Assembly (NCBI RefSeq): GCF_012034175.1
Contig: NZ_JAATEJ010000024.1
Location: 1-64,000, forward strand
From: Actinacidiphila epipremni
GTDB taxonomy: Bacteria; Actinomycetota; Actinomycetes; Streptomycetales; Streptomycetaceae
Length of the DNA: 64,000 bases
Direction of reading: 5' to 3'
The notes below the pieces were generated by a model that had not been told where the DNA came from, did not search any database, and saw only the letters and a program-made list of their open reading frames with translations. This document shows, piece by piece, positions 1-64,000 of this stretch (position 1 is its first letter; each line of letters begins with the position of its first letter). Both the position numbers and the translations under genes were made by a program.

Positions 1-120
1 GGGTGTCCTTTCCGTACCCCCCCCCCCCGCCCCCCCGGGCCCGGGATTTCCCCCACCCGGTTGTTGAACCCCCCCCGCCCCCCCCTTTCCCCCGCCCCGC
101 CCCTTCACCCGTCCCCGCAG
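1..120. repeat. Cytosine-rich low-complexity stretch at the window edge
   Basis: Nearly uninterrupted C runs (one of about 13 C) alternate with short G or T interruptions up to the promoter of the binding-protein gene at 171. No gene was recognised here. Such long homopolymers are hard to sequence, so the run lengths may not be exact. Confidence 0.6.
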
Positions 121-170
121 CCACCCCTCCCCGTACCCCTGCACGTATTCCTGCACGAAAGGACACCGCC

Positions 171-1205
171 ATGCCCGCCACCACCCGGGTCCGCACCGCC
201 CTCCTGCGCTCCCTCGCCGCCGCGGCGGCCCTCACCGCGACCCTGACCGCATGCGGCGGCAACGGCTCCTCGGCCGGCTCCTCGGACCCGGGCGCGGCGA
301 AGAAGTCCTCGCAGAGCACCGTCACCGTCGGCGCGCTGTCCAACGGCGCCGCCCGGCAGACCGACCTCACCGTGCCGGTCGTCGCGTCGATCCGCGCCGA
401 GCTGCCGCAGCGGGTGATCGACGCGAACGAGCTGGTGATCGGCGTGGGCGCGCTGCCGTCCGGCTCCGCGCCGATCAACTTCATCGGCAGCGACCAGCAC
501 ACCCTCACCGGCTCCGAGCCCGACATCGGCCGGCTGGTCGCCGCCGTCCTCGGCCTCAAGCCGGTCGTGAAGAACTCCACCTGGGAGAACCTGTTCGTCG
601 GCATCGACAGCGGTCGCACCGACGTGGGCTTCTCCAACATCACCGACACCGAGGAGCGCAAGCGGAAGTACGACTTCGCCTCCTACCGCCAGGACAACCT
701 CGGCTTCGAGGTCCTCAAGTCCAGCACCTGGAACTTCACCGGCGACTACGAGGCCCTGGCCGGCCAGACGGTGGCCGTCGGCGCCGGCACCAACCAGGAG
801 CGGATCCTGCTGGAGTGGAAGAACAAGCTCCAGAAGGAGGGCAAGAGCCTCACGGTCAAGTACTTCCCCGACAACAACAGCACCTACCTGGCGCTCAGTA
901 GCCACAAGATCGACGCCTACTTCGCACCCAACCCCGGGGTCGCCTACCACTCCGCGAAGGACGCGAACACCCCCAACCCCACGCGCAGCGCGGGCACGTA
1001 CTCCGGCGCCGGCGCCACCCTCCAGGGCCTGATCGCGGCGACCACCAAGAAGGACAGCGGACTGGTCAAGCCGGTCGCCGACGCCCTCAACTACCTGATC
1101 AAGAACGGCCAGTACGCGAAGGTGCTCGCCGCCTGGAACCTCTCCGACGAGGCCCTGCCGTCCTCCCAGATCAACCCGCCCGGCCTGCCGCTCAGCAACT
1201 CCTGA
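171..1205 (+). CDS. Amino-acid-type ABC transporter substrate-binding lipoprotein (SBP family 3)
   Basis: Secreted solute-binding lipoprotein, 344 aa, expected to capture a polar amino acid or similar small solute for an ABC importer. The frame is open further upstream, but that part is proline-rich low complexity. I chose the ATG at 171 because a GAAAGGA ribosome binding site lies just before it and the protein then opens with an Arg-containing n-region, an Ala/Leu-rich h-region and a lipobox ending LTAC near residue 28. The mature part shows the family 3 pattern: a PINFIGSD-type first strand, SEPDIGRLVAAVLGL, and the block DVGFSNITDTEERKRKYDF, which matches the conserved ITxTxERxxxxDFxxP region of these proteins. 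No permease or ATPase genes sit beside it, so its partners are either upstream of the window or elsewhere. Fairly sure of family, not of ligand. Confidence 0.85.
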   Translation: MPATTRVRTALLRSLAAAAALTATLTACGGNGSSAGSSDPGAAKKSSQSTVTVGALSNGAARQTDLTVPVVASIRAELPQRVIDANELVIGVGALPSGSAPINFIGSDQHTLTGSEPDIGRLVAAVLGLKPVVKNSTWENLFVGIDSGRTDVGFSNITDTEERKRKYDFASYRQDNLGFEVLKSSTWNFTGDYEALAGQTVAVGAGTNQERILLEWKNKLQKEGKSLTVKYFPDNNSTYLALSSHKIDAYFAPNPGVAYHSAKDANTPNPTRSAGTYSGAGATLQGLIAATTKKDSGLVKPVADALNYLIKNGQYAKVLAAWNLSDEALPSSQINPPGLPLSNS

Positions 1206-1254
1206 GCGCAACGCCCGCCCCCGCCGCCCCGTCCGCACCACCCCGGAGTCCGCC

Positions 1255-1731
1255 ATGCCCGACCCGACCCCCGACCCGATCCCTGCCCCGGCCCCCGCCG
1301 CGCCCACGCGCATCGACCCGCGCGGACCGCGCTTCGGCGCCGCCGTGACCACCGTCGTCCTGCTGGCGGTCCTGGCCACCGGCAGCGGAGTGCTGCTCGC
1401 CGCGCAGGCCGCCGTCTTCGCCGCCGGCGCCGTAGGGGGGCTGCGGTTCTCCCCGTACGGCTGGGTCTTCCGGCACCTGGTGCGCCCGCGCCTCGGGCCG
1501 CCGCAGGAGCTGGAGGACGAGCGGCCACCGCGGTTCGCCCAGGCCGTCGGCCTCGGCTTCGCGGTGATCGGGGCGGCGGGCTATCTGTCGGGCACCGGCT
1601 GGCTCGGCATCGCCGCGAGCGCGGCGGCACTGGTCGCGGCGTTCCTGAACGCCGCGTTCGGCTACTGCCTGGGCTGCGAGCTCTACCTGTTCGCGGTGCG
1701 CACGGCCCGGCCGCGGGCGGGCCGGCCGTGA
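1255..1731 (+). CDS. DUF4395 family membrane protein
   Basis: Small integral membrane protein, 158 aa. After a Pro-rich cytoplasmic N-terminus and the family-typical IDPRGPRFGA block it has hydrophobic segments at about 28-48, 50-62, 100-118 and 122-140, and a C-terminal FGYCLGCELY motif with two cysteines, all typical of DUF4395. The role of the family is not established; in actinobacteria it is often paired with a thioredoxin-like gene, as here, where the next gene overlaps its stop codon by three bases of a GTGA. That coupling and the Cys pair suggest a thiol redox partnership at the membrane, which is inference. Confidence 0.8.
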   Translation: MPDPTPDPIPAPAPAAPTRIDPRGPRFGAAVTTVVLLAVLATGSGVLLAAQAAVFAAGAVGGLRFSPYGWVFRHLVRPRLGPPQELEDERPPRFAQAVGLGFAVIGAAGYLSGTGWLGIAASAAALVAAFLNAAFGYCLGCELYLFAVRTARPRAGRP

Positions 1732-2156
1732 GCGGCTGGACCGGCCCGGCCGTCGCCGCCCTCGCCCTGGCGGCGGCGACCGCCTTCGGCCTGCTCCGGG
1801 CCCGCCGCGACGGCCGGCTCCGCGGCGCCGGGCGGGGCGGCGCCCTGCGGCTGACCACCGCCGACCTGGGCGCGGCACTCGGCGAGCGGGCCACGCTCGT
1901 GCAGTTCTCCACCTCCTTCTGCGCGGTCTGCCCCGGCACCCGGCGGCTGCTGGCGGACGTCGCCGCCACGGCGCCCGGTGTGCGCTTCGTCGAGATCGAC
2001 GCCGAGGACCGCCTGGACCTGGTCCGCCGCGCCGACGTGATGCGTACCCCCACCGTGCTCGTCCTGGACCGCACCGGCCGCCTGGTCCGCCGCGCCGCCG
2101 GCGCCCCCACCCGGGCCGACGTGGCCGCGGCCCTGGAGCTGGCGACGGCACCCTGA
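1728..2156 (+). CDS. Membrane-anchored thioredoxin-like protein
   Basis: 142-aa protein starting at a GTG that overlaps the DUF4395 stop (GTGA). An N-terminal hydrophobic segment (about 6-24) likely anchors it, followed by a thioredoxin fold. The active-site motif is C65-A-V-C68 in FSTSFCAVCPGTR, where classical thioredoxins carry CGPC. The downstream block VRFVEIDAEDRLDLVRRADVMRTPTVLVLD contains the family cis-proline region (TPT). Expected to carry out thiol-disulphide exchange at the membrane face, probably with the DUF4395 protein encoded upstream. The unusual CAVC motif suggests a redox potential different from thioredoxin A, but this is inference. Confidence 0.82.
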   Translation: MSGWTGPAVAALALAAATAFGLLRARRDGRLRGAGRGGALRLTTADLGAALGERATLVQFSTSFCAVCPGTRRLLADVAATAPGVRFVEIDAEDRLDLVRRADVMRTPTVLVLDRTGRLVRRAAGAPTRADVAAALELATAP

Positions 2157-2260
2157 AGGCCGCACCGTTTGCCGGAACGGCAACGATGATCGCGCCGCGG
2201 GTCCCCCGGGCCGCATGATCGACGGGTAGCCGCCCGCGCCTGCGAACCCGAGGAGAAGCC

Positions 2261-3247
2261 ATGCGCCCCGAGCCGCCCACCGGACCCCGCCACCGCACCG
2301 TCGAGGGACCCGCCGGGCGCCTGCACCTGGTCGAGCAGGGCAGCGGGCCGCTGGTCCTGCTCGTCCACGGCTTCCCCGAGTCCTGGTACTCCTGGCGCCG
2401 ACAGCTCCCGGCCCTCGCGGCGGCCGGCCACCGGGCGGTCGCCCTCGACGTACGCGGCTACGGCCGCTCCTTCGCGCCCGCGGCGACCGAGGCGTACCGG
2501 ATGCTGGACCTCGTCGCGGACAACGTCGCCGTCGTGCGCGCCCTCGGCGAGGAGAGCGCGGTGGTCGTCGGGCACGACTGGGGCTCTGCCGTCGCGGCCA
2601 CCTCCGCCCTGCTGCACCCGGAGGTCTTCCGCGCGGTCGGCCTGCTGAGCGTCCCCTACGCGCCGCCCGGCGGGCCCCGGCCCACCGACGTCTTCGCGCA
2701 GATGGGCGGCGACGAGGAGTTCTACGTCTCCTACTTCCAGCAGCCCGGCCGCGCCGAGGCCGAGATCGAGCCCGACGTCCGGGGCTGGCTCGCGGGCTTC
2801 TACGCGGCCCTGTCCGCCGACACCATGCCCGGGCAAGGCGAGCCCGACCCGCACTTCGTGACCCGCGCCGGCGGCCGGCTCCGCGACCGCTTCCCCGCCG
2901 GCCGGCTCCCCGGCTGGCTCACCGAGGACGACCTCGACTTCTACGCCGGGGAGTTCGAGCGCACCGGCATGACCGGGGCGCTCAACCGCTACCGCTGCAT
3001 GGACCGCGACTGGGCGGACCTTGCCGGCTTCGCCGGAACCCCGGTCACCCAGCCCTCCCTCTTCGTCGGCGGCGCCCTGGACGCCTCCACCACGTGGATG
3101 GCCGACGCGATCGACGCCTACCCCGCCACCCTCCCCGGCCTGGCCGGCAGCCACATCCTCGACGGCGCCGGGCACTGGATCCAGCAGGAACGCCCCGCCG
3201 AGGTCAACCGGCTGCTGACCGGCTGGCTGGACTCCCTCCCGGCCTGA
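2261..3247 (+). CDS. Alpha/beta hydrolase, epoxide hydrolase-like
   Basis: 328-aa cytoplasmic alpha/beta-fold hydrolase with the full epoxide-hydrolase signature: oxyanion motif HGFPESW (36-42), nucleophile elbow GHDWGS with Asp106 in place of Ser, and a C-terminal GAGHWIQQERP block with the catalytic His at about 305. The cap domain lies between about 130 and 250 and includes tyrosine-bearing stretches as expected for epoxide ring activation. Asp as nucleophile separates it from esterases and fits epoxide hydrolases and haloalkane dehalogenases; the HGFPE/GHDWG pair favours the former. Starts at an ATG behind a GAGGAGAAG-type ribosome binding site. Physiological substrate unknown. Confidence 0.87.
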   Translation: MRPEPPTGPRHRTVEGPAGRLHLVEQGSGPLVLLVHGFPESWYSWRRQLPALAAAGHRAVALDVRGYGRSFAPAATEAYRMLDLVADNVAVVRALGEESAVVVGHDWGSAVAATSALLHPEVFRAVGLLSVPYAPPGGPRPTDVFAQMGGDEEFYVSYFQQPGRAEAEIEPDVRGWLAGFYAALSADTMPGQGEPDPHFVTRAGGRLRDRFPAGRLPGWLTEDDLDFYAGEFERTGMTGALNRYRCMDRDWADLAGFAGTPVTQPSLFVGGALDASTTWMADAIDAYPATLPGLAGSHILDGAGHWIQQERPAEVNRLLTGWLDSLPA

Positions 3248-3272
3248 CCGGCCGGGAACGCCCCGGCGCACA

Positions 3273-4181
3273 ATGGCAGGCATGCACGACGACGCCGCGG
3301 CGCTGACCGCCGCCGCACGGGAGCGGGACACCGACACCGCAGAGCGGCTGCTCGCCGCCGGGGCGCCGGCCGACGAGGCGATCCACGGCATCCGCGTCCC
3401 GTACGACGAACTGGCCGACCGGGCGCTGGCCTTCGCCCCCGGTCACGCCGGGCGCTTCGCCGCCGCGGCGGCGCTCGCGGACCGCGTGGACGACGAGACG
3501 TTCGCCGTCGCCGCCCGGCAGCTGGCCACCGCCCCCGACGCCGGGCGACGCAGGTTCGCCGCCGAGGTCCTGCTGGTGTACGGCCTGTACGCCGAAGGCG
3601 TCGAGGACGCCGAACGGCTGGAGAAGGCGGCGGGCGAGGTGCTGCTGCGCCGGGCGGCGGTGGAGCAGGACCCGGGGGTGCTCACCGAGATCGTCTGCGG
3701 ACTCGGGCTGCACCACGACCCGCGTGCCGTCCCGGCCATCCTGCGGCACGCCCGCAACCCCGAGCCGGACGTACGCGCCCAGGTCGCCGCGGCGCTGACC
3801 GGCATGGTCGCGCCGGACGACACCGAGGCGCTCGGCACGCTGCTCGCCCTCGTCGAGGACCGGGACCCGCGGGTCCGCCGGTGCGCCGCCGCCACCCTGG
3901 CCGACCTCCGGGCCGACCCGCCCGCCGTGCGCGCCGCGCTGGCCGGGCTGCTGGCCGACCCCGACCCGGACGTGGCGGTCGAGGGCGCCCGCGGCCTGGG
4001 GCTGCGCGACGACCCGCGCGGCGACACCGTCCTGGTGCGTGCCTTCGACAGCCGCCCGCCGGACAGCACCCCGGAGGCCCACCGCACCTACGAGGCCATC
4101 CGCCGGATGCCCATGGCCCGCTTCCTGGCCGCCCGCGCCGCCCTCGCTGCCCCCGGCACCCCCGGCACCCTCGGCACCTGA
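3273..4181 (+). CDS. HEAT-repeat protein
   Basis: 302-aa all-helical protein. It shows repeated HEAT/PBS-lyase-like units, for example VLTEIVCGLGLHHDPRAVPAI, PDVRAQVAAALTGM, DPRVRRCAAATLADLR and DPDVAVEGARGLGLRDDPRG, spaced about 30-35 residues through the middle and C-terminal part. There is no signal peptide or membrane segment. Such proteins are scaffolds for protein-protein contacts; no catalytic motif is visible and no partner can be named from context. Start is uncertain between ATG 3273 and ATG 3282, the latter with a GGCAGG just before it. Confidence 0.75.
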   Translation: MAGMHDDAAALTAAARERDTDTAERLLAAGAPADEAIHGIRVPYDELADRALAFAPGHAGRFAAAAALADRVDDETFAVAARQLATAPDAGRRRFAAEVLLVYGLYAEGVEDAERLEKAAGEVLLRRAAVEQDPGVLTEIVCGLGLHHDPRAVPAILRHARNPEPDVRAQVAAALTGMVAPDDTEALGTLLALVEDRDPRVRRCAAATLADLRADPPAVRAALAGLLADPDPDVAVEGARGLGLRDDPRGDTVLVRAFDSRPPDSTPEAHRTYEAIRRMPMARFLAARAALAAPGTPGTLGT

Positions 4182-4363
4182 GCCGCGCTGCCGGCGGGCG
4201 GCTCGTGCCCGTGGCCTGTGCCGTGTGTTCGAGCGTGGGCGTATCGGTGCGACGTCATTCGTCCGCTGGTGGGCGTGCGGGATTCTCCGTTATTCCTGAT
4301 CCCACTCACCCGGGCGAAAGGCGGAACAGGCCCGGGGTCCGCAGGCAAGGAGTCGCATTCGGT
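4182..4363. promoter_or_regulatory. Upstream region of first sugar-binding lipoprotein
   Basis: 182 bp between the HEAT-repeat gene and the solute-binding gene. It is less GC-rich than the flanking genes toward its 3' end and ends with an AAGGAG ribosome binding site at 4347-4352. A TGTTCGAGCG element resembling the GTTCG/CGAAC half-sites near the DeoR/LacI hybrid regulator gene (10646-10704) is present at about 4225, but no complete dyad was found. Confidence 0.35.
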
Positions 4364-5626
4364 ATGAGAAGAGCCGCAGCAAGAATCGTGCCCCTCACTG
4401 TCGCCCTCGGCGTGTTCGGCGCGGTCGCGTGCAGCAGCGGTGCGTCCTCGGGCGGGGACGACGCCGGCACCACCCTCAAGATAGCGCTGTGGGACTACAC
4501 GACCACCCCGGAGTTCAAGGCACTCATCGACGGCTTCGAGGCGAAGTACCCGAAGATCCACATCGAGCCGGTGGACATTCCGTCCGCCACCTATTCGGAC
4601 CGCGTGACCGCGCTGCTGGCCGAGGGCGACACCACCGATGTGCTCACGCTCAAGAACGTCACGGACTACGCGCGTTTTGTCTCGCTCGGGCAACTGCGGT
4701 CGGTCACCGGCGTCGTGGAGAGCCTCCAGGAGAAGTCCGCTTACGGCGGGCTCCCCGACTTCGAGTACAACGGCCGCTATTTCGCGGTGCCTTACCGGCA
4801 GGATTTCTGGGTGCTGTTCTACAACAAGGCGTTGGTGGGCAACGCCGACATGTCGCATCTGACGTGGAGCGGCTTCGCGACCCTGGCCGAGCAGCTGACG
4901 CACGGGTCGGGGCCGTCGAAGGTGTACGGGACGTATCTGCACACCTGGCGGTCGGTGGTGCAGGCGGTGGCGGCGGCGCAGACCGGCGGGGATCTGCTCG
5001 GCGGGGACTACTCCTTCTTCAAGGACCAGTACACGATGGCGCTGGACGTGCAGAAGGCCGGGGCGACGCTGCCGTTCGCGACCGCGTCCAGCCGGAAGAC
5101 CACCTACGACGCGCAGTTCACCACCGGTAAGGCCGCCATGGTGCCGATGGGCACCTGGTGGGCCGCGGCGCTGCTGGCGGAGAAGGCGCAGGGCAAGAAC
5201 GACGTCGACTGGGGCATGGCACCGCTCCCGCAGATCCGCGACGACGGCACCGTGACCACCTTCGGCTCACCCACCGCCTTCGCCGTCAACATGCGCTCCA
5301 CTCATCTGGAGGCGTCCGAGAAGTTCATCGAGTGGGCGGCCGGTCCCGAGGGGGCCGCCGTGCTCGCCAAGATCGGCATCGTCCCGTCCTACACCGACGA
5401 CGCGATCACCGAGGAGTTCTTCGGCGTGCGGGACATGCCCACCGACGTGACGTCGCAGCAGGCCATGCAGCCGGCGAAGGTGCAGCTGGAGATGCCGGTG
5501 AGCGCCAGGTCCGCGGGCATCGACCAGATCCTCACCGAGGAGCACCAGCGCGTGATGACCGGGCAGAAGTCCGTGGGCGCCGGGATCGCGGAGATGGACC
5601 ACCGGGTGCGGACCGAAGTCCGCTGA
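4364..5626 (+). CDS. Sugar ABC transporter substrate-binding lipoprotein (SBP family 1), copy A
   Basis: 420-aa lipoprotein. It begins MRRAAARIVPL, has a short h-region and a Cys at about residue 24, then a family 1 sugar-binding fold with FKALIDGFEAKYPKIH, VPYRQDFWVLFYNKAL and the C-terminal AAGPEGA block. It is closely paralogous to the product of 8130-9392; both share long identical blocks such as VYGTYLHTWRSVVQA. Copy A stands alone on the plus strand and converges on the transporter operon, so it probably uses the same permeases. Start fixed by AAGGAG at 4347-4352, 11 bp before the ATG. Its 3' end overlaps the DUF624-like gene on the opposite strand by about 95 bp. No ATPase gene is nearby; such systems commonly use a shared MsiK-type ATPase (known of streptomycetes, inferred here). 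Confidence 0.88.
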   Translation: MRRAAARIVPLTVALGVFGAVACSSGASSGGDDAGTTLKIALWDYTTTPEFKALIDGFEAKYPKIHIEPVDIPSATYSDRVTALLAEGDTTDVLTLKNVTDYARFVSLGQLRSVTGVVESLQEKSAYGGLPDFEYNGRYFAVPYRQDFWVLFYNKALVGNADMSHLTWSGFATLAEQLTHGSGPSKVYGTYLHTWRSVVQAVAAAQTGGDLLGGDYSFFKDQYTMALDVQKAGATLPFATASSRKTTYDAQFTTGKAAMVPMGTWWAAALLAEKAQGKNDVDWGMAPLPQIRDDGTVTTFGSPTAFAVNMRSTHLEASEKFIEWAAGPEGAAVLAKIGIVPSYTDDAITEEFFGVRDMPTDVTSQQAMQPAKVQLEMPVSARSAGIDQILTEEHQRVMTGQKSVGAGIAEMDHRVRTEVR

Positions 5627-6308
5627 GGGCGTTGCGCCACACCACGTAGAGGGCGCAGCCGGGAAGGACGGCCAGTCCCAGCAGCGGGGCGCGGTCCACC
5701 AGGGCCGCCGCGGCGACCAGCACGACCAGGTTCGCCAGCGCCGACGCCGGGCGCCGCAGCAGGCCGTACGGTGCGGCCAGGTAGTCGGCGGGGGAGAGCG
5801 GGCGCCCGGGCGCCGCCGTCGCCGCCAGCACCATGGCGTGCACACCGGACAGCGCCGAGCCCACCGCGACCAGCGCGAGGGCGGGGCACACCGCGAGGCC
5901 CACCGCGGTGTGCCGCAGCAGCACCGCGTCGGTCCCGCACACCGCGGCGAGCAGGGCGTACGGCGTCCACAGCGCCGCGGCGCGGCGGAAGAGCCGGCGG
6001 TAGGCGCGCGGCAGTTCCACCGCCCGGGCCGATCCGGCCCCGTCGTCCGCGGCCCGCTCCAGGTAGCCGAACACCCCGGCGAGCGCCGGTCCGACGCACA
6101 GCCAGAGCAGGGTGAAGGGCACCGGGTGCCGCCACGGCTGGTGCGTGGCGGCCAGCGCGGCCAGCAGCGGCAGGCAGCCGGCCGCGAACCCGGCGTTGAC
6201 CACCAGCACCTGGTGGACATGGGACCAGATCAGCTCCCACGACCCGTAGGACACGTTGGTCGGCAGCCGCCGTGTGGTGCCCCGGGGCGTGGTGGTGGGC
6301 GAGGTCAT
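5532..6308 (-). CDS. DUF624/YesL-like membrane protein
   Basis: 258-aa membrane protein encoded last in the transporter operon, starting five bases after the upstream permease stop. Four to five hydrophobic segments are visible (for example LVVNAGFAAGCLPLLAALAA and LVVLVAAAALV), together with the YRRLFRRAAALW block typical of DUF624 proteins such as YesL, which accompany carbohydrate ABC permeases in many Gram-positive bacteria. Its exact function is unknown. The last 30 or so residues are a basic, low-complexity tail that is simply the antisense of the binding-protein gene ending at 5626; the recognisable family sequence stops at VVWRNAL. This suggests the original 3' end was lost when the neighbouring gene arrived. 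Confidence 0.65.
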   Translation of the reverse strand: MTSPTTTPRGTTRRLPTNVSYGSWELIWSHVHQVLVVNAGFAAGCLPLLAALAATHQPWRHPVPFTLLWLCVGPALAGVFGYLERAADDGAGSARAVELPRAYRRLFRRAAALWTPYALLAAVCGTDAVLLRHTAVGLAVCPALALVAVGSALSGVHAMVLAATAAPGRPLSPADYLAAPYGLLRRPASALANLVVLVAAAALVDRAPLLGLAVLPGCALYVVWRNALSGLRSAPGGPSPRSRRPRTSARSSRAGAPR

Positions 6309-6313
6309 GGCGG

Positions 6314-7216
6314 TCACCCCTTCATTCCGGTGGTGGCGATACCGCGGACGAAGTAGCGCTGGCCGAGCAGGAAGATGACGAGGATCGGGACGACCGAGAT
6401 CACCGAGCCGGCCATGATCATGGCGTACTGCGCGTCGTACTGCCCGATGAAGGACCGCAGGCCGATCTGCACGGTCCACAGGTTGTTGTCGGTGAGGTAG
6501 ATGAACGGGCCCATGTAGTCGTTCCAGGTGTTGACGAACGTCAGCAGGGCCAGGCTCGCCAGCGCCGGCTTGGACAGCGGCAGCATGATCCGCGCCCAGA
6601 TCCCGTACTCGCTCAGCCCGTCGAGCCGGGCGGCCTCGCTGATCTCGTCGGGGATGGTGAGGTAGAACTGCCGCATCAGGAACACCCCGAAGGCGCCGAA
6701 CGCCTGGATGAGGATGAGCGACCAGCGGGTGTTCACCAGGCCGAGCTTCTGCATGATGATGTACTGCGGCACCATGTACGCCTGCCAGGGCACGGCGATG
6801 GTGGCGATGTAGCCCATGAAGAGCGCGTCCCGGCCGGGGAAGCGCATCTTGGCGAAGCCGTACGCGGCGAAGCTGCCGGTGAGCACCTGGAGGAAGGTGA
6901 TCACCACGCTCAGCAGAACTGAGTTCTCCAGGTACGTGGCGAGCGGTATCTGCGTCCAGATGTCGGTGAAGTTCTGCCAGTGGTAGCTCTTGGGGATCCA
7001 CTGGATCGGGACGGTGAAGACGTCCCGGTCGGCCTTCACCGAGGAGCTCGCCATCCAGCCGAACGGCAGCAGGATCAGCACGGCGAGCACGGCCAGGAAC
7101 ACGTACATCAGCGCCCGGCCGACGGTGTGCCCCGCCCGCCGCCCGGGCAGGGCCGCGGGCGGGGCGGACGCGGCGCCGGCCGCGGGGCGGGTCTTGCGCA
7201 GCACTGTGGTGTTCAT
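6314..7216 (-). CDS. Sugar ABC transporter permease, MalG-type
   Basis: 300-aa inner-membrane permease of the carbohydrate importer family (CUT1). It has a Pro/Ala-rich N-terminus, a first membrane span near 35-55, and the cytoplasmic EAA loop EAARLDGLSEYGIWARIMLPLSKPALA, which docks the ATPase. The C-terminus RYFVRGIATTGMKG matches the family ending (GLTAGAVKG type). Its ATG overlaps the stop of the upstream MalF-type gene (ATGA), showing translational coupling. It works with the permease at 7213-8133 and the binding proteins at 8130-9392 and probably 4364-5626. Confidence 0.92.
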   Translation of the reverse strand: MNTTVLRKTRPAAGAASAPPAALPGRRAGHTVGRALMYVFLAVLAVLILLPFGWMASSSVKADRDVFTVPIQWIPKSYHWQNFTDIWTQIPLATYLENSVLLSVVITFLQVLTGSFAAYGFAKMRFPGRDALFMGYIATIAVPWQAYMVPQYIIMQKLGLVNTRWSLILIQAFGAFGVFLMRQFYLTIPDEISEAARLDGLSEYGIWARIMLPLSKPALASLALLTFVNTWNDYMGPFIYLTDNNLWTVQIGLRSFIGQYDAQYAMIMAGSVISVVPILVIFLLGQRYFVRGIATTGMKG

Positions 7217-8133
7217 CGTTCGCTCCTGCGCTGGAACCGGAACTGGACGAGCGTGATGGCCAGCACGATCACGAACAGCGCCAGGGAGATCGCCGAGGAG
7301 TAGCCGAACCGGCCCTGGGTGATGCCCTCGCGGAAGATCAGCTGCGACAGCACCAGGGAGGAGCGGCCGGGTCCGCCCTCGGTCATCACCTGCACCAGGT
7401 CGAACACCTTGAAGCTGGAGATGGTGAGCATGATCATCACGAAGTACGTGGTGGGCCGCAGCCCCGGCAGGGTCACATGCCGAAAGCGCGTCCACGCGCC
7501 CGCGCCGTCCATCCGCGCCGCCTCGTACAGCTCGGCGGGGATGGTCTGCAGGCCGGCGAGGAACAGCACCATGTAATAGCCCATGTCGCGCCAGACGCTG
7601 GTGAGGATCAGCGCCGGCAGCGACCAGTCGGTCGAGGTCGTCCACCCCGGCGGGTGGGACCACCCCAGGTGCCGCAGCACCTGGTTGACCGGGCCCATGT
7701 CGGGGCTGAGCAGCATGTTCCACACCACCGCCACCGCGACGAGCGAGGTGACGTAGGGGAAGAAGAACGCGGTGCGCAGGATGCCGACGCCGCGCAGCTT
7801 CTGGTTGAGCAGCACCGCGAGGCCCAGCGAGGCCGCCAGGGTCAGCGGTATGTGCCCGGCCGCGTACCAGCACGTGTTGCGCACCGCGGTCCAGAAGTTG
7901 TCGTCGTGCCACATCCGGCGGAAGTTCGCCGTCCCGACCCAGTTGGGGGTGGAGTACGAGTCCCAGTCGGTGAAGGCGACGACGAACGCCCCGACCACCG
8001 GGACCAGGGTCAGGGCGGCGAAGCCCAGGAAGTTCGGCAGGACGAAGCTCCAGCCGACCAGCACGGTGCGCCGGCGCCGGCGGCGGCCGTTGTCGGCCGT
8101 CGCCGGTGCCGGGGAGGAGGAGACCGCCGTCAC
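7213..8133 (-). CDS. Sugar ABC transporter permease, MalF-type
   Basis: 306-aa permease, second gene of the operon. The GTG start overlaps the binding-protein stop as GTGA and its own stop overlaps the next start as ATGA. Six hydrophobic segments are evident, beginning VGWSFVLPNFLGFAALTLVPVVGAF, with the EAA loop ELYEAARMDGAGAWTRFRHVTLPGL. Pairs with the MalG-type permease downstream to form the membrane channel of a CUT1 importer. The substrate is not evident from the permease; neighbouring DUF2264 and heparinase-like enzymes suggest an oligosaccharide with uronic acids. Confidence 0.92.
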   Translation of the reverse strand: MTAVSSSPAPATADNGRRRRRRTVLVGWSFVLPNFLGFAALTLVPVVGAFVVAFTDWDSYSTPNWVGTANFRRMWHDDNFWTAVRNTCWYAAGHIPLTLAASLGLAVLLNQKLRGVGILRTAFFFPYVTSLVAVAVVWNMLLSPDMGPVNQVLRHLGWSHPPGWTTSTDWSLPALILTSVWRDMGYYMVLFLAGLQTIPAELYEAARMDGAGAWTRFRHVTLPGLRPTTYFVMIMLTISSFKVFDLVQVMTEGGPGRSSLVLSQLIFREGITQGRFGYSSAISLALFVIVLAITLVQFRFQRRSER

Positions 8134-9392
8134 TGGACTTCGTTCTTGACTCGGCTGTCCATCTCCTTGATGCCGGCGTCGACGGACTTCTCGCCGGTCA
8201 TCACGAGCTCGTGCTCCTCGGTCAGGATCTGGTCGATGTCGGAGGACTTGTCACTGACCGGCATCTCCAGCTGCACCTTCGACGGCTGCATGGCCTGCTT
8301 GGACAGCGCGTCGGTCGGCATGCCGGCGACCCCGAAGAAGGCGTTCATCACCGAGTCGCTGTGGTAGGACGGCACGATCCCGATCTTCGCCACGGCCGCG
8401 GCGCCCTCGGGGCCCGAGGCCCACTCGACGAACGTGGTGGCGGCGTCGGCGTTGCGGGCCTTCTTGTTGACGGCGAAGGCCGTCGGCGAGCCGAAGGTGG
8501 TGGTCTTGCCGTCGTCGGCGATCTGCGGGATCGGGGCCATCGCCCAGTCGACCGGGTTCTTGCCCTGCGCCTTCTCCGCCAGCAGGGCCGCGCCCCACCA
8601 GGTGCCCATGGGGACCATGGCGGCCTTGCCGGTGGTGAACTGCGAGTCGTAGGTGATCTTCTGGCTCTTGGCGGTGCCGAACGGGATGGTGGCGCCCGCC
8701 TTCTGGATGTCCAGGGCCACGGTGTACTGGTCCTTCATCCAGCTGTAGTCCGGCTTGAGCAGGTCGCCGCCGGTCTGCGCGGAGGCGATCGCCTGCACCA
8801 CCGAGCGCCAGGTGTGCAGGTAGGTGCCGTAGACCTTGGAGGAGCCGGAGCCCTTGGTGGACTGCTTGGCGAGCGTGTCGAACTGGTCCCAGGTCAGATG
8901 GGACATGTCGGCGTCGCCCACCAGGGCCTTGTTGTAGTACAGCACCCAGAAGTCCTGGCGGTAGGGCAGCGCGTAGTACTTGCCGCCCAGGTCGAAGTCC
9001 TCCAGGCCGGAGTACGACGCCTTGTCCGGCAGCTTGCCGACGTAGTCGGTGAGCGGCAGCAGCTGCCCGCGGGTGCCGTAGCGGGCGTAGTCCGTGACGT
9101 TCTTCATGGTCAGCACGTCGGTCTTGTCGCCGCCGGCGAGCATCGTGGTGACCTTGTCGGAGTAGTCGTCGGCCAGGATGTCGACCGGCTCGACGTGGAT
9201 CTTGGGGTACTTCGCCTCGAAGCCGTCGATGAGCGCCTTGAACTCCGGGGTGGTCTTGTAGTTCCACAGCGCGATCTTGATGGTGGTCCTGCCGTCCGAC
9301 GTCGTGCTGGAGCCGCCGCCGCCGCAGGCCGCGGCGCCGAACAGCGTGGCGGCGAGCGCGACGGGGAGGACTCTTGCGGTCGTCTTTCTCAT
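8130..9392 (-). CDS. Sugar ABC transporter substrate-binding lipoprotein (SBP family 1), copy B
   Basis: 420-aa lipoprotein, first gene of the four-gene importer operon. Signal MRKTTARVLPVALAATLFG followed by AAACGGGG, giving the lipid-modified Cys near residue 23. The mature fold matches copy A (4364-5626) over its whole length, including TTPEFKALIDGFEAKYPKI, LPYRQDFWVLYYNKALVGDADMSHLTW and the C-terminal EMPVSDKSSDIDQILTEEHE block. It overlaps the MalF-type gene by four bases. The leader upstream holds a degenerate GTGCG-rich repeat and a palindromic element (9518-9535) resembling the operators of the LacI regulon further right, so catabolite-type control is likely. Confidence 0.9.
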   Translation of the reverse strand: MRKTTARVLPVALAATLFGAAACGGGGSSTTSDGRTTIKIALWNYKTTPEFKALIDGFEAKYPKIHVEPVDILADDYSDKVTTMLAGGDKTDVLTMKNVTDYARYGTRGQLLPLTDYVGKLPDKASYSGLEDFDLGGKYYALPYRQDFWVLYYNKALVGDADMSHLTWDQFDTLAKQSTKGSGSSKVYGTYLHTWRSVVQAIASAQTGGDLLKPDYSWMKDQYTVALDIQKAGATIPFGTAKSQKITYDSQFTTGKAAMVPMGTWWGAALLAEKAQGKNPVDWAMAPIPQIADDGKTTTFGSPTAFAVNKKARNADAATTFVEWASGPEGAAAVAKIGIVPSYHSDSVMNAFFGVAGMPTDALSKQAMQPSKVQLEMPVSDKSSDIDQILTEEHELVMTGEKSVDAGIKEMDSRVKNEVQ

Positions 9393-9398
9393 GAGGGT

Positions 9399-9496
9399 GC
9401 GGCTCCTTGTGCGGTGGATGCGTGGGGTGCGGTGGGGTGTGCGATGGAGTGTGCGGTGGGATGTGCGAGGGGGTGCGGTGAGGGTGCGGTGCGTTT
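9399..9496. repeat. Degenerate GTGCG-rich tandem repeat in operon leader
   Basis: Imperfect repetition of a roughly 20-bp unit of the type GTGCGGTGGGRTGTGCGAT, lying directly upstream of copy B of the binding protein. On the transcribed strand it reads as a CACCGCAC-rich leader. No coding function seen. Confidence 0.5.
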
Positions 9497-9517
9497 CGGA
9501 GGCGGGAGGGAAGTGTG

Positions 9518-9535
9518 GATGGTTGCGTAAACGTG
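9518..9535. promoter_or_regulatory. Possible LacI-family operator upstream of the copy B importer operon
   Basis: The sequence GATGGTTGCGTAAACGTG is an imperfect palindrome with the TTGCGTAA core shared by the sites at 17458, 20402, 21766 and 25236. It lies 126 bp before the operon start codon, between the operon and the hydroxyacid dehydrogenase stop. Confidence 0.45.
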
Positions 9536-9537
9536 GG

Positions 9538-10557
9538 TCAAGCGCTGAGACCGGACGCCCAGTGCTCCGCGGTGATCTCGGCCGTCAGCGGCTGGTGCGC
9601 CGTCCAGCGCGCGAGCTCGTCGAGGGTGTGGTCGGTGAGCCGGCCGATCTCGCTGCCCAGCGACCCGGCGATATGGGGTGTCACCATGACCCGGTCCGTC
9701 CGCCGCAGCGGTGAGTCGGCCGGGAGCGGCTCGGGATCGGTGACGTCGAGGATCGCGAACAGCCGGCCCGCGGCGCACTCGGCGGCGAGCGCCTTGCCGT
9801 CGATGAGACTGCCGCGGGCGGTGTTGATCACGGTGGCGTGGTCCGGGAGCCGGCTCAGCTCCGCGGCCCCGATCAGATGCCGGGTCTCGGCGAGTTCGGG
9901 GGCGTGCAGGGTCAGCACCTCCGCCCTGGGCAGCAGTTCGTCCAGGGGCACCAGGGTGGCGCCGGCCGCCGCGACCTCGTCCGGGTCGGCGTAGGGGTCG
10001 GCGACCAGGCAGGTCGTGCCCTCCAGCAGGCCCAGCAGGTCCACGACCCGGCGCCCGATCCGGGAGAAGCCGACCACGCCGACCGTACGGCCGAGGTTCG
10101 ACAGGTCGCCGTAGCCGGTGACGCTGCCCCACCCGCCGTACGCCAGGCGTTCGTCGGCCGCGAGGAAGGGCGCCTTCTTCCCGGCGAAGATGATGGCCGC
10201 CAGGGTGTACTCCGCGACGGGCACGGCGTTGGCGTCGGCCGCGCTGGTGACGCGGATGCCGCGCTGCCACACCGGATCCCCGACCAGGCCGCGTACGCTG
10301 CCCGCGCAGTGCAGTACCGCCCGCAGCCTCGGCGCCGCGGCCAGCCGGGCGGGCGTGAGCTCGGGCGCGCCCCACGAGGTGAGCAGCACCTCGACATCGG
10401 CCAGCCGCCTTCTCGCCCGCCGGCTGTCGAGGTCGTCGGTCCACAGCGGGTCGCCCAGCGTCACCAGCGAGTCGAGCCGGTCCAGCCGGCCCCGGTCGAA
10501 GTGCGCCTCGAAGCTCGACCGGCTCATCGCGACCAGCGCGTGCGGCTTGGTCTCCAT
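9538..10557 (-). CDS. D-2-hydroxyacid dehydrogenase (NAD-binding)
   Basis: 339-aa cytoplasmic oxidoreductase. Nucleotide-binding motif G160-VVG163-FSRIG168 is a variant of GxGxxG; the catalytic set of the family is complete: Arg248 in NTARGSL, Glu276 in DVTDPEP and His295 in TPHIAG. It would interconvert a 2-oxo acid and a D-2-hydroxy acid. Encoded on the minus strand, divergent from the DeoR/LacI hybrid regulator gene and upstream of the sugar importer operon, so it probably belongs to the same sugar-acid catabolic unit. Members near heparinase-like and DUF2264 genes are common in uronate pathways (family knowledge); the substrate is not determined here. Confidence 0.9.
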   Translation of the reverse strand: METKPHALVAMSRSSFEAHFDRGRLDRLDSLVTLGDPLWTDDLDSRRARRRLADVEVLLTSWGAPELTPARLAAAPRLRAVLHCAGSVRGLVGDPVWQRGIRVTSAADANAVPVAEYTLAAIIFAGKKAPFLAADERLAYGGWGSVTGYGDLSNLGRTVGVVGFSRIGRRVVDLLGLLEGTTCLVADPYADPDEVAAAGATLVPLDELLPRAEVLTLHAPELAETRHLIGAAELSRLPDHATVINTARGSLIDGKALAAECAAGRLFAILDVTDPEPLPADSPLRRTDRVMVTPHIAGSLGSEIGRLTDHTLDELARWTAHQPLTAEITAEHWASGLSA

Positions 10558-10615
10558 GGGTCGTCGGATCCTTTTCCTCGGAACGAGTGCTACACCGGTG
10601 TTTCCGATGAGTTCC

Positions 10616-10634
10616 GTTCCAAATACGTTGGAAC
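10616..10634. promoter_or_regulatory. Inverted repeat in divergent promoter region
   Basis: Perfect dyad GTTCCAA-N5-TTGGAAC between the hydroxyacid dehydrogenase gene and the DeoR/LacI hybrid regulator gene. A plausible operator for that regulator; DeoR-type proteins often bind their own divergent promoter. Confidence 0.5.
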
Positions 10635-10645
10635 AGAGATAGTGG

Positions 10646-10676
10646 TGTTCGGCATATGTTCACTAGAGTCCGAACA
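10646..10676. promoter_or_regulatory. Second inverted repeat upstream of regulator gene
   Basis: TGTTCGG and its exact complement CCGAACA separated by 17 bp, in the same 166-bp divergent region. A further TTCGAA core lies at 10699-10704 directly before the ribosome binding site of the regulator. Recurrent GTTCG half-sites point to a multi-site operator. Confidence 0.45.
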
Positions 10677-10723
10677 GAGCCGCAACCAAACGTTCAACTT
10701 CGAACACAGGGAGAGGCGCCTCG

Positions 10724-11875
10724 ATGGGCGACGATCGGCTCTTCGCACTGCAGCGGCGTGAGCGGGTGATGGACGAACTGCGCAGGCACGGCGCGGTGCG
10801 GGTCCGCGACCTCGCCAGAATCCTGGAGGTCAGCGAGCTGACCGTCCGGCGGGACATCGCGGCCCTGGCCGCACGCGGGCTGCTAACCCGGGTGCACGGC
10901 GGTGCGACGCTGCCCACCGAACTCGACCCGGCCACCCCGGCCGTGCCGAGCCGCCGGCCGCGCACCGCCGCCACGGCGTTCACGATCGGCATGGTGGTGC
11001 CGTCGCTGGACTTCTACTGGCCGCCGATCGTCAGCGGCGCCCGCGCGTCGGCCGCCGCGCTCGGCGTGCACATCCAGCTGCGCGGCTCCAGCTACGACCA
11101 GGCGGAGGACCGGCGGCAGATCTCCCGGCTGATCGCCGCACAGCAGGTCCAGGGACTGCTGCTGGCGCCCAACCTCGAAGGCGAGGGGGCCGACGAGCTC
11201 ATCGACTGGATCGGGAACCTCCCGGTGCCGACGATCCTGGTCGAACGGCAGACCCCGGACTGGACCCCGACCCCCCGCCAACTGGAATGGGTGCGCAGCG
11301 ACCACGCCCTGGGGCTGGAGACCGCGGTACGCCATCTGCACGAGCACGGCCACCGCCGGATGGGGCTGGTGCTCTCCAAGGGCAGCCCCACCTCGGCCCA
11401 TCTGAGCGTGGGATGGCAGCGGGCCTGCGCGGACCTGGGCCTGCCCGCCGAGTTCGTGGTGCGCGAGAGCGTCGCGCTCGACGTCCCCGGCCACCGCGAG
11501 ATCATCAGCAGGATCCTGGAGCGCTGCCGGCACCACCGCACGACCGCGCTGATCGTGCACAGCGACCCGGACGCGATCTCCATCGCCCAATACCTCGCCG
11601 AGCAGGGCCTGTCGATACCCGGCGACATCGCCATGGTCAGCTACGACGACGAGGTGGCGCAGCTGGCGGAGCCGGCCATGACGGCGGTCCGCCCGTCGAA
11701 GTCCCGGGTCGGGCGGGTGGCGGTGGAGATGATGGTCGCCCGCCTGGTCGAGGGCAAGCGCCGCCCGCCGCAGCGCGTGCTCATCCTGCCCGAGCTGGTC
11801 ATCCGCAACTCCTCGGTGAACTCCACCGGGCAGCTGTGGTCGGCCGCCACCGGCGACGCGGCGCCGTACACCTGA
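10724..11875 (+). CDS. Transcriptional regulator with DeoR-type HTH and LacI-type sensor domain
   Basis: 383-aa regulator combining two families. Residues 1-57 are a DeoR-like winged helix (ERVMDELRRHGAVRVRDLARILEVSELTVRRDIAALAARGLLTRVHGGA), including the conserved VRRD and HGGA elements. After a Pro-rich linker, residues from about 85 form a periplasmic-binding-like sensor of the LacI type (TIGMVVPSLDFYWPPIVSGARASA to IAMVSYDDE). Such hybrids sense a sugar or sugar acid. It is divergent from the dehydrogenase and faces the DUF2264/heparinase pair, so it is the likely local controller of this island. Start supported by GGGAGAGG before the ATG. Confidence 0.9.
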   Translation: MGDDRLFALQRRERVMDELRRHGAVRVRDLARILEVSELTVRRDIAALAARGLLTRVHGGATLPTELDPATPAVPSRRPRTAATAFTIGMVVPSLDFYWPPIVSGARASAAALGVHIQLRGSSYDQAEDRRQISRLIAAQQVQGLLLAPNLEGEGADELIDWIGNLPVPTILVERQTPDWTPTPRQLEWVRSDHALGLETAVRHLHEHGHRRMGLVLSKGSPTSAHLSVGWQRACADLGLPAEFVVRESVALDVPGHREIISRILERCRHHRTTALIVHSDPDAISIAQYLAEQGLSIPGDIAMVSYDDEVAQLAEPAMTAVRPSKSRVGRVAVEMMVARLVEGKRRPPQRVLILPELVIRNSSVNSTGQLWSAATGDAAPYT

Positions 11876-11909
11876 CGCGGGCCGCACCGTACGGGCGCGA
11901 CCGCACGCG

Positions 11910-11921
11910 CGAACGCGTTCG
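11910..11921. promoter_or_regulatory. Palindrome upstream of the DUF2264 gene
   Basis: Perfect 12-bp palindrome CGAACGCGTTCG in the 155-bp gap before the DUF2264 gene. It contains the same CGAAC/GTTCG half-sites as the dyads at 10646-10704, so it may be another site for the hybrid regulator. Confidence 0.45.
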
Positions 11922-12030
11922 ATCGTGAACGGTCGGTTTCGGATACGTTCCCGGCTGTTGACCCGGCGGCGTCCGGCGGCTTGGGTGGGCGGTCATCCGC
12001 CACCGGCCTTTTGCACCCACGGAGTTCGCC

Positions 12031-14013
12031 ATGACGGCCGTCCCGCCCCCCGAAGACCGCAGCCGGTCGCCCTTCACCGGCTGGACCCGGGCGCACTGGA
12101 CGGCACTGGCCGACCACGGCCTCGCGGCCGTCGAGCCCTACCGCTCCCCGAAGGGCGCCTACGTCGACCTGCCCGGTCCGGCCAGCCGCAACGGCCGGGT
12201 CTCGGACGGGCTCGAAGGCTTCGCCCGCACCTTCCTGCTCGCCGGATTCCGCGTCGCCGGCGAGGGCGGCGACGACCCGGCCGGGCTGCTGGAGCGCTAC
12301 GCCCAGGGGCTCGCCGCCGGAACCGACCCGCACTCGCCCGAAGCCTGGCCGCGCCCCGACGTCCTGGACCAGGCCAAGGTCGAGGCCGCCTCGATCGCCC
12401 TGATGCTCCAGATCACCCGCCCCTGGCTGTGGGACCGGCTCGACGACCGGGTGCGCGAACGCGTCGCCGACTGGCTGGGCGCGGTCGTCGGGCAGCCGTA
12501 CCCGCCCATCAACTGGGTCTGGTTCCGGATCGTCGTGGAGTCGTTCCTGCGCGAGGCCGGCGGGACCTGGAGCGCCGCCGACATCGAGGCGGACCTCGCC
12601 GTGCACGCCTCGCTGCGCCGCCCCGGCGGCTGGCTCAGCGACGGCCAGGAGCGCGCCTACGACCACTACACCGGATGGGCCCTGCACCTCTACCCGCTGC
12701 TGTGGACGCACGCCTTCGACGTGACCGGGACGCTGTGCCCGCCGCAGCTGCGCGACCGCTGGGCCGGCGACCTGGCCCGCTACCTGGACGACGCGGTGTG
12801 CCTGCTCGGCGCGGACGGCTCGCCGCTGCTCCAGGGCCGCAGCCTCACCTACCGCTTCGCCGCCGCCGCGCCCCTGTGGGTCGGCGCGCTCACCGGCACC
12901 GGGAACCTCGCGCCGGGGCTGGTGCGGCGGGCGGCCAGCGGCATGCTGCGGCACTTCCACGACGCGGGCTCCTTCGCGCCGGACGGGCTGCTGCGGCTGG
13001 GCTGGCACGGGCCGTGGCCGCCGATCCGGCAGGCGTACTCCGGCCCAGGGTCGCCCTACTGGGCCGCCAAGGGCATGCTCGGGCTGATGCTGCCCGCCGG
13101 GCACCCCGTGTGGACCGCCACCGAGGAGCCGCTGCCCGTCGAGCAGGGCGACGTGGCCCGGACCGTGACCGCGCCGGGCTGGCTGGTCTCGGCCCGCAGC
13201 TCCGACGGCCTCGCCGTTGTCGTCAACCACGGCACCGACCACGCCAACCCCGGCGCCACCTGCGCCGACAGCCCGCTCTACGCCCGCCTCGGGTACTCCA
13301 CCGCCACCCTGCCGCCGCTGACCGGGCCGACCACCGCCGATCCGCTCGACAACAGCGTCGTCGTCCTGGACGCGGCCGGACGCGCCTCGCACCGCAGCGG
13401 ATTCAGCACCCTGCTCACCGAACAGCGCCCCGGCGGCGTCCTGGTCGGCGCCTCCCGCGGCCGGGTCCGCTGGGTCGACACGGCCGGCGACACCACGCCC
13501 GACCACGGCTCCGGCCGCACCGGCGGATACGTCCAGGGTCCGCTGGTCACCGTGGCGTCCGTGCTGCGCGCCGGGCACGAGGTCCGGCTGGTCCGGGTCG
13601 ACGCCCCCGAGGGCGCACCGCCCTCCTGGCGCGCACTGCGGCTCGGCGGCTGGCCCGTACCGCTCGCCGCCCCGCCCGCGCAGCAGCCCGGCCAGGACCG
13701 TACGGCGGCGGAGGTCGCCGGCCCCCGGCTGCGCAGCCGGCTGCGGGCCCTGCGCGGCTTCTCCCGGGCCGGCGTCACGTCCGAGCCCGCCACCGGCCCG
13801 CTCGCCGCGTGGACCGCCGTGCCCTGGCTGGCGACCGAGGACCCCGTGCCGCTCGGCGAGGTGCTGGCCGCCTCCGTCGTGCTCGACCGGGGCGCCGGCG
13901 ACACCGCGGAGCCCACCGTCACCGTCCGGGACGCGGACGAAGGCGGACACCGGGTCACCGTCGCCTGGCCGGACGGCGTCCGGGCCGCACTCACCCTGCC
14001 CGCACCCTCATGA
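12031..14013 (+). CDS. DUF2264 domain-containing protein
   Basis: 660-aa cytoplasmic protein (no signal peptide). The N-terminal 350 residues carry DUF2264 features: FARTFLLAGFRVAGEGG, LWDRLDDRVRERVADWLG, INWVWFRIVVESFLREAGG and DGQERAYDHYTGWALHLYPLLWT, an alpha/alpha-barrel fold related to carbohydrate-active enzymes. A C-terminal beta-rich region follows. The family is uncharacterised but is regularly linked to polysaccharide utilisation. Its stop overlaps the start of the heparinase-like gene (ATGA), so the two products are made in step and probably act on the same saccharide inside the cell. Confidence 0.85.
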   Translation: MTAVPPPEDRSRSPFTGWTRAHWTALADHGLAAVEPYRSPKGAYVDLPGPASRNGRVSDGLEGFARTFLLAGFRVAGEGGDDPAGLLERYAQGLAAGTDPHSPEAWPRPDVLDQAKVEAASIALMLQITRPWLWDRLDDRVRERVADWLGAVVGQPYPPINWVWFRIVVESFLREAGGTWSAADIEADLAVHASLRRPGGWLSDGQERAYDHYTGWALHLYPLLWTHAFDVTGTLCPPQLRDRWAGDLARYLDDAVCLLGADGSPLLQGRSLTYRFAAAAPLWVGALTGTGNLAPGLVRRAASGMLRHFHDAGSFAPDGLLRLGWHGPWPPIRQAYSGPGSPYWAAKGMLGLMLPAGHPVWTATEEPLPVEQGDVARTVTAPGWLVSARSSDGLAVVVNHGTDHANPGATCADSPLYARLGYSTATLPPLTGPTTADPLDNSVVVLDAAGRASHRSGFSTLLTEQRPGGVLVGASRGRVRWVDTAGDTTPDHGSGRTGGYVQGPLVTVASVLRAGHEVRLVRVDAPEGAPPSWRALRLGGWPVPLAAPPAQQPGQDRTAAEVAGPRLRSRLRALRGFSRAGVTSEPATGPLAAWTAVPWLATEDPVPLGEVLAASVVLDRGAGDTAEPTVTVRDADEGGHRVTVAWPDGVRAALTLPAPS

Positions 14014-16034
14014 ACCCGCAGGCCCCCGGCGTCCTGGCCCGCCGGTTCGCCGCCGCCCTCCCGCCCGGCGCCCGGCTGGCCGGCTACGCCCGCGCCGGCC
14101 GGCCGCCGGTGCCGGCCGCGGAGGACCGGGCGGTGTGGGACGCGGTGGACCCGGCGACCCGCGAGCGCATCCTCGCCGACGCCCAAGCCCACCTCGCCCG
14201 CCCCGCGCCGGTGCTGCGCGCCTCGGACTGGGCCCGCACGTTCCGCGACGGCGTGCGGACCGCGTACGAGGACCGGGCCCGCGCGCTGCGCGACCGCGTC
14301 GCCCTGACCACCCTGGCCGCGGTGCTCCGCGACGAGACCGCGCCGGCCGGTGCGCCGCCGGGCACGGCACCGTGCCTGGACGCCGCCGCGGACGGCCTGG
14401 TGGCGCTGCTGGAGGCGAGCACCTGGTGCTGGGCACCCCACGAGCGGTTCGCCGCCGAACGCGGCGAGCAACTCCCCGACCCCGACCGGCCCTTCCTCGA
14501 CCTCGGCGCGGCCGAGACCGCGCTGGTCCTGGCCTGGGCCGACCATGTGCTCGGCGCCCGGCTGGACATGCGGCTGCCCGGCATCCGCCGCCGGATCAGG
14601 CGCGAGATCCGCCACCGCGTCCTCGACCCGTTCCGGGACGTACGCGACTGGCACTGGCTCGGGCTCGCCGGCGACGCGCACAACTGGAACGCCTGGATCC
14701 ACCACGCCGTCCTCACCTGCGCCCTGCTGCTGGTCGACGACGACACCGAACGGGCCGCTCTCGTACGGCTGGTGGTCGAGGGCCTGGACCACTACCTGGC
14801 CGTGCTGCCGGACGACGGCGGCATCGACGAGGGCGTCGCCTACTGGTGGCTCGGCGCGGGACAGCTCCTGGAAAGCCTCGACCTGCTGGCGACCGCGGGC
14901 GGCCCCGCCCTGGACGCCCGCGACCTGCCGCTGCTCGCCGAACTCGTCCGCTACCCGCTGCGGATGCACCTGGCCGGCCCCTGGTACGTCAACGTCGGCG
15001 ACGCCCCGGCGCGGCAACCCGACCCGCAGCCCTGGCAGTTGCTGCACCGCTGGGGCCTGCTGCTGGGCGCCGCCGACGTCACCGCGCACGCCGCGGCGCA
15101 GGGCCACGCCCTGGCCCTCGACGCGCACCCCGCGCAGGGCCTCGGCCGTACCCTCGCCGCCCTCGCCGACCCGCGCTGGCGCGCCGCCCGCCGCGCCGAG
15201 CCCGACCCGCGGGCCGGCCGGCCGCCGGCGGCCGTATGGCTGCCCCGGGTGCAACTGCTGGTCGCCAGGGAGGCGGAGGGCACCGCGGCCGGCCTGACGC
15301 TGGCCTTCAAGGGCGGCCACAACGGCGAGCGGCACAACCACCTCGACGTCGGCTCGTTCACCGTCGCGCTCGACGGCCGGCCGATGGTCGTGGACGTCGG
15401 CAAGCCCACCTACACCGCCGCCAGCTTCGGCCCCGACCGCTACCGGGCCTGGCCGCTGCGCTCCGACTGGCACAACGTGCCGCAGCCCGGCGGCCAGGGC
15501 CAGCTCCCCGGAGCCCGCCACGGGGCCAGGGACGTCGTCGTCCGGCTCGCCGGCGACTGCGCCTCCTGCGAGGCCGACCTGGCCGCCGCGTACCCCGACG
15601 GGCTCGTACGCTCCTGGCGCCGCACCGTGCGCCTGGTGCGCGGCCGGCGCGGGGGAGCGGCCCATGTGCTGGTCCTGGACACCACCGGGCAGGTACCGGC
15701 CGGCGGCGTGCTGCTGCGGCACGTCCTGGCCGGCGAGGTGACCCTCGACGACGCCGCCGGCACCGCGCTGGTGACCGCCGAAGGCGGCCGGGCGCTGCGA
15801 CTCGGCTGGGACCCGGCACTGCTCACCGCCCGGCTCGACCACCGCGACCTGGACGACCCGCAGCTCCGGGCCTCCTGGGGCGACCGGCTGGCCCGGCTCA
15901 CCCTCGCCCCGCGCGACCCGGAGGACGGGAGCACGGGGCTGCGCGCCCGGGTGCGGATCGAACGGGCGGGAAAGGCCCCGCACCCGCAGGCGCAGGTGCC
16001 CGGCGAAATGCCCCCGGGATTCACCGGAAGATGA
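14010..16034 (+). CDS. Heparinase II/III-like protein
   Basis: 674-aa protein translationally coupled to the DUF2264 gene. An alpha-helical N-terminal half (with WHWLGLAGDAHNWNAWIHHA and GGIDEGVAYWWLGA) is followed by the heparinase II/III beta-domain signature HNHLDVGSF at 442-450, which contains the conserved His of the family, and by a beta-sandwich tail. There is no signal peptide, so it would act on imported oligosaccharides by beta-elimination of a uronic acid linkage or serve a related role. Substrate is inferred from family only. I chose ATG 14010 because it overlaps the upstream stop; the frame is open for about 2 kb before that, which is only antisense-like shadow of the DUF2264 gene. 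Confidence 0.87.
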   Translation: MNPQAPGVLARRFAAALPPGARLAGYARAGRPPVPAAEDRAVWDAVDPATRERILADAQAHLARPAPVLRASDWARTFRDGVRTAYEDRARALRDRVALTTLAAVLRDETAPAGAPPGTAPCLDAAADGLVALLEASTWCWAPHERFAAERGEQLPDPDRPFLDLGAAETALVLAWADHVLGARLDMRLPGIRRRIRREIRHRVLDPFRDVRDWHWLGLAGDAHNWNAWIHHAVLTCALLLVDDDTERAALVRLVVEGLDHYLAVLPDDGGIDEGVAYWWLGAGQLLESLDLLATAGGPALDARDLPLLAELVRYPLRMHLAGPWYVNVGDAPARQPDPQPWQLLHRWGLLLGAADVTAHAAAQGHALALDAHPAQGLGRTLAALADPRWRAARRAEPDPRAGRPPAAVWLPRVQLLVAREAEGTAAGLTLAFKGGHNGERHNHLDVGSFTVALDGRPMVVDVGKPTYTAASFGPDRYRAWPLRSDWHNVPQPGGQGQLPGARHGARDVVVRLAGDCASCEADLAAAYPDGLVRSWRRTVRLVRGRRGGAAHVLVLDTTGQVPAGGVLLRHVLAGEVTLDDAAGTALVTAEGGRALRLGWDPALLTARLDHRDLDDPQLRASWGDRLARLTLAPRDPEDGSTGLRARVRIERAGKAPHPQAQVPGEMPPGFTGR

Positions 16035-16302
16035 AGCGCGCCCTTCCTGCCGCCGCCCGGCACGGCATTATGCGACGCCTGCGCGGGCGGCCCCATTCCG
16101 TACGGCCGGCTGCGGCACCGCAACGGCATATTCCGGCGAAGTCCCTTTCGCGCGCGGAAGGTTACGGGAATAATGAATACCCGCCGGAACCGCCGGTCGC
16201 CAGGGCGTGTTCGTACCCGAAGCGGAAAATCCACACTCGTACACGGAACAGGCTGCGGTAATGCCTTCGAGGCGGTGCCGGCGGCCTTTTGTTTCCGCGG
16301 TA

Positions 16303-16332
16303 TTGACTCCGCCTCAGCCCGGCTGTAACAAT
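16303..16332 (+). promoter_or_regulatory. Promoter of the GH16 gene
   Basis: TTGACT (-35, 16303-16308) and TAACAAT (-10, 16326-16332) separated by exactly 17 bp, a good match to housekeeping sigma-70-type promoters and unusually clear for this GC content. Confidence 0.7.
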
Positions 16333-16341
16333 CCTCGGCAC

Positions 16342-16365
16342 ATGGCTGTGAGCGATAACAGCCAT
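16342..16365. promoter_or_regulatory. LacI-family operator at the GH16 transcription start
   Basis: 24-bp near-perfect palindrome with core TGTGAGCGATAACA and arms ATGGC/GCCAT, about 10 bp after the -10 box, where a repressor would block initiation. It has the CG centre typical of LacI-family sites and differs from the TTRCGYAA operators nearby, so a different regulator is implied. Confidence 0.65.
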
Positions 16366-16597
16366 CGGCGGCCGACAAAGCCGAACGCCACCGAATACCG
16401 GCCCCGGCGGTGGGCCGGCACCACGGGGCGGCAATTGGCGGAACGCCGCGAACCGACGGCATCACCCGGCCGTCATAGCCCCGCGCTCATGCGCTCGCCG
16501 ATCCCCGTACGCGAGCCCCGAACCGGATTCCGCACCGCGCATGTGCCCGCGGGTGCCCGACCGTTCCGGACACCTCCCCCACAGAAGGGCAACGACC

Positions 16598-17413
16598 ATG
16601 GCCGACGACACCCCCACCGGCGCTCCCCCCAGGGCGCCGTCGCGTCGCCAGACCCTCGGCATGCTGGGCGCGGGACTGCTCGCCGCCGCCGGCCTGCCGG
16701 CGACCCGCGCCGCCGCCGCCACCCCGGCGAGCACCAGTGTGCTCATCTCCGGGTCGCTGGCGTCCTACAGCACCTTCGAGAGCAAGTGGAACTACCTCTA
16801 CCCCTGGGGCGACAGCCACAACGGCTCGGCCCTGATGGTCGCCAGCTCCTCCAACCACAACCACGTCTCGCTGTCCGGCGGCGTGCTCACCCTCACCTCG
16901 ACGCCCTACGTGGGCGACGGCTTCAACTACCACTCGGGCACCGTCTACGCCAAGCAGCAGGTGCTCGTGGACAGCTCCTGGCCGTCGTGGGAGGTCAGCG
17001 GTGACTTCCAGGCGCCCTCCGCCAAGGGCACCTGGCCGGCCTTCTGGCTCACCGGCGTGAACAGCTGGCCCCCCGAGAGCGACATCCTGGAGTTCAAGGG
17101 CTCGGCGACCAACTGGTCCAACACCTACAAGAACACCTCGGGCGCCTGGTCCAACACCCTCACCCCGATCTCCGACCCCGGGGCGTGGCACACCTACCGG
17201 GCCGTGCTCAAGAAGTCCGGCAGCAGCAATGTGCAGATCCAGTACTTCATCGACGGCGTGCTGAAGGGCACCCACACCGGAGCGGGATTCGTCGGGCAGC
17301 CGATGTGGCTCATCATCGACTACCAGATGGAAGGCTCCTCCGGATCGCCGGGCCCGACCACGACGACGTACTTCCGGGCGCGCAACCTCTACCTCGCGCG
17401 CAGCTCCTCCTGA
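16598..17413 (+). CDS. Tat-exported GH16-like glycoside hydrolase
   Basis: 271-aa secreted enzyme. The N-terminus carries a twin-arginine signal (SRRQTLGML followed by an Ala/Leu-rich region, cleavage near residue 40). The mature part is a beta-jelly-roll with the GH16 catalytic motif E160-S-D162-I-L-E165 (ExDxxE) in PPESDILEFKG, preceded by WPAFWLTG as in beta-1,3/1,4-glucanases, galactanases and agarases. Endo-hydrolysis of a beta-linked polysaccharide outside the cell is expected. The neighbouring GH43 and GH35 enzymes make a galactan plausible, but this is inference. Controlled by its own promoter with a LacI-type operator 230 bp upstream. Confidence 0.82.
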   Translation: MADDTPTGAPPRAPSRRQTLGMLGAGLLAAAGLPATRAAAATPASTSVLISGSLASYSTFESKWNYLYPWGDSHNGSALMVASSSNHNHVSLSGGVLTLTSTPYVGDGFNYHSGTVYAKQQVLVDSSWPSWEVSGDFQAPSAKGTWPAFWLTGVNSWPPESDILEFKGSATNWSNTYKNTSGAWSNTLTPISDPGAWHTYRAVLKKSGSSNVQIQYFIDGVLKGTHTGAGFVGQPMWLIIDYQMEGSSGSPGPTTTTYFRARNLYLARSSS

Positions 17414-17457
17414 TCCCCGGGGCCGGCCACGACCGGCCGTCCGCCCCGCCGGCGGCG

Positions 17458-17477
17458 CGATGTTTACGTAAACATCG
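17458..17477. promoter_or_regulatory. LacI-family operator upstream of GH43 gene
   Basis: Perfect 20-bp palindrome CGATGTTTACGTAAACATCG, ending 39 bp before the GH43 start codon. Same core as the site at 25272-25285 upstream of the importer operon. Confidence 0.8.
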
Positions 17478-17516
17478 GCCGCCAACACCCCCCACACCCA
17501 CGGAAGGAACGCGGCA

Positions 17517-18521
17517 ATGAGAACGCACACCCCCGCCACGACCGGCGTCACCCGCCTGGTCGCCGTCCTGGCGGCAGCGCTTCTGGGCTTCTTCGCCATG
17601 ACCCAGACCGCCCAGGCCACCACCGTGACCCGCTATCCCGGCACCGTCGCCTACGACACCTCGGGCAACGTCATCCAGGCCCACGGCGAGGGCCTGATCA
17701 AGGTCGGCAGCACCTACTACTGGCTGGGCGAGGACAAGACCAACGGGTCGCCCTTCCAGAACATCAAGTGCTACTCCTCGACCGACTTCAAGAACTGGAC
17801 GTTCGTCCGCAACGTGCTGACCCGGCAGTCCAGCGGCGACCTCGGACCCAACCGGATCGTGGAGCGCCCGCACGTCATCTACAACGCGGCCACCTCGACG
17901 TACGTGATGTACATGCACATCGACAACAGCAACTACTCCGAGCGCAAGGCCGGTGTCGCCACCAGCAGCAGCGTGTGCGGCGCCTACACCTACCGCGGCA
18001 GCTCCAAGCCGCTCGGCCACGACAGCCTCGACGACAACCTCTTCCTCGACGGCAGCACCGGCTACTTCATGAGCGAGGACCGCACCAACAAGAAGCTGCA
18101 GATCTACAAGCTCTCCTCGGACTTCCTGAGTGTGTCCTCCCTGGTCAAGACCCTCGACCAGTACGAGGCGCCGGCCATGGCGAAGATCAACGGCACCTAC
18201 TTCGTCTTCGGCTCGCACCTGACCGGCTGGTCGACCAACGACAACCAGTACGCCACCGCGAGCTCGATCAGCGGCACCTGGTCGTCCTTCAGGAGCTTCG
18301 CGCCCTCCGGCACCAACACCTGCAACTCCCAGACCACCGCGATCGTGCCGGTCTCCGGCTCCAGCACCACCAGCTACATCTTCCTCGGCGACCGCTGGAA
18401 CTCCGGCAACCTCGCCGACTCCCGCTACATCTGGGAACCGCTCACCGTCAGCGGCACCAGCGCCTCCCTCACCTGCCGCGACTCCTGGACCATCGACACC
18501 TCCACCGGTGTCGTCGGCTAG
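17517..18521 (+). CDS. Secreted GH43-family glycoside hydrolase, likely exo-beta-1,3-galactanase type
   Basis: 334-aa secreted protein with a Sec signal peptide (cleavage after TAQA, about residue 34) and a five-bladed beta-propeller catalytic domain filling the rest. The blocks IQAHGEGLIKVGSTYYWLGED, SSTDFKNWTFVRNVLTR and NRIVERPHVIYN resemble GH43 subfamily 24 exo-1,3-galactanases, in which the Glu of the ERP block (here E116) is the proton donor and the usual base Asp is absent, as also appears true here. No carbohydrate-binding domain is attached. The perfect operator at 17458-17477 places it under the same LacI regulator as the beta-galactosidase and importer. Subfamily assignment is from memory of motifs. 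Confidence 0.78.
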   Translation: MRTHTPATTGVTRLVAVLAAALLGFFAMTQTAQATTVTRYPGTVAYDTSGNVIQAHGEGLIKVGSTYYWLGEDKTNGSPFQNIKCYSSTDFKNWTFVRNVLTRQSSGDLGPNRIVERPHVIYNAATSTYVMYMHIDNSNYSERKAGVATSSSVCGAYTYRGSSKPLGHDSLDDNLFLDGSTGYFMSEDRTNKKLQIYKLSSDFLSVSSLVKTLDQYEAPAMAKINGTYFVFGSHLTGWSTNDNQYATASSISGTWSSFRSFAPSGTNTCNSQTTAIVPVSGSSTTSYIFLGDRWNSGNLADSRYIWEPLTVSGTSASLTCRDSWTIDTSTGVVG

Positions 18522-18540
18522 CTCTCCCCCCCCCACCCCC

Positions 18541-18573
18541 CCGGTCCGGCCGCGTACGAGGCGGCCGGGCCGG
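18541..18573. terminator. Hairpin between convergent GH43 and GH35 genes
   Basis: 13-bp stem with one mismatch (CCGGTCCGGCCGC pairing with GCGGCCGGGCCGG) and a 7-nt loop, 20 bp after the GH43 stop and 20 bp from the GH35 stop. Works in both directions. Confidence 0.7.
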
Positions 18574-18592
18574 GGCCTGCGGCGGCGCGGGC

Positions 18593-20362
18593 TCACTCCT
18601 CGGTCGGCCCCAGGTCGGGGGTGCCGCACAGGCCGACCTCGGCGCGGGCGGTGGCGTGCAGTTCCAGCACGACGATCTCGTTGCGTCCCGGGCGCAGCGC
18701 CGGCCCCGGGACGTAGAGGCGGCGCTGCGGGCCGCGGGACCAGTAGCGGCCCAGCGCGAAGCCGTTCACCCAGGCGCAGCCCTTGGTCCAGCCGGTCAGG
18801 TCGAGATACGTGTCGGCCGGTGCGGCGACGTCGAACTCACCGCGGTGGAAGACCGGTCCGACCAGCGGGGCCGGCCCCGGGTCCGCGAAGGCGAGGCCGG
18901 ACAGGTCGGTCAGCGGCAGCGCCGTGCTGGACCAGCCGGTCAGCGCGGCCCCGTTGGCCGTCACGGTGCCGAGCAGCCCCTTGCGGTCGTGGATCGCCCG
19001 GCCGTAGTTGACCCGGCCCTGGTTCTCCACCAGCAGCGACAGCAGCGCGCCGCCCTCGGGCACGGTGAACGCCAGCGCGTGCTCGTGGTTCTCCCGCTCC
19101 AGGACGCCGGCCGGCTGCCCGTCGAGGAAGACCTGCGCCCGGTCGCGCACCGCCGGCACATGCAGCACCGTGGCGCCGGGGACGGTCAGCCGGGCCTGGT
19201 AGAAGGCGAAGCCCAGGCCGTCCCCGGCGCCGTGCCGGGCGGCCAGCTCCTCCAGCGTCAGGGGCCGCTCGCCCGGGACCGCCGTCCCCAGGGCCGGCAG
19301 CTGCGCGAGCAGCGCGGCGCGCCGGGGCAGCGCGATGCCGGGCAGGTCGAGCTTCTTGGACGGTTCGGGCAGCGGCGCGTCGGGGACGGGCGCGTAGCGG
19401 GCGATGACCTCGCGGAAGGCCGCGTACTTCGGGGTCGGGTCGCCGGCTTCGTCCAGCGGCGCCCCGTAGTCGTACGAGGTCACGGTCGGCCGGTAGGTGT
19501 GCTTGTCGTTGGCGCCGTTGGTGAAGCCGAAGTTCGTGCCGCCGTGGAACATGTAGAGGTTGACGCTCGCCCCGGCGGCCAGCAGCCGGTCCAGATCCTC
19601 GGCGGCGCTCTCCGGGGGCCTTGCCGCGTGCAGGCCGCCCCAGCGGTCGAACCAGCCGTTCCAGAACTCCCCGCACATCAGCGGGCCCTCGGGCTGGTGC
19701 CCGCGCAGCCGGGCCAGGCTCTCCGCCACCCGGCTGCCGAAGTTCGCGGTGGCCAGCACACCCGGCACCGACCCGCGGGCCAGGTCCGCCGGCTGGTCGC
19801 AGGTGAACAGCGGGACGTCCACGCCGTGCGCCCGCAGCATCTCGGCCAGCCGCAGCAGATACGGCCGGTCGTCGCCGTAGGCGCCGAACTCGTTCTCCAG
19901 CTGCACCGCGAGCACCGGCCCGCCCCGGGTGCCCAGATACGGCGCCGCCCTCGGCAGCAGCGCGGCGAAATACCGCTCGACCGCGGCGAGGAAGCGCGGA
20001 TCGGTGCTGCGCAGCCGGATGTCCGGCTCGGCCAGCAGCCAGCCGGGCAGCCCGCCGCCCTCCCACTCGCCGCAGATGTACGGGCCCGGGCGCAGCAGGA
20101 CGTACAGGCCCTCCTCGGCCGCCAGCCGCAGGAAGCGCTCCAGGTCCAGGCCGCCGTCGGCGGTGAACTCGCCGGGCCGCGGCTCGTGCAGGTTCCAGGG
20201 CACATAGGTGTCGACGGTGTTGAGCCCCAGCAGCCGGGCCTTGCGCAGCCGGTCCCGCCACTGGTCGGGGTGCACACGGAAGTAGTGCAGGGCCCCGGAG
20301 ATGATGCGGAAGGGCGCGTCGTCAAGACGGAAGCCCTCCTTGTCTATCCGCAGTACGGGCAT
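18593..20362 (-). CDS. Beta-galactosidase, GH35
   Basis: 589-aa intracellular enzyme without signal peptide. The TIM barrel contains the GH35 landmarks GALHYFRVHP (23-32), LNTVDTYVPWNLHEP, the acid/base motif QLENEFGAYG with Glu158 and the nucleophile region CGEFWNGWFDRWGG with Glu232, followed by FHGGTNFGFTNGA. Beta-sandwich domains fill the C-terminal third. It releases terminal beta-galactose from imported oligosaccharides. I set the start at ATG 20362 because a GGAGGA site precedes it and the family sequence begins there. A half-conserved operator lies 40 bp upstream at 20402-20419. Confidence 0.93.
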   Translation of the reverse strand: MPVLRIDKEGFRLDDAPFRIISGALHYFRVHPDQWRDRLRKARLLGLNTVDTYVPWNLHEPRPGEFTADGGLDLERFLRLAAEEGLYVLLRPGPYICGEWEGGGLPGWLLAEPDIRLRSTDPRFLAAVERYFAALLPRAAPYLGTRGGPVLAVQLENEFGAYGDDRPYLLRLAEMLRAHGVDVPLFTCDQPADLARGSVPGVLATANFGSRVAESLARLRGHQPEGPLMCGEFWNGWFDRWGGLHAARPPESAAEDLDRLLAAGASVNLYMFHGGTNFGFTNGANDKHTYRPTVTSYDYGAPLDEAGDPTPKYAAFREVIARYAPVPDAPLPEPSKKLDLPGIALPRRAALLAQLPALGTAVPGERPLTLEELAARHGAGDGLGFAFYQARLTVPGATVLHVPAVRDRAQVFLDGQPAGVLERENHEHALAFTVPEGGALLSLLVENQGRVNYGRAIHDRKGLLGTVTANGAALTGWSSTALPLTDLSGLAFADPGPAPLVGPVFHRGEFDVAAPADTYLDLTGWTKGCAWVNGFALGRYWSRGPQRRLYVPGPALRPGRNEIVVLELHATARAEVGLCGTPDLGPTEE

Positions 20363-20401
20363 GGGGTCCTGGTCCTCCGCGGTGGGTTGCTTCCGAAGAT
20401 C

Positions 20402-20419
20402 GATGTTTGCGTAATCATT
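20402..20419. promoter_or_regulatory. LacI-family operator upstream of beta-galactosidase
   Basis: GATGTTTGCGTAATCATT, an imperfect palindrome with the TTGCGTAA core common to this regulon, 40 bp before the GH35 start codon. Confidence 0.65.
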
Positions 20420-20495
20420 TCCCTCCGCGAGTCTGACCAGCGCCGAGTGCGGTGTCAAGGCTCGGCAATCGGGCGGCCGGCGATCGGCGATCGGC

Positions 20496-20532
20496 GGGGG
20501 AGAGGGGCAGGGGGGAGGGGGGAGGGGGGAGG
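20496..20532. repeat. G-run cluster with quadruplex potential
   Basis: Five tracts of four to six G separated by single A or CA, located between the beta-galactosidase promoter and the stop of the LacI gene. The G-rich strand is the plus strand. Confidence 0.5.
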
Positions 20533-20544
20533 CGGCGGTGCGGC

Positions 20545-21663
20545 TCAGCGGGCGGTCGCCGGCGGCGGTGGCGCGGTGCTGCTGCGGACCACCAGCCGGG
20601 TCGCCACCAGGTCGGTGCCGCGCTCGGCCTCGTCGTTGCGGATCTGCCGCAGGACGCTCGCGACGCAGCGCCGCCCGACCTCGGCGAAGTCCTGGTGGAC
20701 GGTGGTCAGCGGCGGCAGGTACGACGCGGCCTCCGGGATGTCGTCGAAGCCGACGACGCTGACGTCCTCCGGCACCCGGCGGCCCGCCTCGTGCAGCGCC
20801 CGCAGCACCCCGAGGGCCATCTGGTCGTTGGCCACGAACACCGCCGTGCAGTCCGGGTCGGCGGCCAGCGCCAGCCCGGCCCGGTAGCCCGACCGCGCCG
20901 ACCAGTCGCCGCGCAGCACCTGCGGCTCCGGCCGGCCGGCCGCCGCCAGCGCCGCCCGCCAGCTGTCCACCCGGCGCTCCGCGGCGTACGACTTCTCCGG
21001 CCCGGCCACATGCCACACCGTGGCGTGCCCGAGATCCAGCAGATGCCGTACGGCCGCCTCGGCGCCGCCGGCCTGGTCGGTGTCGACCACGCTGTAGCGG
21101 TCACCGGCGTTGGAATCGACCACCACCACCTGCGCGTTGGGCGGCAGCGTCACGGTGGCGGTGTCCAGCAGATGCACTTCCATGATGATCACGATGCCGT
21201 CGACGGCCAGTTCGCCGAGCCGGGTGAAGGCCCCGCGCACCTCGTCCTGGGTCGGGACGGTGACCGGCAGGAGGGTGGTGGCGTAGCCCTCCTCGGCCGC
21301 CGAGGTCGCGACGGCCTCCAGGGTGCGCATGTTGCCGGTGGTCGACAGGTTGAAGAGGATGACGCCCAGCGTGCGGAACTCCCCGCGCTTGAGGGCGCGG
21401 GCCGCGCTGTTCGGCCGGTACCCGAGCTCCTTCATCGCCGCGAGCACCTGCTGCCGGGTGCTCTCGACGACCCCGGGGAAGCCGTTGGAGACCCGGGAGA
21501 CGGTCTGCGCCGAGACGCCGGCGAGCTTCGCCACGTCCGCCATGGACGCGCCCCGCCTGCGTCGCGGCCCGCTCACGGCCCCGCCCTCGGCGGCCGGCAC
21601 CGCCGGCTGTGCCTGGCCGGGGGCGCCGCGCCGGCCCGGCCGGGCTTTCGTGCTGTCGCTCAC
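20545..21663 (-). CDS. LacI-family transcriptional repressor
   Basis: LacI-type repressor. Its HTH reads MADVAKLAGVSAQTVSRVSNGFPGVVESTRQQVLAAMKELGY with the hinge helix ARALKRG, followed by the sugar-sensing periplasmic-binding fold (TLGVILFNLSTTGN to DVSVVGFDDIPEAASYLPPLTTV). From GTG 21663 it is 372 aa with a 40-residue basic extension; ATG 21543 would give a conventional LacI length of 332 aa and is equally possible. It is the probable owner of the palindromes with TTRCGYAA core at 17458, 20402, 21766, 25236 and 25272, one of which (21766) lies in its own upstream region and would give autoregulation. Confidence 0.92.
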   Translation of the reverse strand: MSDSTKARPGRRGAPGQAQPAVPAAEGGAVSGPRRRRGASMADVAKLAGVSAQTVSRVSNGFPGVVESTRQQVLAAMKELGYRPNSAARALKRGEFRTLGVILFNLSTTGNMRTLEAVATSAAEEGYATTLLPVTVPTQDEVRGAFTRLGELAVDGIVIIMEVHLLDTATVTLPPNAQVVVVDSNAGDRYSVVDTDQAGGAEAAVRHLLDLGHATVWHVAGPEKSYAAERRVDSWRAALAAAGRPEPQVLRGDWSARSGYRAGLALAADPDCTAVFVANDQMALGVLRALHEAGRRVPEDVSVVGFDDIPEAASYLPPLTTVHQDFAEVGRRCVASVLRQIRNDEAERGTDLVATRLVVRSSTAPPPPATAR

Positions 21664-21765
21664 GCCGTCGTCCACCTCGTTGTCGCGCCCGCCGTGCGGG
21701 CCTTCGCGCTCGTCGTCCTCAGGCGCCTGACCTGCCCGTTCTGGTGGGCGGCAGAGGCGCGGGGG

Positions 21766-21779
21766 TGATTGCGCAATCA
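21766..21779. promoter_or_regulatory. LacI-family operator upstream of LacI gene
   Basis: Perfect 14-bp palindrome TGATTGCGCAATCA about 100 bp before the GTG start of the LacI gene; expected autoregulatory site. Confidence 0.7.
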
Positions 21780-21854
21780 TATGGGCCGCCCACGGACCCG
21801 CCGCCCGCGCACCCGCCTGCCGGGGCCGGGTCCGCTCGGGCCCGCTCGGGCCGG

Positions 21855-21892
21855 CGAGTGGCGGAGCCGCGCCCACCGGGCCCCGCCACTCG
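21855..21892. terminator. Terminator of importer operon
   Basis: Perfect 10-bp stem CGAGTGGCGG/CCGCCACTCG with an 18-nt GC-rich loop, 15 bp after the binding-protein stop on the minus strand. Confidence 0.65.
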
Positions 21893-21907
21893 GCTTGGAT
21901 GCGGGCG

Positions 21908-23251
21908 TCAGCCCACGCTGAAGCCCTGCTGCTTGCCGTAGGAGACCGACCGGTCCTGCCACGCCTTGAGGCCGTCGGCCAGCGTGGTCGAGGACACGTA
22001 CGCCTTGCCGACGGTGTCGTTGAAGACCGAGTTCGCGTACACCTGGTAGGGCAGGTACGACCAGCCGGGCAGGACGTTCTTCGCCGACGCGGAGAAGATC
22101 TTGTTGGCCTGCTGCCCGCCGAAGTACGGGAACGGCGTGTCGAGGAACGCCTGCGAGTCCAGGTCCGCGGTGGTCGCCGGGAAGGCGCCGCCCTTGATCC
22201 GGGTCTGGACGCCGGCGCCCTGGTCGGCGTACTGCGCGAAGGCGTAGGCCAGTGCCTTGTTGCCGCCGGCCTGCATCACCGCCAGCGAGCTGCCGCCGTT
22301 CTCGGCGCTGGCGTTCGCCCCGGCCTGCCACTGCGGCAGCGGCGCGGCGCGCCAGTCGCCCGAGGCCGCGGCGACGCCCGAGCTGAAGTTGGCGGGCATC
22401 CACGCGCCGGTCGCGAGGGTGGCGATGGTGCCGTCGGCCAGGCCCTTGTACCACTGGTCGCTCCAGCCGGGCACCGGCGACACCAGGTGCTCGGAGACCA
22501 GCTGCTGCCACACCTTGGTGTAGGCGGCCGTCCCCGGGTCGTTCGCGAAGTCGACCTTCACCTTGGTGCCGTCCACCGTGTACGGCTTGCCGCCGGCCTG
22601 CCAGATCAGGCTGGTGGTCATGCCGGCGTCACCGGTGTCGCTGGTGATGTACGCCTTGGGGTCGGCGGCGTGCAGCTTGCGGGCGTCGTCGAGGTACTGC
22701 TCCCAGGTGGTCGGCACCGGCAGCTTGTAGGTGTCGAAGACCTTCTTGTTGTAGAACAGCGCCATGGGCCCGGAGTCCATGGGGAGCCCGTAGACACCGC
22801 CGTTGATGTTCACGGAGTTCCACGGGCCGGGGGAGTAGGTCTTGGACAGGTCCTTGGCGCCGTAGGGGCTCAGATCGGCGACCGACTTGCCGAGCGCGAA
22901 CTGGCTGAGCGCGTAGTACTCCACCTGCGCGACGTCGGGCACGCCCTTGCCGGCCTGGACGGCGTTCTGCAGCGCGGTGTACTGGTCGTTGCCGGTACCG
23001 GCGTTGACCAGCTTGACGTGCACCTTGGGGTAGGCGGCCTGGAAGTCGGCGACGACCTGCTTGAGGGTGGGCTCCCACGCCCACACCGTGAGGTCGCCGC
23101 CCTTGGCGAGCGCCGACCGGACCGCGCTCGCCCCGGAGCCGCCGTCCTTCGCGTCCGACCCGCCGGAGGAGCCGCATGCGGTGAGCCCCAGTGCGGCGGC
23201 GGCGACCGCCGCGACCGCGGGCGCCCAGCGGCGAAGTGCTCTGTTGGTCAT
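21908..23251 (-). CDS. Sugar ABC transporter substrate-binding lipoprotein (SBP family 1)
   Basis: 447-aa lipoprotein, last gene of a permease-permease-binding protein operon. Signal MTNRALRRWAPAVAAVAAAALG with lipobox LTAC (Cys about residue 26) and a Gly/Ser linker. The mature fold shows the family 1 sugar-binding pattern: DLTVWAWEPTLKQVVADFQAAYPKVHVKLV, VDLSPYGA-type and MALFYNKKVFDTYKLPVPTTWEQYLDDARKL. Not closely related to the paralogues at 4364 and 8130. It would bring a galacto-oligosaccharide to the permeases encoded upstream, judged by the shared operators with GH43 and GH35 genes. A 106-bp gap separates it from the MalG-type gene. Confidence 0.9.
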   Translation of the reverse strand: MTNRALRRWAPAVAAVAAAALGLTACGSSGGSDAKDGGSGASAVRSALAKGGDLTVWAWEPTLKQVVADFQAAYPKVHVKLVNAGTGNDQYTALQNAVQAGKGVPDVAQVEYYALSQFALGKSVADLSPYGAKDLSKTYSPGPWNSVNINGGVYGLPMDSGPMALFYNKKVFDTYKLPVPTTWEQYLDDARKLHAADPKAYITSDTGDAGMTTSLIWQAGGKPYTVDGTKVKVDFANDPGTAAYTKVWQQLVSEHLVSPVPGWSDQWYKGLADGTIATLATGAWMPANFSSGVAAASGDWRAAPLPQWQAGANASAENGGSSLAVMQAGGNKALAYAFAQYADQGAGVQTRIKGGAFPATTADLDSQAFLDTPFPYFGGQQANKIFSASAKNVLPGWSYLPYQVYANSVFNDTVGKAYVSSTTLADGLKAWQDRSVSYGKQQGFSVG

Positions 23252-23357
23252 CTCGTTTCACTCCATTGTGCTTGTGTCCCGTAAGGAGGGGATGTCAGAG
23301 GGGGCGGGGCGTTCGGGGCGCGGGCGCGGGGTGCGCCCTCGGCCGAGCGGGGGGCGG

Positions 23358-24239
23358 CTACTCCTTGACGCTTCCGGCCGCCAGTCCCGACTGCCAGTAG
23401 CGCTGCAGCAGGAGGAAGGCCGCGACGAGCGGGACGATGGTCAGCAGCGAGCCGGTGACGACCAGGTTGAACACCGGCTGGCCGCCCACCGTGGACGCCT
23501 GCTGGTTCCAGGAGTTGAGGCCGATGGTCAGCGGGTACCAGTCGGGGTTCTTGATCATGATCAGCGGCAGGAAGTAGTTGTTCCAGGTCGCGACCATGGT
23601 GAACAGCAGCACCGTGACGATGCCGGGGGCCAGCAGCGGCAGGCTGATCCGGAAGAAGGTGCGCAGCTCCCCGGAGCCGTCCACCCGGGCCGCCTCCAGC
23701 AGCTCGTCGGGTATCGCCTCGGCGGCGAACACCCACATCAGGTAGAGGCCGAACGGCGAGATCAGCGACGGGATGACGACCGCCCACGGGGTGTCGGTCA
23801 GCCCCATCTTGCTGAACATCAGGAAGGTGGGCACCGCGAGCGCCGCGCCGGGCACCGCGACGGCGCCGATCACCACGGCGAACACCGCGCGCCTGCCGGA
23901 GAAGTCGAACTTCGCCAGCCCGTAGCCGCCCAGCACCGCCAGGAACGTCGCCCCGCCGGCGCCGAGCACCACGTACAGCAGGGTGTTCAGCAGCCACCGG
24001 ACGAAGATGTGGTCGTCGTAGGTGAACGTCTGACGGATGTTGTCCCACAGGGCGAAGTGCCCGGAGAACCACAGGCCGAAGGAGTCCAGCAGCCTCGGCT
24101 GGGTCTTGCAGGCGTTGACCACCAGCCAGGCCAGCGGGAGCAGCGCGTACAGGACGACGATCGAGGTCAGCGCGGTGAGCAGCACGCTGCGGCGCGGCCG
24201 GCCGGGGGTGTGCAGCCGCGCGGTGTGCGGGCGGGCCAT
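23358..24239 (-). CDS. Sugar ABC transporter permease, MalG-type
   Basis: 293-aa permease of the CUT1 family. First span near 18-38, periplasmic loop, EAA loop ELLEAARVDGSGELRTFFRISLPLLAPG and family-type C-terminus QSGLAAGSVKE. Only three bases separate its start from the stop of the MalF-type gene, indicating coupling. Forms the import channel with the product of 24243-25181. Confidence 0.92.
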   Translation of the reverse strand: MARPHTARLHTPGRPRRSVLLTALTSIVVLYALLPLAWLVVNACKTQPRLLDSFGLWFSGHFALWDNIRQTFTYDDHIFVRWLLNTLLYVVLGAGGATFLAVLGGYGLAKFDFSGRRAVFAVVIGAVAVPGAALAVPTFLMFSKMGLTDTPWAVVIPSLISPFGLYLMWVFAAEAIPDELLEAARVDGSGELRTFFRISLPLLAPGIVTVLLFTMVATWNNYFLPLIMIKNPDWYPLTIGLNSWNQQASTVGGQPVFNLVVTGSLLTIVPLVAAFLLLQRYWQSGLAAGSVKE

Positions 24240-24242
24240 GCC

Positions 24243-25181
24243 TCACACCTCCTTGCGCATACCGCGCAGCTGCACGACGTAGGCGACGATCATCGTGACG
24301 ACCCCCATGACGATGGCGATCGTCGCGGCGTAGTTGTGCTGCTGGCCGGAGAAGGACAGCGAGTAGGTGTAGAGGTTCGGGGTGAAGTAGGTGGTGATGG
24401 CGTTGGGCGCCAGGTTCTTCAGGATGCTCGGCTCGTTGAACAGCTGGAAGCTGCCGATCACCGAGAAGATCGTGGCGATGACGAGCGCGCCGCGGATCGC
24501 CGGCAGCTTGATCGCGGCGATGATCCGCCACTGGCCGGCGCCGTCGATCGAGGCCGCCTCGTAGAGGGATGCCGGGACCACGCGCAGCGCCGCGTAGAAA
24601 ATGAGCATGTTGTAGCCGACGAACTCCCAGGTCACGATGTTGCCGATACTGGCCAGCACCCAGCCGGGGGCGAGCGGGTCGGGCAGCGAGGTGTGCAGGT
24701 GCTCGTTGACGCTCGCCACCAGGCCAAAGCGCTTGCCGTACATGAAGCCCCACATCAAGGTGGCGACGACCGCGGGCACCGCGTAGGGCAGGAAGATCGA
24801 GATCCGGAAGAAGCCGCGCCCGTAGAGCCGGCCGCTGTCCAGCGCCAGGGCCACCAGCAGGGCGATGCCGAGCATGACCGGCACCTGGACGACCAGGAAG
24901 AGCCCGACGCGGGACAGGCCGGACCAGAACGCGTGGTCGTGCAGGGCCTGCGTGTAGTTGCCGAGGCCGACGAAGTGGTTGCCGCCGATCAACTGGTCCC
25001 GGAACAGGCTCAGATGGATCGAGTAGGCGATCGGGGCGAGGAACACCAGGGCGAAGACCAGCAGGAACGGGGCGACGAACGCCCAGCCCACCTGCCGCCG
25101 CCCGCCGGCCCGCCCGCCGCGGCTGCGCCCCCGGCCGGCGGCGGGGCGACCGGCCGCCGAGGGGGGCGTGAGGACCGCCAT
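24243..25181 (-). CDS. Sugar ABC transporter permease, MalF-type
   Basis: 312-aa permease, promoter-proximal gene of the operon. After an Arg/Gly-rich cytoplasmic N-terminus it has six spans starting VGWAFVAPFLLVFALVFLAPIAYSI, and the EAA loop SLYEAASIDGAGQWRIIAAIKLPAI. Two operators (25236-25253 and 25272-25285) lie upstream. Gene order with permeases first and binding protein last is the reverse of the importer at 5.5-9.4 kb. No ATPase gene is present; a shared ATPase is likely. Confidence 0.92.
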   Translation of the reverse strand: MAVLTPPSAAGRPAAGRGRSRGGRAGGRRQVGWAFVAPFLLVFALVFLAPIAYSIHLSLFRDQLIGGNHFVGLGNYTQALHDHAFWSGLSRVGLFLVVQVPVMLGIALLVALALDSGRLYGRGFFRISIFLPYAVPAVVATLMWGFMYGKRFGLVASVNEHLHTSLPDPLAPGWVLASIGNIVTWEFVGYNMLIFYAALRVVPASLYEAASIDGAGQWRIIAAIKLPAIRGALVIATIFSVIGSFQLFNEPSILKNLAPNAITTYFTPNLYTYSLSFSGQQHNYAATIAIVMGVVTMIVAYVVQLRGMRKEV

Positions 25182-25235
25182 GACTCATCCCTTCGTTCAC
25201 GGTTGCAGCCTCGCCGCGGACGCATGGCGAGGAGG

Positions 25236-25253
25236 GATGGTTACGCAATCATC
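25236..25253. promoter_or_regulatory. LacI-family operator, proximal site of importer operon
   Basis: GATGGTTACGCAATCATC, imperfect palindrome with TTACGCAA core, 55 bp before the MalF-type start codon. Confidence 0.65.
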
Positions 25254-25271
25254 ACGGCTGTACGCCGCCTC

Positions 25272-25285
25272 TGTTTACGTAAACA
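25272..25285. promoter_or_regulatory. LacI-family operator, distal site of importer operon
   Basis: Perfect palindrome TGTTTACGTAAACA with the same core as the GH43 site. Together with 25236-25253 it forms a pair whose centres are about 34 bp apart, close to three helical turns, suitable for cooperative binding. Confidence 0.75.
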
Positions 25286-25335
25286 TCGACCGCCCGTGAT
25301 GCTGGCACCGCCGTCCGGTGCCGTCAAGGTCTGCG

Positions 25336-27228
25336 TCAGGGCCGGGTCGGGTCCTCGCCCAGCCGCCAGCCGTGGGCGCGGGTGCGTTCGGCCCAGAAGG
25401 CCGCGTAACGGCCGCCCGCGGCCAGCAGTTCGGTGTGCCGGCCGGCTTCGACGACCCGGCCGTCGTCGAGGACGGCGATGTGGTCGGCGGCGGCGATGGT
25501 GTCGAGGCGGTGGGCGATCACCAGCACGGTGCGGTCGGCGGCGAGCTCGGCCAGGGCGGCGTGCACGGCGGCCTCGTTCTCCGGGTCGAGCGCGGCGGTG
25601 GCCTCGTCGAGCAGCACGACGGGGGCGTCCTTGCACAGGGCGCGGGCGATGGCCACGCGCTGCCGCTCGCCGCCCGACAGCAGCCGCCCGCCCTCGCCGA
25701 CCCGGGTGTCCCAGCCGTCCGGGAGGCGGTCCACGATGCCGTCCACCCGGGCCCGGCGCGCGGCGTCGCGGACCTGGTCGTCGGTGGCGTCGGGATTGCC
25801 GAAGCGGATGTTCTCCTCGATCGTGGCGTCGAGCAGATGGACGTCCTGGAAGACGATCGCGACCCGGTCGAGCAGGTCGCGGCCCGGCAGGTCGCGGACG
25901 TCGGTGCCGTCGAGCAGGACGGCTCCCGAAGTGACGTCGTGGAAGCGGGCGATGAGCTTGGTGACGGTGGTCTTGCCGGCGCCCGAGGGCCCGACGAGCG
26001 CGGTCGTACGGCCTGCCGGGACGGTGAGGTCCACGCCGCGCAGGACCGGTGGCCGGCCCGGGTAGCCGAAGTGGACGCCGACGAGCTCGACGCCCCGGCC
26101 GCCGGTCGCGGCGCCCGCGGGCGGGCCGGCGGCGGGCGGGGCGGTGGCGGGTTCGGGCAGCGGCGGGACGTCCAGCAGGGCGCCGACCCGCCCCGCCGAC
26201 GCCTGGCAGGCGCGCAGCGCGGTGCCCGCCGTGATCAGCGACTCCAGCGGGCGCAGCAGGCTGATGCCGAGCACGGCGAGCGGGATCATCCGGGTGGAGC
26301 CGAGGTGGTGGCCGCTCGTCAGGGCGAGGCCGGTGAGCAGGACGGCGGTGAAGGCGAGCTGCACGCCGAGCTGGCCGAGGTAGCGGCCGGGCAGGGACCC
26401 GGCGACCTCGCGCCGGGCCGCCCGGTGCTGGTCGGCCAGCGCGGTGTCCAGGGCCCGGCGGCCGACCGCGGACTGCCCGGCCGCCCGCAGCGTCGGCTGC
26501 GCGGCGGCGAACTCGACCAGCCGGCTGCCGGCTTCCGCGGCGGCGGAGTGGTGCGCGGCCTCGGTGCGCTCGGTGATCCGCCGGCCGAGGGTGAGCGCGA
26601 CCAGCACGACCGGCGCCGCGATCAGCGCGGCCAGGCCCAGGCGCCAGTCGTAGCAGAGCAGGAACACCGCGACGGTGGCCGGGGTGAGCACCGCGGAGAA
26701 CAGCGGCGGCACGAGGAAGACGGTGTTGGCCGTACGGGCGACGTCACCGGTGATCAGCTGCGGGACCCGCTCGGCCGACGGGCTGTCGAACCAGCCCAGC
26801 GGCAGCCGCAGCAACTGGTCGCCGATCCGGGCGTAGAGGTCGCGCCGCCACGCCGAGGACAGCCGCAGCGCCCGCAGCCCCAGCGCGTAATGGACGAGCC
26901 ACCCGACGGCCGCGGTGAGCGCGAGCGGCAGCAGCCACCACCCGGCCGCACCCACCCGGTCCCGCAGCAGGTTGCTGAGCACGGGCACGAACAGGCCGTA
27001 CGCGGCGCCTTCGCTGACCGCGTAGACCGCGACGGCGAGCAGGTACCGGCCCCACGCGCGCCGCTCGCCCTCCGGCACAAGGGCCCGCAGCGCGCCGCCG
27101 GCGCCGGATGCGGTCCCGGCCCCGGGCTTGGCTGCGCCGCGGGCCGCGCCGGCTCCGGGCCTCGCCCCGGCGTCGGCCTCGGCTGCGGCTTCCGGCGCGG
27201 GAGCCTGCGGTGGCGGCGTCTTCTTCAT
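25336..27228 (-). CDS. ABC transporter, fused membrane and ATPase domains, IrtB-like subunit
   Basis: 630-aa half-transporter. A 50-residue Ala/Pro-rich start precedes six membrane segments (about 65-330) and an ATPase domain with Walker A GPSGAGKTT, signature LSGGERQ, Walker B VVLLDEATAALD and the H-loop IAHRLDT, all intact. Its ATG overlaps the stop of the partner gene (ATGA), so the two make a heterodimer. The pairing with an iron-siderophore binding lipoprotein gene and an upstream iron box points to IrtAB-like siderophore import (family known from mycobacteria), despite the exporter fold. The frame continues upstream through the partner gene only as a shadow. Confidence 0.88.
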   Translation of the reverse strand: MKKTPPPQAPAPEAAAEADAGARPGAGAARGAAKPGAGTASGAGGALRALVPEGERRAWGRYLLAVAVYAVSEGAAYGLFVPVLSNLLRDRVGAAGWWLLPLALTAAVGWLVHYALGLRALRLSSAWRRDLYARIGDQLLRLPLGWFDSPSAERVPQLITGDVARTANTVFLVPPLFSAVLTPATVAVFLLCYDWRLGLAALIAAPVVLVALTLGRRITERTEAAHHSAAAEAGSRLVEFAAAQPTLRAAGQSAVGRRALDTALADQHRAARREVAGSLPGRYLGQLGVQLAFTAVLLTGLALTSGHHLGSTRMIPLAVLGISLLRPLESLITAGTALRACQASAGRVGALLDVPPLPEPATAPPAAGPPAGAATGGRGVELVGVHFGYPGRPPVLRGVDLTVPAGRTTALVGPSGAGKTTVTKLIARFHDVTSGAVLLDGTDVRDLPGRDLLDRVAIVFQDVHLLDATIEENIRFGNPDATDDQVRDAARRARVDGIVDRLPDGWDTRVGEGGRLLSGGERQRVAIARALCKDAPVVLLDEATAALDPENEAAVHAALAELAADRTVLVIAHRLDTIAAADHIAVLDDGRVVEAGRHTELLAAGGRYAAFWAERTRAHGWRLGEDPTRP

Positions 27229-29018
27229 GCGCGGTCCCCCTGCTGTGCGCGCCACAGGGCGGCGTAGCGCCCGCCGAGGGCGAGGAGTTCTTCGTGGCGG
27301 CCCTGCTCGGCCAGCCGTCCCTCGTCCAGGACGAGGATCCGGTCGGCCGCGGTGATCGTGTAGAGCCGGTGGGCGATGACCAGGAGCGTGCGGCCTGCGG
27401 CGAGTTCGGCCAGCGCGTGCTGGACCGCGGCCTCGGAGTCCGGGTCGGCGAAGGCGGTGGCCTCGTCCAGCACCACGATCGGCGTCCTGGCCAGCAGGAT
27501 GCGGGCGATGGCGATGCGCTGGGCCTCGCCGCCGGACAGGTGGGCGTCCTCGCCGACGACCGAGGCGTAGCCGCGCGGCAGCGCGAGGACGCGGTCGTGG
27601 ATCGCGGCGGCCCGGGCGGCGGCCTCGACCGCCGCGTCGTCGGCGTCGGGGACGGCCAGCGCGATGTTGTCCCGGACGGTGCGGCGCAGCAGGACGACGT
27701 CCTGGAGCAGGAAGCTCACATGGCGGTACAGCTCGTCGCGGTCGAGGTCGCGCAGGTCGGCGCCGCCGATACGGATCGCGCCGCCGGTGACGTCGGCGAA
27801 GCGGGCCACCAGCGTGGCCAGCGTCGACTTGCCGGCGCCGGACGGCCCCACCACCGCGGTCACGGTGCCCGGTTCGAGCCGGGCGGTGATGCCCTTGAGC
27901 ACGTCGCCGCCGCCGTCGGGCCGGTCCTCGCCCGCGTGGCGCGCCGGGTAGCGGAACCGTACGTCGTCGAACTCCACGGTCAGCGGTGTGCCCGGCTCCC
28001 GGGCGGCACCGGGGGCGACCTCGGGCTGGCGCGGCTCGCGCAGCAGCCCGCCGATCCGGTGCGCCGCGGCGCGGGCCCGGTCGCGCTGGTCGCGGGCGGT
28101 GTAGATCGGGGTGAGCTGCTCGAACAGCCCGACGCCGAGCAGCGCGAAGGCCACCAGGTCCACCGCGTCGGCCGGGCCGGCCCAGCCCGCGGCGGCGAGC
28201 CCGGTGCCGGCGGCGGCCAGCACGGCCAGCGTCGTCGCGGGGGCCACGGTGGCGCGGGCGAGGCTGCGCGGGCGTACGAAGATCAGCGCGGCCTGCTCGT
28301 CGGCGTCGGCGTGCTCGGCGGCGGCTGCGGTGAAGCGCGAGGCGCCCCGCCGGCCGGCGAACGCCTTGACCACCGCGATGCCCCGCACCGTCTCCAGGAC
28401 GGCCGCGGTCAGTTCGAGGTGTGCCGCCCCGATCCGCCCCACCGGCTGCGCCGCGAGGCGCTTGAGCCGCATCCGGATCGCCTGCGCGGCGAGCACCAGC
28501 GCGAGCGTCACCAGCGCCAGCCGCCAGTCCAGCCACGCCAGGTAGCCGAGCACGACGACCGGCGCGGTGACCGCGGCGGCCAGGTCGCCGCGGGAGTGGG
28601 CGACGGCGTGGTGCAGCGTCGCCACGTCGTCCTGCACGGTCGTGCGCACCCGGGCCGACACCCCGCCGGCGAACCACGCCAGCGGCAGCGCGGCCAGCTG
28701 GTCCACCAGCCGGCTGCGCAGCCGGAACGCCAGGTCGGCGTCGGCGACATGGCTGAGCAGCCCGGCGGCGGCGTACAGCACGAACCTGGCCAGCAGCAGC
28801 CCGACCGCGAGCCACGCCAGCGGCCACACCGTGCGGTCCTGGTCGCCCAGCAGCCGCCGGCCGATCTCGACCAGCACCAGCGTCGGCGTCACCGCGAGGA
28901 CCGTCGCGGCGGCCTCCAGCGCGGCGGCGACCGTGACCCGGCCGCGTACCGGCCGTTGCAGCGCGGCCAGGTCGGCCGCGGCGGTACCGGCCGCGGCCGG
29001 GGAAGCGGACTGGCTCAT
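27225..29018 (-). CDS. ABC transporter, fused membrane and ATPase domains, IrtA-like subunit
   Basis: 597-aa half-transporter with six membrane segments and a complete ATPase domain: Walker A GPSGAGKST, signature LSGGEAQ, Walker B IVVLDEATAFAD, H-loop IAHRLYT. It lacks the siderophore-reductase domain that mycobacterial IrtA carries at its N-terminus, so iron would have to be released by another enzyme. Coupled to the next gene by a four-base overlap and placed 17 bp after the binding lipoprotein gene, giving a three-gene operon for siderophore uptake under an iron box. Confidence 0.88.
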   Translation of the reverse strand: MSQSASPAAAGTAAADLAALQRPVRGRVTVAAALEAAATVLAVTPTLVLVEIGRRLLGDQDRTVWPLAWLAVGLLLARFVLYAAAGLLSHVADADLAFRLRSRLVDQLAALPLAWFAGGVSARVRTTVQDDVATLHHAVAHSRGDLAAAVTAPVVVLGYLAWLDWRLALVTLALVLAAQAIRMRLKRLAAQPVGRIGAAHLELTAAVLETVRGIAVVKAFAGRRGASRFTAAAAEHADADEQAALIFVRPRSLARATVAPATTLAVLAAAGTGLAAAGWAGPADAVDLVAFALLGVGLFEQLTPIYTARDQRDRARAAAHRIGGLLREPRQPEVAPGAAREPGTPLTVEFDDVRFRYPARHAGEDRPDGGGDVLKGITARLEPGTVTAVVGPSGAGKSTLATLVARFADVTGGAIRIGGADLRDLDRDELYRHVSFLLQDVVLLRRTVRDNIALAVPDADDAAVEAAARAAAIHDRVLALPRGYASVVGEDAHLSGGEAQRIAIARILLARTPIVVLDEATAFADPDSEAAVQHALAELAAGRTLLVIAHRLYTITAADRILVLDEGRLAEQGRHEELLALGGRYAALWRAQQGDRA

Positions 29019-29035
29019 GTGTGCGGCCCGCCGGC

Positions 29036-30109
29036 TCAGGCCCTGCCGGCGGCGGCGACCAGCTGCGGGACCATGGTCGCCAGCCCGTACGGGATGCTCA
29101 GCACGGACGGGAAGGCCAGCGACACCGCGGCCCCCATGTCCAGGGCGATGTACGAGCCGCGCTGGACGGCGGGGAGCTGCTTGAAGACCGGCAGCGCCTC
29201 GAACTTCGCCCGGGTGGCCGCGTCCTGGTACGACAGGATCACCACGTCGGCGTCCAGCAGCGCCAGTTGCTCGGCGGAGATCTGGGCCCGGCGCGGCGTC
29301 GAGGAGTCGGGCAGCGAGGTCACCTTGGGGGACAGGACCATCCCGAGCTGGGCGAAGAACTGCGCGCTCGCGTCGGCGGTGTCGTTGATCGTGTAGATCG
29401 AGTTGAGGTTGCTGACCGGGCCGAAGGTGAAGGTCTTGCCGGCGAGCGAGGGGTTGTCCGCCTTGGCCTTCGCGATCGCGGCCTGCGTCTGCGTCACCAG
29501 CTGCTGGGCCTCGGCCTTCTTGCCGACCGCCTCGCCGACCCGGGTGGTCATGGTCTGCCAGGTGTCGGCGCCCACGCCGGTCTCGTAGCTGAGGGTGGGG
29601 GCGATCCGGGCGAGCTTGGGGTAGTCCTGGGCCAGGCCGTAGTCGTCGCCGGCCAGGATCAGGTCGGGGCGCAGCGCGGCGATCTGCTCGAAGGGCAGCC
29701 CGTCGGTGGTGTCGAACAGCTCGGGCTTCGTGGTGGGCTTCTGCCAGGGCGCCAGCCCCGAGGGAAAGGTCGCGTTGCGCGAGCCGCCCACCAGCGGCAG
29801 CCCGAGGGCCAGCGCGAGGTCGGTGTCCCGCAGATAGCCGGCCGCCACCACGCGCCGGGGCGCGGACTTGACGGTGAGCGAGCCCTCCTTGCCCGGCACC
29901 GTCACCGGGAACGATCCCTGGGCGGCGTCCGCCCCCGCCGTCCCGCCGGCCGAACCCGCCCCGGACGCGGGCGCCTTGGCGTCCTTCCCGTCGCTGCCGC
30001 TCCCGCAGCCGGCCAGCACGGCGGCGGTCGCGCCGAGTCCCGCGAGCAATATGCCGCGCCGCGGCAGCGCCTGCCCTGCGCCGGCCGGCCAAGACCCCAG
30101 TCCCCTCAC
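29036..30109 (-). CDS. Iron-siderophore ABC transporter substrate-binding lipoprotein
   Basis: 357-aa lipoprotein of the FecB/FepB class. Signal with twin arginine (ALPRRGILLAGLGATAAVLAGCG), lipobox LAGC near residue 35, then a Gly/Ala linker and the family fold: SAPRRVVAAGYLRDTDLALALGLPLVGGS, IAALRPDLILAGDDYG and a C-terminal domain with LDADVVILSYQDAA. First gene of the operon; GTG start behind a GAAGGGG site. It delivers ferric siderophore to the IrtAB-like pair downstream. Expected to be repressed by iron through the box at 30160-30178. Confidence 0.9.
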   Translation of the reverse strand: MRGLGSWPAGAGQALPRRGILLAGLGATAAVLAGCGSGSDGKDAKAPASGAGSAGGTAGADAAQGSFPVTVPGKEGSLTVKSAPRRVVAAGYLRDTDLALALGLPLVGGSRNATFPSGLAPWQKPTTKPELFDTTDGLPFEQIAALRPDLILAGDDYGLAQDYPKLARIAPTLSYETGVGADTWQTMTTRVGEAVGKKAEAQQLVTQTQAAIAKAKADNPSLAGKTFTFGPVSNLNSIYTINDTADASAQFFAQLGMVLSPKVTSLPDSSTPRRAQISAEQLALLDADVVILSYQDAATRAKFEALPVFKQLPAVQRGSYIALDMGAAVSLAFPSVLSIPYGLATMVPQLVAAAGRA

Positions 30110-30159
30110 GGTTGCACCCCTTCGTCCACGTTCGGCGGTCCGCCGACCAGGCTTGATGG

Positions 30160-30178
30160 TTAGGGAAGGCTATCCTAA
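30160..30178. promoter_or_regulatory. Iron box (DmdR/IdeR/DtxR-type)
   Basis: TTAGGGAAGGCTATCCTAA, a near-consensus 19-bp iron box, 51 bp before the binding lipoprotein start codon of the minus-strand operon. Confidence 0.85.
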
Positions 30179-30237
30179 GTAAGATCGACCGGCCAGGGGG
30201 GTGGGGGACCGGGGCCGGGCCACCCCGCCTTTACGGC

Positions 30238-30256
30238 ACCGGTTAGGCAAACCTAA
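30238..30256. promoter_or_regulatory. Iron box upstream of plus-strand ABC pair
   Basis: ACCGGTTAGGCAAACCTAA, matching the consensus TTAGGTTAGGCTAACCTAA at 15 of 19 positions; it ends only 9 bp before the GTG start at 30266, so the transcript may have almost no leader. Confidence 0.75.
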
Positions 30257-30265
30257 CCTGTCCGG

Positions 30266-32074
30266 GTGGCTGCTCCCGTTCTCACCCGTGGTCCGCGCAG
30301 GACCCCCGCCCGCCCGGCAACGGGCCCCGTACCGGTCGGGTCGTCCCGGCAGCTGCTGTGGGGCGCGCTGCGCACCCGCCGCCGCGACCTGCTGGCCGCG
30401 TCGGTGCTCTACAGCACCCACCAACTGGGCGAGTCGATGGTGCCGGTGGTCATCGGCCTGACCATCAGCCACGCGGTGGACCACGGCAGCCGGGCCTCGA
30501 TCGGGCTGTGGCTGGGCGTGCTCGCCGCCGACTTCGTGCTGCTGTCGATGTCGTACCGCTTCGGCGCCCGGGCCAGCATGCGCGCCAAGCAGCACACCGG
30601 CCACCAGGTGCGCATGTGGCTCACCGACCGGGTCGTCGGGCCCGCCGGCGGGGTGAGCCATCCGCCGGGCGACCTGCTCTCGCGCGCCTCCAGCGACGCC
30701 GACCGGGTGGGCGCCTACGCCGGCATGTTCGCGATCGCCGTCGCCGCCGCGGTGGTGCTGACCGCCGCCACCGCCGTGCTGCTGTCGTTCTCGCTGCTGC
30801 TCGGCGCGGTCATCGTGGCCGGCACCGCCGTCCTGCTGGTGGCGCAGAACTCCGCCTCCCGGCTGCTGCGCAGGCGCAGCGGTACCGAGCAGCACCAGCG
30901 CGCCCGGGCCACCACGCTGGCCGAGGACCTGGTGCGCGGGCTGCGGGTGCTCAAGGGCATCGGCGCCCAGCGCAACGCCGCCGACGCCTATTGCCGGGCC
31001 AGCCGCACCGCGGGCGCCGCGTCGCTGCACGCGACGTCCTCGCAGGCCACGCTGGCGTCCGTCGGCGCGCTGCTGACGGGCCTGTACCTCACGGCCATCA
31101 CCGGCCTGGGCGGCTGGCTCGCGCTGGACGGCCGCCTGGACCTCGGCCGGCTCGTCGCGGCCCTCGGCCTCGCGCAGTTCGTGATCGGCCCGATGCGCGT
31201 GCTGTCCGGCGCCTCCGCCGCCTACGCCCGCGCGCTGGCCTCCGCCGAGCGGGTACGCGAAGTCCTCGCCTCCGAAAGCGCGGTGCAGGATGCGGTGCAG
31301 GTGCAGGTGCAGGTGCAGGTGCAGGACGCGGCGCAGCAGCAGCACACGGCCGTCGGCCGCGGCGGGAAGGGCGCGGGCGAGATCGCGTTCGCCGGCGTCG
31401 CCCTCGGCGGCGCCGCGGACCGGGCGGCCCTCCGGCTGGAGGCGGTCGTCCCGGCCGGCACGATGACCGGCGTCGTGTGCGGCGACCCGGTGGCCGCCGC
31501 CCGCATCCCGCACCTGCTGGCCCGCGAGCACGACCCGTCCTCGGGCACCGTCCTCCTCGACCATGTGCCGATCCGCGACCTGCCCCTGGACGACCTCAGG
31601 GCGCGCGTCCTGGTCAGCCCGCACGAGGCCGTGCTGCTGCCGGGCACCGTCGCCGACAACCTGGCCGCCCTCGCCGCCGAGCCCGCCGCGGTGGAACGCG
31701 CCGCCGCGGCGGCCTTCGCCGACCAGGTCGTCGAGGCCGTCCCGGCGGGGGAGCGCACACCGGTGGGCGACCGGGGCGAGGCCCTGTCCGGCGGGCAGCG
31801 GCAACGCGTCGCGCTCGCCCGGGTCCTGGCCGCCGCCCCGCCCGTCCTGGTGCTGCACGACCCGACGACCGCCGTCGACGCCGTGACCGAGGCCGGCATC
31901 GCCGCCCGGGTCGGGCGGCTGCGCCAGGGCCTGACCACGCTGGTGGTCACCACCAGCCCCGCCTGGCTCGCGCGCTGCGACCAGGTCGTCCTCCTCACGC
32001 CCGGCGGCTGCCGGGTCGCCCCCCACACCGCGCTGCTCGGCGAGGACGCCTACCGGGAGCTGGTGGCCCGATGA
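30266..32074 (+). CDS. ABC transporter half-subunit with degenerate ATPase domain
   Basis: 602-aa half-transporter: six membrane segments (about 40-310) and a C-terminal ATPase-like domain. The P-loop position reads GVVCGDPVAAARI (about 402-414) with no Gly-Lys-Ser/Thr, the Walker B region reads VLVLHDPTTAVD with Asp for the catalytic Glu, and the H-loop His is missing (TTSPAWL), yet the signature LSGGQRQR (about 507) is perfect. It can therefore complete the ATP site of a partner but not bind ATP conventionally. The partner gene overlaps by ATGA. A short Val-Gln repeat precedes the ATPase domain. Iron-box control and neighbours indicate a siderophore-related role, import or export undecided. 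Confidence 0.85.
   Translation: MAAPVLTRGPRRTPARPATGPVPVGSSRQLLWGALRTRRRDLLAASVLYSTHQLGESMVPVVIGLTISHAVDHGSRASIGLWLGVLAADFVLLSMSYRFGARASMRAKQHTGHQVRMWLTDRVVGPAGGVSHPPGDLLSRASSDADRVGAYAGMFAIAVAAAVVLTAATAVLLSFSLLLGAVIVAGTAVLLVAQNSASRLLRRRSGTEQHQRARATTLAEDLVRGLRVLKGIGAQRNAADAYCRASRTAGAASLHATSSQATLASVGALLTGLYLTAITGLGGWLALDGRLDLGRLVAALGLAQFVIGPMRVLSGASAAYARALASAERVREVLASESAVQDAVQVQVQVQVQDAAQQQHTAVGRGGKGAGEIAFAGVALGGAADRAALRLEAVVPAGTMTGVVCGDPVAAARIPHLLAREHDPSSGTVLLDHVPIRDLPLDDLRARVLVSPHEAVLLPGTVADNLAALAAEPAAVERAAAAAFADQVVEAVPAGERTPVGDRGEALSGGQRQRVALARVLAAAPPVLVLHDPTTAVDAVTEAGIAARVGRLRQGLTTLVVTTSPAWLARCDQVVLLTPGGCRVAPHTALLGEDAYRELVAR
31295..31324 (+). repeat. In-gene hexanucleotide repeat (GTGCAG x5)
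   Basis: Five perfect copies of GTGCAG encode a Val-Gln repeat in the linker between membrane and ATPase domains of the degenerate ABC subunit. Copy number may vary between strains without shifting the frame. Confidence 0.8.
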
Positions 32075-33867
32075 GCGCACCGCACGCGCAGCCGGCCCTC
32101 CTCCCGGTCGCGACGGGACGTCAGGTCCGCGACTATCTGCGCACTCTCCTACGGGGCCGCCGGCTGCTGCTGGCCGGCACGGTCGCCGCCATGGCGGCGC
32201 AGAGCGCGCTCGCGCTCGCCGGGCCGGTCGCGATCGGCCGGGCCACCCAGGCGGTCGTGGACCACCGGTCCTCCGCAGCCCTGGCCGGCCCGGTCGCGCT
32301 GCTGGCGGCTGCGGCCCTGGCCGCCGCTGCCACCGGATGGGCGGCCACCGTACTGCTCGCCCGCCTGGTGCTCCCGGCGATCGCCCGGCTGCGCGAGGAC
32401 GCGGTCACCACGGTGGTCGAGCTCCCCGTCGACGCCGTGGAGGCCGGCGGCACCGGCGACCTGGTCTCCCGCGTCTCCGGCGACGTCGAACTCGTCTCGG
32501 ACGCCGCCTCCGGCGCGCTCGGCAGCTTCGTCGGCTCGGCCCTGGCCATCGTCTCGGCGCTCGCCGGACTGGCCGCGCTCGACTGGCGCTTCGCCGTGGC
32601 GGCGCTGCCGGCCGTCCCGATCCAGGCCGGCACCCTGCGCTGGTACCTGCGCACGTCCCGGCCGATCTACGCCGCCGGCCGGATCGCCGACGGGCGGCGC
32701 GCCTCCGCGCTGCTGACCGGCTTCACCGCGCTGCCGACGCTGCGCGCCCTGCGCCTGGGCGCGTCCCAGCAGCAGCGGATCGGCGCGGCCTCCGCCGACT
32801 CGATGGAGTACGAGTTCCGCGCGACCCGCGCCGCCACCCGCTTCTTCGGCCGGCTCAACCTCGCCGAGTTCACCGGCCTCGGGGCGATCCTCCTGGTCGC
32901 CTTCCTGCTCGTCCGCTCGGGACAGGCGGACGTCGGCGCCGCGACCACCGCCGCGCTGTTCTTCGCCGGCCTGTTCGACCCGATCAACGCCCTGCTCGGC
33001 GTGTTCGACAGCATGCAGCAGGCCGGCGCGGGCCTCAGGCGCCTGGTCGGCATCACCACCGTCCGCCCCGCCGCCGCGCCGCCCGACCCCGACCCCGGCC
33101 CCGACCCCGGCCGCCGGCCGCCCACCGAGCCGAGCCTGGCCGCCGACGACGTGCGGTTCGGATACGGCCCCGGGCCCGATGTGCTGCACGGCGTGAGCCT
33201 GCGCGTCGAGCCCGGGCAGCGGCTGGCGGTGGTCGGCACCACGGGCTCGGGCAAGTCCACCCTGGCCTCGCTGCTCGCCGGCCTGCGCGAACCCGGCGCG
33301 GGCTCGGTGACGTTCGGCGGCGCCGCGCTGACCGCACTCGACCTGCCGCAGAGGCACATCGCGCTGGTCACGCAGGAGACCCACGTCTTCGCCGGCTCCG
33401 TCGCCGACAACCTGCGCCTGGGCCGCCCCGGCGCCGGCGACGCCGAGATCCGCGCCGCGCTCGCCGCCGTCGGCGCCACCGCGTGGGTCGACGCCCTGCC
33501 GGACGGCGCCGGCACCGCGATCGGCGGCGGCGGGCATCCGCTGACGGCCGGTCAGGCCCAGCAACTCGCCCTGGCCCGGGTGCGGTTGCTGGACCCGTCG
33601 GTCGTGATCCTCGACGAGGCCACCGCCGAGGCCGGCAGCGATGCCGCCAGGGCCCTCGACCACGCCGCCGCGGCGCTCGTCGAGGGCCGCTCCGCGGTCG
33701 TCGTGGCCCACCGCTTCACCCAGGTCGTCGACGCGGACGCGATCGTCGTCCTGGAGCAGGGCCGGGTCACCGCGCACGGCACCCACGACCAACTCCGGTC
33801 CGCGGGCGGCGCGTACGCGTCGCTGTGGCGGGCCTGGTCGCAGGGCCGTCCCGCGGACGAGGACTGA
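32071..33867 (+). CDS. ABC transporter half-subunit with intact Walker motifs and degenerate signature
   Basis: 598-aa half-transporter, partner of the preceding gene. Walker A GTTGSGKST (about 389-397), Walker B VVILDEATAEAG and H-loop VVVAHRF are intact, whereas the signature is LTAGQAQ instead of LSGGQ. Combined with its partner this gives one canonical ATP site (this Walker A with the partner's LSGGQ) and one dead site, as in asymmetric heterodimeric ABC transporters. Six membrane segments precede the ATPase domain. Followed after 32 bp by the promoter and iron box of the FecCD operon. Confidence 0.9.
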   Translation: MSAPHAQPALLPVATGRQVRDYLRTLLRGRRLLLAGTVAAMAAQSALALAGPVAIGRATQAVVDHRSSAALAGPVALLAAAALAAAATGWAATVLLARLVLPAIARLREDAVTTVVELPVDAVEAGGTGDLVSRVSGDVELVSDAASGALGSFVGSALAIVSALAGLAALDWRFAVAALPAVPIQAGTLRWYLRTSRPIYAAGRIADGRRASALLTGFTALPTLRALRLGASQQQRIGAASADSMEYEFRATRAATRFFGRLNLAEFTGLGAILLVAFLLVRSGQADVGAATTAALFFAGLFDPINALLGVFDSMQQAGAGLRRLVGITTVRPAAAPPDPDPGPDPGRRPPTEPSLAADDVRFGYGPGPDVLHGVSLRVEPGQRLAVVGTTGSGKSTLASLLAGLREPGAGSVTFGGAALTALDLPQRHIALVTQETHVFAGSVADNLRLGRPGAGDAEIRAALAAVGATAWVDALPDGAGTAIGGGGHPLTAGQAQQLALARVRLLDPSVVILDEATAEAGSDAARALDHAAAALVEGRSAVVVAHRFTQVVDADAIVVLEQGRVTAHGTHDQLRSAGGAYASLWRAWSQGRPADED

Positions 33868-33891
33868 CGGGCGGGGGCGCCGCCACCTGCG

Positions 33892-33920
33892 TTGACATCT
33901 TAGGTTAGGCTGACCTAACT
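33892..33920 (+). promoter_or_regulatory. Promoter with overlapping iron box for FecCD-type operon
   Basis: TTGACA at 33892-33897 and a weak -10 (CTAACT at 33915-33920, spacing 17). The consensus-perfect iron box TTAGGTTAGGCTGACCTAA occupies 33900-33918, exactly between them, so iron-loaded repressor would block RNA polymerase. Confidence 0.85.
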
Positions 33921-33958
33921 TGATCGCGGGCGGACCGCCCCGACGTGCGGGAGGGTGA

Positions 33959-35026
33959 ATGGTGAGCGTGGCCGAAAGACCTCCGCGACCGGCCGAGGCG
34001 GCCACCGGGAGCCGCCCGGCGAGCCGGCGGACCGTCACCCTGCGGGCGGCCGGACTGCTGGTGGCGCTGGCCCTGCTCGCGCTCATGGCGCTGCTGAGCG
34101 TCGCCGTCGGCTCCAAGGCGATCCCGCTCGGCACGGTCGTCCACGAGCTCTTCCACTACGACGGCTCCGACGACGGCGTGGTGATCCGCAGCCTGCGCAT
34201 CCCGCGCACCCTGCTCGGCCTCGCCGTCGGCGCCGCACTGGGCCTGGCCGGCGCGCTCATGCAGGCGCTCACCCGCAACCCGCTCGCCGACCCGGGCCTG
34301 CTCGGCGTGGACGCCGGGGCCGCGGCGGCGGTCGTCACCGCGGTCGGCGTCCTGCATCTGGCGAACCCTTCCGCGTACGTCTGGTTCGCCCTGCTCGGCG
34401 CCGGCATCGCCTCGGTGCTGGTGTACGTGCTCGGCAGCCGTGGCCGCTCGGCGGCGACCCCGATCCGGCTGGTGCTGGCGGGGGCGGCCATCAGCGCGGT
34501 GCTCACCGCGTACGTCTCCGGGCTGATCCTGATGGACCAGAAGACCTTCGACAGCTACCGGTTCTGGTCGGTCGGCGCGCTCGCGGGCCAGCCGCTGTCG
34601 GTCCTGCGGCAGACCGGCCCGTTCCTGCTCGTGGGCGCGGTGATCGCGCTGGGCCTGGCCCGCCCGCTCAACGCGCTCGCCCTCGGCGACGACGCCGGCC
34701 GGGCGCTCGGCGCGCGGCTCGGCCGCACCCGCACCCTCGGGGTGCTCGCCGTCACGCTGCTGTGCGGGGCGTCCACCGCGGCCACCGGCCCGATCGGGTT
34801 CGTCGGGCTCACCGTGCCGCACATCGCCCGCGCCATCACCGGCCCCGACCAGCGCTGGGTGCTGCCCTACTCCATGGTGCTCGCCCCCACGCTCCTGCTC
34901 GGCGCGGACGTCGTCGGCCGGGTCATCGCCCGCCCCGGCGAGGTCGAGGTCGCCATTGTCACCGCCTTCATCGGCGCCCCCATCTTCATCCTGCTCGCCC
35001 GCCGCCGCCGGCTGGTGCAGCTGTGA
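33959..35026 (+). CDS. Iron-siderophore ABC transporter permease, FecCD family
   Basis: 355-aa permease with about nine hydrophobic segments. Family blocks include LRIPRTLLGLAVGAALGLAGALMQALTRNPLADPGLLGVDAGAAA and the C-terminal TAATGPIGFVGLTVPHIAR-type region (here STAATGPIGFVGLTVPHIARAITG). First gene of a five-gene operon under the iron box at 33900. It forms a heterodimeric channel with the following gene, whose GTG overlaps this stop. Start ATG 33959 or GTG 33962. Confidence 0.93.
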   Translation: MVSVAERPPRPAEAATGSRPASRRTVTLRAAGLLVALALLALMALLSVAVGSKAIPLGTVVHELFHYDGSDDGVVIRSLRIPRTLLGLAVGAALGLAGALMQALTRNPLADPGLLGVDAGAAAAVVTAVGVLHLANPSAYVWFALLGAGIASVLVYVLGSRGRSAATPIRLVLAGAAISAVLTAYVSGLILMDQKTFDSYRFWSVGALAGQPLSVLRQTGPFLLVGAVIALGLARPLNALALGDDAGRALGARLGRTRTLGVLAVTLLCGASTAATGPIGFVGLTVPHIARAITGPDQRWVLPYSMVLAPTLLLGADVVGRVIARPGEVEVAIVTAFIGAPIFILLARRRRLVQL

Positions 35027-36099
35027 GCGCGCTGCTGGCCGACGGCACCCGCACCGGCCGGCCGCGCCGCCGGGTCGTCGCCCACCTCGGCGGAGGGTAC
35101 GCGGTCCGGCTCGACGTGCGGACGTGGCTGGTCGGCGCGGTGCTGCTCGCCGCGCTCGCGGTCGTCAGCGTCGTCACGCTGTCCACCGGCGACTACCATG
35201 TGCCGCCCGCCGACGTGGTCCGCACCCTCCTCGGCGGCGGCGACCCCGGTGACTCCTTCGTCGTCCGCACCCTGCGGCTGCCCCGGCTGCTGACCGGCCT
35301 GCTGGTCGGCGCGGCGCTCGGCGTCGGCGGCGGCATCTTCCAGAGCGTCTCCCGCAACCCGCTCGGCTCGCCCGACATCATCGGCTTCGACACCGGCGCC
35401 GCCTCCGGCGCGCTGGTGGTGATCCTGGCGCTGCACGGCTCGATGGCCGAGATCGCCGCCGGATCGGTCATCGGCGGCGTCGGCACCGCGGTCCTGGTCT
35501 ACCTGCTGGCCATGCGCAAGGGCGTGCAGGGCTACCGCCTCATCCTGGTCGGGATCGGCATCGCCGCGCTGCTGGCGTCGGTCAACTCCTACCTGCTCAC
35601 CCGTGCCTCCGTCACCGACGCCCAGTCCGCCGCGGTGTGGCTCACCGGCAGCCTCAACGGCCGCGGCTGGAGCCAGGTGCGGGCGGTCGCGCTCGCCGTC
35701 GCCGTCCTGCTGCCGCTCGCGGTGCCGCTCGGCCGGCTGCTGCGTATGCTCGAACTCGGCGACGACACCGCGCGGGCCCTGGGCCTGGCGCCCGAGCGCA
35801 TCCGGCTGAGCGCCATCGTCGTCGGCGTCGGCCTGACCGCCACCGCCACCGCGTGCGCCGGGCCCATCGTCTTCATCGCCCTGGCCGCACCGCAGATCGC
35901 CCGCCGGCTGACCAAGGTCCCCGGCCCCAACGTCGTCCCCGCCGCCCTCACCGGGGCGCTGCTGCTGGTGGCCGCGGACCTGGCCGCGCAACGGGTGTTC
36001 GACCCCAAGCAACTGCCCGTCGGCATCGCCACGGGCGTCCTGGGCGGCCTCTACCTGGCCTGGCTGCTCGGCCGGGAATGGCGCAGGGGGCGCGGATGA
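35023..36099 (+). CDS. Iron-siderophore ABC transporter permease, FecCD family
   Basis: 358-aa second permease subunit starting at a GTG within the upstream stop (GTGA). Family blocks LRLPRLLTGLLVGAALGVGGGIFQSVSRNPLGSPDIIGF and ATACAGPIVFIALAAPQIARRL are present, with about nine membrane segments. Two distinct FecCD subunits, rather than one, match the FecC/FecD or FepD/FepG arrangement. Its stop overlaps the ATPase gene start (ATGA). Confidence 0.93.
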   Translation: MSALLADGTRTGRPRRRVVAHLGGGYAVRLDVRTWLVGAVLLAALAVVSVVTLSTGDYHVPPADVVRTLLGGGDPGDSFVVRTLRLPRLLTGLLVGAALGVGGGIFQSVSRNPLGSPDIIGFDTGAASGALVVILALHGSMAEIAAGSVIGGVGTAVLVYLLAMRKGVQGYRLILVGIGIAALLASVNSYLLTRASVTDAQSAAVWLTGSLNGRGWSQVRAVALAVAVLLPLAVPLGRLLRMLELGDDTARALGLAPERIRLSAIVVGVGLTATATACAGPIVFIALAAPQIARRLTKVPGPNVVPAALTGALLLVAADLAAQRVFDPKQLPVGIATGVLGGLYLAWLLGREWRRGRG

Positions 36100-37052
36100 C
36101 CACCGGCGACGACAGACGACGGCTGCCGGGGACGCAGCCACGACAGCGGACGGGACGGACGGAGCGGACGATGGGCCGGAAGACACCCACACAGCGGCAG
36201 CCCGGCGACAACCGGCTGCACGCCGCGGAGCTGACGCTGGCCTACGAGCAGCGCACGATCATCACCGACCTCGACGTCAGCATCCCCGACCACGAGTTCA
36301 CCGTGATCGTCGGCGCCAACGGCTGCGGCAAGTCCACGCTGCTGCGCGGCCTGGCCCGGATGCTCACCCCGCACCGCGGCGCGGTCTACCTCGACGGGCA
36401 GGCGATCGGATCGCTGCCGTCCAAGCAGGTGGCCCGCCAGCTCGGCCTGCTGCCGCAGGGCCCGATCGCCCCGGACGGCATCACCGTCGCCGACCTCGTC
36501 GGCCGCGGTCGCTACCCGCACCAGGGCCTGCTGCGGCAGTGGAGCCAGGCCGACGAGGCCGCGATCGACCAGGCGATGGCCGCCACCGGCGTCCAGGAGT
36601 ACGCCGACCGCTACCTCGACGAGCTGTCCGGCGGGCAGCGGCAGCGCGTCTGGGTCGCCATGGTGCTCGCCCAGCAGACCCCGATCGTGCTGCTCGACGA
36701 GCCCACCACCTACCTCGACATCGCCCACCAGATCGAGCTGCTCGACCTGTGCGCCGCGCTGCGCACCGAGCACGACCGCACGCTCGTCGTGGTCCTGCAC
36801 GACCTCAACCACGCCTGCCGGTACGCCACCCACCTGATCGTCATGCGCGAGGGCCGGATCCTCGCGCAGGGCCGGCCGGGCGAGATCGTCACCGCCGAGC
36901 TGATCGAGGCGGCCTTCGGCCTGGCCTGCCGCATCATCACCGACCCCGAGAGCGGCACCCCGCTGGTCATCCCGCGGGTCAACAAGACGCCCGCCCGCGG
37001 CGGCGCCGAGCCGCACGCAGGCGCGGAAGCCCTCACGCCCAGCGAGCGCTGA
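36096..37052 (+). CDS. Iron-siderophore ABC transporter ATP-binding protein, FecE type
   Basis: 318-aa ATPase of the siderophore importer. Walker A GANGCGKST, signature LSGGQRQRVWVAMVLAQ, Walker B IVLLDEPTTYLDIAHQIELLDL and switch VVLHDLNHA are all intact and typical of FecE/FepC. The first 35 residues are basic, low-complexity extension; an internal ATG at 36171 would remove most of it. It overlaps the upstream permease stop and precedes the two binding-protein genes, completing an importer of two permeases, one ATPase and two binding proteins. Confidence 0.94.
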   Translation: MTTGDDRRRLPGTQPRQRTGRTERTMGRKTPTQRQPGDNRLHAAELTLAYEQRTIITDLDVSIPDHEFTVIVGANGCGKSTLLRGLARMLTPHRGAVYLDGQAIGSLPSKQVARQLGLLPQGPIAPDGITVADLVGRGRYPHQGLLRQWSQADEAAIDQAMAATGVQEYADRYLDELSGGQRQRVWVAMVLAQQTPIVLLDEPTTYLDIAHQIELLDLCAALRTEHDRTLVVVLHDLNHACRYATHLIVMREGRILAQGRPGEIVTAELIEAAFGLACRIITDPESGTPLVIPRVNKTPARGGAEPHAGAEALTPSER

Positions 37053-37153
37053 CGCCGTCCCTGCCGTGCCGGCGCACCGCGCACCGGCTCCCCGGCGCAC
37101 CGGCTCCGCGGCTCTTCCGCTCTTCCGCTCCACAGAACGAAAGCGACCCCCTC

Positions 37154-38206
37154 GTGCCGACATCCCTGCACCCCCGCGCGGCCGACACCCCCGCCGGCCG
37201 CACCCCCGAACCCCGCGCCGCCGCCGGCCGCATGACCCGCCGCGGGCTCCTGGCCGGCGGCATCGGTGCCGCGGCCCTGCTGGGCCTGGCCGCCTGCGGC
37301 TCGTCCGACGACTCCGCCGGCTCCCACAGCCCCGGCTCCGGCTCCGCGCCGCGGGCGAGCTCCGCCACCAGCCGCCGGGTCTCGACCCTGCACGGCGAGG
37401 TCACCGTGCCGGCCGCCCCGAAACGTATCGTCCCCTTCGACTTCCCCGAGGTCTGCGCGCTGCTCGACCTCGGCATCATCCCGGTCGGACGCACCACGTA
37501 CGTACCGGACTTCGCCGCCTACAGCACCGCCCTGAAGGGCGTGCCCGCCATCGACGAGGCGTCGAGCGGGAACCTGGCGATCGAGAAGATCGCCGCCCTC
37601 AGGCCCGACCTGATCATCGGCGACGACTGGGCCGACCCGGGCAAGCAGCGGGCACCGTACGCCACGCTCCAGAAGATCGCGCCTACCGCCGTCTTCGCCT
37701 GGGAGCAGGCCGCGGGCAACTGGCCGGCGCTGGCCGCCCAGACCGCGGCGGCGGTCGGCAGGACGGCCGAGCTGAAGGCGCTGCAGGCCACGTACGCCGA
37801 CAAGGCCGCCACGACCAAGAGCCGGTACGCCGCGCTGCTCGCCGCCACCCGCTGGGACGTCATCGACTGCGGCAAGGACTCCTGGGACCTCTACAGCGCC
37901 AACTCCTCGCACGGCAAGGTCCTGGCCGGCGCCGGGCTGCGGCTGGGCGCGGGCGCGAGCCAGAGCGACGGGTACAAGCAGTACTCCCTGGAACGGCTCG
38001 GCATGCTCTCCGCCGCCGGCGCGATCATCACCACCCCGGCCAGCCTGCCGTTCCTGCGCGCGCAGCCGCTCTTCACCGCCCTGCCCGCGGTCAAGGCCGG
38101 CCGCGTCTACACCACCAGCCTGTTCTTCCCGGCCAGCTACGGCATAGCGACCGCCCTGCTGGACGAATTCGCCACCATGTGCGGCACGCTCCAGAAGGGC
38201 GCCTGA
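37154..38206 (+). CDS. Iron-siderophore substrate-binding lipoprotein (first of two)
   Basis: 350 aa from GTG 37154, or 324 aa from ATG 37232, where MTRRGLLAGGIGAAALLGLAACG forms a compact Tat-type lipoprotein signal. Neither start has a strong ribosome binding site, so the choice is uncertain. The mature protein has the FecB-like pattern APKRIVPFDFPEVCALLDLGIIPVG, IEKIAALRPDLIIGDDW and a C-terminal lobe ending near FATMCG. It is paralogous to the next gene, three bases downstream; the two may recognise different siderophores for the same permeases. Confidence 0.9.
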   Translation: MPTSLHPRAADTPAGRTPEPRAAAGRMTRRGLLAGGIGAAALLGLAACGSSDDSAGSHSPGSGSAPRASSATSRRVSTLHGEVTVPAAPKRIVPFDFPEVCALLDLGIIPVGRTTYVPDFAAYSTALKGVPAIDEASSGNLAIEKIAALRPDLIIGDDWADPGKQRAPYATLQKIAPTAVFAWEQAAGNWPALAAQTAAAVGRTAELKALQATYADKAATTKSRYAALLAATRWDVIDCGKDSWDLYSANSSHGKVLAGAGLRLGAGASQSDGYKQYSLERLGMLSAAGAIITTPASLPFLRAQPLFTALPAVKAGRVYTTSLFFPASYGIATALLDEFATMCGTLQKGA

Positions 38207-38208
38207 CG

Positions 38209-39264
38209 ATGACGACCACGCTCCTGCCGCCGCCGGCCGGCCCCGCCACCGACGAGGAATTCCGCCGTATCGCCGCCGAGCTGACCCGCCGCGGCCTGCT
38301 GGCCGGCGGCGCCGCGGCGGCCCTGCTGGGCCTGTCCGGCTGCGGCCCGGGCGAGTCGCGCTCCACCGCGTCCTCGCCCGCCGCCCCGGCCACCCGCCGG
38401 GTGCACACCGCGGACGGCGAGGTGACCGTGCCCGCCGACCCGCGACGGGTCGTCAGCATCGACTACTTCACCGCCGTCTTCCTGCTGGAACTGGGCCTGA
38501 CCCCGGTCGGCGGGATCGACTACTCGTGGGTCGACGACACGACGATGTACCCGCCCTACGTCGCACCGCTGAAGAAGCTGGCGGACATCGGGCAGATCAC
38601 CTCCACCGACTACGAGAAGGTCACCGTCCTGCGGCCCGACCTGATCCTCGGCCCCAAGCAAGGCAGCCGCTACGACAACTCCAAGGGCGCGATGAAGACC
38701 CTCAGGACGGTCGCCCCGGTGGCGTCGGTGGACTTCGGCAACACCGGCGACTGGCGCGGCCCGCTCGCCCAGGCCGCCGCGATCGTCGGCCGCACCGCCC
38801 GGCTGCAGCCGCTGACCGCCGCGTACCGGGCCGCCGTCACAGCGGCCCGCAGCCGCTACGCCGACCTGCTCGCGACCACCAGGATCGCGGTGCTCGACTA
38901 CGCCCAGGACGGGCAGTACACCGTCGACCTGGCGAACTCCGGCAACGGCGTCCTGCTCGCCGACCTCGGCGTCCGCTTCTCGGCGGTCGCCTCCCGCACG
39001 GGCGACCAGGGCGTCAGCCTCTCCTTCGAGCGCGTCCACGAGCTGGCCGACTGCGACCTGATCCTTTACCGCGCCGACGCCCACGGAAAACCCGGCCCGG
39101 GCCTCGCGGAGATGTTCGCCCTCGCCTCCTGGAAGGACCTGCCGGCGGTCGAGGCCGGCCACGCCTACCCGATCGGCTGGTGCGACCTGTGCACCTACCG
39201 CTGGGCCGAGGCCGCCCTCACCGACCTCACCGGCGTCTTCGACCGCTACCGCGGCCACGCCTGA
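38209..39264 (+). CDS. Iron-siderophore substrate-binding lipoprotein (second of two)
   Basis: 351-aa lipoprotein with a 25-residue N-terminal extension before the twin-arginine signal LTRRGLLAGGAAAALLGLSGCG. Family blocks DPRRVVSIDYFTAVFLLELGLTPVGGIDYSW and VLRPDLILGPKQG follow. Starts two bases after the stop of its paralogue, so surely co-transcribed. The binding cleft residues differ clearly from the first copy (aromatic residues YSWVDDTTMYPPY here), which favours a different ferric-siderophore ligand; this is inference. Confidence 0.9.
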   Translation: MTTTLLPPPAGPATDEEFRRIAAELTRRGLLAGGAAAALLGLSGCGPGESRSTASSPAAPATRRVHTADGEVTVPADPRRVVSIDYFTAVFLLELGLTPVGGIDYSWVDDTTMYPPYVAPLKKLADIGQITSTDYEKVTVLRPDLILGPKQGSRYDNSKGAMKTLRTVAPVASVDFGNTGDWRGPLAQAAAIVGRTARLQPLTAAYRAAVTAARSRYADLLATTRIAVLDYAQDGQYTVDLANSGNGVLLADLGVRFSAVASRTGDQGVSLSFERVHELADCDLILYRADAHGKPGPGLAEMFALASWKDLPAVEAGHAYPIGWCDLCTYRWAEAALTDLTGVFDRYRGHA

Positions 39265-39428
39265 CGCCCCGGCACGATCCGCCGACCGCGGCCGTACCGG
39301 CCGGGCCGGCCGCCGGTGCAACCTTCCCGGCGGCGGCGGGGTGAGTAGGGCGGAACCGGGCCCACGGCGGGCCCGGGCGGCGCCGGCCGGCGCCGTACGC
39401 GTACACCACCGGGAAGTGGGGCAGTGCG

Positions 39429-40691
39429 ATGAGCGGTATCGGCAGGCCGGGCGACGGGCACGACGGTGCGGGGGCCGGGGCGCTCGCGGAACCCGCGGCG
39501 GGCAGGCGGGTGCGCAGGCGGCCCGGGGCGGCGCGCCGGCTCGCGGTGCCCGCGGCGGCCTGCGTGCTCGCCGCCGGCGCACTCGCGGGCGCCGGGCAGG
39601 CGACGGCCGCCCCGGCCGTGAGGGCGACCGCCGCCGCGGTCACCTGGCAGCAGACGCCGGTGGACATGCCCTGGGGCAATCTGCTGGCCGTCGGCGGCGA
39701 CGGCACCCCCGGCAACACCTGGGCCACCGGCTTCTCCCTCACCGACGACGGGCAGGCCACCCTCGCGGCCTCCGCCGCGCGGTGGAACGGCACCTCATGG
39801 ATGTCCACCTCCGTGCCCGTGGCTGCGGCCGGCGGCTACCGCGTCTACGGCAGCCGGCTGGACAGCCGGGTCGGCGTCGTCGCCCCCGACGACATCTGGG
39901 CCGGCGGCGACATCATGACCGACGGGCCCGGCAGCGGGACGCAGCCGCTCATCGAGCACTGGGACGGCACCGCCTGGCACCAGACCCCGGCCGACGCCCT
40001 TCCGGCGGGCAGCGAGTTCTACGGCATGGCCGCGCTCGCCGCCGACGACGTCTGGGCCGGCGGCCTGATCGCCGACGCCCCCGGGCTGGCCCACTGGGAC
40101 GGCCGGACCTGGACCCCGGTCACCCCGGCCGCGCTCGCCGGGCTCCCGGAGTACAGCTACGTCACCTCCCTCAGCGCCGCCGGGCCCGACGACATCTGGG
40201 CGGTGGGCGCGGCCGGCCTGGCGGTGCACTACGACGGGCACTCCTGGAAGAAGGTGCCGCTGCCCGCGGTCGGCGACGACGAGATCTGGCTCGAAGGCGT
40301 ACGCACCGACCCCGTCCTCGGCACCTGGGCGGCGGGCTACCGGGTGGGCGCCGACCACATCCGCCACCCGCTGGCGCTGCACGCCGTCGGCGGCGCGTGG
40401 CGGCAGGTGCCGCTGCCCGCGGCGGACGCCACGCAGCTGGAGGACGTGGCCTTCACCTCGGCCGGGGCCGTCGCGTTCGGGTACGTCGACAGCGCCGCGG
40501 AGATCGGCGCGTACGGCGTGACGCTGCCGGTGGCCGGGCGCGGCCGTGAGGTCCCGGTGCCGACCGGGGTCGGCAGCCTCAACGGCGCGCTGGCCGGGCC
40601 CGGTGGCCGCAGCGTGTTCGTGGTCGGCGCCGGGACGTTCGGCGCTTCCGCCTTCCCGCCGTTCGCCGCGCGGACCACATCCCGCTTCTGA
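39429..40691 (+). CDS. Secreted repeat protein, probable beta-propeller
   Basis: 420-aa exported protein. It has a 40-residue Arg-rich start, an Ala-rich hydrophobic segment with cleavage near AATAAPA (about 60), and a mature part built of repeats with the motif DDIWAGG/DDVWAGG/DDIWAVG followed by HWDGxxW, at roughly 45-residue spacing. This is typical of secreted actinobacterial proteins predicted to fold as beta-propellers. No catalytic motif is recognisable. It stands alone after the iron operon; function unknown. Confidence 0.7.
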   Translation: MSGIGRPGDGHDGAGAGALAEPAAGRRVRRRPGAARRLAVPAAACVLAAGALAGAGQATAAPAVRATAAAVTWQQTPVDMPWGNLLAVGGDGTPGNTWATGFSLTDDGQATLAASAARWNGTSWMSTSVPVAAAGGYRVYGSRLDSRVGVVAPDDIWAGGDIMTDGPGSGTQPLIEHWDGTAWHQTPADALPAGSEFYGMAALAADDVWAGGLIADAPGLAHWDGRTWTPVTPAALAGLPEYSYVTSLSAAGPDDIWAVGAAGLAVHYDGHSWKKVPLPAVGDDEIWLEGVRTDPVLGTWAAGYRVGADHIRHPLALHAVGGAWRQVPLPAADATQLEDVAFTSAGAVAFGYVDSAAEIGAYGVTLPVAGRGREVPVPTGVGSLNGALAGPGGRSVFVVGAGTFGASAFPPFAARTTSRF

Positions 40692-40700
40692 GCCGCGGCA

Positions 40701-40736
40701 GGGGAGCCCGGCCGGCGGTCGCGGGCCGGGCTCCCC
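40701..40736. terminator. Bidirectional terminator hairpin
   Basis: Perfect 13-bp stem (GGGGAGCCCGGCC with its complement) and a 10-nt loop between the convergent propeller-like gene and the sigma-factor operon. Confidence 0.8.
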
Positions 40737-40757
40737 GGGGCTGCCCCTGAGCTGCCC

Positions 40758-41462
40758 TCAGCCCGACGCCGGGACGGTGACCGTGGCCAGGACGCGGCCC
40801 TGCCGGTCGTACGCCGTCACCGTCGCCTCGGGCAGGCTGCCGGGGAACAGGAGCGGCACGGCCAGGTAGCCGGCGGTGTAGCCGGGGGTCCCGGGCAGCA
40901 CGGCCATCCGCAGCGGGTAGCGGTGGCCGCGGGTCGCCAGGGTCATCCGGGCCGGGCTGGCGGGGCCGACGTAGAGCGGCACGTACACGGTGCCGTCCGG
41001 CGCGGGCCGCGCCTCGGGCCTGATCCACGCGGTGCCGCCGTCGTCGCTCGGGGCGGCCTCGCACTGCCAGGCGCCGCCGGCGGCGGAGAAGCAGACCTTG
41101 GTCGGGGCCAGCCGCATCCGCAGGCCCGCCCCGACGTCCACGGACCGGTCCGCCGGCACCACCTCGGCCGCCGGCCCGTCGGGGAGGGCCGTGCCGTGCC
41201 CGGTCGGGTCCGGCACACCGCCCGCCGCCCGGTCCCGTAGCTGCGGGGCCGTCAGGACGGCCGCGACCGCGACCGCGGCCAGCACCGGCAGGACGGCCGC
41301 GAGCCGGCGGGCGCGGCGCCGCCGGCCGGCCCGGGCCCGTACCGCCGCCGCGGGCCAGGGCGACGGGGTGAGCGCGCCGCCCGCGGCCAGCAGGCCCTGC
41401 CGGACGGCGCTCTCGGCGTCGGACGGCTCGTCGGAGGGCTCGTCGTACGCTGCCTGCCTCAC
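40758..41462 (-). CDS. Single-span membrane protein coupled to sigma factor (putative anti-sigma-like)
   Basis: 234-aa protein whose GTG start overlaps the sigma-factor stop (GTGA). A short acidic N-terminus with DEPSDEPSDAESAVRQGL, a basic patch RAGRRRRARR and one membrane segment LAAVLPVLAAVAVAAVL (about 58-75) precede an extracellular beta-rich domain with two cysteines. Layout fits proteins co-encoded with SigE-family sigma factors, which may restrain them, but no HxxxCxxC zinc anti-sigma motif is present. I chose this start because the long upstream frame is antisense shadow of the sigma gene. Confidence 0.7.
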   Translation of the reverse strand: MRQAAYDEPSDEPSDAESAVRQGLLAAGGALTPSPWPAAAVRARAGRRRRARRLAAVLPVLAAVAVAAVLTAPQLRDRAAGGVPDPTGHGTALPDGPAAEVVPADRSVDVGAGLRMRLAPTKVCFSAAGGAWQCEAAPSDDGGTAWIRPEARPAPDGTVYVPLYVGPASPARMTLATRGHRYPLRMAVLPGTPGYTAGYLAVPLLFPGSLPEATVTAYDRQGRVLATVTVPASG

Positions 41463-42091
41463 GCCCCCGCCCCCTTCCGCGCCCGCCGGTCGTCCGCCGC
41501 CGTCCCGCCGGGCCCGGGCGCGGGCGCGGACGCGCCGGCCAGCTCCGCCAGCGCCGGGTGGTCGCGCAGCTTGCGCAGCCCCCTGCTGGCCTGGCTCTTC
41601 ACATTGCCCGGCGAGCATCCCAGGATGTCGGCGACCTGCTGCTCGCTCAGGTCCTCCCAGTACCGCAGGACCACCACGGCCCGCTGCCGCGGCGGCAGCG
41701 CGGCCAGCGCCGCCATCAGCAGCGCGCGGTCCTCGACGGGGGAGTGCGGATCGGCCCGGGCCCGCTCCGGCAGCAGCGGGGTCAGCAGATGCACGACCCG
41801 GCGCTTGCGGAACCGGCTGAGGTTGTTGTTGACCAGGGCGCGCTGCACATACGCCTCGGGCACGTCGAGGCGCCGGATGCGCGGCCACCCGAGGTAGACC
41901 TTGGCGAGCGTCGACTGCACCAGGTCCTCCGCCTCGTGGTGGTCCCCCGTCAGCAGATAGGCGGTACGCACGAGATGGGGCCAGCGCGCGCCCGCGAAGG
42001 CGTCAAAGTCCCAGCCCTCCTGCTCCCGCGCCTCGGCGCCGGACGGCGCCGCCGCCGCAGCGCCGCCACCGGAGATCCTCCAGGCCCCCAT
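41459..42091 (-). CDS. RNA polymerase sigma factor, SigE family (ECF)
   Basis: 210-aa ECF sigma factor. Region 2 reads FAGARWPHLVRTAYLLTGDHHEAEDLVQSTLAKVYLGW, region 4 reads ALAALPPRQRAVVVLRYWEDLSEQQVADILGCSPGNVKSQASRGLRKLR, and VQRALVNNNLSRFRKRR lies between them; this is the SigE-family pattern common in actinobacteria. An Ala/Gly-rich N-terminus and charged tail flank these. ATG 42091 has a GGGAGGGG site just upstream. Co-translated with the downstream membrane protein, which probably controls it. Regulon unknown. Confidence 0.92.
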   Translation of the reverse strand: MGAWRISGGGAAAAAPSGAEAREQEGWDFDAFAGARWPHLVRTAYLLTGDHHEAEDLVQSTLAKVYLGWPRIRRLDVPEAYVQRALVNNNLSRFRKRRVVHLLTPLLPERARADPHSPVEDRALLMAALAALPPRQRAVVVLRYWEDLSEQQVADILGCSPGNVKSQASRGLRKLRDHPALAELAGASAPAPGPGGTAADDRRARKGAGA

Positions 42092-42273
42092 CGCGCCCCT
42101 CCCCACCCGCCGCCTCCCCGCACCCGCCCCGGGGCCGGCCCACCCGCCGCCCCACCCCGCACGCGGGCCCCGTCCCTCCCACTCCCCGCGGCCGGAAAAG
42201 GTTGCACGCCGGCCGGCGGCCGGACGGCGTGGCGTGCGGGGGCGGTCGTCCCGGGGCCGGTCATGATGGGGGC
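42092..42273. other. Divergent intergenic region
   Basis: 182 bp between the sigma-factor gene and the pyridoxamine-oxidase-like gene. It is Pro-codon-like C-rich sequence; no operator or clear promoter was recognised. Confidence 0.3.
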
Positions 42274-42699
42274 ATGCCGCAGATGACCGAAGCCGAGTGG
42301 CGGGAATTCCTCGCCTACGGGACGCGTACCGCCAAGCTCGCCACGACCCGCGCGGACGGCAGTCCGCATCTGGCGCCCGTCTGGTTCCTGCTGGACGGCG
42401 ACGACCTGGTCTTCAACACCGGCCGGGAGACCGTGAAGGGGCGGACGCTGCTGCGCGACCCGCGGGTCGCGATCTGCGTCGACGACGAGCGCCCGCCGTT
42501 CTCCTTCGTCCTCGTCCAGGGCCGGGCGTCGCTCTCCGAGGACCCGGCCGACCTGCGCAGCTGGGCGGGCAGGATCGCCGCCCGCTACATGGGCGAGGAC
42601 CGGGCCGAGGAGTTCGCCGCCCGCAACGGCGTCCCGGGCGAACTGCTCGTCCGGGTGCGCATCGAGAAGGTCGTCGCCCTGAGCAGCCTCGCCGGCTGA
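42274..42699 (+). CDS. Pyridoxamine 5'-phosphate oxidase-fold protein, probably F420- or FMN-dependent
   Basis: 141-aa single-domain split-barrel protein. The blocks TAKLATTRADGSPHLAPVWFLLDGDDLVFNT and GRTLLRDPRVAICVDDERPPFSFVLVQGRA match the actinobacterial PPOX-class F420-dependent family, and ARYMGED...GVPGELLVRVRIEKVVAL completes it. Likely reduces an unknown small molecule using F420H2 or flavin. Starts ATG 42274 (or ATG 42283). Convergent with the TPR gene; no functional link visible. Confidence 0.82.
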   Translation: MPQMTEAEWREFLAYGTRTAKLATTRADGSPHLAPVWFLLDGDDLVFNTGRETVKGRTLLRDPRVAICVDDERPPFSFVLVQGRASLSEDPADLRSWAGRIAARYMGEDRAEEFAARNGVPGELLVRVRIEKVVALSSLAG

Positions 42700-42758
42700 C
42701 CGCCCGGTGCCGCGGGGCGGTCAGCCGGCCACGGTCGGCACCCCCGCCCGCGCCCCGT

Positions 42759-44888
42759 TCAGCCGCCGGCCCCCAGCAGGCACATCTCGCGGTGCCGGTG
42801 CAGCTCGTCCAGGTCCGCGCCGGGCAGCTCCAGCGCCCGGTCGAAGTCGGCGAGCGCCAGTTCCGTGACGCCCTGGGCGGCGTACGCGATGCCGCGGTTG
42901 AGCAGCAGGTCCGGGTCCTCGCCGACCAGGCCGAGCGCCGCGGTGAGGTCGGCCACCGCAGCCGCGGGGCGCTCCTGCCGGTAGTGGGTGACCGCCCGGT
43001 TGATGAGCGCCGCCGGATAGCGCGGGTCCAGCGCGAGCGCCGCGTCCAGGTGGGTCAGCGCCGCGGAGAGCGAGCCGCGCTGCAGCTGGATCGTGCCCTG
43101 CATGCACAGCAGCCGCGGCTCGTCCTTGCGCAGCTCCAGCCCAGCCGTCACCCCGCGCTCGGCCTCGTCCAATTCCCCCAGCTCCACCAGCAGTTCCGCG
43201 CGGGCCAGCAGCGTGTCCAGGTCGTCGGGCTCCATCTCCAGGACGTAGCCGAAGTCCGCGAGCGCCCCCTCGACGTCGTCGGCGTCCGCTCTGGCCGTAC
43301 CGCGGTTGTAGAACAACTCGGGGAAGGGCGGGGCGAGTTCGACCGCGCGGTCGTAGTCGGCGAGCGCCGCGTCGAGGTCGCCGCGGTCGCGGGAGATCCG
43401 GGCCCGCTCGGAGAGGTAGTCGGTGTAGTACGGGTCGAGGTCGACCAGCGTGGAGTAGTCGGCGAACGCCTCGTCCGTGCGGCCCATCGCCGCCAGCAGC
43501 CGGGCCCGGTTGTAGAGCAGTTGCGAGCGGTGCAACTGCCATTCGCTCGCGTCCAGTTCGGAGTCCAGCCAGGCGATGCCGTCCTCGATCAGCCGCAGCG
43601 AGCGGTCGAAGTTGCCGCGGTGCATCTCGACCAGGGCAAGGCCGTTGCGGTGGAAGACGCTGAAGGTGCGGCGCTCCTCGGCGTCGGGCAGCACACCGGC
43701 GATGGCGACGGCGTTGTTCTGCCAGCGCAGGGCGAGGTCGTGGTCGCGCGGCCGGAAGAACCGGGTGTGCAGCATGGCGACGGCGTAGCTCGTCATCATG
43801 TGGACCTTCGGCTCGGTGTAGCGCTGGAGCAGGTCCTCGTAGAGCGCCAGCGACTCGTCGAGCAGGCCGATCGGGATGCACGCGGAGGCGGCCTGCTGGG
43901 TGAACTCCCAGTAGTCCCGCCAGTCCTCGACCGGGTCGGTGAGCGCCCGCCCGCGCCGGCCCAGGTCCACCACGGCCGCCGAGAAGCCGGTGTTGACGCA
44001 GAAGACCAGCGCCTCCAGCAGCGTCGCGCGGCCGGCGCCGCCCGGGTCGCCGCCGCGCTCGCGGTGGTAGGCGACGGCCCCGACCACCGTCCGCGGCCCG
44101 GCCCCGGGCTCCAGCTCCGCGGCCCGCTCGTCGTGCAGCCGCCGCACCAGCTCGGGGCGGTCGCGCAACGCCGCCTGGTAGGCGGCCACTTCGGCCGGGT
44201 CGTCGGCGGTGCCGTCCGCGCGGACGTACGCGGCGACCAGGGCGTCTGCCGTACGGTCCGGGTGGGCGCCCTCCGCGCCGTCCACGCCCTCCGTGCCGTC
44301 CGCGGCCTCGCCGCCCTCGCCGGCCTGCACCGTCCGCGCGTGCGCGGCCAGCACCGCGGCCAGCTCGTCGTCCCGCTCCTCGGCCGCCCCGGCGACCGTG
44401 ACCCGCAGCAGCGCCGGATCGGCCCGGCGCACCAGCAGCGCCAGGAACTCCCGGGTGGTGGCCTCGGCCTCGTGCACCTCGTCGAAGACCAGCTCCGGCA
44501 TCGGCTCGCCGGCCTCCCGCGCCCGGCGGGCGTACTCCAGCAGGAAGGTGACGACCCCCTGGCTCATGCAGCGGATCATCCCGGAGCCGAAGAAGCGGGT
44601 GCGCTGCTTGAACGGCGACTGCGAGGCGAGCGTGGCCGGCGCCGCGCCGATCAGTTCCTCCAACTCCGGCATGCCGTAGAGCAGTTCCACCCGGTGCCGC
44701 TCCACCAGCTCCGGGTACGCCTGCCGCGCCCGCGGCAGCACCGCGGACAGCACGGTGTCCACGCCCGTGTACGGGCCGCGCAGCCGCTGGTGGCAGCGGG
44801 CCACCAGCGCCGCCCCGCCCTCACCGGCGCCGCAGGCGGCGATCCGCCCCGCCCACCCCGCCCCGACGATCCTGCGATGTGCCGCCAT
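42759..44888 (-). CDS. TPR protein with ATPase-like N-terminal region lacking a P-loop (RiPP locus)
   Basis: 709-aa protein. The N-terminal 160 residues resemble the lid and sensor part of a STAND/AAA-type ATPase: PELVFDEVHEAEATTREFLALLVRR looks like a Walker B element with adjacent helix, but no Gly-Lys-Ser/Thr P-loop exists. An acidic linker follows (about 180-215), a middle helical region, and at least seven TPR units from about residue 420 to the end, e.g. ALIDYSTLV-type and AALTHLDAALALDPRYPAALINRAVTHYRQE. It starts 15 bp after the peptidase gene, so it belongs to the same operon as the precursor peptide and peptidase. Role unknown; adaptor or sensor for the peptide system is my inference. 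Confidence 0.75.
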   Translation of the reverse strand: MAAHRRIVGAGWAGRIAACGAGEGGAALVARCHQRLRGPYTGVDTVLSAVLPRARQAYPELVERHRVELLYGMPELEELIGAAPATLASQSPFKQRTRFFGSGMIRCMSQGVVTFLLEYARRAREAGEPMPELVFDEVHEAEATTREFLALLVRRADPALLRVTVAGAAEERDDELAAVLAAHARTVQAGEGGEAADGTEGVDGAEGAHPDRTADALVAAYVRADGTADDPAEVAAYQAALRDRPELVRRLHDERAAELEPGAGPRTVVGAVAYHRERGGDPGGAGRATLLEALVFCVNTGFSAAVVDLGRRGRALTDPVEDWRDYWEFTQQAASACIPIGLLDESLALYEDLLQRYTEPKVHMMTSYAVAMLHTRFFRPRDHDLALRWQNNAVAIAGVLPDAEERRTFSVFHRNGLALVEMHRGNFDRSLRLIEDGIAWLDSELDASEWQLHRSQLLYNRARLLAAMGRTDEAFADYSTLVDLDPYYTDYLSERARISRDRGDLDAALADYDRAVELAPPFPELFYNRGTARADADDVEGALADFGYVLEMEPDDLDTLLARAELLVELGELDEAERGVTAGLELRKDEPRLLCMQGTIQLQRGSLSAALTHLDAALALDPRYPAALINRAVTHYRQERPAAAVADLTAALGLVGEDPDLLLNRGIAYAAQGVTELALADFDRALELPGADLDELHRHREMCLLGAGG

Positions 44889-44903
44889 GGACTTCGTCCC
44901 CTC

Positions 44904-46121
44904 TCACTTTCCCGGACCGGCCTGGCCGGCCGCGGCGTTGCGCTTCCTCCTGGCGAGCACGACCAGAGCGGTGACCTGCGCCGCGTTGAAGCCCAGCGAG
45001 ACCACCGAGTCCCAGAAGTGCGCGTCCACATGCCCGGAGCCGATCGCCTCGCCCGCGATGACGAAGTAGCGAATGCCGACCGGAATGCTCGCGTAAACCG
45101 TCACCGCGATGAACGTGCATACACCAAGCACCAGGAAAGGCCCGTAGTAAGCGCCGACTTTCCGGTCCCGCTCGGTCCACTGCGACTCGTCCACGATCCG
45201 GTGCGGCAAGCGCAGTATTCGCCATACGCGGTTCTTCATCAGCGCCTTGCTCGCGTCGTGCAGGTCGTACGTCTTCATCGCGGTCGCCACGACGAAGAAC
45301 AGATCGGTACGCAGGTACAGCTGGAACTGCCAGACCATCCGCAGCGCCACGGTGAAGGCGAGCGCGAGGCACACCTTCGAGGCCGTCGACAGCGCGCCGC
45401 CGTCCGTCCGGGCGGCCTGCGCGGCCAGGTCGAGCAGCGCCAGCACCACCGCGTCGCAGGCCATGCCGGCCAGGAACGGCAGATAGCGCTTGCGGCGCGG
45501 CACGCTCATCAGCCCGTTGATCTGCGTCTCGGCCACGATGTACGTCAGCCGGTTGCTCAGCCGCAGCCGCGTCGGCAGCCCGAGCCGGCGGCCGGCGAGC
45601 ACATGGAAGCCCTCGTGCGCGAGGATCAGCGGCACCTGGCCGAAGGTGATCACCACCTGGACGATCAGCAGCGACTTCACGAAGAAGATCTGCGACGCCT
45701 TCGGCGCCAGGTCGCCGTGCCGCACCACCACCGCCGCGGCCGTGCCGACCACCGCCGCGTAGAGCAGCCAGGCCACCGGCGAGAACACCAGGCGGCCCAG
45801 CCGCCGATAGCGCACCGGGGCCGCCGGCGCGGCCTCCACCGGGGCCTCGGCCGGGTCCGGCCCGCCGGCCGCCGGCTCGCGCAGGAAGCCCAGCTCCTGG
45901 AGGGTGCCGACGAAGTCCTCGACGTCCACCGGCTCGTCGAAGGTGGCCTCGTACCACTCGGCGGCCTCCTCCAGCGGCAGCCCCGCGGCCAGCCGTTTGA
46001 GCAGCTCGGCGCCGTCCGCCGGGAAGACCGCGTACGAACCGGTGTCCATCCGGCCGACGAGGACGTCCTCGCCCTCGGGCACGAAGCTCAGCTCATGGAC
46101 GGAGAGCGTCGATACGCCCAC
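44904..46121 (-). CDS. Membrane HExxH peptidase (M50-like) with N-terminal PqqD/RRE-like domain
   Basis: 405-aa protein from a GTG behind a GGAAGG site. Residues 1-85 resemble a PqqD-type RiPP recognition element (SYAVFPADGAELLKRLAAG to ELGFLRE), expected to bind a precursor leader. A Pro/Ala linker leads to about six membrane segments. The second ends in H169-E170-G-F-H173, the zinc-binding HExxH of M50 site-2-like peptidases; D273 in LYLRTDLFFV is a candidate third ligand. Such proteins cleave or process peptides within the membrane. It follows the tiny precursor gene by 93 bp with a hairpin between them. RRE assignment is from pattern, not a search. Confidence 0.78.
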   Translation of the reverse strand: MGVSTLSVHELSFVPEGEDVLVGRMDTGSYAVFPADGAELLKRLAAGLPLEEAAEWYEATFDEPVDVEDFVGTLQELGFLREPAAGGPDPAEAPVEAAPAAPVRYRRLGRLVFSPVAWLLYAAVVGTAAAVVVRHGDLAPKASQIFFVKSLLIVQVVITFGQVPLILAHEGFHVLAGRRLGLPTRLRLSNRLTYIVAETQINGLMSVPRRKRYLPFLAGMACDAVVLALLDLAAQAARTDGGALSTASKVCLALAFTVALRMVWQFQLYLRTDLFFVVATAMKTYDLHDASKALMKNRVWRILRLPHRIVDESQWTERDRKVGAYYGPFLVLGVCTFIAVTVYASIPVGIRYFVIAGEAIGSGHVDAHFWDSVVSLGFNAAQVTALVVLARRKRNAAAGQAGPGK

Positions 46122-46159
46122 AGCGCCACCTTCCTGGAGTACCCGCCACCCACCTCGGA

Positions 46160-46189
46160 CCGCCGGGGCCCGCAGTGGGGCCCCGGCGG
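46160..46189 (-). terminator. Hairpin between precursor gene and peptidase gene
   Basis: Perfect 12-bp stem (CCGCCGGGGCCC with its complement) and a 6-nt loop, 25 bp after the precursor stop and 38 bp before the peptidase start. It probably acts as a partial terminator or stability element so that more precursor than enzyme is made. Confidence 0.7.
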
Positions 46190-46214
46190 CGTCACGCGGT
46201 CACCGCGCAGGCGG

Positions 46215-46328
46215 TCAGGCGGCGACGGAGTACGGACACTGGCACGCCGCCGAGGTGAGGCGGACGTCCCCGGTCTTGCGCACCGTGATCTTCTTCGCGA
46301 CTCGCTTCATGCCCACCGTGGACTTCAT
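46215..46328 (-). CDS. Putative RiPP precursor peptide, 37 aa
   Basis: Short gene of 38 codons with ATG at 46328 and a GGAGGA ribosome binding site 6 bp upstream. The N-terminal half is a basic leader rich in Lys/Arg/Val/Thr (with Met1 and an alternative Met7), followed by a C-terminal segment LTSAACQCPYSVAA containing the only cysteines (Cys29, Cys31), Thr/Ser and Pro. Size, charge pattern and position directly before a gene for an RRE-bearing membrane peptidase are those of a ribosomally made, modified peptide. No known RiPP class motif was recognised and no cyclase, dehydratase or radical SAM gene is nearby. Which residues are modified is unknown. Confidence 0.7.
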   Translation of the reverse strand: MKSTVGMKRVAKKITVRKTGDVRLTSAACQCPYSVAA

Positions 46329-46914
46329 CACGATCCTCCATTCAACAAAAAAGGGGCCGACCCGGCAGGGCGACGTACGCGTTCTGAATCTCTGACCGAT
46401 CCAGACTTTCCGATTCGCCCGCGGGAAGGACCCGACGGCACCGACCGATCGGCCGATGCACGAAAAGGTCCGCCAGGAAGTCGCCTTGTGTCAAGTGGAA
46501 TGCGGAGCCGCCGGATACGCCGAAGTGAGCAGACGGCGTAATAACGCATGGCCAAGCGCGCCGGCCGGCACCGCATCCGGAATCGTGGCGTGAATGGTGG
46601 GCTTGATGCCCTTCCGGTGTTTCGGGCCGGCCCGGGCGGCGGCGACCACTTCCGTCACGCCGTTCCCGGCCGACTCTTACGGCCCACCCGTCGGCCCGGG
46701 TGGCGGCGCCGGCGTATCCGCGCTGCGCCACCTGCGGTATGCGGACGGTTCACCTCCGGGACGGGTAGGGCTACTCCCGGGTGTCCACGGGGTCCCGGCG
46801 CCCGCTCCTTTCGGACGTTCCGCGCGGCGCGGCGGGCGGCCGGGCCCGGCGGGCGGACAGCGAAACGGCCCGGCCGGGGGTCCCGGCCGGGCCGCTTCGG
46901 TGTCGGGTGGTGCG
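46329..46914. promoter_or_regulatory. 586-bp region upstream of the precursor gene
   Basis: Mainly the leader of the peptide operon (minus strand). A TTGACA -35-like box lies at 46489-46494 (minus) but no good -10 follows. A CCGATCGG-rich palindromic stretch lies near 46437-46459 and a T6 tract (46348-46353 region) follows a small GC hairpin just before the ribosome binding site. Open frames here on either strand are Arg-rich and unlike proteins. The left end holds the cellulase terminator (46867-46893). Confidence 0.4.
46867..46893 (-). terminator. Terminator of cellulase gene
   Basis: Perfect 11-bp stem GGCCCGGCCGG/CCGGCCGGGCC with a 5-nt loop, 21 bp after the cellulase stop codon. Confidence 0.8.
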
Positions 46915-48426
46915 TCAGGAGACCGTGCAGGCGGCGCCGTTGAGGGTGAAGGCGGTGGGCGCGGCGCCGGAGCCCGTTCCCTGGAAGCCGAAGCTCGTGG
47001 AACCGCCGGCCGGGACGGCCGCGTTGTAGCCCAGGTCGGTGGCCGTCACGGCGGCGCCGGACTGGGTGGCCTTGGCGTTCCAGGCGTTGGTGATCTTCTG
47101 GTTGCCGGGGAAGGTCCAGGCGAGCGACCAGCCGTTGACGGCGCTGGTGCCGGTGTTGCGCACGGTCACGTCAGCGGTGAAGCCGTCCGTCCAGGCGCTG
47201 GCGATCTTGTAGCTGATCGCGCAGCCCGCGCCGGCCGGCGGGGTCGTCGGCGGAGTGGTGGGCGGTGTGGTCGGGGGAGTCGTCGGCGGGGTCGTCGGCG
47301 GCGTGGTCGGAGGAGTCGTGGGCGGGGTGGTGGGCGGTGTCGTCGGGGGAGTCGTGGGCGGGGTGGTCGGCGGGGTCGTCGGGTCCGACGCGGCGGCGGA
47401 GGCCAGCGCGTAGGCCTGGTCGGGCAGGAAGGTGCCCGCGGTGCCGGCGCAGCCGTCCGCCTCACCCGGGGGCTTCACCCAGAGGAAGGCGTCGATCGCC
47501 GGGTCCCCGGTGTTGGTCGTGGGGTAGGTGCCGAGGGCGCGGCCGGACGGATCGCACCACTCGCCGCCGCCGGCCGGCCCGTTGCCGTTGCGGCTGGTGT
47601 CCACCACCGCGTGCAGGTTGGCCGGATTGCCCAGCGCGGACAGCACGTTCTTGGCGAAGTTGACCTCGTTCGCCGTCGTGTTGAAGTTGGAGACGTTGGT
47701 GAACAGCCCGTCGGCGTTGGTCAGGATGCCGGCGCTGCGCAGCCGGTTGGCCTGCTCCGAGGCGCTGTTCCAGGCCGAGTGGCCGCCGTCCAGGTAGACC
47801 TTGGCGTTGGGCGCGGCGGCGTGGATGGAGGCGCCCGCGCGGGAGAGCGAGGCGAACCGGTCCGACTGCTGCTGCGCCGACAGGCAGGTGGTCAGCGCGA
47901 TGGAGTCCGGCTCCAGGATGATGATCGACTGCCCGCTGCCGAGCCCGGCGGCGAAGTTGCGCACCCAGGTGTCGTACGAAGCCAGGTCCGGCGCGCCGCC
48001 GGCGGAGGCGCCGCCGCAGTCGCGGTTGGGGATCTCGTACACCGCCAGCACCGGCACCTGCCCGGCGGCTGCCGCGGCGGAGGTGACCGTCCGGACGTCG
48101 CTGGTGATCGTGCTGGGGCTGTAGTTGGAGAACCAGATCGCCTGCGGCTGGGAGGCGATCCGCCGGGAGATGATCGGCTGCCGGGAGTCGCCGGGGTTGG
48201 CGGCGACCCACCGTACGACCTGGGAGTTGGGGTCCGTGTAGAGCTGGGTGCCCGCCGGCAGGCTGCCCTGCGGGGCGGCGCCGGCGCTCATCTGGGTGCC
48301 CAGTGCGATACCGGTGGCCGCGAGGCCCGTGGCCAGGCCGAGCGCCGCGGCCTTGCGCAGGCGCGAGGCGCGGGTGGGGGCCGCAGCCGCGCCGTCGGGG
48401 CGCGGGGTGGGGCTGGGGGGTGTCAC
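46915..48426 (-). CDS. Secreted GH6 cellulase with C-terminal CBM2
   Basis: 503-aa secreted endoglucanase-type enzyme. Signal peptide in residues 1-50, GH6 catalytic domain about 55-345 with YEIPNRDCGG (Asp136), ILEPDS (Asp174, expected proton donor) and WVKPPGEADG, then a long Thr-Pro-Pro linker and a C-terminal CBM2 cellulose-binding domain (CAISYKIASAWTDGFTADVTVRNTG to the terminal Cys). GTG start behind GGAGGA. It hydrolyses beta-1,4-glucan outside the cell. The CebR-type operator 70 bp upstream and the divergent GH1 gene place it in the cellobiose-induced regulon. Confidence 0.93.
   Translation of the reverse strand: MTPPSPTPRPDGAAAAPTRASRLRKAAALGLATGLAATGIALGTQMSAGAAPQGSLPAGTQLYTDPNSQVVRWVAANPGDSRQPIISRRIASQPQAIWFSNYSPSTITSDVRTVTSAAAAAGQVPVLAVYEIPNRDCGGASAGGAPDLASYDTWVRNFAAGLGSGQSIIILEPDSIALTTCLSAQQQSDRFASLSRAGASIHAAAPNAKVYLDGGHSAWNSASEQANRLRSAGILTNADGLFTNVSNFNTTANEVNFAKNVLSALGNPANLHAVVDTSRNGNGPAGGGEWCDPSGRALGTYPTTNTGDPAIDAFLWVKPPGEADGCAGTAGTFLPDQAYALASAAASDPTTPPTTPPTTPPTTPPTTPPTTPPTTPPTTPPTTPPTTPPTTPPTTPPAGAGCAISYKIASAWTDGFTADVTVRNTGTSAVNGWSLAWTFPGNQKITNAWNAKATQSGAAVTATDLGYNAAVPAGGSTSFGFQGTGSGAAPTAFTLNGAACTVS
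47226..47385 (-). repeat. Coding repeat for Thr-Pro linker
   Basis: About a dozen tandem 12-bp units encoding Thr-Thr-Pro-Pro between the catalytic and cellulose-binding domains of the GH6 enzyme. Such repeats can expand or shrink in frame. Confidence 0.85.
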
Positions 48427-48495
48427 AGTTGTCCTCCGTGCTCTCGTGGGGGGAGAGGACCCTCGTGGGGAAGGGCCGGATGCGCGGGGCGTCCG

Positions 48496-48509
48496 TGGGA
48501 GCGCTCCCG
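48496..48509. promoter_or_regulatory. CebR-type operator
   Basis: TGGGAGCGCTCCCG, one base from the known 14-bp CebR palindrome TGGGAGCGCTCCCA. It lies between the divergent cellulase and beta-glucosidase genes and could repress both when cellobiose is absent. Confidence 0.85.
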
Positions 48510-48703
48510 CGCAACCGCGCCGAGCCTAGCCAGTACGGCTGGGCCGCACAAATGTCCGTACAATACCCGGGCGTTCGCCGTTCGTCCCGGCCCGCTCCCC
48601 GACCGGCGTCCGGCGGCCCGAAGAGCCAGGTCGCAGGGCCGTCCGGCCGGTGGCGGGCGGGTGACCCGGCGCCGCGAGGACCGACCACCTGAGGAGCCGT
48701 GCC

Positions 48704-50098
48704 ATGACCTCCGCCCCCGCTCCGCGCTTCCCGCGCGGCTTCCGGTTCGGCGCCGCCACCGCCGCGTACCAGATCGAAGGCGCCACCGGCGAGGACGGCC
48801 GCGGCGTGTCCATCTGGGACACCTTCTGCCGCACGCCCGGCGCCACCGCCGAGGGCTCCACCGGCGACACCGCCTGCGACCACTACCACCGCTACCGGGA
48901 GGACGTCGCGCTGCTGCGCGAACTGGGCGCCGACACCTACCGCTTCTCGATCGCCTGGCCGCGGATCGTGCCCGCGGGCACCGGCGCGGTCAACCCCGCG
49001 GGCCTGGACTTCTACGACCGCCTCGTGGACGAGCTGCTCGACGCCGGCATCGAACCGGCCCCCACCCTCTACCACTGGGACCTGCCGCAGGCTCTGGAGG
49101 ACCGGGGCGGCTGGCGGGTCCGCGACACCGCCGAGGCATTCGCCGAGTACGCGCTCGTGGTCGCCGAGCGGCTCGCCGACCGGGCCGGGCGCTGGATGAC
49201 GCTCAACGAGCCGTTCTGCACCGCCTTCGTGGGCCACGCCGTCGGCCGGCACGCCCCCGGCACCCGCGAGGGGAACGGCGCGCTCGCCGTCGTGCACCAC
49301 CTGCTCGTCGGCCACGGGCTCGCCGTGGACGCGCTCCGCGCCGCCGGCGCCCGCGAGGTCGGCATCGCCCTCAACCCCGACCGGCTGCTGCCCGCCACCG
49401 GCTCGGCGGCCGACGCCGAGGCCGTGGCACGCGCAGAGATCCTGCACAACCGCTGCTGGTTCGACCCGGTCTTCCTCGGCCGCTACCCCGAGGGCGAGAA
49501 GGAGGTCTGGGGCGACATCAGCGACTTCTCCTTCCGGCGCGACGGCGACCTCGCGCTCGCCTCCCGCCCGCTGGATTTCTGCGGCGTCAACTACTACCGG
49601 CCCATCACCGTCGCCGACGCCCCCTGGCGGGAGGCCGATCCGGCGCGGCGCACCGCCGACGACATCCGGGTCCAGGAGACCTGGGGCGACGACACCGCCC
49701 GCCGCACCACGATGGGCTGGCCCGTGGTCCCAGCCAGCTTCCGCGACCTGCTCGTCGACCTGACCCGCCGCTACCCCGGCCTGCCGCCGCTGGTCATCAC
49801 CGAGAACGGCTCCGCCGAGGCCGACGCCCCCGAAGCCGACGGCACCGTCCACGACACCGACCGCGTCGAGTACCTGCGCGACCACCTCGACGCCCTCGCC
49901 CAGGCCGTCGCCGAGGGCGTCGACGTGCGCGCCTACTACGTATGGTCGCTGCTGGACAACTTCGAGTGGGCCTTCGGCTACGACCGCCGCTTCGGCATCG
50001 TCCGCGTCGACTACGACACGCTGCGGCGCACGCCCAAGGACAGCTACCGCTGGTACCGGGACTTCATCGCCGCGGAGCGTGCCGCACACGCGCGCTGA
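48704..50098 (+). CDS. Beta-glucosidase, GH1
   Basis: 464-aa cytoplasmic enzyme with the GH1 fold start FPRGFRFGAATAAYQIEGA, acid/base Glu169 in TLNEP and nucleophile Glu367 in ITENG, plus YVWSLLDNFEWAFGYDRRFGIVRVDY near the end. It splits cellobiose and other beta-glucosides imported after cellulase action. Divergent from the GH6 gene across the CebR-type site; resembles the bglC genes of streptomycetes, though here it is not attached to cebEFG importer genes. Confidence 0.93.
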   Translation: MTSAPAPRFPRGFRFGAATAAYQIEGATGEDGRGVSIWDTFCRTPGATAEGSTGDTACDHYHRYREDVALLRELGADTYRFSIAWPRIVPAGTGAVNPAGLDFYDRLVDELLDAGIEPAPTLYHWDLPQALEDRGGWRVRDTAEAFAEYALVVAERLADRAGRWMTLNEPFCTAFVGHAVGRHAPGTREGNGALAVVHHLLVGHGLAVDALRAAGAREVGIALNPDRLLPATGSAADAEAVARAEILHNRCWFDPVFLGRYPEGEKEVWGDISDFSFRRDGDLALASRPLDFCGVNYYRPITVADAPWREADPARRTADDIRVQETWGDDTARRTTMGWPVVPASFRDLLVDLTRRYPGLPPLVITENGSAEADAPEADGTVHDTDRVEYLRDHLDALAQAVAEGVDVRAYYVWSLLDNFEWAFGYDRRFGIVRVDYDTLRRTPKDSYRWYRDFIAAERAAHAR

Positions 50099-50129
50099 CC
50101 GCGGCGGGCCGGCCGGCGCGGCGGGCGGC

Positions 50130-50435
50130 TCACCAGCTGGACTTGCGGACGCCGGGCAGGTGCCCGGCGTGGGCGTGCCGGCGCATGCTCACCCGGGACA
50201 GGCCGAAGGCGCGCAGGTGACCGCGCGGGCGGCCGTCCACGCTGTCGCGGTTGCGCACCCGGGTGGCGCTGGCGTCGCGCGGCTGGCGGCGCAACTCCCG
50301 CTGGGCGTCGGCGCGTTCCTGCGCGCCGGTCGCCGGGGAGGCGATGACGCGCTTCAGCTCCGCGCGGCGTTCGGCGTAGCGGGCGACGACCTCCCGGCGG
50401 CGGTCGTTCGCGGCGATCTTGCTCTTCTTGGCCAT
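50130..50435 (-). CDS. rpsN: 30S ribosomal protein S14, zinc-independent paralogue
   Basis: 101-aa S14. It has the long bacterial form ([28 protein letters not shown]) and the C-terminal block [34 protein letters not shown], lacking the CxxC zinc motif of the short form. Replaces the zinc-binding S14 under zinc limitation. Second gene after L28 on the minus strand with a 9-bp gap; part of a Zur-type set divergent from L33. Confidence 0.95.
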
Positions 50436-50444
50436 GGTTCCCCC

Positions 50445-50681
50445 TCAGACGTGGTGGCCGCGGGCGCGGATCAGCCGCACGGCCTTGTCGATGCCGATGC
50501 GGTCGACGGTCTTGATGCCCTTGGCGCTGAGCGTGAGGCGTACGTACCGCCGCTCGGCGGGCAGCCAGTACCGCTTGGACTGGACGTTGGGGTCGAACCG
50601 GCGCGGGGTCCGGCGGTGGGAGTGGGAGATGGAGTTGCCGAAGCCGGGCTTGCGGCCGGTCAGTTGGCAGTGGGCGGACAT
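50445..50681 (-). CDS. rpmB: 50S ribosomal protein L28
   Basis: 78-aa L28 paralogue starting [36 protein letters not shown]-type (family blocks [11 protein letters not shown] and VQSKRYW). First gene of the minus-strand pair with S14. It keeps a single Cys (Cys5) and so lacks a zinc ribbon. A Zur-like box lies about 45 bp upstream. Confidence 0.94.
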
Positions 50682-50722
50682 GCGCACCCTTCGGTCGGGG
50701 GGGACGGTGGGGAAGACCTTAT

Positions 50723-50737
50723 AGAAAAACGTTTTCA
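50723..50737. promoter_or_regulatory. Zur-like box upstream of L28-S14
   Basis: AGAAAAACGTTTTCA with a perfect AAAACGTTTT core, matching the streptomycete Zur consensus TGAAAATGATTTTCA at 11 of 15 positions. Strikingly AT-rich for this genome. Confidence 0.65.
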
Positions 50738-50814
50738 TTTCCAAACGAGGTCGGGTGCGTCGGATCCGGGCGTCCGGGCGGGCGCCAAGGTGGGAGTCCG
50801 GGTGCTGTTGCGAA

Positions 50815-50829
50815 TGAAAATCGTTTCCG
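50815..50829. promoter_or_regulatory. Zur-like box upstream of L33 operon
   Basis: TGAAAATCGTTTCCG, 12 bp before the L33 start codon; matches the Zur consensus in its left half and 11 of 15 positions overall. Confidence 0.65.
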
Positions 50830-50841
50830 TATAGTGGGCGC

Positions 50842-51006
50842 ATGGCACGCACCGACGTACGACCGATCGTCAAGCTCCGCTCCACCGCGGGTACCGGCTA
50901 CACCTACGTGACCCGCAAGAACCGCCGCAACGACCCCGACCGGCTGGTGCTGCGCAAGTACGACCCGGTGGCGCGCCGGCATGTCGACTTCCGCGAAGAG
51001 CGCTGA
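50842..51006 (+). CDS. rpmG: 50S ribosomal protein L33, zinc-independent paralogue
   Basis: 54-aa L33 starting [20 protein letters not shown], with [22 protein letters not shown] and C-terminal FREER. No CxxC pair remains, so this is the zinc-free form. First gene of the plus-strand operon L33-L31-COG0523-S18, immediately after a Zur-like box. Confidence 0.95.
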
Positions 51007-51063
51007 CCGCAGCCGAGCCGAGCCGAGCCGGACCCAGCCTCAGACGAACACGAGGACGCATCC

Positions 51064-51318
51064 GTGAAACCCGACATCCATCCCCCTTACGGCCCCGTCG
51101 TCTTCCGCGACAAGGCCGCCGGCTTCGCCTTCCTCACCCGCTCCACCGCCACCAGCGACACGACGGTGGAGTGGGAGGACGGCCGGACCTACCCCGTCGT
51201 CGACGTGGAGATCTCCTCGCGGAGCCACCCCTTCTACACCGGCACCGCCCGCGTCGTGGACACCGCAGGACGCATCGAGCGCTTCGAGCGCAGGTACGCG
51301 CGCCGGGGTGCGCGATGA
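51064..51318 (+). CDS. rpmE2: 50S ribosomal protein L31 type B
   Basis: 84-aa type B L31: [28 protein letters not shown] and [28 protein letters not shown], without the CxxC of zinc-binding L31. It stands in for type A L31 during zinc starvation. Stop overlaps the next start (ATGA). Confidence 0.95.
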
Positions 51319-52511
51319 GCGGCGCGGGCGCGACCGGGACCGGCGCCGACGGCAGGCTTCCCGTCGTCGTCGTGGCCGGCATGCACCGCGAGGCGCGCCG
51401 GACCGTCGTCGGGCAGCTGCTGGGCATGGTGCCGGGCAGCGTCGCCCTGCACCACGACCTCTCCCGGGCGATGCAGGGGACGGTGCGCCGCGTCGTGAGC
51501 GACGCCGACGGCCCGCTGTCGGCGCAGGACACGCCCCTGGTCAACGACTGCGCCTGCTGCGCGCTGCGCGAGGACCTGGTCCCCGAGCTGGAGCGGCTGG
51601 CGGCCGGCGGCCTGACGCGGCTCGCCGTGGTGGAGCTGTGGGACTCGGTCGAGCCGCAGGGCATGGCCGAGGTCATCGCCACGGCGGGCGCGCAGTTCCT
51701 GGAGCTGACCGGCGTCATGACCGCGCTCGACCCCGTGCTGGTCCTGCCGTGCCTCGCCAACGGCGACGACCTGCACGACGCGGGCCTGGCCGTGACGGCG
51801 CAGGACCGGCGGACCGTCGCCGACACCTGGGCCCGCCAGCTGGAGTACCCGCCGGTCCTGGTCCTCGTCGAGGACGAGCAGGCGCCGGACGCCGAGGCCG
51901 CGGACGACGAGGACCGCGCGCTGCTGCGCCAACTCCACCCCACCGCCCGGCATGTGGCCGCCGGCACCACCGAACTGGCCAGGGCGGCGTTCGCCGGCTT
52001 CGACGTCTCCGCCGCGGCGGCGGCGCAGCACCCGGCCTGCTCCCGCCTGCCGCAGGAGGCGGACGAGGCGGGGATCACCACCGTGGTCTGGCGCCGCCGG
52101 CGCCCCTTCCATCCCGAGCGCCTGTATGCCGCGCTGGAGGACCTGGTGTGCGCGGCGGCCCGCAGCCGCGGGCGGTTCTGGCTCGCCGACCGCCCCGACA
52201 CGCTGCTGTCCTGGGACGCGGCGGGCGGCGCCCTGTGCGTGGAGAGCGTCGGCCCCTGGCTGGCCTCGCTGCCCGACGCCGCCTGGGACCTGGAGCCCCC
52301 GGTACGCACCGCCGCCGCGGCCCTGGACTGGGACGCCGAGCACGGCGACCGCTGCCAGCACCTGGTCTTCACCTCGCCGGCGCTGGACCGCGAAGGACTC
52401 GCAGCGCTCCTGGAGTCGTGCCTGCTCACCGACGCCGAATACGCCGCGGGCCGCACGGCGTGGCGGGCGCTGCCCGCGGCCTTCGACCACCTGCTCGACC
52501 CCGTCCCCTGA
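51315..52511 (+). CDS. COG0523/CobW-like protein with degenerate P-loop
   Basis: 398-aa member of the CobW/COG0523 metallochaperone family, overlapping the L31 stop. The metal-binding CxCC motif is intact (C79-A-C81-C82 in [12 protein letters not shown]), and the C-terminal CobW domain begins near [20 protein letters not shown]. However, the N-terminal nucleotide site reads [17 protein letters not shown], with no Gly-Lys-Thr, so ordinary GTP binding seems lost. Context with zinc-free ribosomal proteins and Zur-like boxes indicates a role in zinc allocation. Whether the degenerate P-loop is a family variant or a loss here cannot be told from one sequence. Confidence 0.85.
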
Positions 52512-52562
52512 CCCGCCGGCCGGCCCCCGTGGGCCGTGCCGCCCGACAACCGAGGAAGCCTG

Positions 52563-52811
52563 ATGGCCCGCCGAACCGATCCGCGCAAGGCGCCCAAGTC
52601 CCGCCCCAACCCGCTGGACGCGGCGAAGATCACGTACATCGACTACAAGGACACCGACCTGCTGCGCAAATTCATCTCCGACCGCGGCAAGATCCGCAGC
52701 CGGCGCGTCACCCGCGTCACCGCCCAGCAGCAGCGCCGGATCGCCCGGGCGATCAAGAACGCCCGCGAGATGGCCCTGCTCCCGTACGCCCCGACCGCGC
52801 AGAGCCGCTGA
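52563..52811 (+). CDS. rpsR: 30S ribosomal protein S18, paralogue
   Basis: 82-aa S18: [64 protein letters not shown], a full family match without cysteines in the N-terminal region. Last gene of the zinc-starvation operon. Its 3' end overlaps the MFS transporter gene on the opposite strand by 59 bp. Confidence 0.95.
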
Positions 52812-54057
52812 CCGGCTCGGGGACGGCGGCGGCCCGGTCGCGCGCGGCGACGCGGGAGGGCCGGGAGCCGCCGCCGACCGTGAGGCTGACGACAGTCAGG
52901 GCGCAGCCGACGACACCGAGCCCGGCGCCGAGCCAGGCCGGCGCGAGGTAGCCCCGCCCCTGGGCGATGACCACCGCGCCCAGGGCCGCACCGAGGCTGT
53001 TGGCGATGTTCATGGCCGACTGGTTGACGGCCGCGCCCATGAGCTGGGCGCCGTGGGCCACCGAGATGAGCCGCGCCTGGAGGGCCGGGCCGAGGAACAT
53101 GCTGGCCGCGCCGAGGAGGAAGGCGGCGGTGAACAGCCCGCCGGGGGAGTGCGCGAGGAGGGCGAACACCACGAGGGCGGCGACGATGCCGGGGAAGCCC
53201 AGCAGCAGGCTCAGCCGCAGGTCGCGGTCGGCGGACCAGCCGCCGGCCGCGTTGCCCACGGTCATACCGAGGCCCACGGCGACCAGCGCCCAGGGCACGG
53301 CCGCCGAGGGCAGCCCCGCCACATGCGTCGTGATCGGCGCCAGGTAGCTGTCGACCGCGAAGAAACCCGCGAAGCCGATCGCGGCGATGGCGGCGGCCAT
53401 CCACACCTGCGGGGCGCGCAGCGCGCCGAGTTCCGCCCGCGCGGACCCTCCCGCGTACGCGGTGTCCTCGGGGACGACCAGCCACACCGCCACCAGCGTC
53501 AGGAAGAAGACCGCGGCGATCGCCAGGTACGCGATCCGCCAGCCCGCGGCCTGGCCGAGGCCGGTGATCAGCGGCACGCCGATCACGTTCGACGTCGTCA
53601 GGCCCGCCAGGACGACGGCGAATCCCTTGCCCTGGTTGCCGGGGCCCATCAGGCGCGCCGCGAGCATGCCGGCCGCGCCGAAGTACGCGCCGTGCGGCAG
53701 CCCGGCGACGAAGCGCGCCGCCAGCAGCGTCCAGAACGTCGGGGCGAGGGCCGACGCCACGGTGCCGGCGACGAACAGCACGAGCAGGCCCAGCACCAGC
53801 CGCCGGCGCGGCGCCCGGGCGGCCAGCACCGCGATCGTGGGCGCGCCGGTGACGACACCGAGGGCGTACGCGCTGACCGACCACCCCGCGCGGCTGATGG
53901 CCTGCGCCGAGGAGTGCGCGTACGGGCCCGGCAGCAGGCCGCGGGCGATCTCCGGGAGCAGGCCCATCGCGACGAACTCGGTGAGCCCCACGGCGAAGCC
54001 GCCCAGGGCCAGGGCCAGCAGCGCGGCCCGGCGGCGCGACTTCGTGAGGTCGTTCAT
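52753..54057 (-). CDS. MFS transporter, AraJ-like
   Basis: 434-aa transporter with twelve hydrophobic segments. Family blocks: [44 protein letters not shown] (motif A region), [22 protein letters not shown] and [15 protein letters not shown]. This is the AraJ/drug-proton antiporter type that exports sugars or drugs. The last 35 residues are polar and overlap the S18 gene antisense. Divergent from the ROK regulator across a 43-bp gap with a dyad, so likely repressed by it. Confidence 0.9.
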
Positions 54058-54071
54058 GGACCAGGAGTATA

Positions 54072-54084
54072 GCAACGCTGTTGC
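54072..54084. promoter_or_regulatory. Inverted repeat between MFS and ROK genes
   Basis: GCAAC-GCT-GTTGC dyad in the 43-bp divergent gap, flanked by TATA and GTAATA. The likely ROK operator covering both promoters. Confidence 0.6.
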
Positions 54085-54100
54085 GTAATAGAGTGGGCGG

Positions 54101-55231
54101 ATGCGCAACCCCGCTGCCGGCCTCGGCTTCCTCCGCGACTACAACGAGGGCCTCGTCCTCGCGATCGCCCGCGGCGCCGCGCCCTTCGACCGCGCGTCGG
54201 TGGCCGCCGCGACCGGGCTGACCCCGCAGGCCGTCTCCAAGGTGCTGGCCCGGCTGATCAAGCAGGGCCTGATCGCGCCGTGCGGCCTCAAGCGCCAGGG
54301 CGCCGGGAAGCCGGCCACCTTGTACGAGCTCCTCCCCACCAGCCGGTTCGCCGTCGGCATGCATGTCGCCCGGCGGACGCTGCGGACCGTGCTGACCGAC
54401 CTGCGCGGCGACATCGCGACCTCGCACGTCACCCCGCTGCCGCCCGACTTCACCCCGCGGGACCTGCTCGACGCGATGACCGGCGCCGTCGCGCGGCTCA
54501 CCCGGGACCGGCCGCAGACCGCCGGCCGGATCGCCGGGGTCGGCATCGGCATGGTCGGGCCCCTGGACCACGCGCTCGGCATCGTGCGCGACGCGCACCG
54601 GCTGCGGCACTGGCACGACGTCCCCTTGCGCGAGCGCGCGCAGGACGCCCTCGGCCTGCCCGTCCATCTCGACAAGGACGTGACCGCGGGCGTCACGGCG
54701 GAAGCCTGGCGCCGGGGCCCGGCCTTCGACGACGCGGCCCTGATCATGGTGGAGTCGGGCGTCGGCGCCGGGCTCTGGCTGGACGGCCGGGCGCACCGCG
54801 GCGCCCACACGAACGCCGGCGAGTTCGGCCACACCGTGCTGCAACTCGACGGGCCGCGCTGCGCGTGCGGGCGCCATGGCTGCCTGGAGGTCCTGCACGA
54901 CCTCGCCGTCGCCGACGGCGACATCCCGCGCGCCGCGCGCATCCTCGCCGCGGGCGTCGTCAACCTCGTCCAGGCCGTCGACATCGGCCATGTCGTGCTC
55001 GCCGGCGCCGACCTCCTCCAGCACCACCGGACCTACCGCGCCGCCGTCACCGCAGGGATCGAGACCGAAGTGCCCCGGGCCGACTGGCTCACCGTCGAGG
55101 TGACCCTGTCCAGCCTCGGCGCCGACATCATCGCCGCCGGCGCGGCCATGCAGATCCTCGACGCCTCCTACGGGGTCCCGAGCCCGGCGTCGGCCGCGCA
55201 CGCGGCGCCGGTCGCCCAGCCGGCGCCCTGA
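54101..55231 (+). CDS. ROK-family transcriptional regulator
   Basis: 376-aa regulator. A winged-helix start (VAAATGLTPQAVSKVLARLIKQGLIAPCG) is followed by the ROK fold with VGIGMVGPLDHALGIV, ALIMVESGVGAGLWLDGRAHRGAHTNAGEFGHT and the zinc motif CACGRHGCLE (about 255-264). No DxGxT phosphate-binding motif is apparent, so it is a regulator rather than a sugar kinase. Probably controls the divergent MFS gene. The stop codon lies inside a 13-bp tandem repeat. Confidence 0.92.
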   Translation: MRNPAAGLGFLRDYNEGLVLAIARGAAPFDRASVAAATGLTPQAVSKVLARLIKQGLIAPCGLKRQGAGKPATLYELLPTSRFAVGMHVARRTLRTVLTDLRGDIATSHVTPLPPDFTPRDLLDAMTGAVARLTRDRPQTAGRIAGVGIGMVGPLDHALGIVRDAHRLRHWHDVPLRERAQDALGLPVHLDKDVTAGVTAEAWRRGPAFDDAALIMVESGVGAGLWLDGRAHRGAHTNAGEFGHTVLQLDGPRCACGRHGCLEVLHDLAVADGDIPRAARILAAGVVNLVQAVDIGHVVLAGADLLQHHRTYRAAVTAGIETEVPRADWLTVEVTLSSLGADIIAAGAAMQILDASYGVPSPASAAHAAPVAQPAP

Positions 55232-55282
55232 GCCGGCGCCCTGAGCCGGCGCCCTGAGCCGGCGCCCTGAGCTGGCGCCCTG
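55218..55282 (+). repeat. 13-bp tandem repeat across the ROK stop codon
   Basis: Five copies of AGCCGGCGCCCTG (the fifth with one change), the first ending at the stop codon of the ROK gene. Each unit contains the GGCGCC palindrome. The other copies lie in the intergenic region before the glycosyltransferase stop. Confidence 0.9.
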
Positions 55283-55323
55283 AGCCGCCGCCCGGCGGCG
55301 GGACGGCCCTCCCGCGCGGCCCG

Positions 55324-56601
55324 TCACAGGCTGCGCAGGAGACCGGCCGCCGCGGCCGGCCAGGTGTGGTGGGCGGCCAGGCGTGCCCGCAGCGCGGTCG
55401 CGCGGGCGAAGGCCGCGTCCCGGTCGAGCAGGGCGAACTCGATCGCCCGGGCCCAGTCCTCGGCGGTCCGGCCGGCATCGGATCCGACGGGCAGCACGAC
55501 ATCGGCCGCCTCGTCGGCCGGCAGGCTCTCCGCCAGCAGCCGGCCGAGCCCGCTCGGCGCGCTCACCAGCGTCGGCACCCCCGCGAGCAGGCCCTCAAGA
55601 CCGGCCAGCCCGAAGCCCTCGGAGCGCGACGGCATGAGGACCACGCTCGCCCGGTGCAGATCGGCGGCCAGCTCGGCCGGATCGGTGGTGAACTCCCGCA
55701 CCACGACGGGGAGGTCGCGGTCGCCCGACCAGTCGCGCAGCTTCGCCGCCAGCTCGTCGCCGGTCCCGGGCGGCGCGCCCCGCACCCAGAACTCGACCCG
55801 CGCGCGCCGCCCGCTCCGCCGCCGGGCGGCCAGGGCCGTCGCCCGGGCGGCGATGTCGAGGCCCTTGAGGCGCGACTCCTCCGCCCGGCCGAAGAGCAGC
55901 ACCCGCCAGGACGTGCCCGGCGGCGGGGTGCGGGCCTGCGCGTCGTCGCCGAACCCGGGGTCGAGCCGGAGCACCGGGGCCGCCTGGAGCGGGGCGAACT
56001 CGGTCGCGTACCTGCCGTGCAGGACCGGACCGACGGCCACGACACGGTACGCGGTACGCCCCAGGGCCACCTCGCGTGCCGTGCGCTGCGCCGAGTAGCC
56101 GGCCCGGTCGGCGCCCCCCACGTCCTTGAACGGGTCGATCTCGTCGGGCGCCACATGGACGAGGTGCAGCCGCCGCGACCGCGGGAACGCCGCCGCGGCG
56201 GCCTCGGCGAGGTGGCCGGTCACCCGCCCGTGCCCGATGACGATCTCGGGCACGAACCCGCGCGGCAGGTCGGCCCGCGCCACGGTGCCGGCCGGCGACA
56301 CCAGCAGCCGTACGCCGTACGAGGCGGCGTCCGCGGTCTCGGGCTCACTGGCGTGGTCGACGACGCACACCACCCGGCAGCCGGCCGCGGCGAGGGCCTG
56401 GCACAGCTCGCGGTTGAGCGTGTTGAGGCCGCCGAACTCCGAGCGCCAGGCGGTGCCCATGGCCAGGACGTGGAAGCGGGGGGCTGAGGGTGGCGGCGGC
56501 TCCTGCCGTGGCCGCCCGGCGGGCTCGGCCGCGGGCCGGCGGAACCGCTGGCGCCGGAGCAGCCCGGCGCGCTCCGGGGGGAGCCCCTCGGGGTCGGACA
56601 T
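55324..56601 (-). CDS. Glycosyltransferase, GT4-like (GT-B fold)
   Basis: 425-aa protein with a Pro/Arg-rich 40-residue start and a GT-B fold: FGGLNTLNRELCQALAAAGCRVVCVV in the acceptor domain, RVLLFGRAEESRLKGLDIAARA at the start of the donor domain, and SRSEGFGLAGLEGLLAGVPTLVS, the E-x7-E nucleotide-sugar motif. Transfers a sugar from an activated donor; acceptor unknown. Encoded 75 bp after the STAND ATPase gene on the same strand, and this linkage suggests that the two act together. Confidence 0.85.
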   Translation of the reverse strand: MSDPEGLPPERAGLLRRQRFRRPAAEPAGRPRQEPPPPSAPRFHVLAMGTAWRSEFGGLNTLNRELCQALAAAGCRVVCVVDHASEPETADAASYGVRLLVSPAGTVARADLPRGFVPEIVIGHGRVTGHLAEAAAAAFPRSRRLHLVHVAPDEIDPFKDVGGADRAGYSAQRTAREVALGRTAYRVVAVGPVLHGRYATEFAPLQAAPVLRLDPGFGDDAQARTPPPGTSWRVLLFGRAEESRLKGLDIAARATALAARRRSGRRARVEFWVRGAPPGTGDELAAKLRDWSGDRDLPVVVREFTTDPAELAADLHRASVVLMPSRSEGFGLAGLEGLLAGVPTLVSAPSGLGRLLAESLPADEAADVVLPVGSDAGRTAEDWARAIEFALLDRDAAFARATALRARLAAHHTWPAAAAGLLRSL

Positions 56602-56676
56602 CTGTCGCCTTCCTCCTCACTGCCCTGCCCTGCCCTGACGTGACGTCACCGGCGCCCGGCCGCGCCCGGCGGCGGT

Positions 56677-59600
56677 TCACGGCCAGTACGGAGCGCTGAG
56701 GACGAGACGCAGCTCGTCCCGGTCGTCGTCCGCGACCGCGTCGGCGGCCCGCCGCAGCAGCGTCCACGGGTGGAAGCAGCCGTAGAGCAGGTCGCTGCCC
56801 TCGGCCGCCGCCCGCAGCATGCCGGTGCGGTCCCGCCCGGTGCCGCCCCGCCCGGCGACGGCCGCCAGCCGTCCGGCGTTCGCCGCCCACACCAGCCGCT
56901 CGCCCGCGTCGAGGTCGACGAGCCCGTCGTCGAGCAGGTGCACCAGGCGGTCGGCCTCCCAGCCGGGCCGGCCGGGGTCCAGCGGGGCCTGCCCGTGCCG
57001 GGCCAGGTCGGCGTCGAAGCCCTCGGGCCCGGGCCCGGTGGTGGAGTCCGGCGCGGTCAGCAGCCGCCGGGCGCCGGTCGAGGCCAGGGGCCGGGGGCGG
57101 GCGGCCCGGTCCTGCCCCAGCAGCGCCAGGCGTGCCTCGGCCAGCAGGGTCGCCGGATGGTCGCCGCCCAGGCAACCGCGGTGCAGGGCGACCGCCTTGC
57201 GCGCCGCCGCCTCGCCGGCACGGTCGCCCGCGCCGCCGGCCAGCGCGTGCGCCGCCCGGGCGTCCCAGGCCGCCGCGGCATGCACGCCCACCCCGCCGAA
57301 GGCGCGGACCACGTCCTCGGTGAGGGCGTCGAGGGAGGCCGGTGTCAGCGCGGCCAGGCCGCTGAGCCGGGCCGCGGCCAGCCGCCGGACCGCCAGGAAC
57401 GGCGAGTGCGGGCCGAGTTCGCCGAGGGCCGCGGCGATCTCCCGGTTCGTGGCGGCCAGCGCCGCCGCGAGGTCGCCGCGGAACTGCCGCAGCCGGGTGA
57501 GCGAGGACAGCCGGATACGGGTCTCCCGGTCGTCCTCGCCGAGCCGCTCGGCCAGGGTCCGCCAGGCGCCCTCCACCAGCTGGAGCCCCCGGGTGGTCTC
57601 CCCGAGGTCGTAGGCGACCTCGCCGGTGTTGCACTGCTGGATGACCACGTCGGTGTCCTGGTGGTCCAGCCGGTCCCACAGCCTGTCGAGGCAGGCCCGC
57701 AACCGCTCGCCCGCCGGGCGCAGCCGCCAGAGCCGGTGGTCGCAGCGGGCGAGGTTGTTCTCGATGTTGTCCAGCATCGCGGCGTCGTCGGAGAGCGTGG
57801 AGCGGATGACGCCGGCGGCCCGCGCGAAGTCCGCGCGGCACTGGAGGTACAGGCCGCGCTCCAGCAGGATCAGGGCCCGGTCGTTGAGGAGCTCGCCGTA
57901 CTTGTGGTCGCCCTCCGCGCCCGGACGCGCCCTGCGCAGCCGCAGGGCGGTGGCGAGCGACCGGTCCGCCCGCGCGAACTCCTCCTGGAGCAGCTGGAGG
58001 TAGCCGAGGTTGTCCAGCACCTCCACCCGGACCTCGGTGGTCCACGGCACCTCGCCCAGGCCGCCCACGGTGCCGGCCGACGGGAGGCTGCGGGGGACCA
58101 GCTCCAGGGCGCGCTCGGCGTACGCGACGGCCGCGGTGAGGCTGCAGTCGGCGAGCACCGGGGCGTTCTCGTTGATCCACCGCGCCGCGAGCAGCCGCGC
58201 CTCGGGGCTCGCGACCCGGCCGAGGTCGGCCGCCGGGACCACTTCGTCCAGGTCCAGGTCGTCGAAGAGCCCGGAGACGACACCCGACCAGCCGCGCACC
58301 GCCTTCGCCGCGGCCCGGTCGCCGTACAGCGCCAGGCCCAGCAGCCGGGTGCGGTAGGCGGCGCGCCGCGCCCCCATGTCGGCCAGGTGGCCGGCGGCCG
58401 GCCACAGGGCGCGGTCGGCGAGCGCCTGCGGTGCCCGCTCGGGCAGCCCGTCGTAGCCGTCCTCCAGCGCGTGGAAGACCAGGACGCAGGCCATGACCGC
58501 GGCGCTGACCAGGGAGGCGACGATCGGCCAGGTCGAGACGTCCTCGGGGTCGTAGTCCTCCATCAGCCAGGATGCCGCGCCGCCGACCCGCATGGCGGTG
58601 TCCGCGACGTCCATGCCGGGCTGGTCGCGGACGATCCGCGCCATGAGCGGATGGACCTGGAAGGTCTCGGTGTCCACCCCGGTCCTGATCAGCCCCTGGC
58701 GGCGCAGGGTGGCCACGGCGGCGTCCCGGCGGGTGAGGTCGGCGGCGAAGGGCAGCGTGGGCCGCTCGGGGAAGTCGTCGCCGAGCACGGCCAGCAGCCG
58801 CGCGGGCAGCGGCGCGGAGCCCGCGCAGGCCAGGACCCGCAGCAGGGCGGCGGCGTCCGGGTCCGCGTCGGCCAGCTGCGCCAGCCGCAGCCGCCATACG
58901 CCGGCCAGCCCGGCGGCGCTGTACGACGGGTCCGCCCGGTGCCGCTCCAGCCAGCCCGACATCGACACGCCCTCGGTGATCGCGACCGCGGCCTGTTCGA
59001 GGGCGAGCGGGAAACCGTCGAACAGCTCGGCGACGGCGGCGACCAGTTCCTCGGCCCGCGCGCCGGTGCGGGCCAGCAGGTACTCGGTCGCCTCGGACAG
59101 CGGCAGCGGGCCGAGCTCGACGACATCGGCGGCGGCCCGCCAGCGCAGCGACTGGGAGGTGACGATCCAGTGCAGGCCGGGCAGTTCCGGGAGCGCGGTG
59201 AACTGCTCGGGCCCGGGGGCGTCGTCCACGACGACCAGCGCCGGGGCGCGCTCGGCCAGTTCGGCCCACAGCCGGTCGGGCGCGGCGTCGTCGAGGCCCA
59301 ACTGGGCCGCGAGCGAGGCGCGCGAGGACTCCCAGGTCGCCGCGTCGGTCGCGGTGAGCCAGCCGACCACCTGGTACTGGGGCGCCAGTTCGCGGCAGAT
59401 CCGGGCAGCGAAGGAGGACTTGCCCATGCCCGACTCGGCGACCAGCGCCACCCGGGCCGCCCCCGCGGTGTCCGCGAACTGCCCGGCGGCCTGCGCCAGT
59501 TCCCGGCGCCGGGTGCCGCGCTCCGCGGGGCCGCCCAGGCCCGGGATGGCGAAGACCCGCCGGGCGGCGCGGCCCGGCGCCGGCTCCAGGGTGAGGTGGG

Positions 59601-60255
59601 TGAAGGGGTCCGGCCAGCCGGACAGCGCCCGCTCGTACAGGCGCGCGACCTCCTCCTGGTTCTCCACGCCCGGCGCCGGCCGCTCCAGGGCCCGGGCGAT
59701 CTCCGCCGGCCTGGGTACGTAGATGCGGCGCAGCATGGCGTGCAGGCGTAACCGCCGGGAGGCCGTCGGGTCGCCCTCGTCCAGGTCGGCCAGCAGCTGG
59801 CGCGCGACCGCGTGCGTACCGCCCTGCGCGGAGCGCCGGAAGCCGGCGTTCGACGCCCTCAGCACGGCGGCGAGCGCGTCGGGGGTGTCGGCGAGCCGTG
59901 CGGCGTCGGTGAGGTCCCGCAGCCCCGGGGCGGTGTCCGGCACGGGCGCCGACAGCGGGGTGACCAGCAGCGCGGCGCCCCCGGGGTCGTCCTGCGGCCC
60001 CGCGACGAGCTCCACCGCGGGCCGGTCCAGCGGCGCGGGCAGCAGCCGTACGACCAGCCGCCGCAGGCCGATCGTGCTCAGCGCCGTCTCGACGGCCAGC
60101 TCCGGGCCGAGCCCGCCCGGCGCGAGCCCGACCTTGGTGACCGGGCCGCTCAACCCCAGCACCGGCCGGTGCGTGACGGCGCCGGCCAGGGCGACCCGCA
60201 GCAGGCCGCAGACCACCTCGTCCGGTCGCGCCCGGTCCTGCCCGCTCCGCGTCAC
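56677..60255 (-). CDS. STAND-type NTPase with TPR-like C-terminal half
   Basis: 1192-aa protein from a GTG with GGGAGGGG upstream. Residues 1-250 form an unrecognised domain (possible effector). The NTPase core has Walker A ESGMGKSS (274-281), Walker B LVVVDDAP (about 340-347), a sensor-like LHWIVTSQSLRW and a winged-helix-like segment ending QVHPLMARIVRD. The second half is helical with TPR-like units (TEVRVEVLDNLGYLQLLQEEFARADRSLATALRLRR). STAND proteins are signal-triggered switches in regulation or immunity; the trigger and output here are unknown. One hydrophobic segment lies near 565-585 (WPIVASLVSAAVMACVLVF). Confidence 0.85.
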   Translation of the reverse strand: MTRSGQDRARPDEVVCGLLRVALAGAVTHRPVLGLSGPVTKVGLAPGGLGPELAVETALSTIGLRRLVVRLLPAPLDRPAVELVAGPQDDPGGAALLVTPLSAPVPDTAPGLRDLTDAARLADTPDALAAVLRASNAGFRRSAQGGTHAVARQLLADLDEGDPTASRRLRLHAMLRRIYVPRPAEIARALERPAPGVENQEEVARLYERALSGWPDPFTHLTLEPAPGRAARRVFAIPGLGGPAERGTRRRELAQAAGQFADTAGAARVALVAESGMGKSSFAARICRELAPQYQVVGWLTATDAATWESSRASLAAQLGLDDAAPDRLWAELAERAPALVVVDDAPGPEQFTALPELPGLHWIVTSQSLRWRAAADVVELGPLPLSEATEYLLARTGARAEELVAAVAELFDGFPLALEQAAVAITEGVSMSGWLERHRADPSYSAAGLAGVWRLRLAQLADADPDAAALLRVLACAGSAPLPARLLAVLGDDFPERPTLPFAADLTRRDAAVATLRRQGLIRTGVDTETFQVHPLMARIVRDQPGMDVADTAMRVGGAASWLMEDYDPEDVSTWPIVASLVSAAVMACVLVFHALEDGYDGLPERAPQALADRALWPAAGHLADMGARRAAYRTRLLGLALYGDRAAAKAVRGWSGVVSGLFDDLDLDEVVPAADLGRVASPEARLLAARWINENAPVLADCSLTAAVAYAERALELVPRSLPSAGTVGGLGEVPWTTEVRVEVLDNLGYLQLLQEEFARADRSLATALRLRRARPGAEGDHKYGELLNDRALILLERGLYLQCRADFARAAGVIRSTLSDDAAMLDNIENNLARCDHRLWRLRPAGERLRACLDRLWDRLDHQDTDVVIQQCNTGEVAYDLGETTRGLQLVEGAWRTLAERLGEDDRETRIRLSSLTRLRQFRGDLAAALAATNREIAAALGELGPHSPFLAVRRLAAARLSGLAALTPASLDALTEDVVRAFGGVGVHAAAAWDARAAHALAGGAGDRAGEAAARKAVALHRGCLGGDHPATLLAEARLALLGQDRAARPRPLASTGARRLLTAPDSTTGPGPEGFDADLARHGQAPLDPGRPGWEADRLVHLLDDGLVDLDAGERLVWAANAGRLAAVAGRGGTGRDRTGMLRAAAEGSDLLYGCFHPWTLLRRAADAVADDDRDELRLVLSAPYWP

Positions 60256-60389
60256 CGCATCCCCTCCCCGCCCCCCAGCCCGCCCCCCGGGGGGCCGGCG
60301 TGAGCACACTCTAGAGCCGGCCCGGATTGCGTACTCGGCATTTCGTGTCGGGAGGCGAGCGGATACGGGCGAGGAGATAGGAAGAGGGG

Positions 60390-61229
60390 GTGAGTCACAA
60401 GGCCGAGGCCGCGTCCGGGCGGGGACGCCGATGGGAGCGCTGGAAGAAGCGCTGGGACGCGTCGTCCGCGGCGCTGGTCGTCCGCCGGGGCGTCGAGATG
60501 GAGCTGATGTCCCGGGCGCTGAGCTTCGCGGCCCTGAGCCTGCTCACGCTGCTGCCGCTGGTGACCCTCGTCGGCGCCGTCGACCCGCAGAGCGGCCTGG
60601 GCGCCGGCCGGTTCCTGGGGCGTGTGCTGGGTCTGTCCCCCTCGTCCCAGGCGCGGGTCACCGAGGCGGTGGTCAGCCCGACGCAGGCGCTGCGCCGTAC
60701 CACCGCGTTCGGTCTCGCCGTGCTCGCCGCGTTCGGCCTCACCTTCGGGACGGCGCTCCAGACCGGGTACGAGAAGGTCTGGCAGCTCAAGTCGGCCCAC
60801 TGGCACGCCCTGTGGCGGCATGTCATCTGGCTCGCGCTGTTCGTGGGCTTCCTGCTGATCGCCGTCGCGGCGCTCGGGCACGGCACGAGCCTGGTCCAGC
60901 AGGGCGTCGGGGGCCTGGCCACCGTCGCGGTCTCGCTGCTCTTCTTCTGGTGGTCCCAGCGGTTCCTGCTCGTCGAACGGGTGAGCTGGCGCGCCCTGCT
61001 GCCCGGGGCGGCGGCCACGACGCTGGGCCTGATCGGCCTGCGGATCTTCTCCGGCCTGGTCTTCTCCCCGCTGATCGCCTCGAACGCCGTGACGTACGGC
61101 CCGGTGGGCACGATCCTGGTCGTCCAGTCGTGGCTGACGGGCGTGGGCTTTGTGGTCTACGGCGGCGCCGTGCTCGGCCGGGTCCTGCACCAGCGCCACA
61201 CCTCCCACGGCCGCGCCGGCCACACCTGA
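60390..61229 (+). CDS. YihY/BrkB-family membrane protein
   Basis: 279-aa membrane protein with six hydrophobic segments. Family features: SRALSFAALSLLTLLPLVTLVGA after a basic N-terminus, AFGLTFGTALQTGYEKVWQ, and WRALLPGAAATTLGLIGLRIFSGLVF, matching the YihY (formerly RNase BN) family. Function of the family is not settled. Divergent from the STAND gene across 134 bp; no operon partner. Confidence 0.88.
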   Translation: MSHKAEAASGRGRRWERWKKRWDASSAALVVRRGVEMELMSRALSFAALSLLTLLPLVTLVGAVDPQSGLGAGRFLGRVLGLSPSSQARVTEAVVSPTQALRRTTAFGLAVLAAFGLTFGTALQTGYEKVWQLKSAHWHALWRHVIWLALFVGFLLIAVAALGHGTSLVQQGVGGLATVAVSLLFFWWSQRFLLVERVSWRALLPGAAATTLGLIGLRIFSGLVFSPLIASNAVTYGPVGTILVVQSWLTGVGFVVYGGAVLGRVLHQRHTSHGRAGHT

Positions 61230-61360
61230 GCCGCCCCTCCCGCCTCACCCGAGCCGCCCTCCGCCACGCCTGACGGCGACTCATCGACCGCCGCACGGGC
61301 GGCAGTTGGCAGGGGCTAGGGTGTTGCCGTGGTCGTGGCGCGAAGTGCTCGGGGTGGTCG

Positions 61361-62320
61361 ATGAAGGCGTTCCGGTTCGTGGCGAAGGGCGCCCCGCTGG
61401 TGAGTGTCGAGCTGCCGGATCCGGTGGCGGGCCCAGGGTGGGTCGTGGTGGACGTCGAGGCGGCCGGGCTGTGCCACTCGGACCTGCATCTGATCGACGG
61501 CACCATCGACCTCTCGCCCCGCCCGCCCTTCACCCTCGGGCACGAGGTGGCCGGCGTGGTGTCCGCCCTGGGCGAGGGGGTGTCCGGCTACGCGGTCGGC
61601 GACCGGGTGGCCGTGGCGATCGTCGCGCACCCGGAGGTGCAGGTGCAGTACGCGCCGGGTGTCGGGGTCGACGGCGGCTACGCCGAGCGCCTGGCGGCCC
61701 ACGCCTCCACCCTGGTGCCGCTGCCCGACGCGGTCTCCGCGGTCCAGGCGGCCGTCGCCACCGACTCCGTCGTCACCGCCTACCACGCGGTCCGCACGGA
61801 GGGCCGGGTCGGGCCGGGCGAGGTGGTGGCGGTCGTGGGCCTGGGCGGCCTCGGCCTCAACGGCGTCCGTACGGCCGCCATCGCCGGGGCGGAGGTCTAC
61901 GGCGTGGACGCCAACCCCGACACCTTCGAGGCCGCACGCGCGGCCGGCGCCCGGGACTGCTTCACCCGGCTGTCCGCGCTCGCCGACCTGCACCCCCATG
62001 TCGTCGTCGACTTCGCGGGCATGGGCACGACGACCTCCGACGCCGTCGACGTCGTACGCCGGCTCGGCCGCGTCGTCGTGGTCGGCCTCGGCTCGCAGAC
62101 CACGACGATCTCCACCGGGGCCCTGGTCGGCAAGAGCGTGGAACTGCGCGGCTCGTACGGCGCGAGCAAGGAGGAGTACCGCGAGGTGCTCGGCCTCATC
62201 GCGGACGGCCGGATCACCCCCGCGGTGGAGGAGATCCCCTTCGCCGACCTCAACGACGGCCTCGAACGTATCCGCGCGGGAAAGGTCCGCGGCCGGCTGG
62301 TCACCCGGCCGGGAGCCTGA
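61361..62320 (+). CDS. Zinc-type alcohol dehydrogenase lacking the structural zinc lobe
   Basis: 319-aa medium-chain dehydrogenase. Catalytic zinc ligands are present (Cys in GLCHSD near 38, His-Glu in GHEVAG near 60), and the NAD(P) motif is VVGLGGLGLNG. The four-cysteine structural zinc lobe expected after GDRV is absent: AHPEVQVQYAPGVGVDGGYAERL takes its place, explaining the shorter length than the usual 340-350. Oxidises an alcohol or reduces an aldehyde; substrate unknown. Monocistronic. Confidence 0.9.
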   Translation: MKAFRFVAKGAPLVSVELPDPVAGPGWVVVDVEAAGLCHSDLHLIDGTIDLSPRPPFTLGHEVAGVVSALGEGVSGYAVGDRVAVAIVAHPEVQVQYAPGVGVDGGYAERLAAHASTLVPLPDAVSAVQAAVATDSVVTAYHAVRTEGRVGPGEVVAVVGLGGLGLNGVRTAAIAGAEVYGVDANPDTFEAARAAGARDCFTRLSALADLHPHVVVDFAGMGTTTSDAVDVVRRLGRVVVVGLGSQTTTISTGALVGKSVELRGSYGASKEEYREVLGLIADGRITPAVEEIPFADLNDGLERIRAGKVRGRLVTRPGA

Positions 62321-62461
62321 CCCGCGGGGCCCGACCGGGAGCGACGGCCCCGGCCGCGTCCGAGCCCGGCGTTGTGGGAGAAAAGCCGCCACAGCCGGCC
62401 AGCACGTCTAAACTCCCCTTATCGACAGCGGACTTGACCGCTACGGGGGACGGGGGGACAC

Positions 62462-63376
62462 GTGCCCGTATCACGTGGTGAGCCGGGCGGGGGCGCCGGC
62501 TCGCCCACCTTCCAGGAGCAGGTGGACGCGTTGTGCGTGCCGCAGGCCGACGGCACCCGGCGGGTGGACGTCAGCGCCTTGCGGGCCCTCGTGGCGGCCG
62601 ATCCCGAGCAGACCGCGGCCACCTGCAGGACATGCGTCACCCGCGCCAAGGAGCAGGGCAGGACCTGGCGGGGGTACGCCCAGATGGCGATGACGCTCGC
62701 CGCGCTCTACGAGAGCGTCTTCGACGACGACATCCTGGCCGTATGGGTGACCGACGAGTTCGACCGCGCCGGGATCTCGGTGCCGAACCCCGCCGTCCGG
62801 GTGGTCGATCCCAGGACCGGCGCCCTGTCCGACCCCGACGAGCGACCCGAGGAGGGTCCGGTCCAGATCGCGGTCGAGCGGCGGTTCATCGACGCGTGCG
62901 ACATCCGCCCGCTGGTCGTCCACCTCTCCCACCAGCCGGACGGGACCGGCCCGGAGCAGCTGCGACGGCTGCGTGGGCGCCGGGGCCGGGTGCTGATCAC
63001 CTTCGACATCCCGGCGTCGGACCCCCGCGAGGTGTGGGAAGTCCCGGAGGTGCGCGATTACGTCGGCAGGCTCGCCGAGGCGATGCCTTACCTGCCCTAC
63101 TACTTCCTGCCCCGCGACTTCGGCACGCTGTTCACCTGGCTGGCCTGCCTGGCCCCGCCCGAAGCCTGGTCGCCGAGCGGCATCCGGCTGCTGCACCCCG
63201 ACGTCGTCCAGCAGGCCGCGCTGGCGGTGCACTCCGTCCGGAAGTTCGCCGCCTGGCTCGGCGACGATCCCGACGCGGTCGTGGCGACCGTCTTCTCCCC
63301 CCTGCCCGGGGAGTTCATGGCCTACGTCCACCGCGTCCAGGCCGAGCTGGACAGACGGCTCGGCGATGCCTCCTGA
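62462..63376 (+). CDS. Unrecognised protein in two-gene unit
   Basis: 304-aa protein from a GTG behind GGGGGGAC. I do not recognise it. The N-terminal 80 residues are helical with a CRTC pair (about 56-59). The central part has regular alpha/beta features (QIAVERRFIDACDIRPLVVHLSHQPDGTG, RGRVLITFDIPASDPREVWEVPEV), and the C-terminal half is rich in aromatic residues (YLPYYFLPRDFGTLFTWLACLAPPEAW). No signal peptide, no membrane segment, no known catalytic motif. It overlaps the next gene by 11 bp, so both products are made together. Confidence 0.7.
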   Translation: MPVSRGEPGGGAGSPTFQEQVDALCVPQADGTRRVDVSALRALVAADPEQTAATCRTCVTRAKEQGRTWRGYAQMAMTLAALYESVFDDDILAVWVTDEFDRAGISVPNPAVRVVDPRTGALSDPDERPEEGPVQIAVERRFIDACDIRPLVVHLSHQPDGTGPEQLRRLRGRRGRVLITFDIPASDPREVWEVPEVRDYVGRLAEAMPYLPYYFLPRDFGTLFTWLACLAPPEAWSPSGIRLLHPDVVQQAALAVHSVRKFAAWLGDDPDAVVATVFSPLPGEFMAYVHRVQAELDRRLGDAS

Positions 63377-64000
63377 GGCCGCCGACGCGGTCGAGGCCGC
63401 ACGGCGGGTGCTGGACGGCCGGTCGTCCATGGCCGAGGCGGCCGGCCTCCTGCGGCGCCCGCTGCCCTCCGCGGCGCACCGGCACGTCCGGCACGGTGAG
63501 GTGCAGCAGCTCACGGAGATGATCGACCGGGCCGAGGACGCCGGCCGGGTCGAGATGCTCACCGAACTCGCCGCCGCAGCCGCCGCACCCGTCGCGGACC
63601 CGGTTCGCGCGCAGGTCCTGGCCCGCGGCGCGACCCGGCTGATGGCACTGCACGCCCCCGAGCCGGCCGTGGCCCTGCTGGCAGCGGCCCGCCCGCTGCT
63701 GTCCGGCGACGAGCTGATGCAACTGGAGACCGACCGGCTCCGGCTGCACGCCCTCTGCGACCTCGACGACCGCGCCGCCTTCGAACGCGACCTGCCGGGC
63801 GTGGCCGGGCAGGCCGAGCGGCTCGGCAGCGACTCCCAGCTGTGCATGGTCCTCTACGACCGGGCGGTCCTGGCAGCACGCGCCGGGGACGCCCCGTGCG
63901 CGCTGGAGAGCGTGCGGGAAGCCCGCCGGCTGCGCGCCCGTGTGCCGACGGAGGACGCATACGCGCACGCTCCCGACCAGTTCGCCCTCCAGCACGCCAG
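63366..64000 (+). CDS. Helical-repeat (TPR-like) protein, partial at window end
   Basis: Reading frame from ATG 63366 stays open to the end of the window (at least 211 aa). It is Ala/Leu/Arg-rich and helical, with segments such as QVLARGATRLMALHAPEPAVALLAAARPLLSG and LCMVLYDRAVLAARAGDAPCALESVREARRLR that fit TPR-like repeats. Starts inside the previous gene (11-bp overlap in another frame). The rest is outside the window, so the domain architecture and function are unknown. Confidence 0.7.
   Translation, partial: MPPEAADAVEAARRVLDGRSSMAEAAGLLRRPLPSAAHRHVRHGEVQQLTEMIDRAEDAGRVEMLTELAAAAAAPVADPVRAQVLARGATRLMALHAPEPAVALLAAARPLLSGDELMQLETDRLRLHALCDLDDRAAFERDLPGVAGQAERLGSDSQLCMVLYDRAVLAARAGDAPCALESVREARRLRARVPTEDAYAHAPDQFALQHA

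Follow-up and report, generated by a model that had tools for sequence, protein, structure and literature searches.

The window, i.e., the whole 64,000-nucleotide stretch of DNA analysed here, carries a compact three-gene operon that probably releases a short peptide containing Cys and Tyr. According to the ORF list, the three genes occupy positions 42759-46328 on the minus strand and code for a peptide, an RRE-M50 membrane metalloprotease and a TPR protein, exactly where an earlier note on this DNA had placed them (Table 1). On balance, we favour a RiPP-type peptide-release operon, in which a short Cys/Tyr peptide is set free under the guidance of an RRE, the TPR protein serves as a dedicated partner and the peptide is likelier to be a signal than a bacteriocin. 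Two RiPP features are present: a precursor with a conserved leader is encoded beside a processing gene, and a protein of the pathway contains an RRE domain.

Table 1. Features of the operon and their positions in the window
Feature	Position	Strand	Basis or remark
Precursor peptide gene, 37 aa, MKSTVGMKRVAKKITVRKTGDVRLTSAACQCPYSVAA	46218..46328	minus	stop codon at 46215-46217
Ribosome-binding site GGAGG	46335-46339	minus	before the ATG of the peptide gene
Conserved leader KKITVRKTGDVRLT	46254..46295	minus	consensus MKKIxVRKxGxVRLT; 85 distinct precursors; alignment of 24
Core SAACQCPYSVAA, with Cys and Tyr	46218..46253	minus	80 of 80 distinct cores; core boundary putative as to cleavage
GC-rich hairpin, stem of about 13 bp, possible attenuator	46159..46190	minus	between the peptide stop and the protease start
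RRE-M50 intramembrane metalloprotease (putative), 405 aa, GTG start	44904..46121	minus	sequence and predicted fold
RRE domain of the protease, residues 4-84	45870..46112	minus	structure comparison of the model
M50/S2P membrane domain of the protease, residues 153-354	45060..45665	minus	structure comparison of the model
Zinc motif HEGFH of the protease, residues 169-173	45603..45617	minus	invariant H169, E170, H173
TPR protein, 709 aa	42759..44888	minus	sequence and model
AAA_16-like alpha/beta region without Walker A, about residues 28-190	44319..44807	minus	model and weak Pfam matches
TPR superhelix, about residues 245-707	42768..44156	minus	Pfam and model

Precursor peptide and downstream hairpin

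In 78 of the 80 named loci (the best 80 among 196 relatives), the protease gene follows a short ORF whose leader reads MKKIxVRKxGxVRLT. A first, strict pattern had found this ORF in 70 of the loci; the figure of 78 comes from a looser pattern, limited to the leader and widened after the misses had been inspected, which still left two loci (L120 and L123) with no recognised precursor. Phylogenetically, the loci are not independent of one another. Some genomes also supplied more than one retrieved locus, L035-L054 and several of L085-L164 sharing theirs with L007-L034.

When 35 whole genomes of the genus were searched with a profile of 24 precursors, 36 matches were obtained at E<=1.5e-7, the next best having an E-value of 0.0064. 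Every one of the 36 is followed, within 410 bp and on the same strand, by an M50 gene of this protease family, and 35 out of 36 such M50 genes (E<=1e-70) are preceded by a precursor match. As several rows of the profile come from the searched genomes, their own recovery is expected; the lack of strong matches anywhere else is not.

The leader is nearly fixed, basic and probably folds as a beta-hairpin (KKIxVRKxGxVRLT). It is followed by a tail of 10-23 residues. Distinct precursors were counted with the looser pattern on both strands of the window and retrieved loci, leaving out matches of at least 70 aa or without a stop. Both Cys and Tyr are present in all 80 distinct cores (shuffled mean 45.8, maximum 57) and in all 33 core clusters formed at 60% similarity (shuffled mean 20.2, maximum 27). 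Their order and spacing differ between cores, and particular cores, e.g., CxCPY, are kept within M50 clades across families. The earlier note had described a CQC core, which is indeed found in the window peptide; as a general feature it did not hold, being the core of one clade, while the general rule is Cys plus Tyr. No Pfam or NCBIfam model matched the window peptide, and neither Pfam (four other precursors tried) nor NCBIfam (six tried) matched the others.

Taken alone, the 96-nt gap between the peptide stop and the protease gene in the window gives only a weak folding signal (z -1.18). Over the loci as a group, the 70 nt that follow the peptide stop average z -3.74, with 67 of 78 below -2, vs means of -0.74, -0.05 and 0.27 in three control stretches (15, 3 and 1 of the 78 below -2, respectively). 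The hairpin located 3' of the peptide gene is a possible attenuator.

Protease and TPR protein

The AlphaFold model of the protease (pLDDT 91.5) has an N-terminal part, residues 4-84, whose predicted fold resembles leader-bound lasso-peptide RREs (6jx3_B, Z 10.3, 2.3 A over 79 residues), with further RRE matches to 5v1u_A (Z 10.1), 5v1v_A (Z 10.0) and PqqD (5sxy, Z 7.6). Two methyltransferase chains also appear among the fold matches of this region (Z 7.7 and 6.8), and its Foldseek E-values against RREs are weak, the best being 0.11. At the sequence level, 27 homologues were compared with PqqD of Pfam, nine of them matching at E<=0.1 (best E-value 1.9e-5); the window protease matched at E 0.089, i.e., 13.6 bits against a cut-off of 23.4. 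The PqqD/RRE-like nature ascribed earlier to the N-terminal 85 or so residues is borne out by fold, with the window sequence below the Pfam cut-off.

Residues 153-354 are predicted to resemble RseP (9j82_A, Z 8.4, rmsd 4.3, 159 aligned residues), a Z-score lower than about 13, the tool's stated level for helical proteins. Five of the 27 homologues matched Peptidase_M50 of Pfam at E<=0.1 (best E-value 4e-4). The window protease did not, and it had no Pfam or NCBIfam match above cut-off; a search of solved structures by sequence with the protease profile returned nothing significant (best E 0.92). H169, E170, H173 and D273 are invariant in 46 of 46 homologues, and among the named loci HExxH is present in 80 of 80 and [TQ]D[LIV][YF] in 78 of 80. 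We propose Asp273 as the third metal ligand. With HExxH and a distal Asp in a membrane domain, the protein has the sequence features of M50/S2P enzymes and can be regarded as a putative protease, in agreement with its previous description as a membrane HExxH protein.

The TPR protein had been called P-loop-less, which is true of the window protein and of 79 out of 80 homologues extended upstream in frame (GxxxxGK[ST]). The only match, in L111, is located 41 residues ahead of the point where homology begins and may be either part of the protein or outside it. The likeness to AAA_16 is based on weak Pfam matches and on the secondary structure of the model. Of 23 homologues, 18 matched AAA_16 at E<=1 (best 5.6e-4); in the window protein (E 0.18, 12.8 bits, cut-off 32.6) residues 110-158 align to positions 114-161 of the 167 in the profile, presumably its Walker B-bearing part. 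Pfam found no HTH in the window protein. Fold matches of the model are generic TPR proteins and barely probe the N-terminal region; RapI and a phage Rap (Z 18.4 and 18.3) are among them, tied with many unrelated TPR proteins, as long TPR superhelices match many unrelated proteins in a fold search. No Rap/PlcR/PrgX-type family was found among the 21 Pfam matches listed, and solved structures searched by sequence with the N-terminus gave nothing significant (best E 0.17). Overall, the protein looks like a STAND-like regulator that has lost its P-loop and HTH. A defence system was considered and rejected: PADLOC gave no match for the protease, and for the TPR protein one weak match to a PrimPol model (E 3e-4).

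Gene linkage, proposed mechanism and alternatives

A TPR homologue adjoins the protease gene in each of the 80 named loci (best 80 of 196). In a search of 394 sampled genomes of the taxonomic family, the two large genes of the operon occur together in 74 (M50 at E<1e-90, TPR at E<1e-60); none has the M50 without the TPR gene, and two (G015 and G212), both fragmented drafts, have the TPR gene without such an M50. At most two TPR and four M50 candidates were scored per genome, so copy numbers are lower bounds and absences are less certain. At the class level, M50 at E<1e-100 was found in 8 of 394 genomes, nine more having weaker relatives only. The system, whose genes stay together in many soil bacteria, is present in Actinomycetota and two Ktedonobacter, i.e., in two phyla. 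A plasmid-borne element was rejected, one of 72,556 plasmid records being matched (annotated 'hypothetical protein').

Genes around 102 loci, including loci repeated from the same genomes, were clustered. The TPR cluster is present in 91 loci, the protease cluster in just 66, as ORF calling loses some, and flavin reductase comes next with 25, leaving no third enzyme near-universal beside the operon. The earlier note had seen no dehydratase, cyclase, radical SAM, YcaO or aminotransferase gene adjacent to the window's own operon. Those frequent clusters that were typed are flavin reductase, regulators and an FMN oxidoreductase; the counts of regulator and flavin reductase genes come from the clustering, and Pfam typing covered four regulators and one flavin reductase. 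Regulator-like clusters occur in 34 of the 80 named loci, and in every one of these a member lies no more than 1 kb from the operon; the typed ones are BTAD+NB-ARC+TPR, HTH_31+NB-ARC+TPR, AAA_16+LuxR HTH and a small BTAD protein. The density control covers BTAD in the window's own genome (17 genes in 8.2 Mb). In the other 46 loci the retrieved flanks hold no regulator cluster, and ORF clusters show none beside the window's own copy.

In the mechanism we propose, the RRE at the protease N-terminus would capture the leader on the cytoplasmic side, and the tail of the bound precursor would be fed to the membrane-embedded zinc site. The protease would cut near the small residues after LT, releasing the short Cys/Tyr peptide, and the hairpin after the peptide gene may keep the precursor in excess over the protease. 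The STAND-like TPR protein would most likely bind the precursor or the mature peptide and relay it, in many genomes perhaps to a neighbouring SARP, NB-ARC or LuxR-type regulator. Such a relay to neighbouring regulators would make the peptide likelier to be a signal than a bacteriocin. The earlier note had read the locus as the source of a modified or proteolytically released peptide; the conserved short ORF, at the very position where its absence would have spoken against that reading, and the RRE fold both support it, and we infer the release itself.

The operon might instead make a modified natural product or a redox cofactor, with Cys and Tyr as substrates, e.g., for a Cys-Tyr thioether or an oxidised Tyr, and with the protease trimming afterwards; the chemistry would be due to the M50 or TPR protein, the flavin reductase of some loci or an enzyme encoded elsewhere. 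We regard this as possible, at clearly less than even chances. The occurrence of both residues in every core although their order and spacing vary speaks for such chemistry, yet they may serve binding or folding instead, and no Cys-Tyr RiPP precedent was seen among the literature matches listed (titles and abstracts). A flavin reductase cluster (one member is PF01613) adjoins the TPR gene in 20 of the 80 named loci, in 19 of these on the same strand and no more than 280 bp from the end of the TPR match, vs 10 PF01613 genes in the whole of the window's own genome; the remaining 60 loci lack it, and no modifying enzyme is near-universal. Lower-scoring RRE-M50 relatives adjoin a ThiF-like adenylating protein, which also fits a modified product.

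A bacteriocin, with the released peptide killing neighbours and the TPR protein giving self-protection, seems unlikely to us. It has a precedent for S2P-clan leader removal in TMcin, according to PMC13252029. A hairpin after the precursor gene is expected of high-copy peptide genes, core types differ and the window's own genome holds three copies, but the cores are kept within clades across families, whereas arms-race peptides are expected to diversify. MFS-like transporter clusters do accompany 8 of 102 loci and ABC-like ones 5 and 4 (all identified by eye); no transporter cluster is frequent. M50 enzymes such as RseP and SpoIVFB often act by regulated intramembrane proteolysis, and the protease could target another membrane protein, the short ORF being a mere regulatory leader peptide and the hairpin its attenuator. 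This is very unlikely, given the conservation at the amino-acid level, with a nearly fixed leader and Cys and Tyr in every core, and the RRE of the protease; moreover, beyond the protease and TPR genes no cluster exceeds 25 of the 102 loci. GC-rich DNA is rich in short ORFs, with 90 of at least 30 aa overlapping 38000-51000, but a chance ORF deserves next to no credence and was rejected on its conservation across two phyla (78 of 80 loci) and on the genus profile search, in which 36 strong matches in 35 genomes all lie beside an M50 gene.

The peptide-release operon, as we read it, follows a simple genetic rule, a nearly fixed leader and Cys plus Tyr in every core examined, and a set of three genes lends itself to expression and testing. 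Should the peptide prove to be a signal, streptomycetes would have in it a peptide circuit encoded beside regulators of the type that governs specialised metabolism; should a chemical bond join Cys and Tyr, the operon would represent RiPP chemistry without a recognised modifying enzyme. At its most speculative, and rather doubtfully, this could be a new RiPP class, mainly of Actinomycetota. An intramembrane protease guided by its RRE would release a peptide whose Cys and Tyr may be cross-linked, and a STAND-derived pseudo-NTPase TPR receptor would read this peptide and pass it on to SARP/LuxR-type regulators, giving a peptide-signalling circuit with possible control over specialised metabolism.

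Comparison with known systems

No description of the three-gene system was found in the literature searched, judged by titles and the starts of abstracts and with subscription journals mostly outside; the leader strings had no literature match. M50 proteases of RiPP loci include EpeP, TglG and TmoG, according to PMC10885120. A close parallel is MpaP/DapP of the daptides, described in PMC10036551 as an RRE-dependent intramembrane peptidase, with the RRE fused to the protease that removes the leader. Its model NF041824 was matched by 2 of 46 protease homologues at E<=0.01 (best 3.2e-6) and not by the window protease; a lower-scoring relative reached 14.9 bits against a cut-off of 300. Daptide precursors end in Thr (PMC10036551), which none of the 85 distinct precursors does, and genes for the daptide oxidative decarboxylase, aminotransferase, DUF-RRE and methyltransferase do not recur in the gene clustering of 102 loci. 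On these grounds, assignment to the daptides was rejected.

Epipeptides need a radical SAM epimerase, and no such cluster is frequent among the 102 loci, which led us to reject this assignment as well; to our knowledge, their leader and core are unlike those of this operon. They are alike in having an M50 protease, EpeP/YydH, in a RiPP locus (PMC10885120), and 1 of 46 protease homologues matched its model NF058609 (YydH/LiaK) at E 0.0094. In the RiPP TMcin, too, an S2P-clan HExxH protease takes off the leader. As described in PMC13252029, the TMcin precursor includes a transmembrane helix and the protease is a DUF3267 protein, whereas the precursor here is short and basic; with both precursor and protease family differing, that assignment was rejected too.

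In RRNPP signalling (Rap, PlcR, PrgX), the propeptide gene adjoins the gene of an intracellular receptor, according to PMC10075063, and here a TPR protein, whose fold matches include Rap chains tied with unrelated TPR proteins, accompanies a peptide gene. The present operon differs in having the RRE-M50 protease as a third partner, an RRE-type precursor leader and a TPR protein with an AAA_16-like region and no HTH match. STAND regulators (AfsR/SARP with NB-ARC, LuxR-type with AAA_16) may share the arrangement of an NTPase-like region followed by TPRs, whereas the TPR protein lacks Walker A and a DNA-binding domain; STAND relatives with an intact Walker A lie near many loci. RRE-M50 leader peptidases are already known from the daptides, while the Cys plus Tyr core rule, the hairpin, the STAND-like TPR protein and the nearby regulator-like genes are new here.

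A conserved three-gene unit

The three minus-strand genes, coding for a short peptide, a membrane protein with an HExxH motif and a TPR protein, agree exactly with their description in the earlier note.

Features of the operon and its surroundings in the window
Feature	Position	Strand	Remarks
Precursor peptide gene, 37 aa	46218-46328	minus	good ribosome-binding site
Hairpin, stem of about 13 bp	46159-46190	minus	weak z (-1.18 for the entire peptide-protease gap)
Membrane protein (RRE-M50 protease), 405 aa	44904-46121	minus	HEGFH
TPR protein, 709 aa	42759-44888	minus	
Two adjacent substrate-binding-protein-like genes (by eye, from ORF list)	36539-39264	plus	lipoprotein-type starts by eye (TRRGLLAGG...AACG and SGCG); perhaps iron-siderophore uptake

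A protease homologue is present in 23 of the 35 genomes of the genus, two of these 23 having only a weak one. Scanning of named genomes found 196 relatives, and the best 80 of them were retained. Hosts of these 80 include Streptomyces, Kitasatospora, Streptacidiphilus, Actinacidiphila, Saccharothrix, Lentzea, Kutzneria, Streptosporangium, Nocardia, Micromonospora, Amycolatopsis and others, as well as two Ktedonobacter (Chloroflexota). The protease gene adjoins a TPR homologue in all of the best 80 loci, and a leader-bearing ORF lies upstream of it in 78, as expected if a conserved short ORF belongs to the locus. In the family (394 genomes; up to two TPR and four M50 candidates scored per genome) both large genes occur together in 74 genomes, the protease of this type never occurs without the TPR gene, and the TPR gene lacks the protease in two genomes, both fragmented drafts. 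A profile of 24 precursors gave 36 strong matches in 35 whole genomes, all at most 410 bp upstream of this protease. Given the linkage to the TPR gene and the short ORF, the co-occurrence in the family and the profile matches, the three genes thus constitute a single unit.

Clustering of the genes from 102 partly redundant loci placed the TPR cluster (91) and the protease cluster (66) first, followed by a flavin reductase (25). Since this third-ranked cluster is found in just 25 of the 102 loci, no further gene is near-universal. Locus L120 / L030 has the protease and TPR genes but no recognised precursor; a core-like stretch LTTACYYSCSQA is located upstream, with no in-frame leader.

The 8.2 Mb genome of the strain itself carries two more protease copies (43 and 45% identity), each preceded by a precursor with the same leader. 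The second system copy (L004, C19:134000-146000) is on the same contig as the window and has two tandem precursors differing in the C-terminal tail only. In the third (L005, C90:113000-126000) the precursor core is SSAPLYCTDCC, a near-identical core being found in Micromonospora, and a flavin reductase gene lies downstream of the TPR gene.

Precursor, protease and TPR protein

The leader MKKIxVRKxGxVRLT is almost invariant, and the tail following its LT comprises 10-23 residues and varies by clade. Precursors were collected with a pattern that covers leader positions only. Both Cys and Tyr occur in each of the 80 distinct tails (from 85 distinct precursors). When residues were shuffled among tails, both were present in 45.8 tails on average and 57 at most (2000 trials). 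After grouping at 60% similarity the same holds for 33 of 33 representatives, whereas shuffling gave 20.2 on average and never more than 27 (5000 trials). Cys comes first in 44 tails and Tyr in 36, with no constant spacing. Tail type tracks the protease tree; CxCPY, to which the window's tail belongs, is common to Streptomycetaceae, Pseudonocardiaceae, Streptosporangiaceae and one Frankiales bin.

The 70 nt 3' of the peptide stop codon have a mean folding z of -3.74 versus shuffled sequence (below -2 in 67 of 78 loci). The corresponding values for control stretches are -0.74 before the peptide (15 of 78), -0.05 inside the protease gene (3 of 78) and 0.27 after it (1 of 78); the entire peptide-protease gap gave -2.78 (39 of 78). 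A hairpin in this position would fit a peptide gene whose expression exceeds that of its processing gene.

In the confident model of the protease (pLDDT 91.5), residues 4-84 align with leader-bound lasso-peptide B1 proteins (Z 10.0-10.3), so the N-terminal RRE predicted earlier holds at the level of fold. In sequence comparison the PqqD match of the window protein is sub-threshold; PqqD was matched in 9 of 27 homologues (E<=0.1). Lower fold matches of this region include TigE, ThcOx, PqqD, a sactipeptide synthase, McbBCD, MccB and PbtF, along with two unrelated-looking methyltransferase chains (Z 7.7 and 6.8). Foldseek alone also put RREs on top, but its E-values were weak, 0.11 at best. The alignment of residues 153-354 to RseP had a Z of 8.4, which is below the tool's level for helical proteins; Peptidase_M50 was matched in 5 of 27 homologues (E<=0.1), and H169, E170, H173 and D273 are invariant in all 46 homologues compared.

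The TPR protein, also modelled confidently (pLDDT 90.5), has an alpha/beta region followed by a long TPR superhelix. A weak match to Pfam AAA_16 was obtained for 18 of 23 homologues; that of the window protein spans profile positions 114-161 of 167 only. In 79 of 80 homologues there is no Walker A, which bears out the description of this protein as P-loop-less. We infer a STAND-type protein that lost both ATP binding and DNA binding.

Of the 80 loci, 34 have regulator-like genes near the operon, and each of these 34 has one or more within 1 kb of it. Examples are BTAD+NB-ARC+TPR, HTH_31+NB-ARC+TPR and AAA_16+LuxR HTH proteins and a small BTAD protein; Walker A is kept in 28 of 28 members which the two large regulator clusters have in these loci. 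No regulator neighbour of this sort was found among the ORF clusters at the window's own operon. As the strain's genome has 17 BTAD genes in total, proximity by chance is unlikely, this BTAD count in one genome being a rough control.

Possible function and relation to known systems

RRE-guided proteolytic release would be the mechanism, well supported by the anatomy of the system and by precedent. A role of the product as a signal is favoured because cores are conserved within clades, regulators are neighbours and no transporter is frequent (by eye, clusters in the 102 loci: MFS-like 8, ABC-like 5 and 4). The Cys and Tyr rule suggests that the product may be a modified peptide.

Lower-scoring protease relatives (E ~1e-35 to 1e-75) are found in the absence of the TPR gene; such relatives alone are present in 26 of the 394 family genomes, and none of the 26 has a TPR gene at E<1e-60. 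A ThiF/E1-like gene cluster was found nearby in 10 of eleven such loci inspected (L165-L173, L052 and L053). Two of its members were typed by NCBIfam and several have an RRE-like N-terminus by eye. The RRE-M50 relative and the ThiF/E1-like gene apparently form a separate RiPP-like pair; with this gene in place of the TPR gene, the RRE-M50 enzyme may be a module reused with different partners.

In the papers which our literature searches listed, neither the pathway nor its combination of genes, leader, core rule and TPR partner is described. RRE-M50 leader peptidases as such are already known. One is present in daptides, whose protease MpaP is termed an RRE-dependent intramembrane peptidase in passages of PMC10036551, and M50 enzymes of epipeptides and pearlins are described in parts of PMC10885120. 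The enzyme type is thus an established one, and the NCBIfam daptide protease model was touched by 2 of 46 homologues of the window protease.
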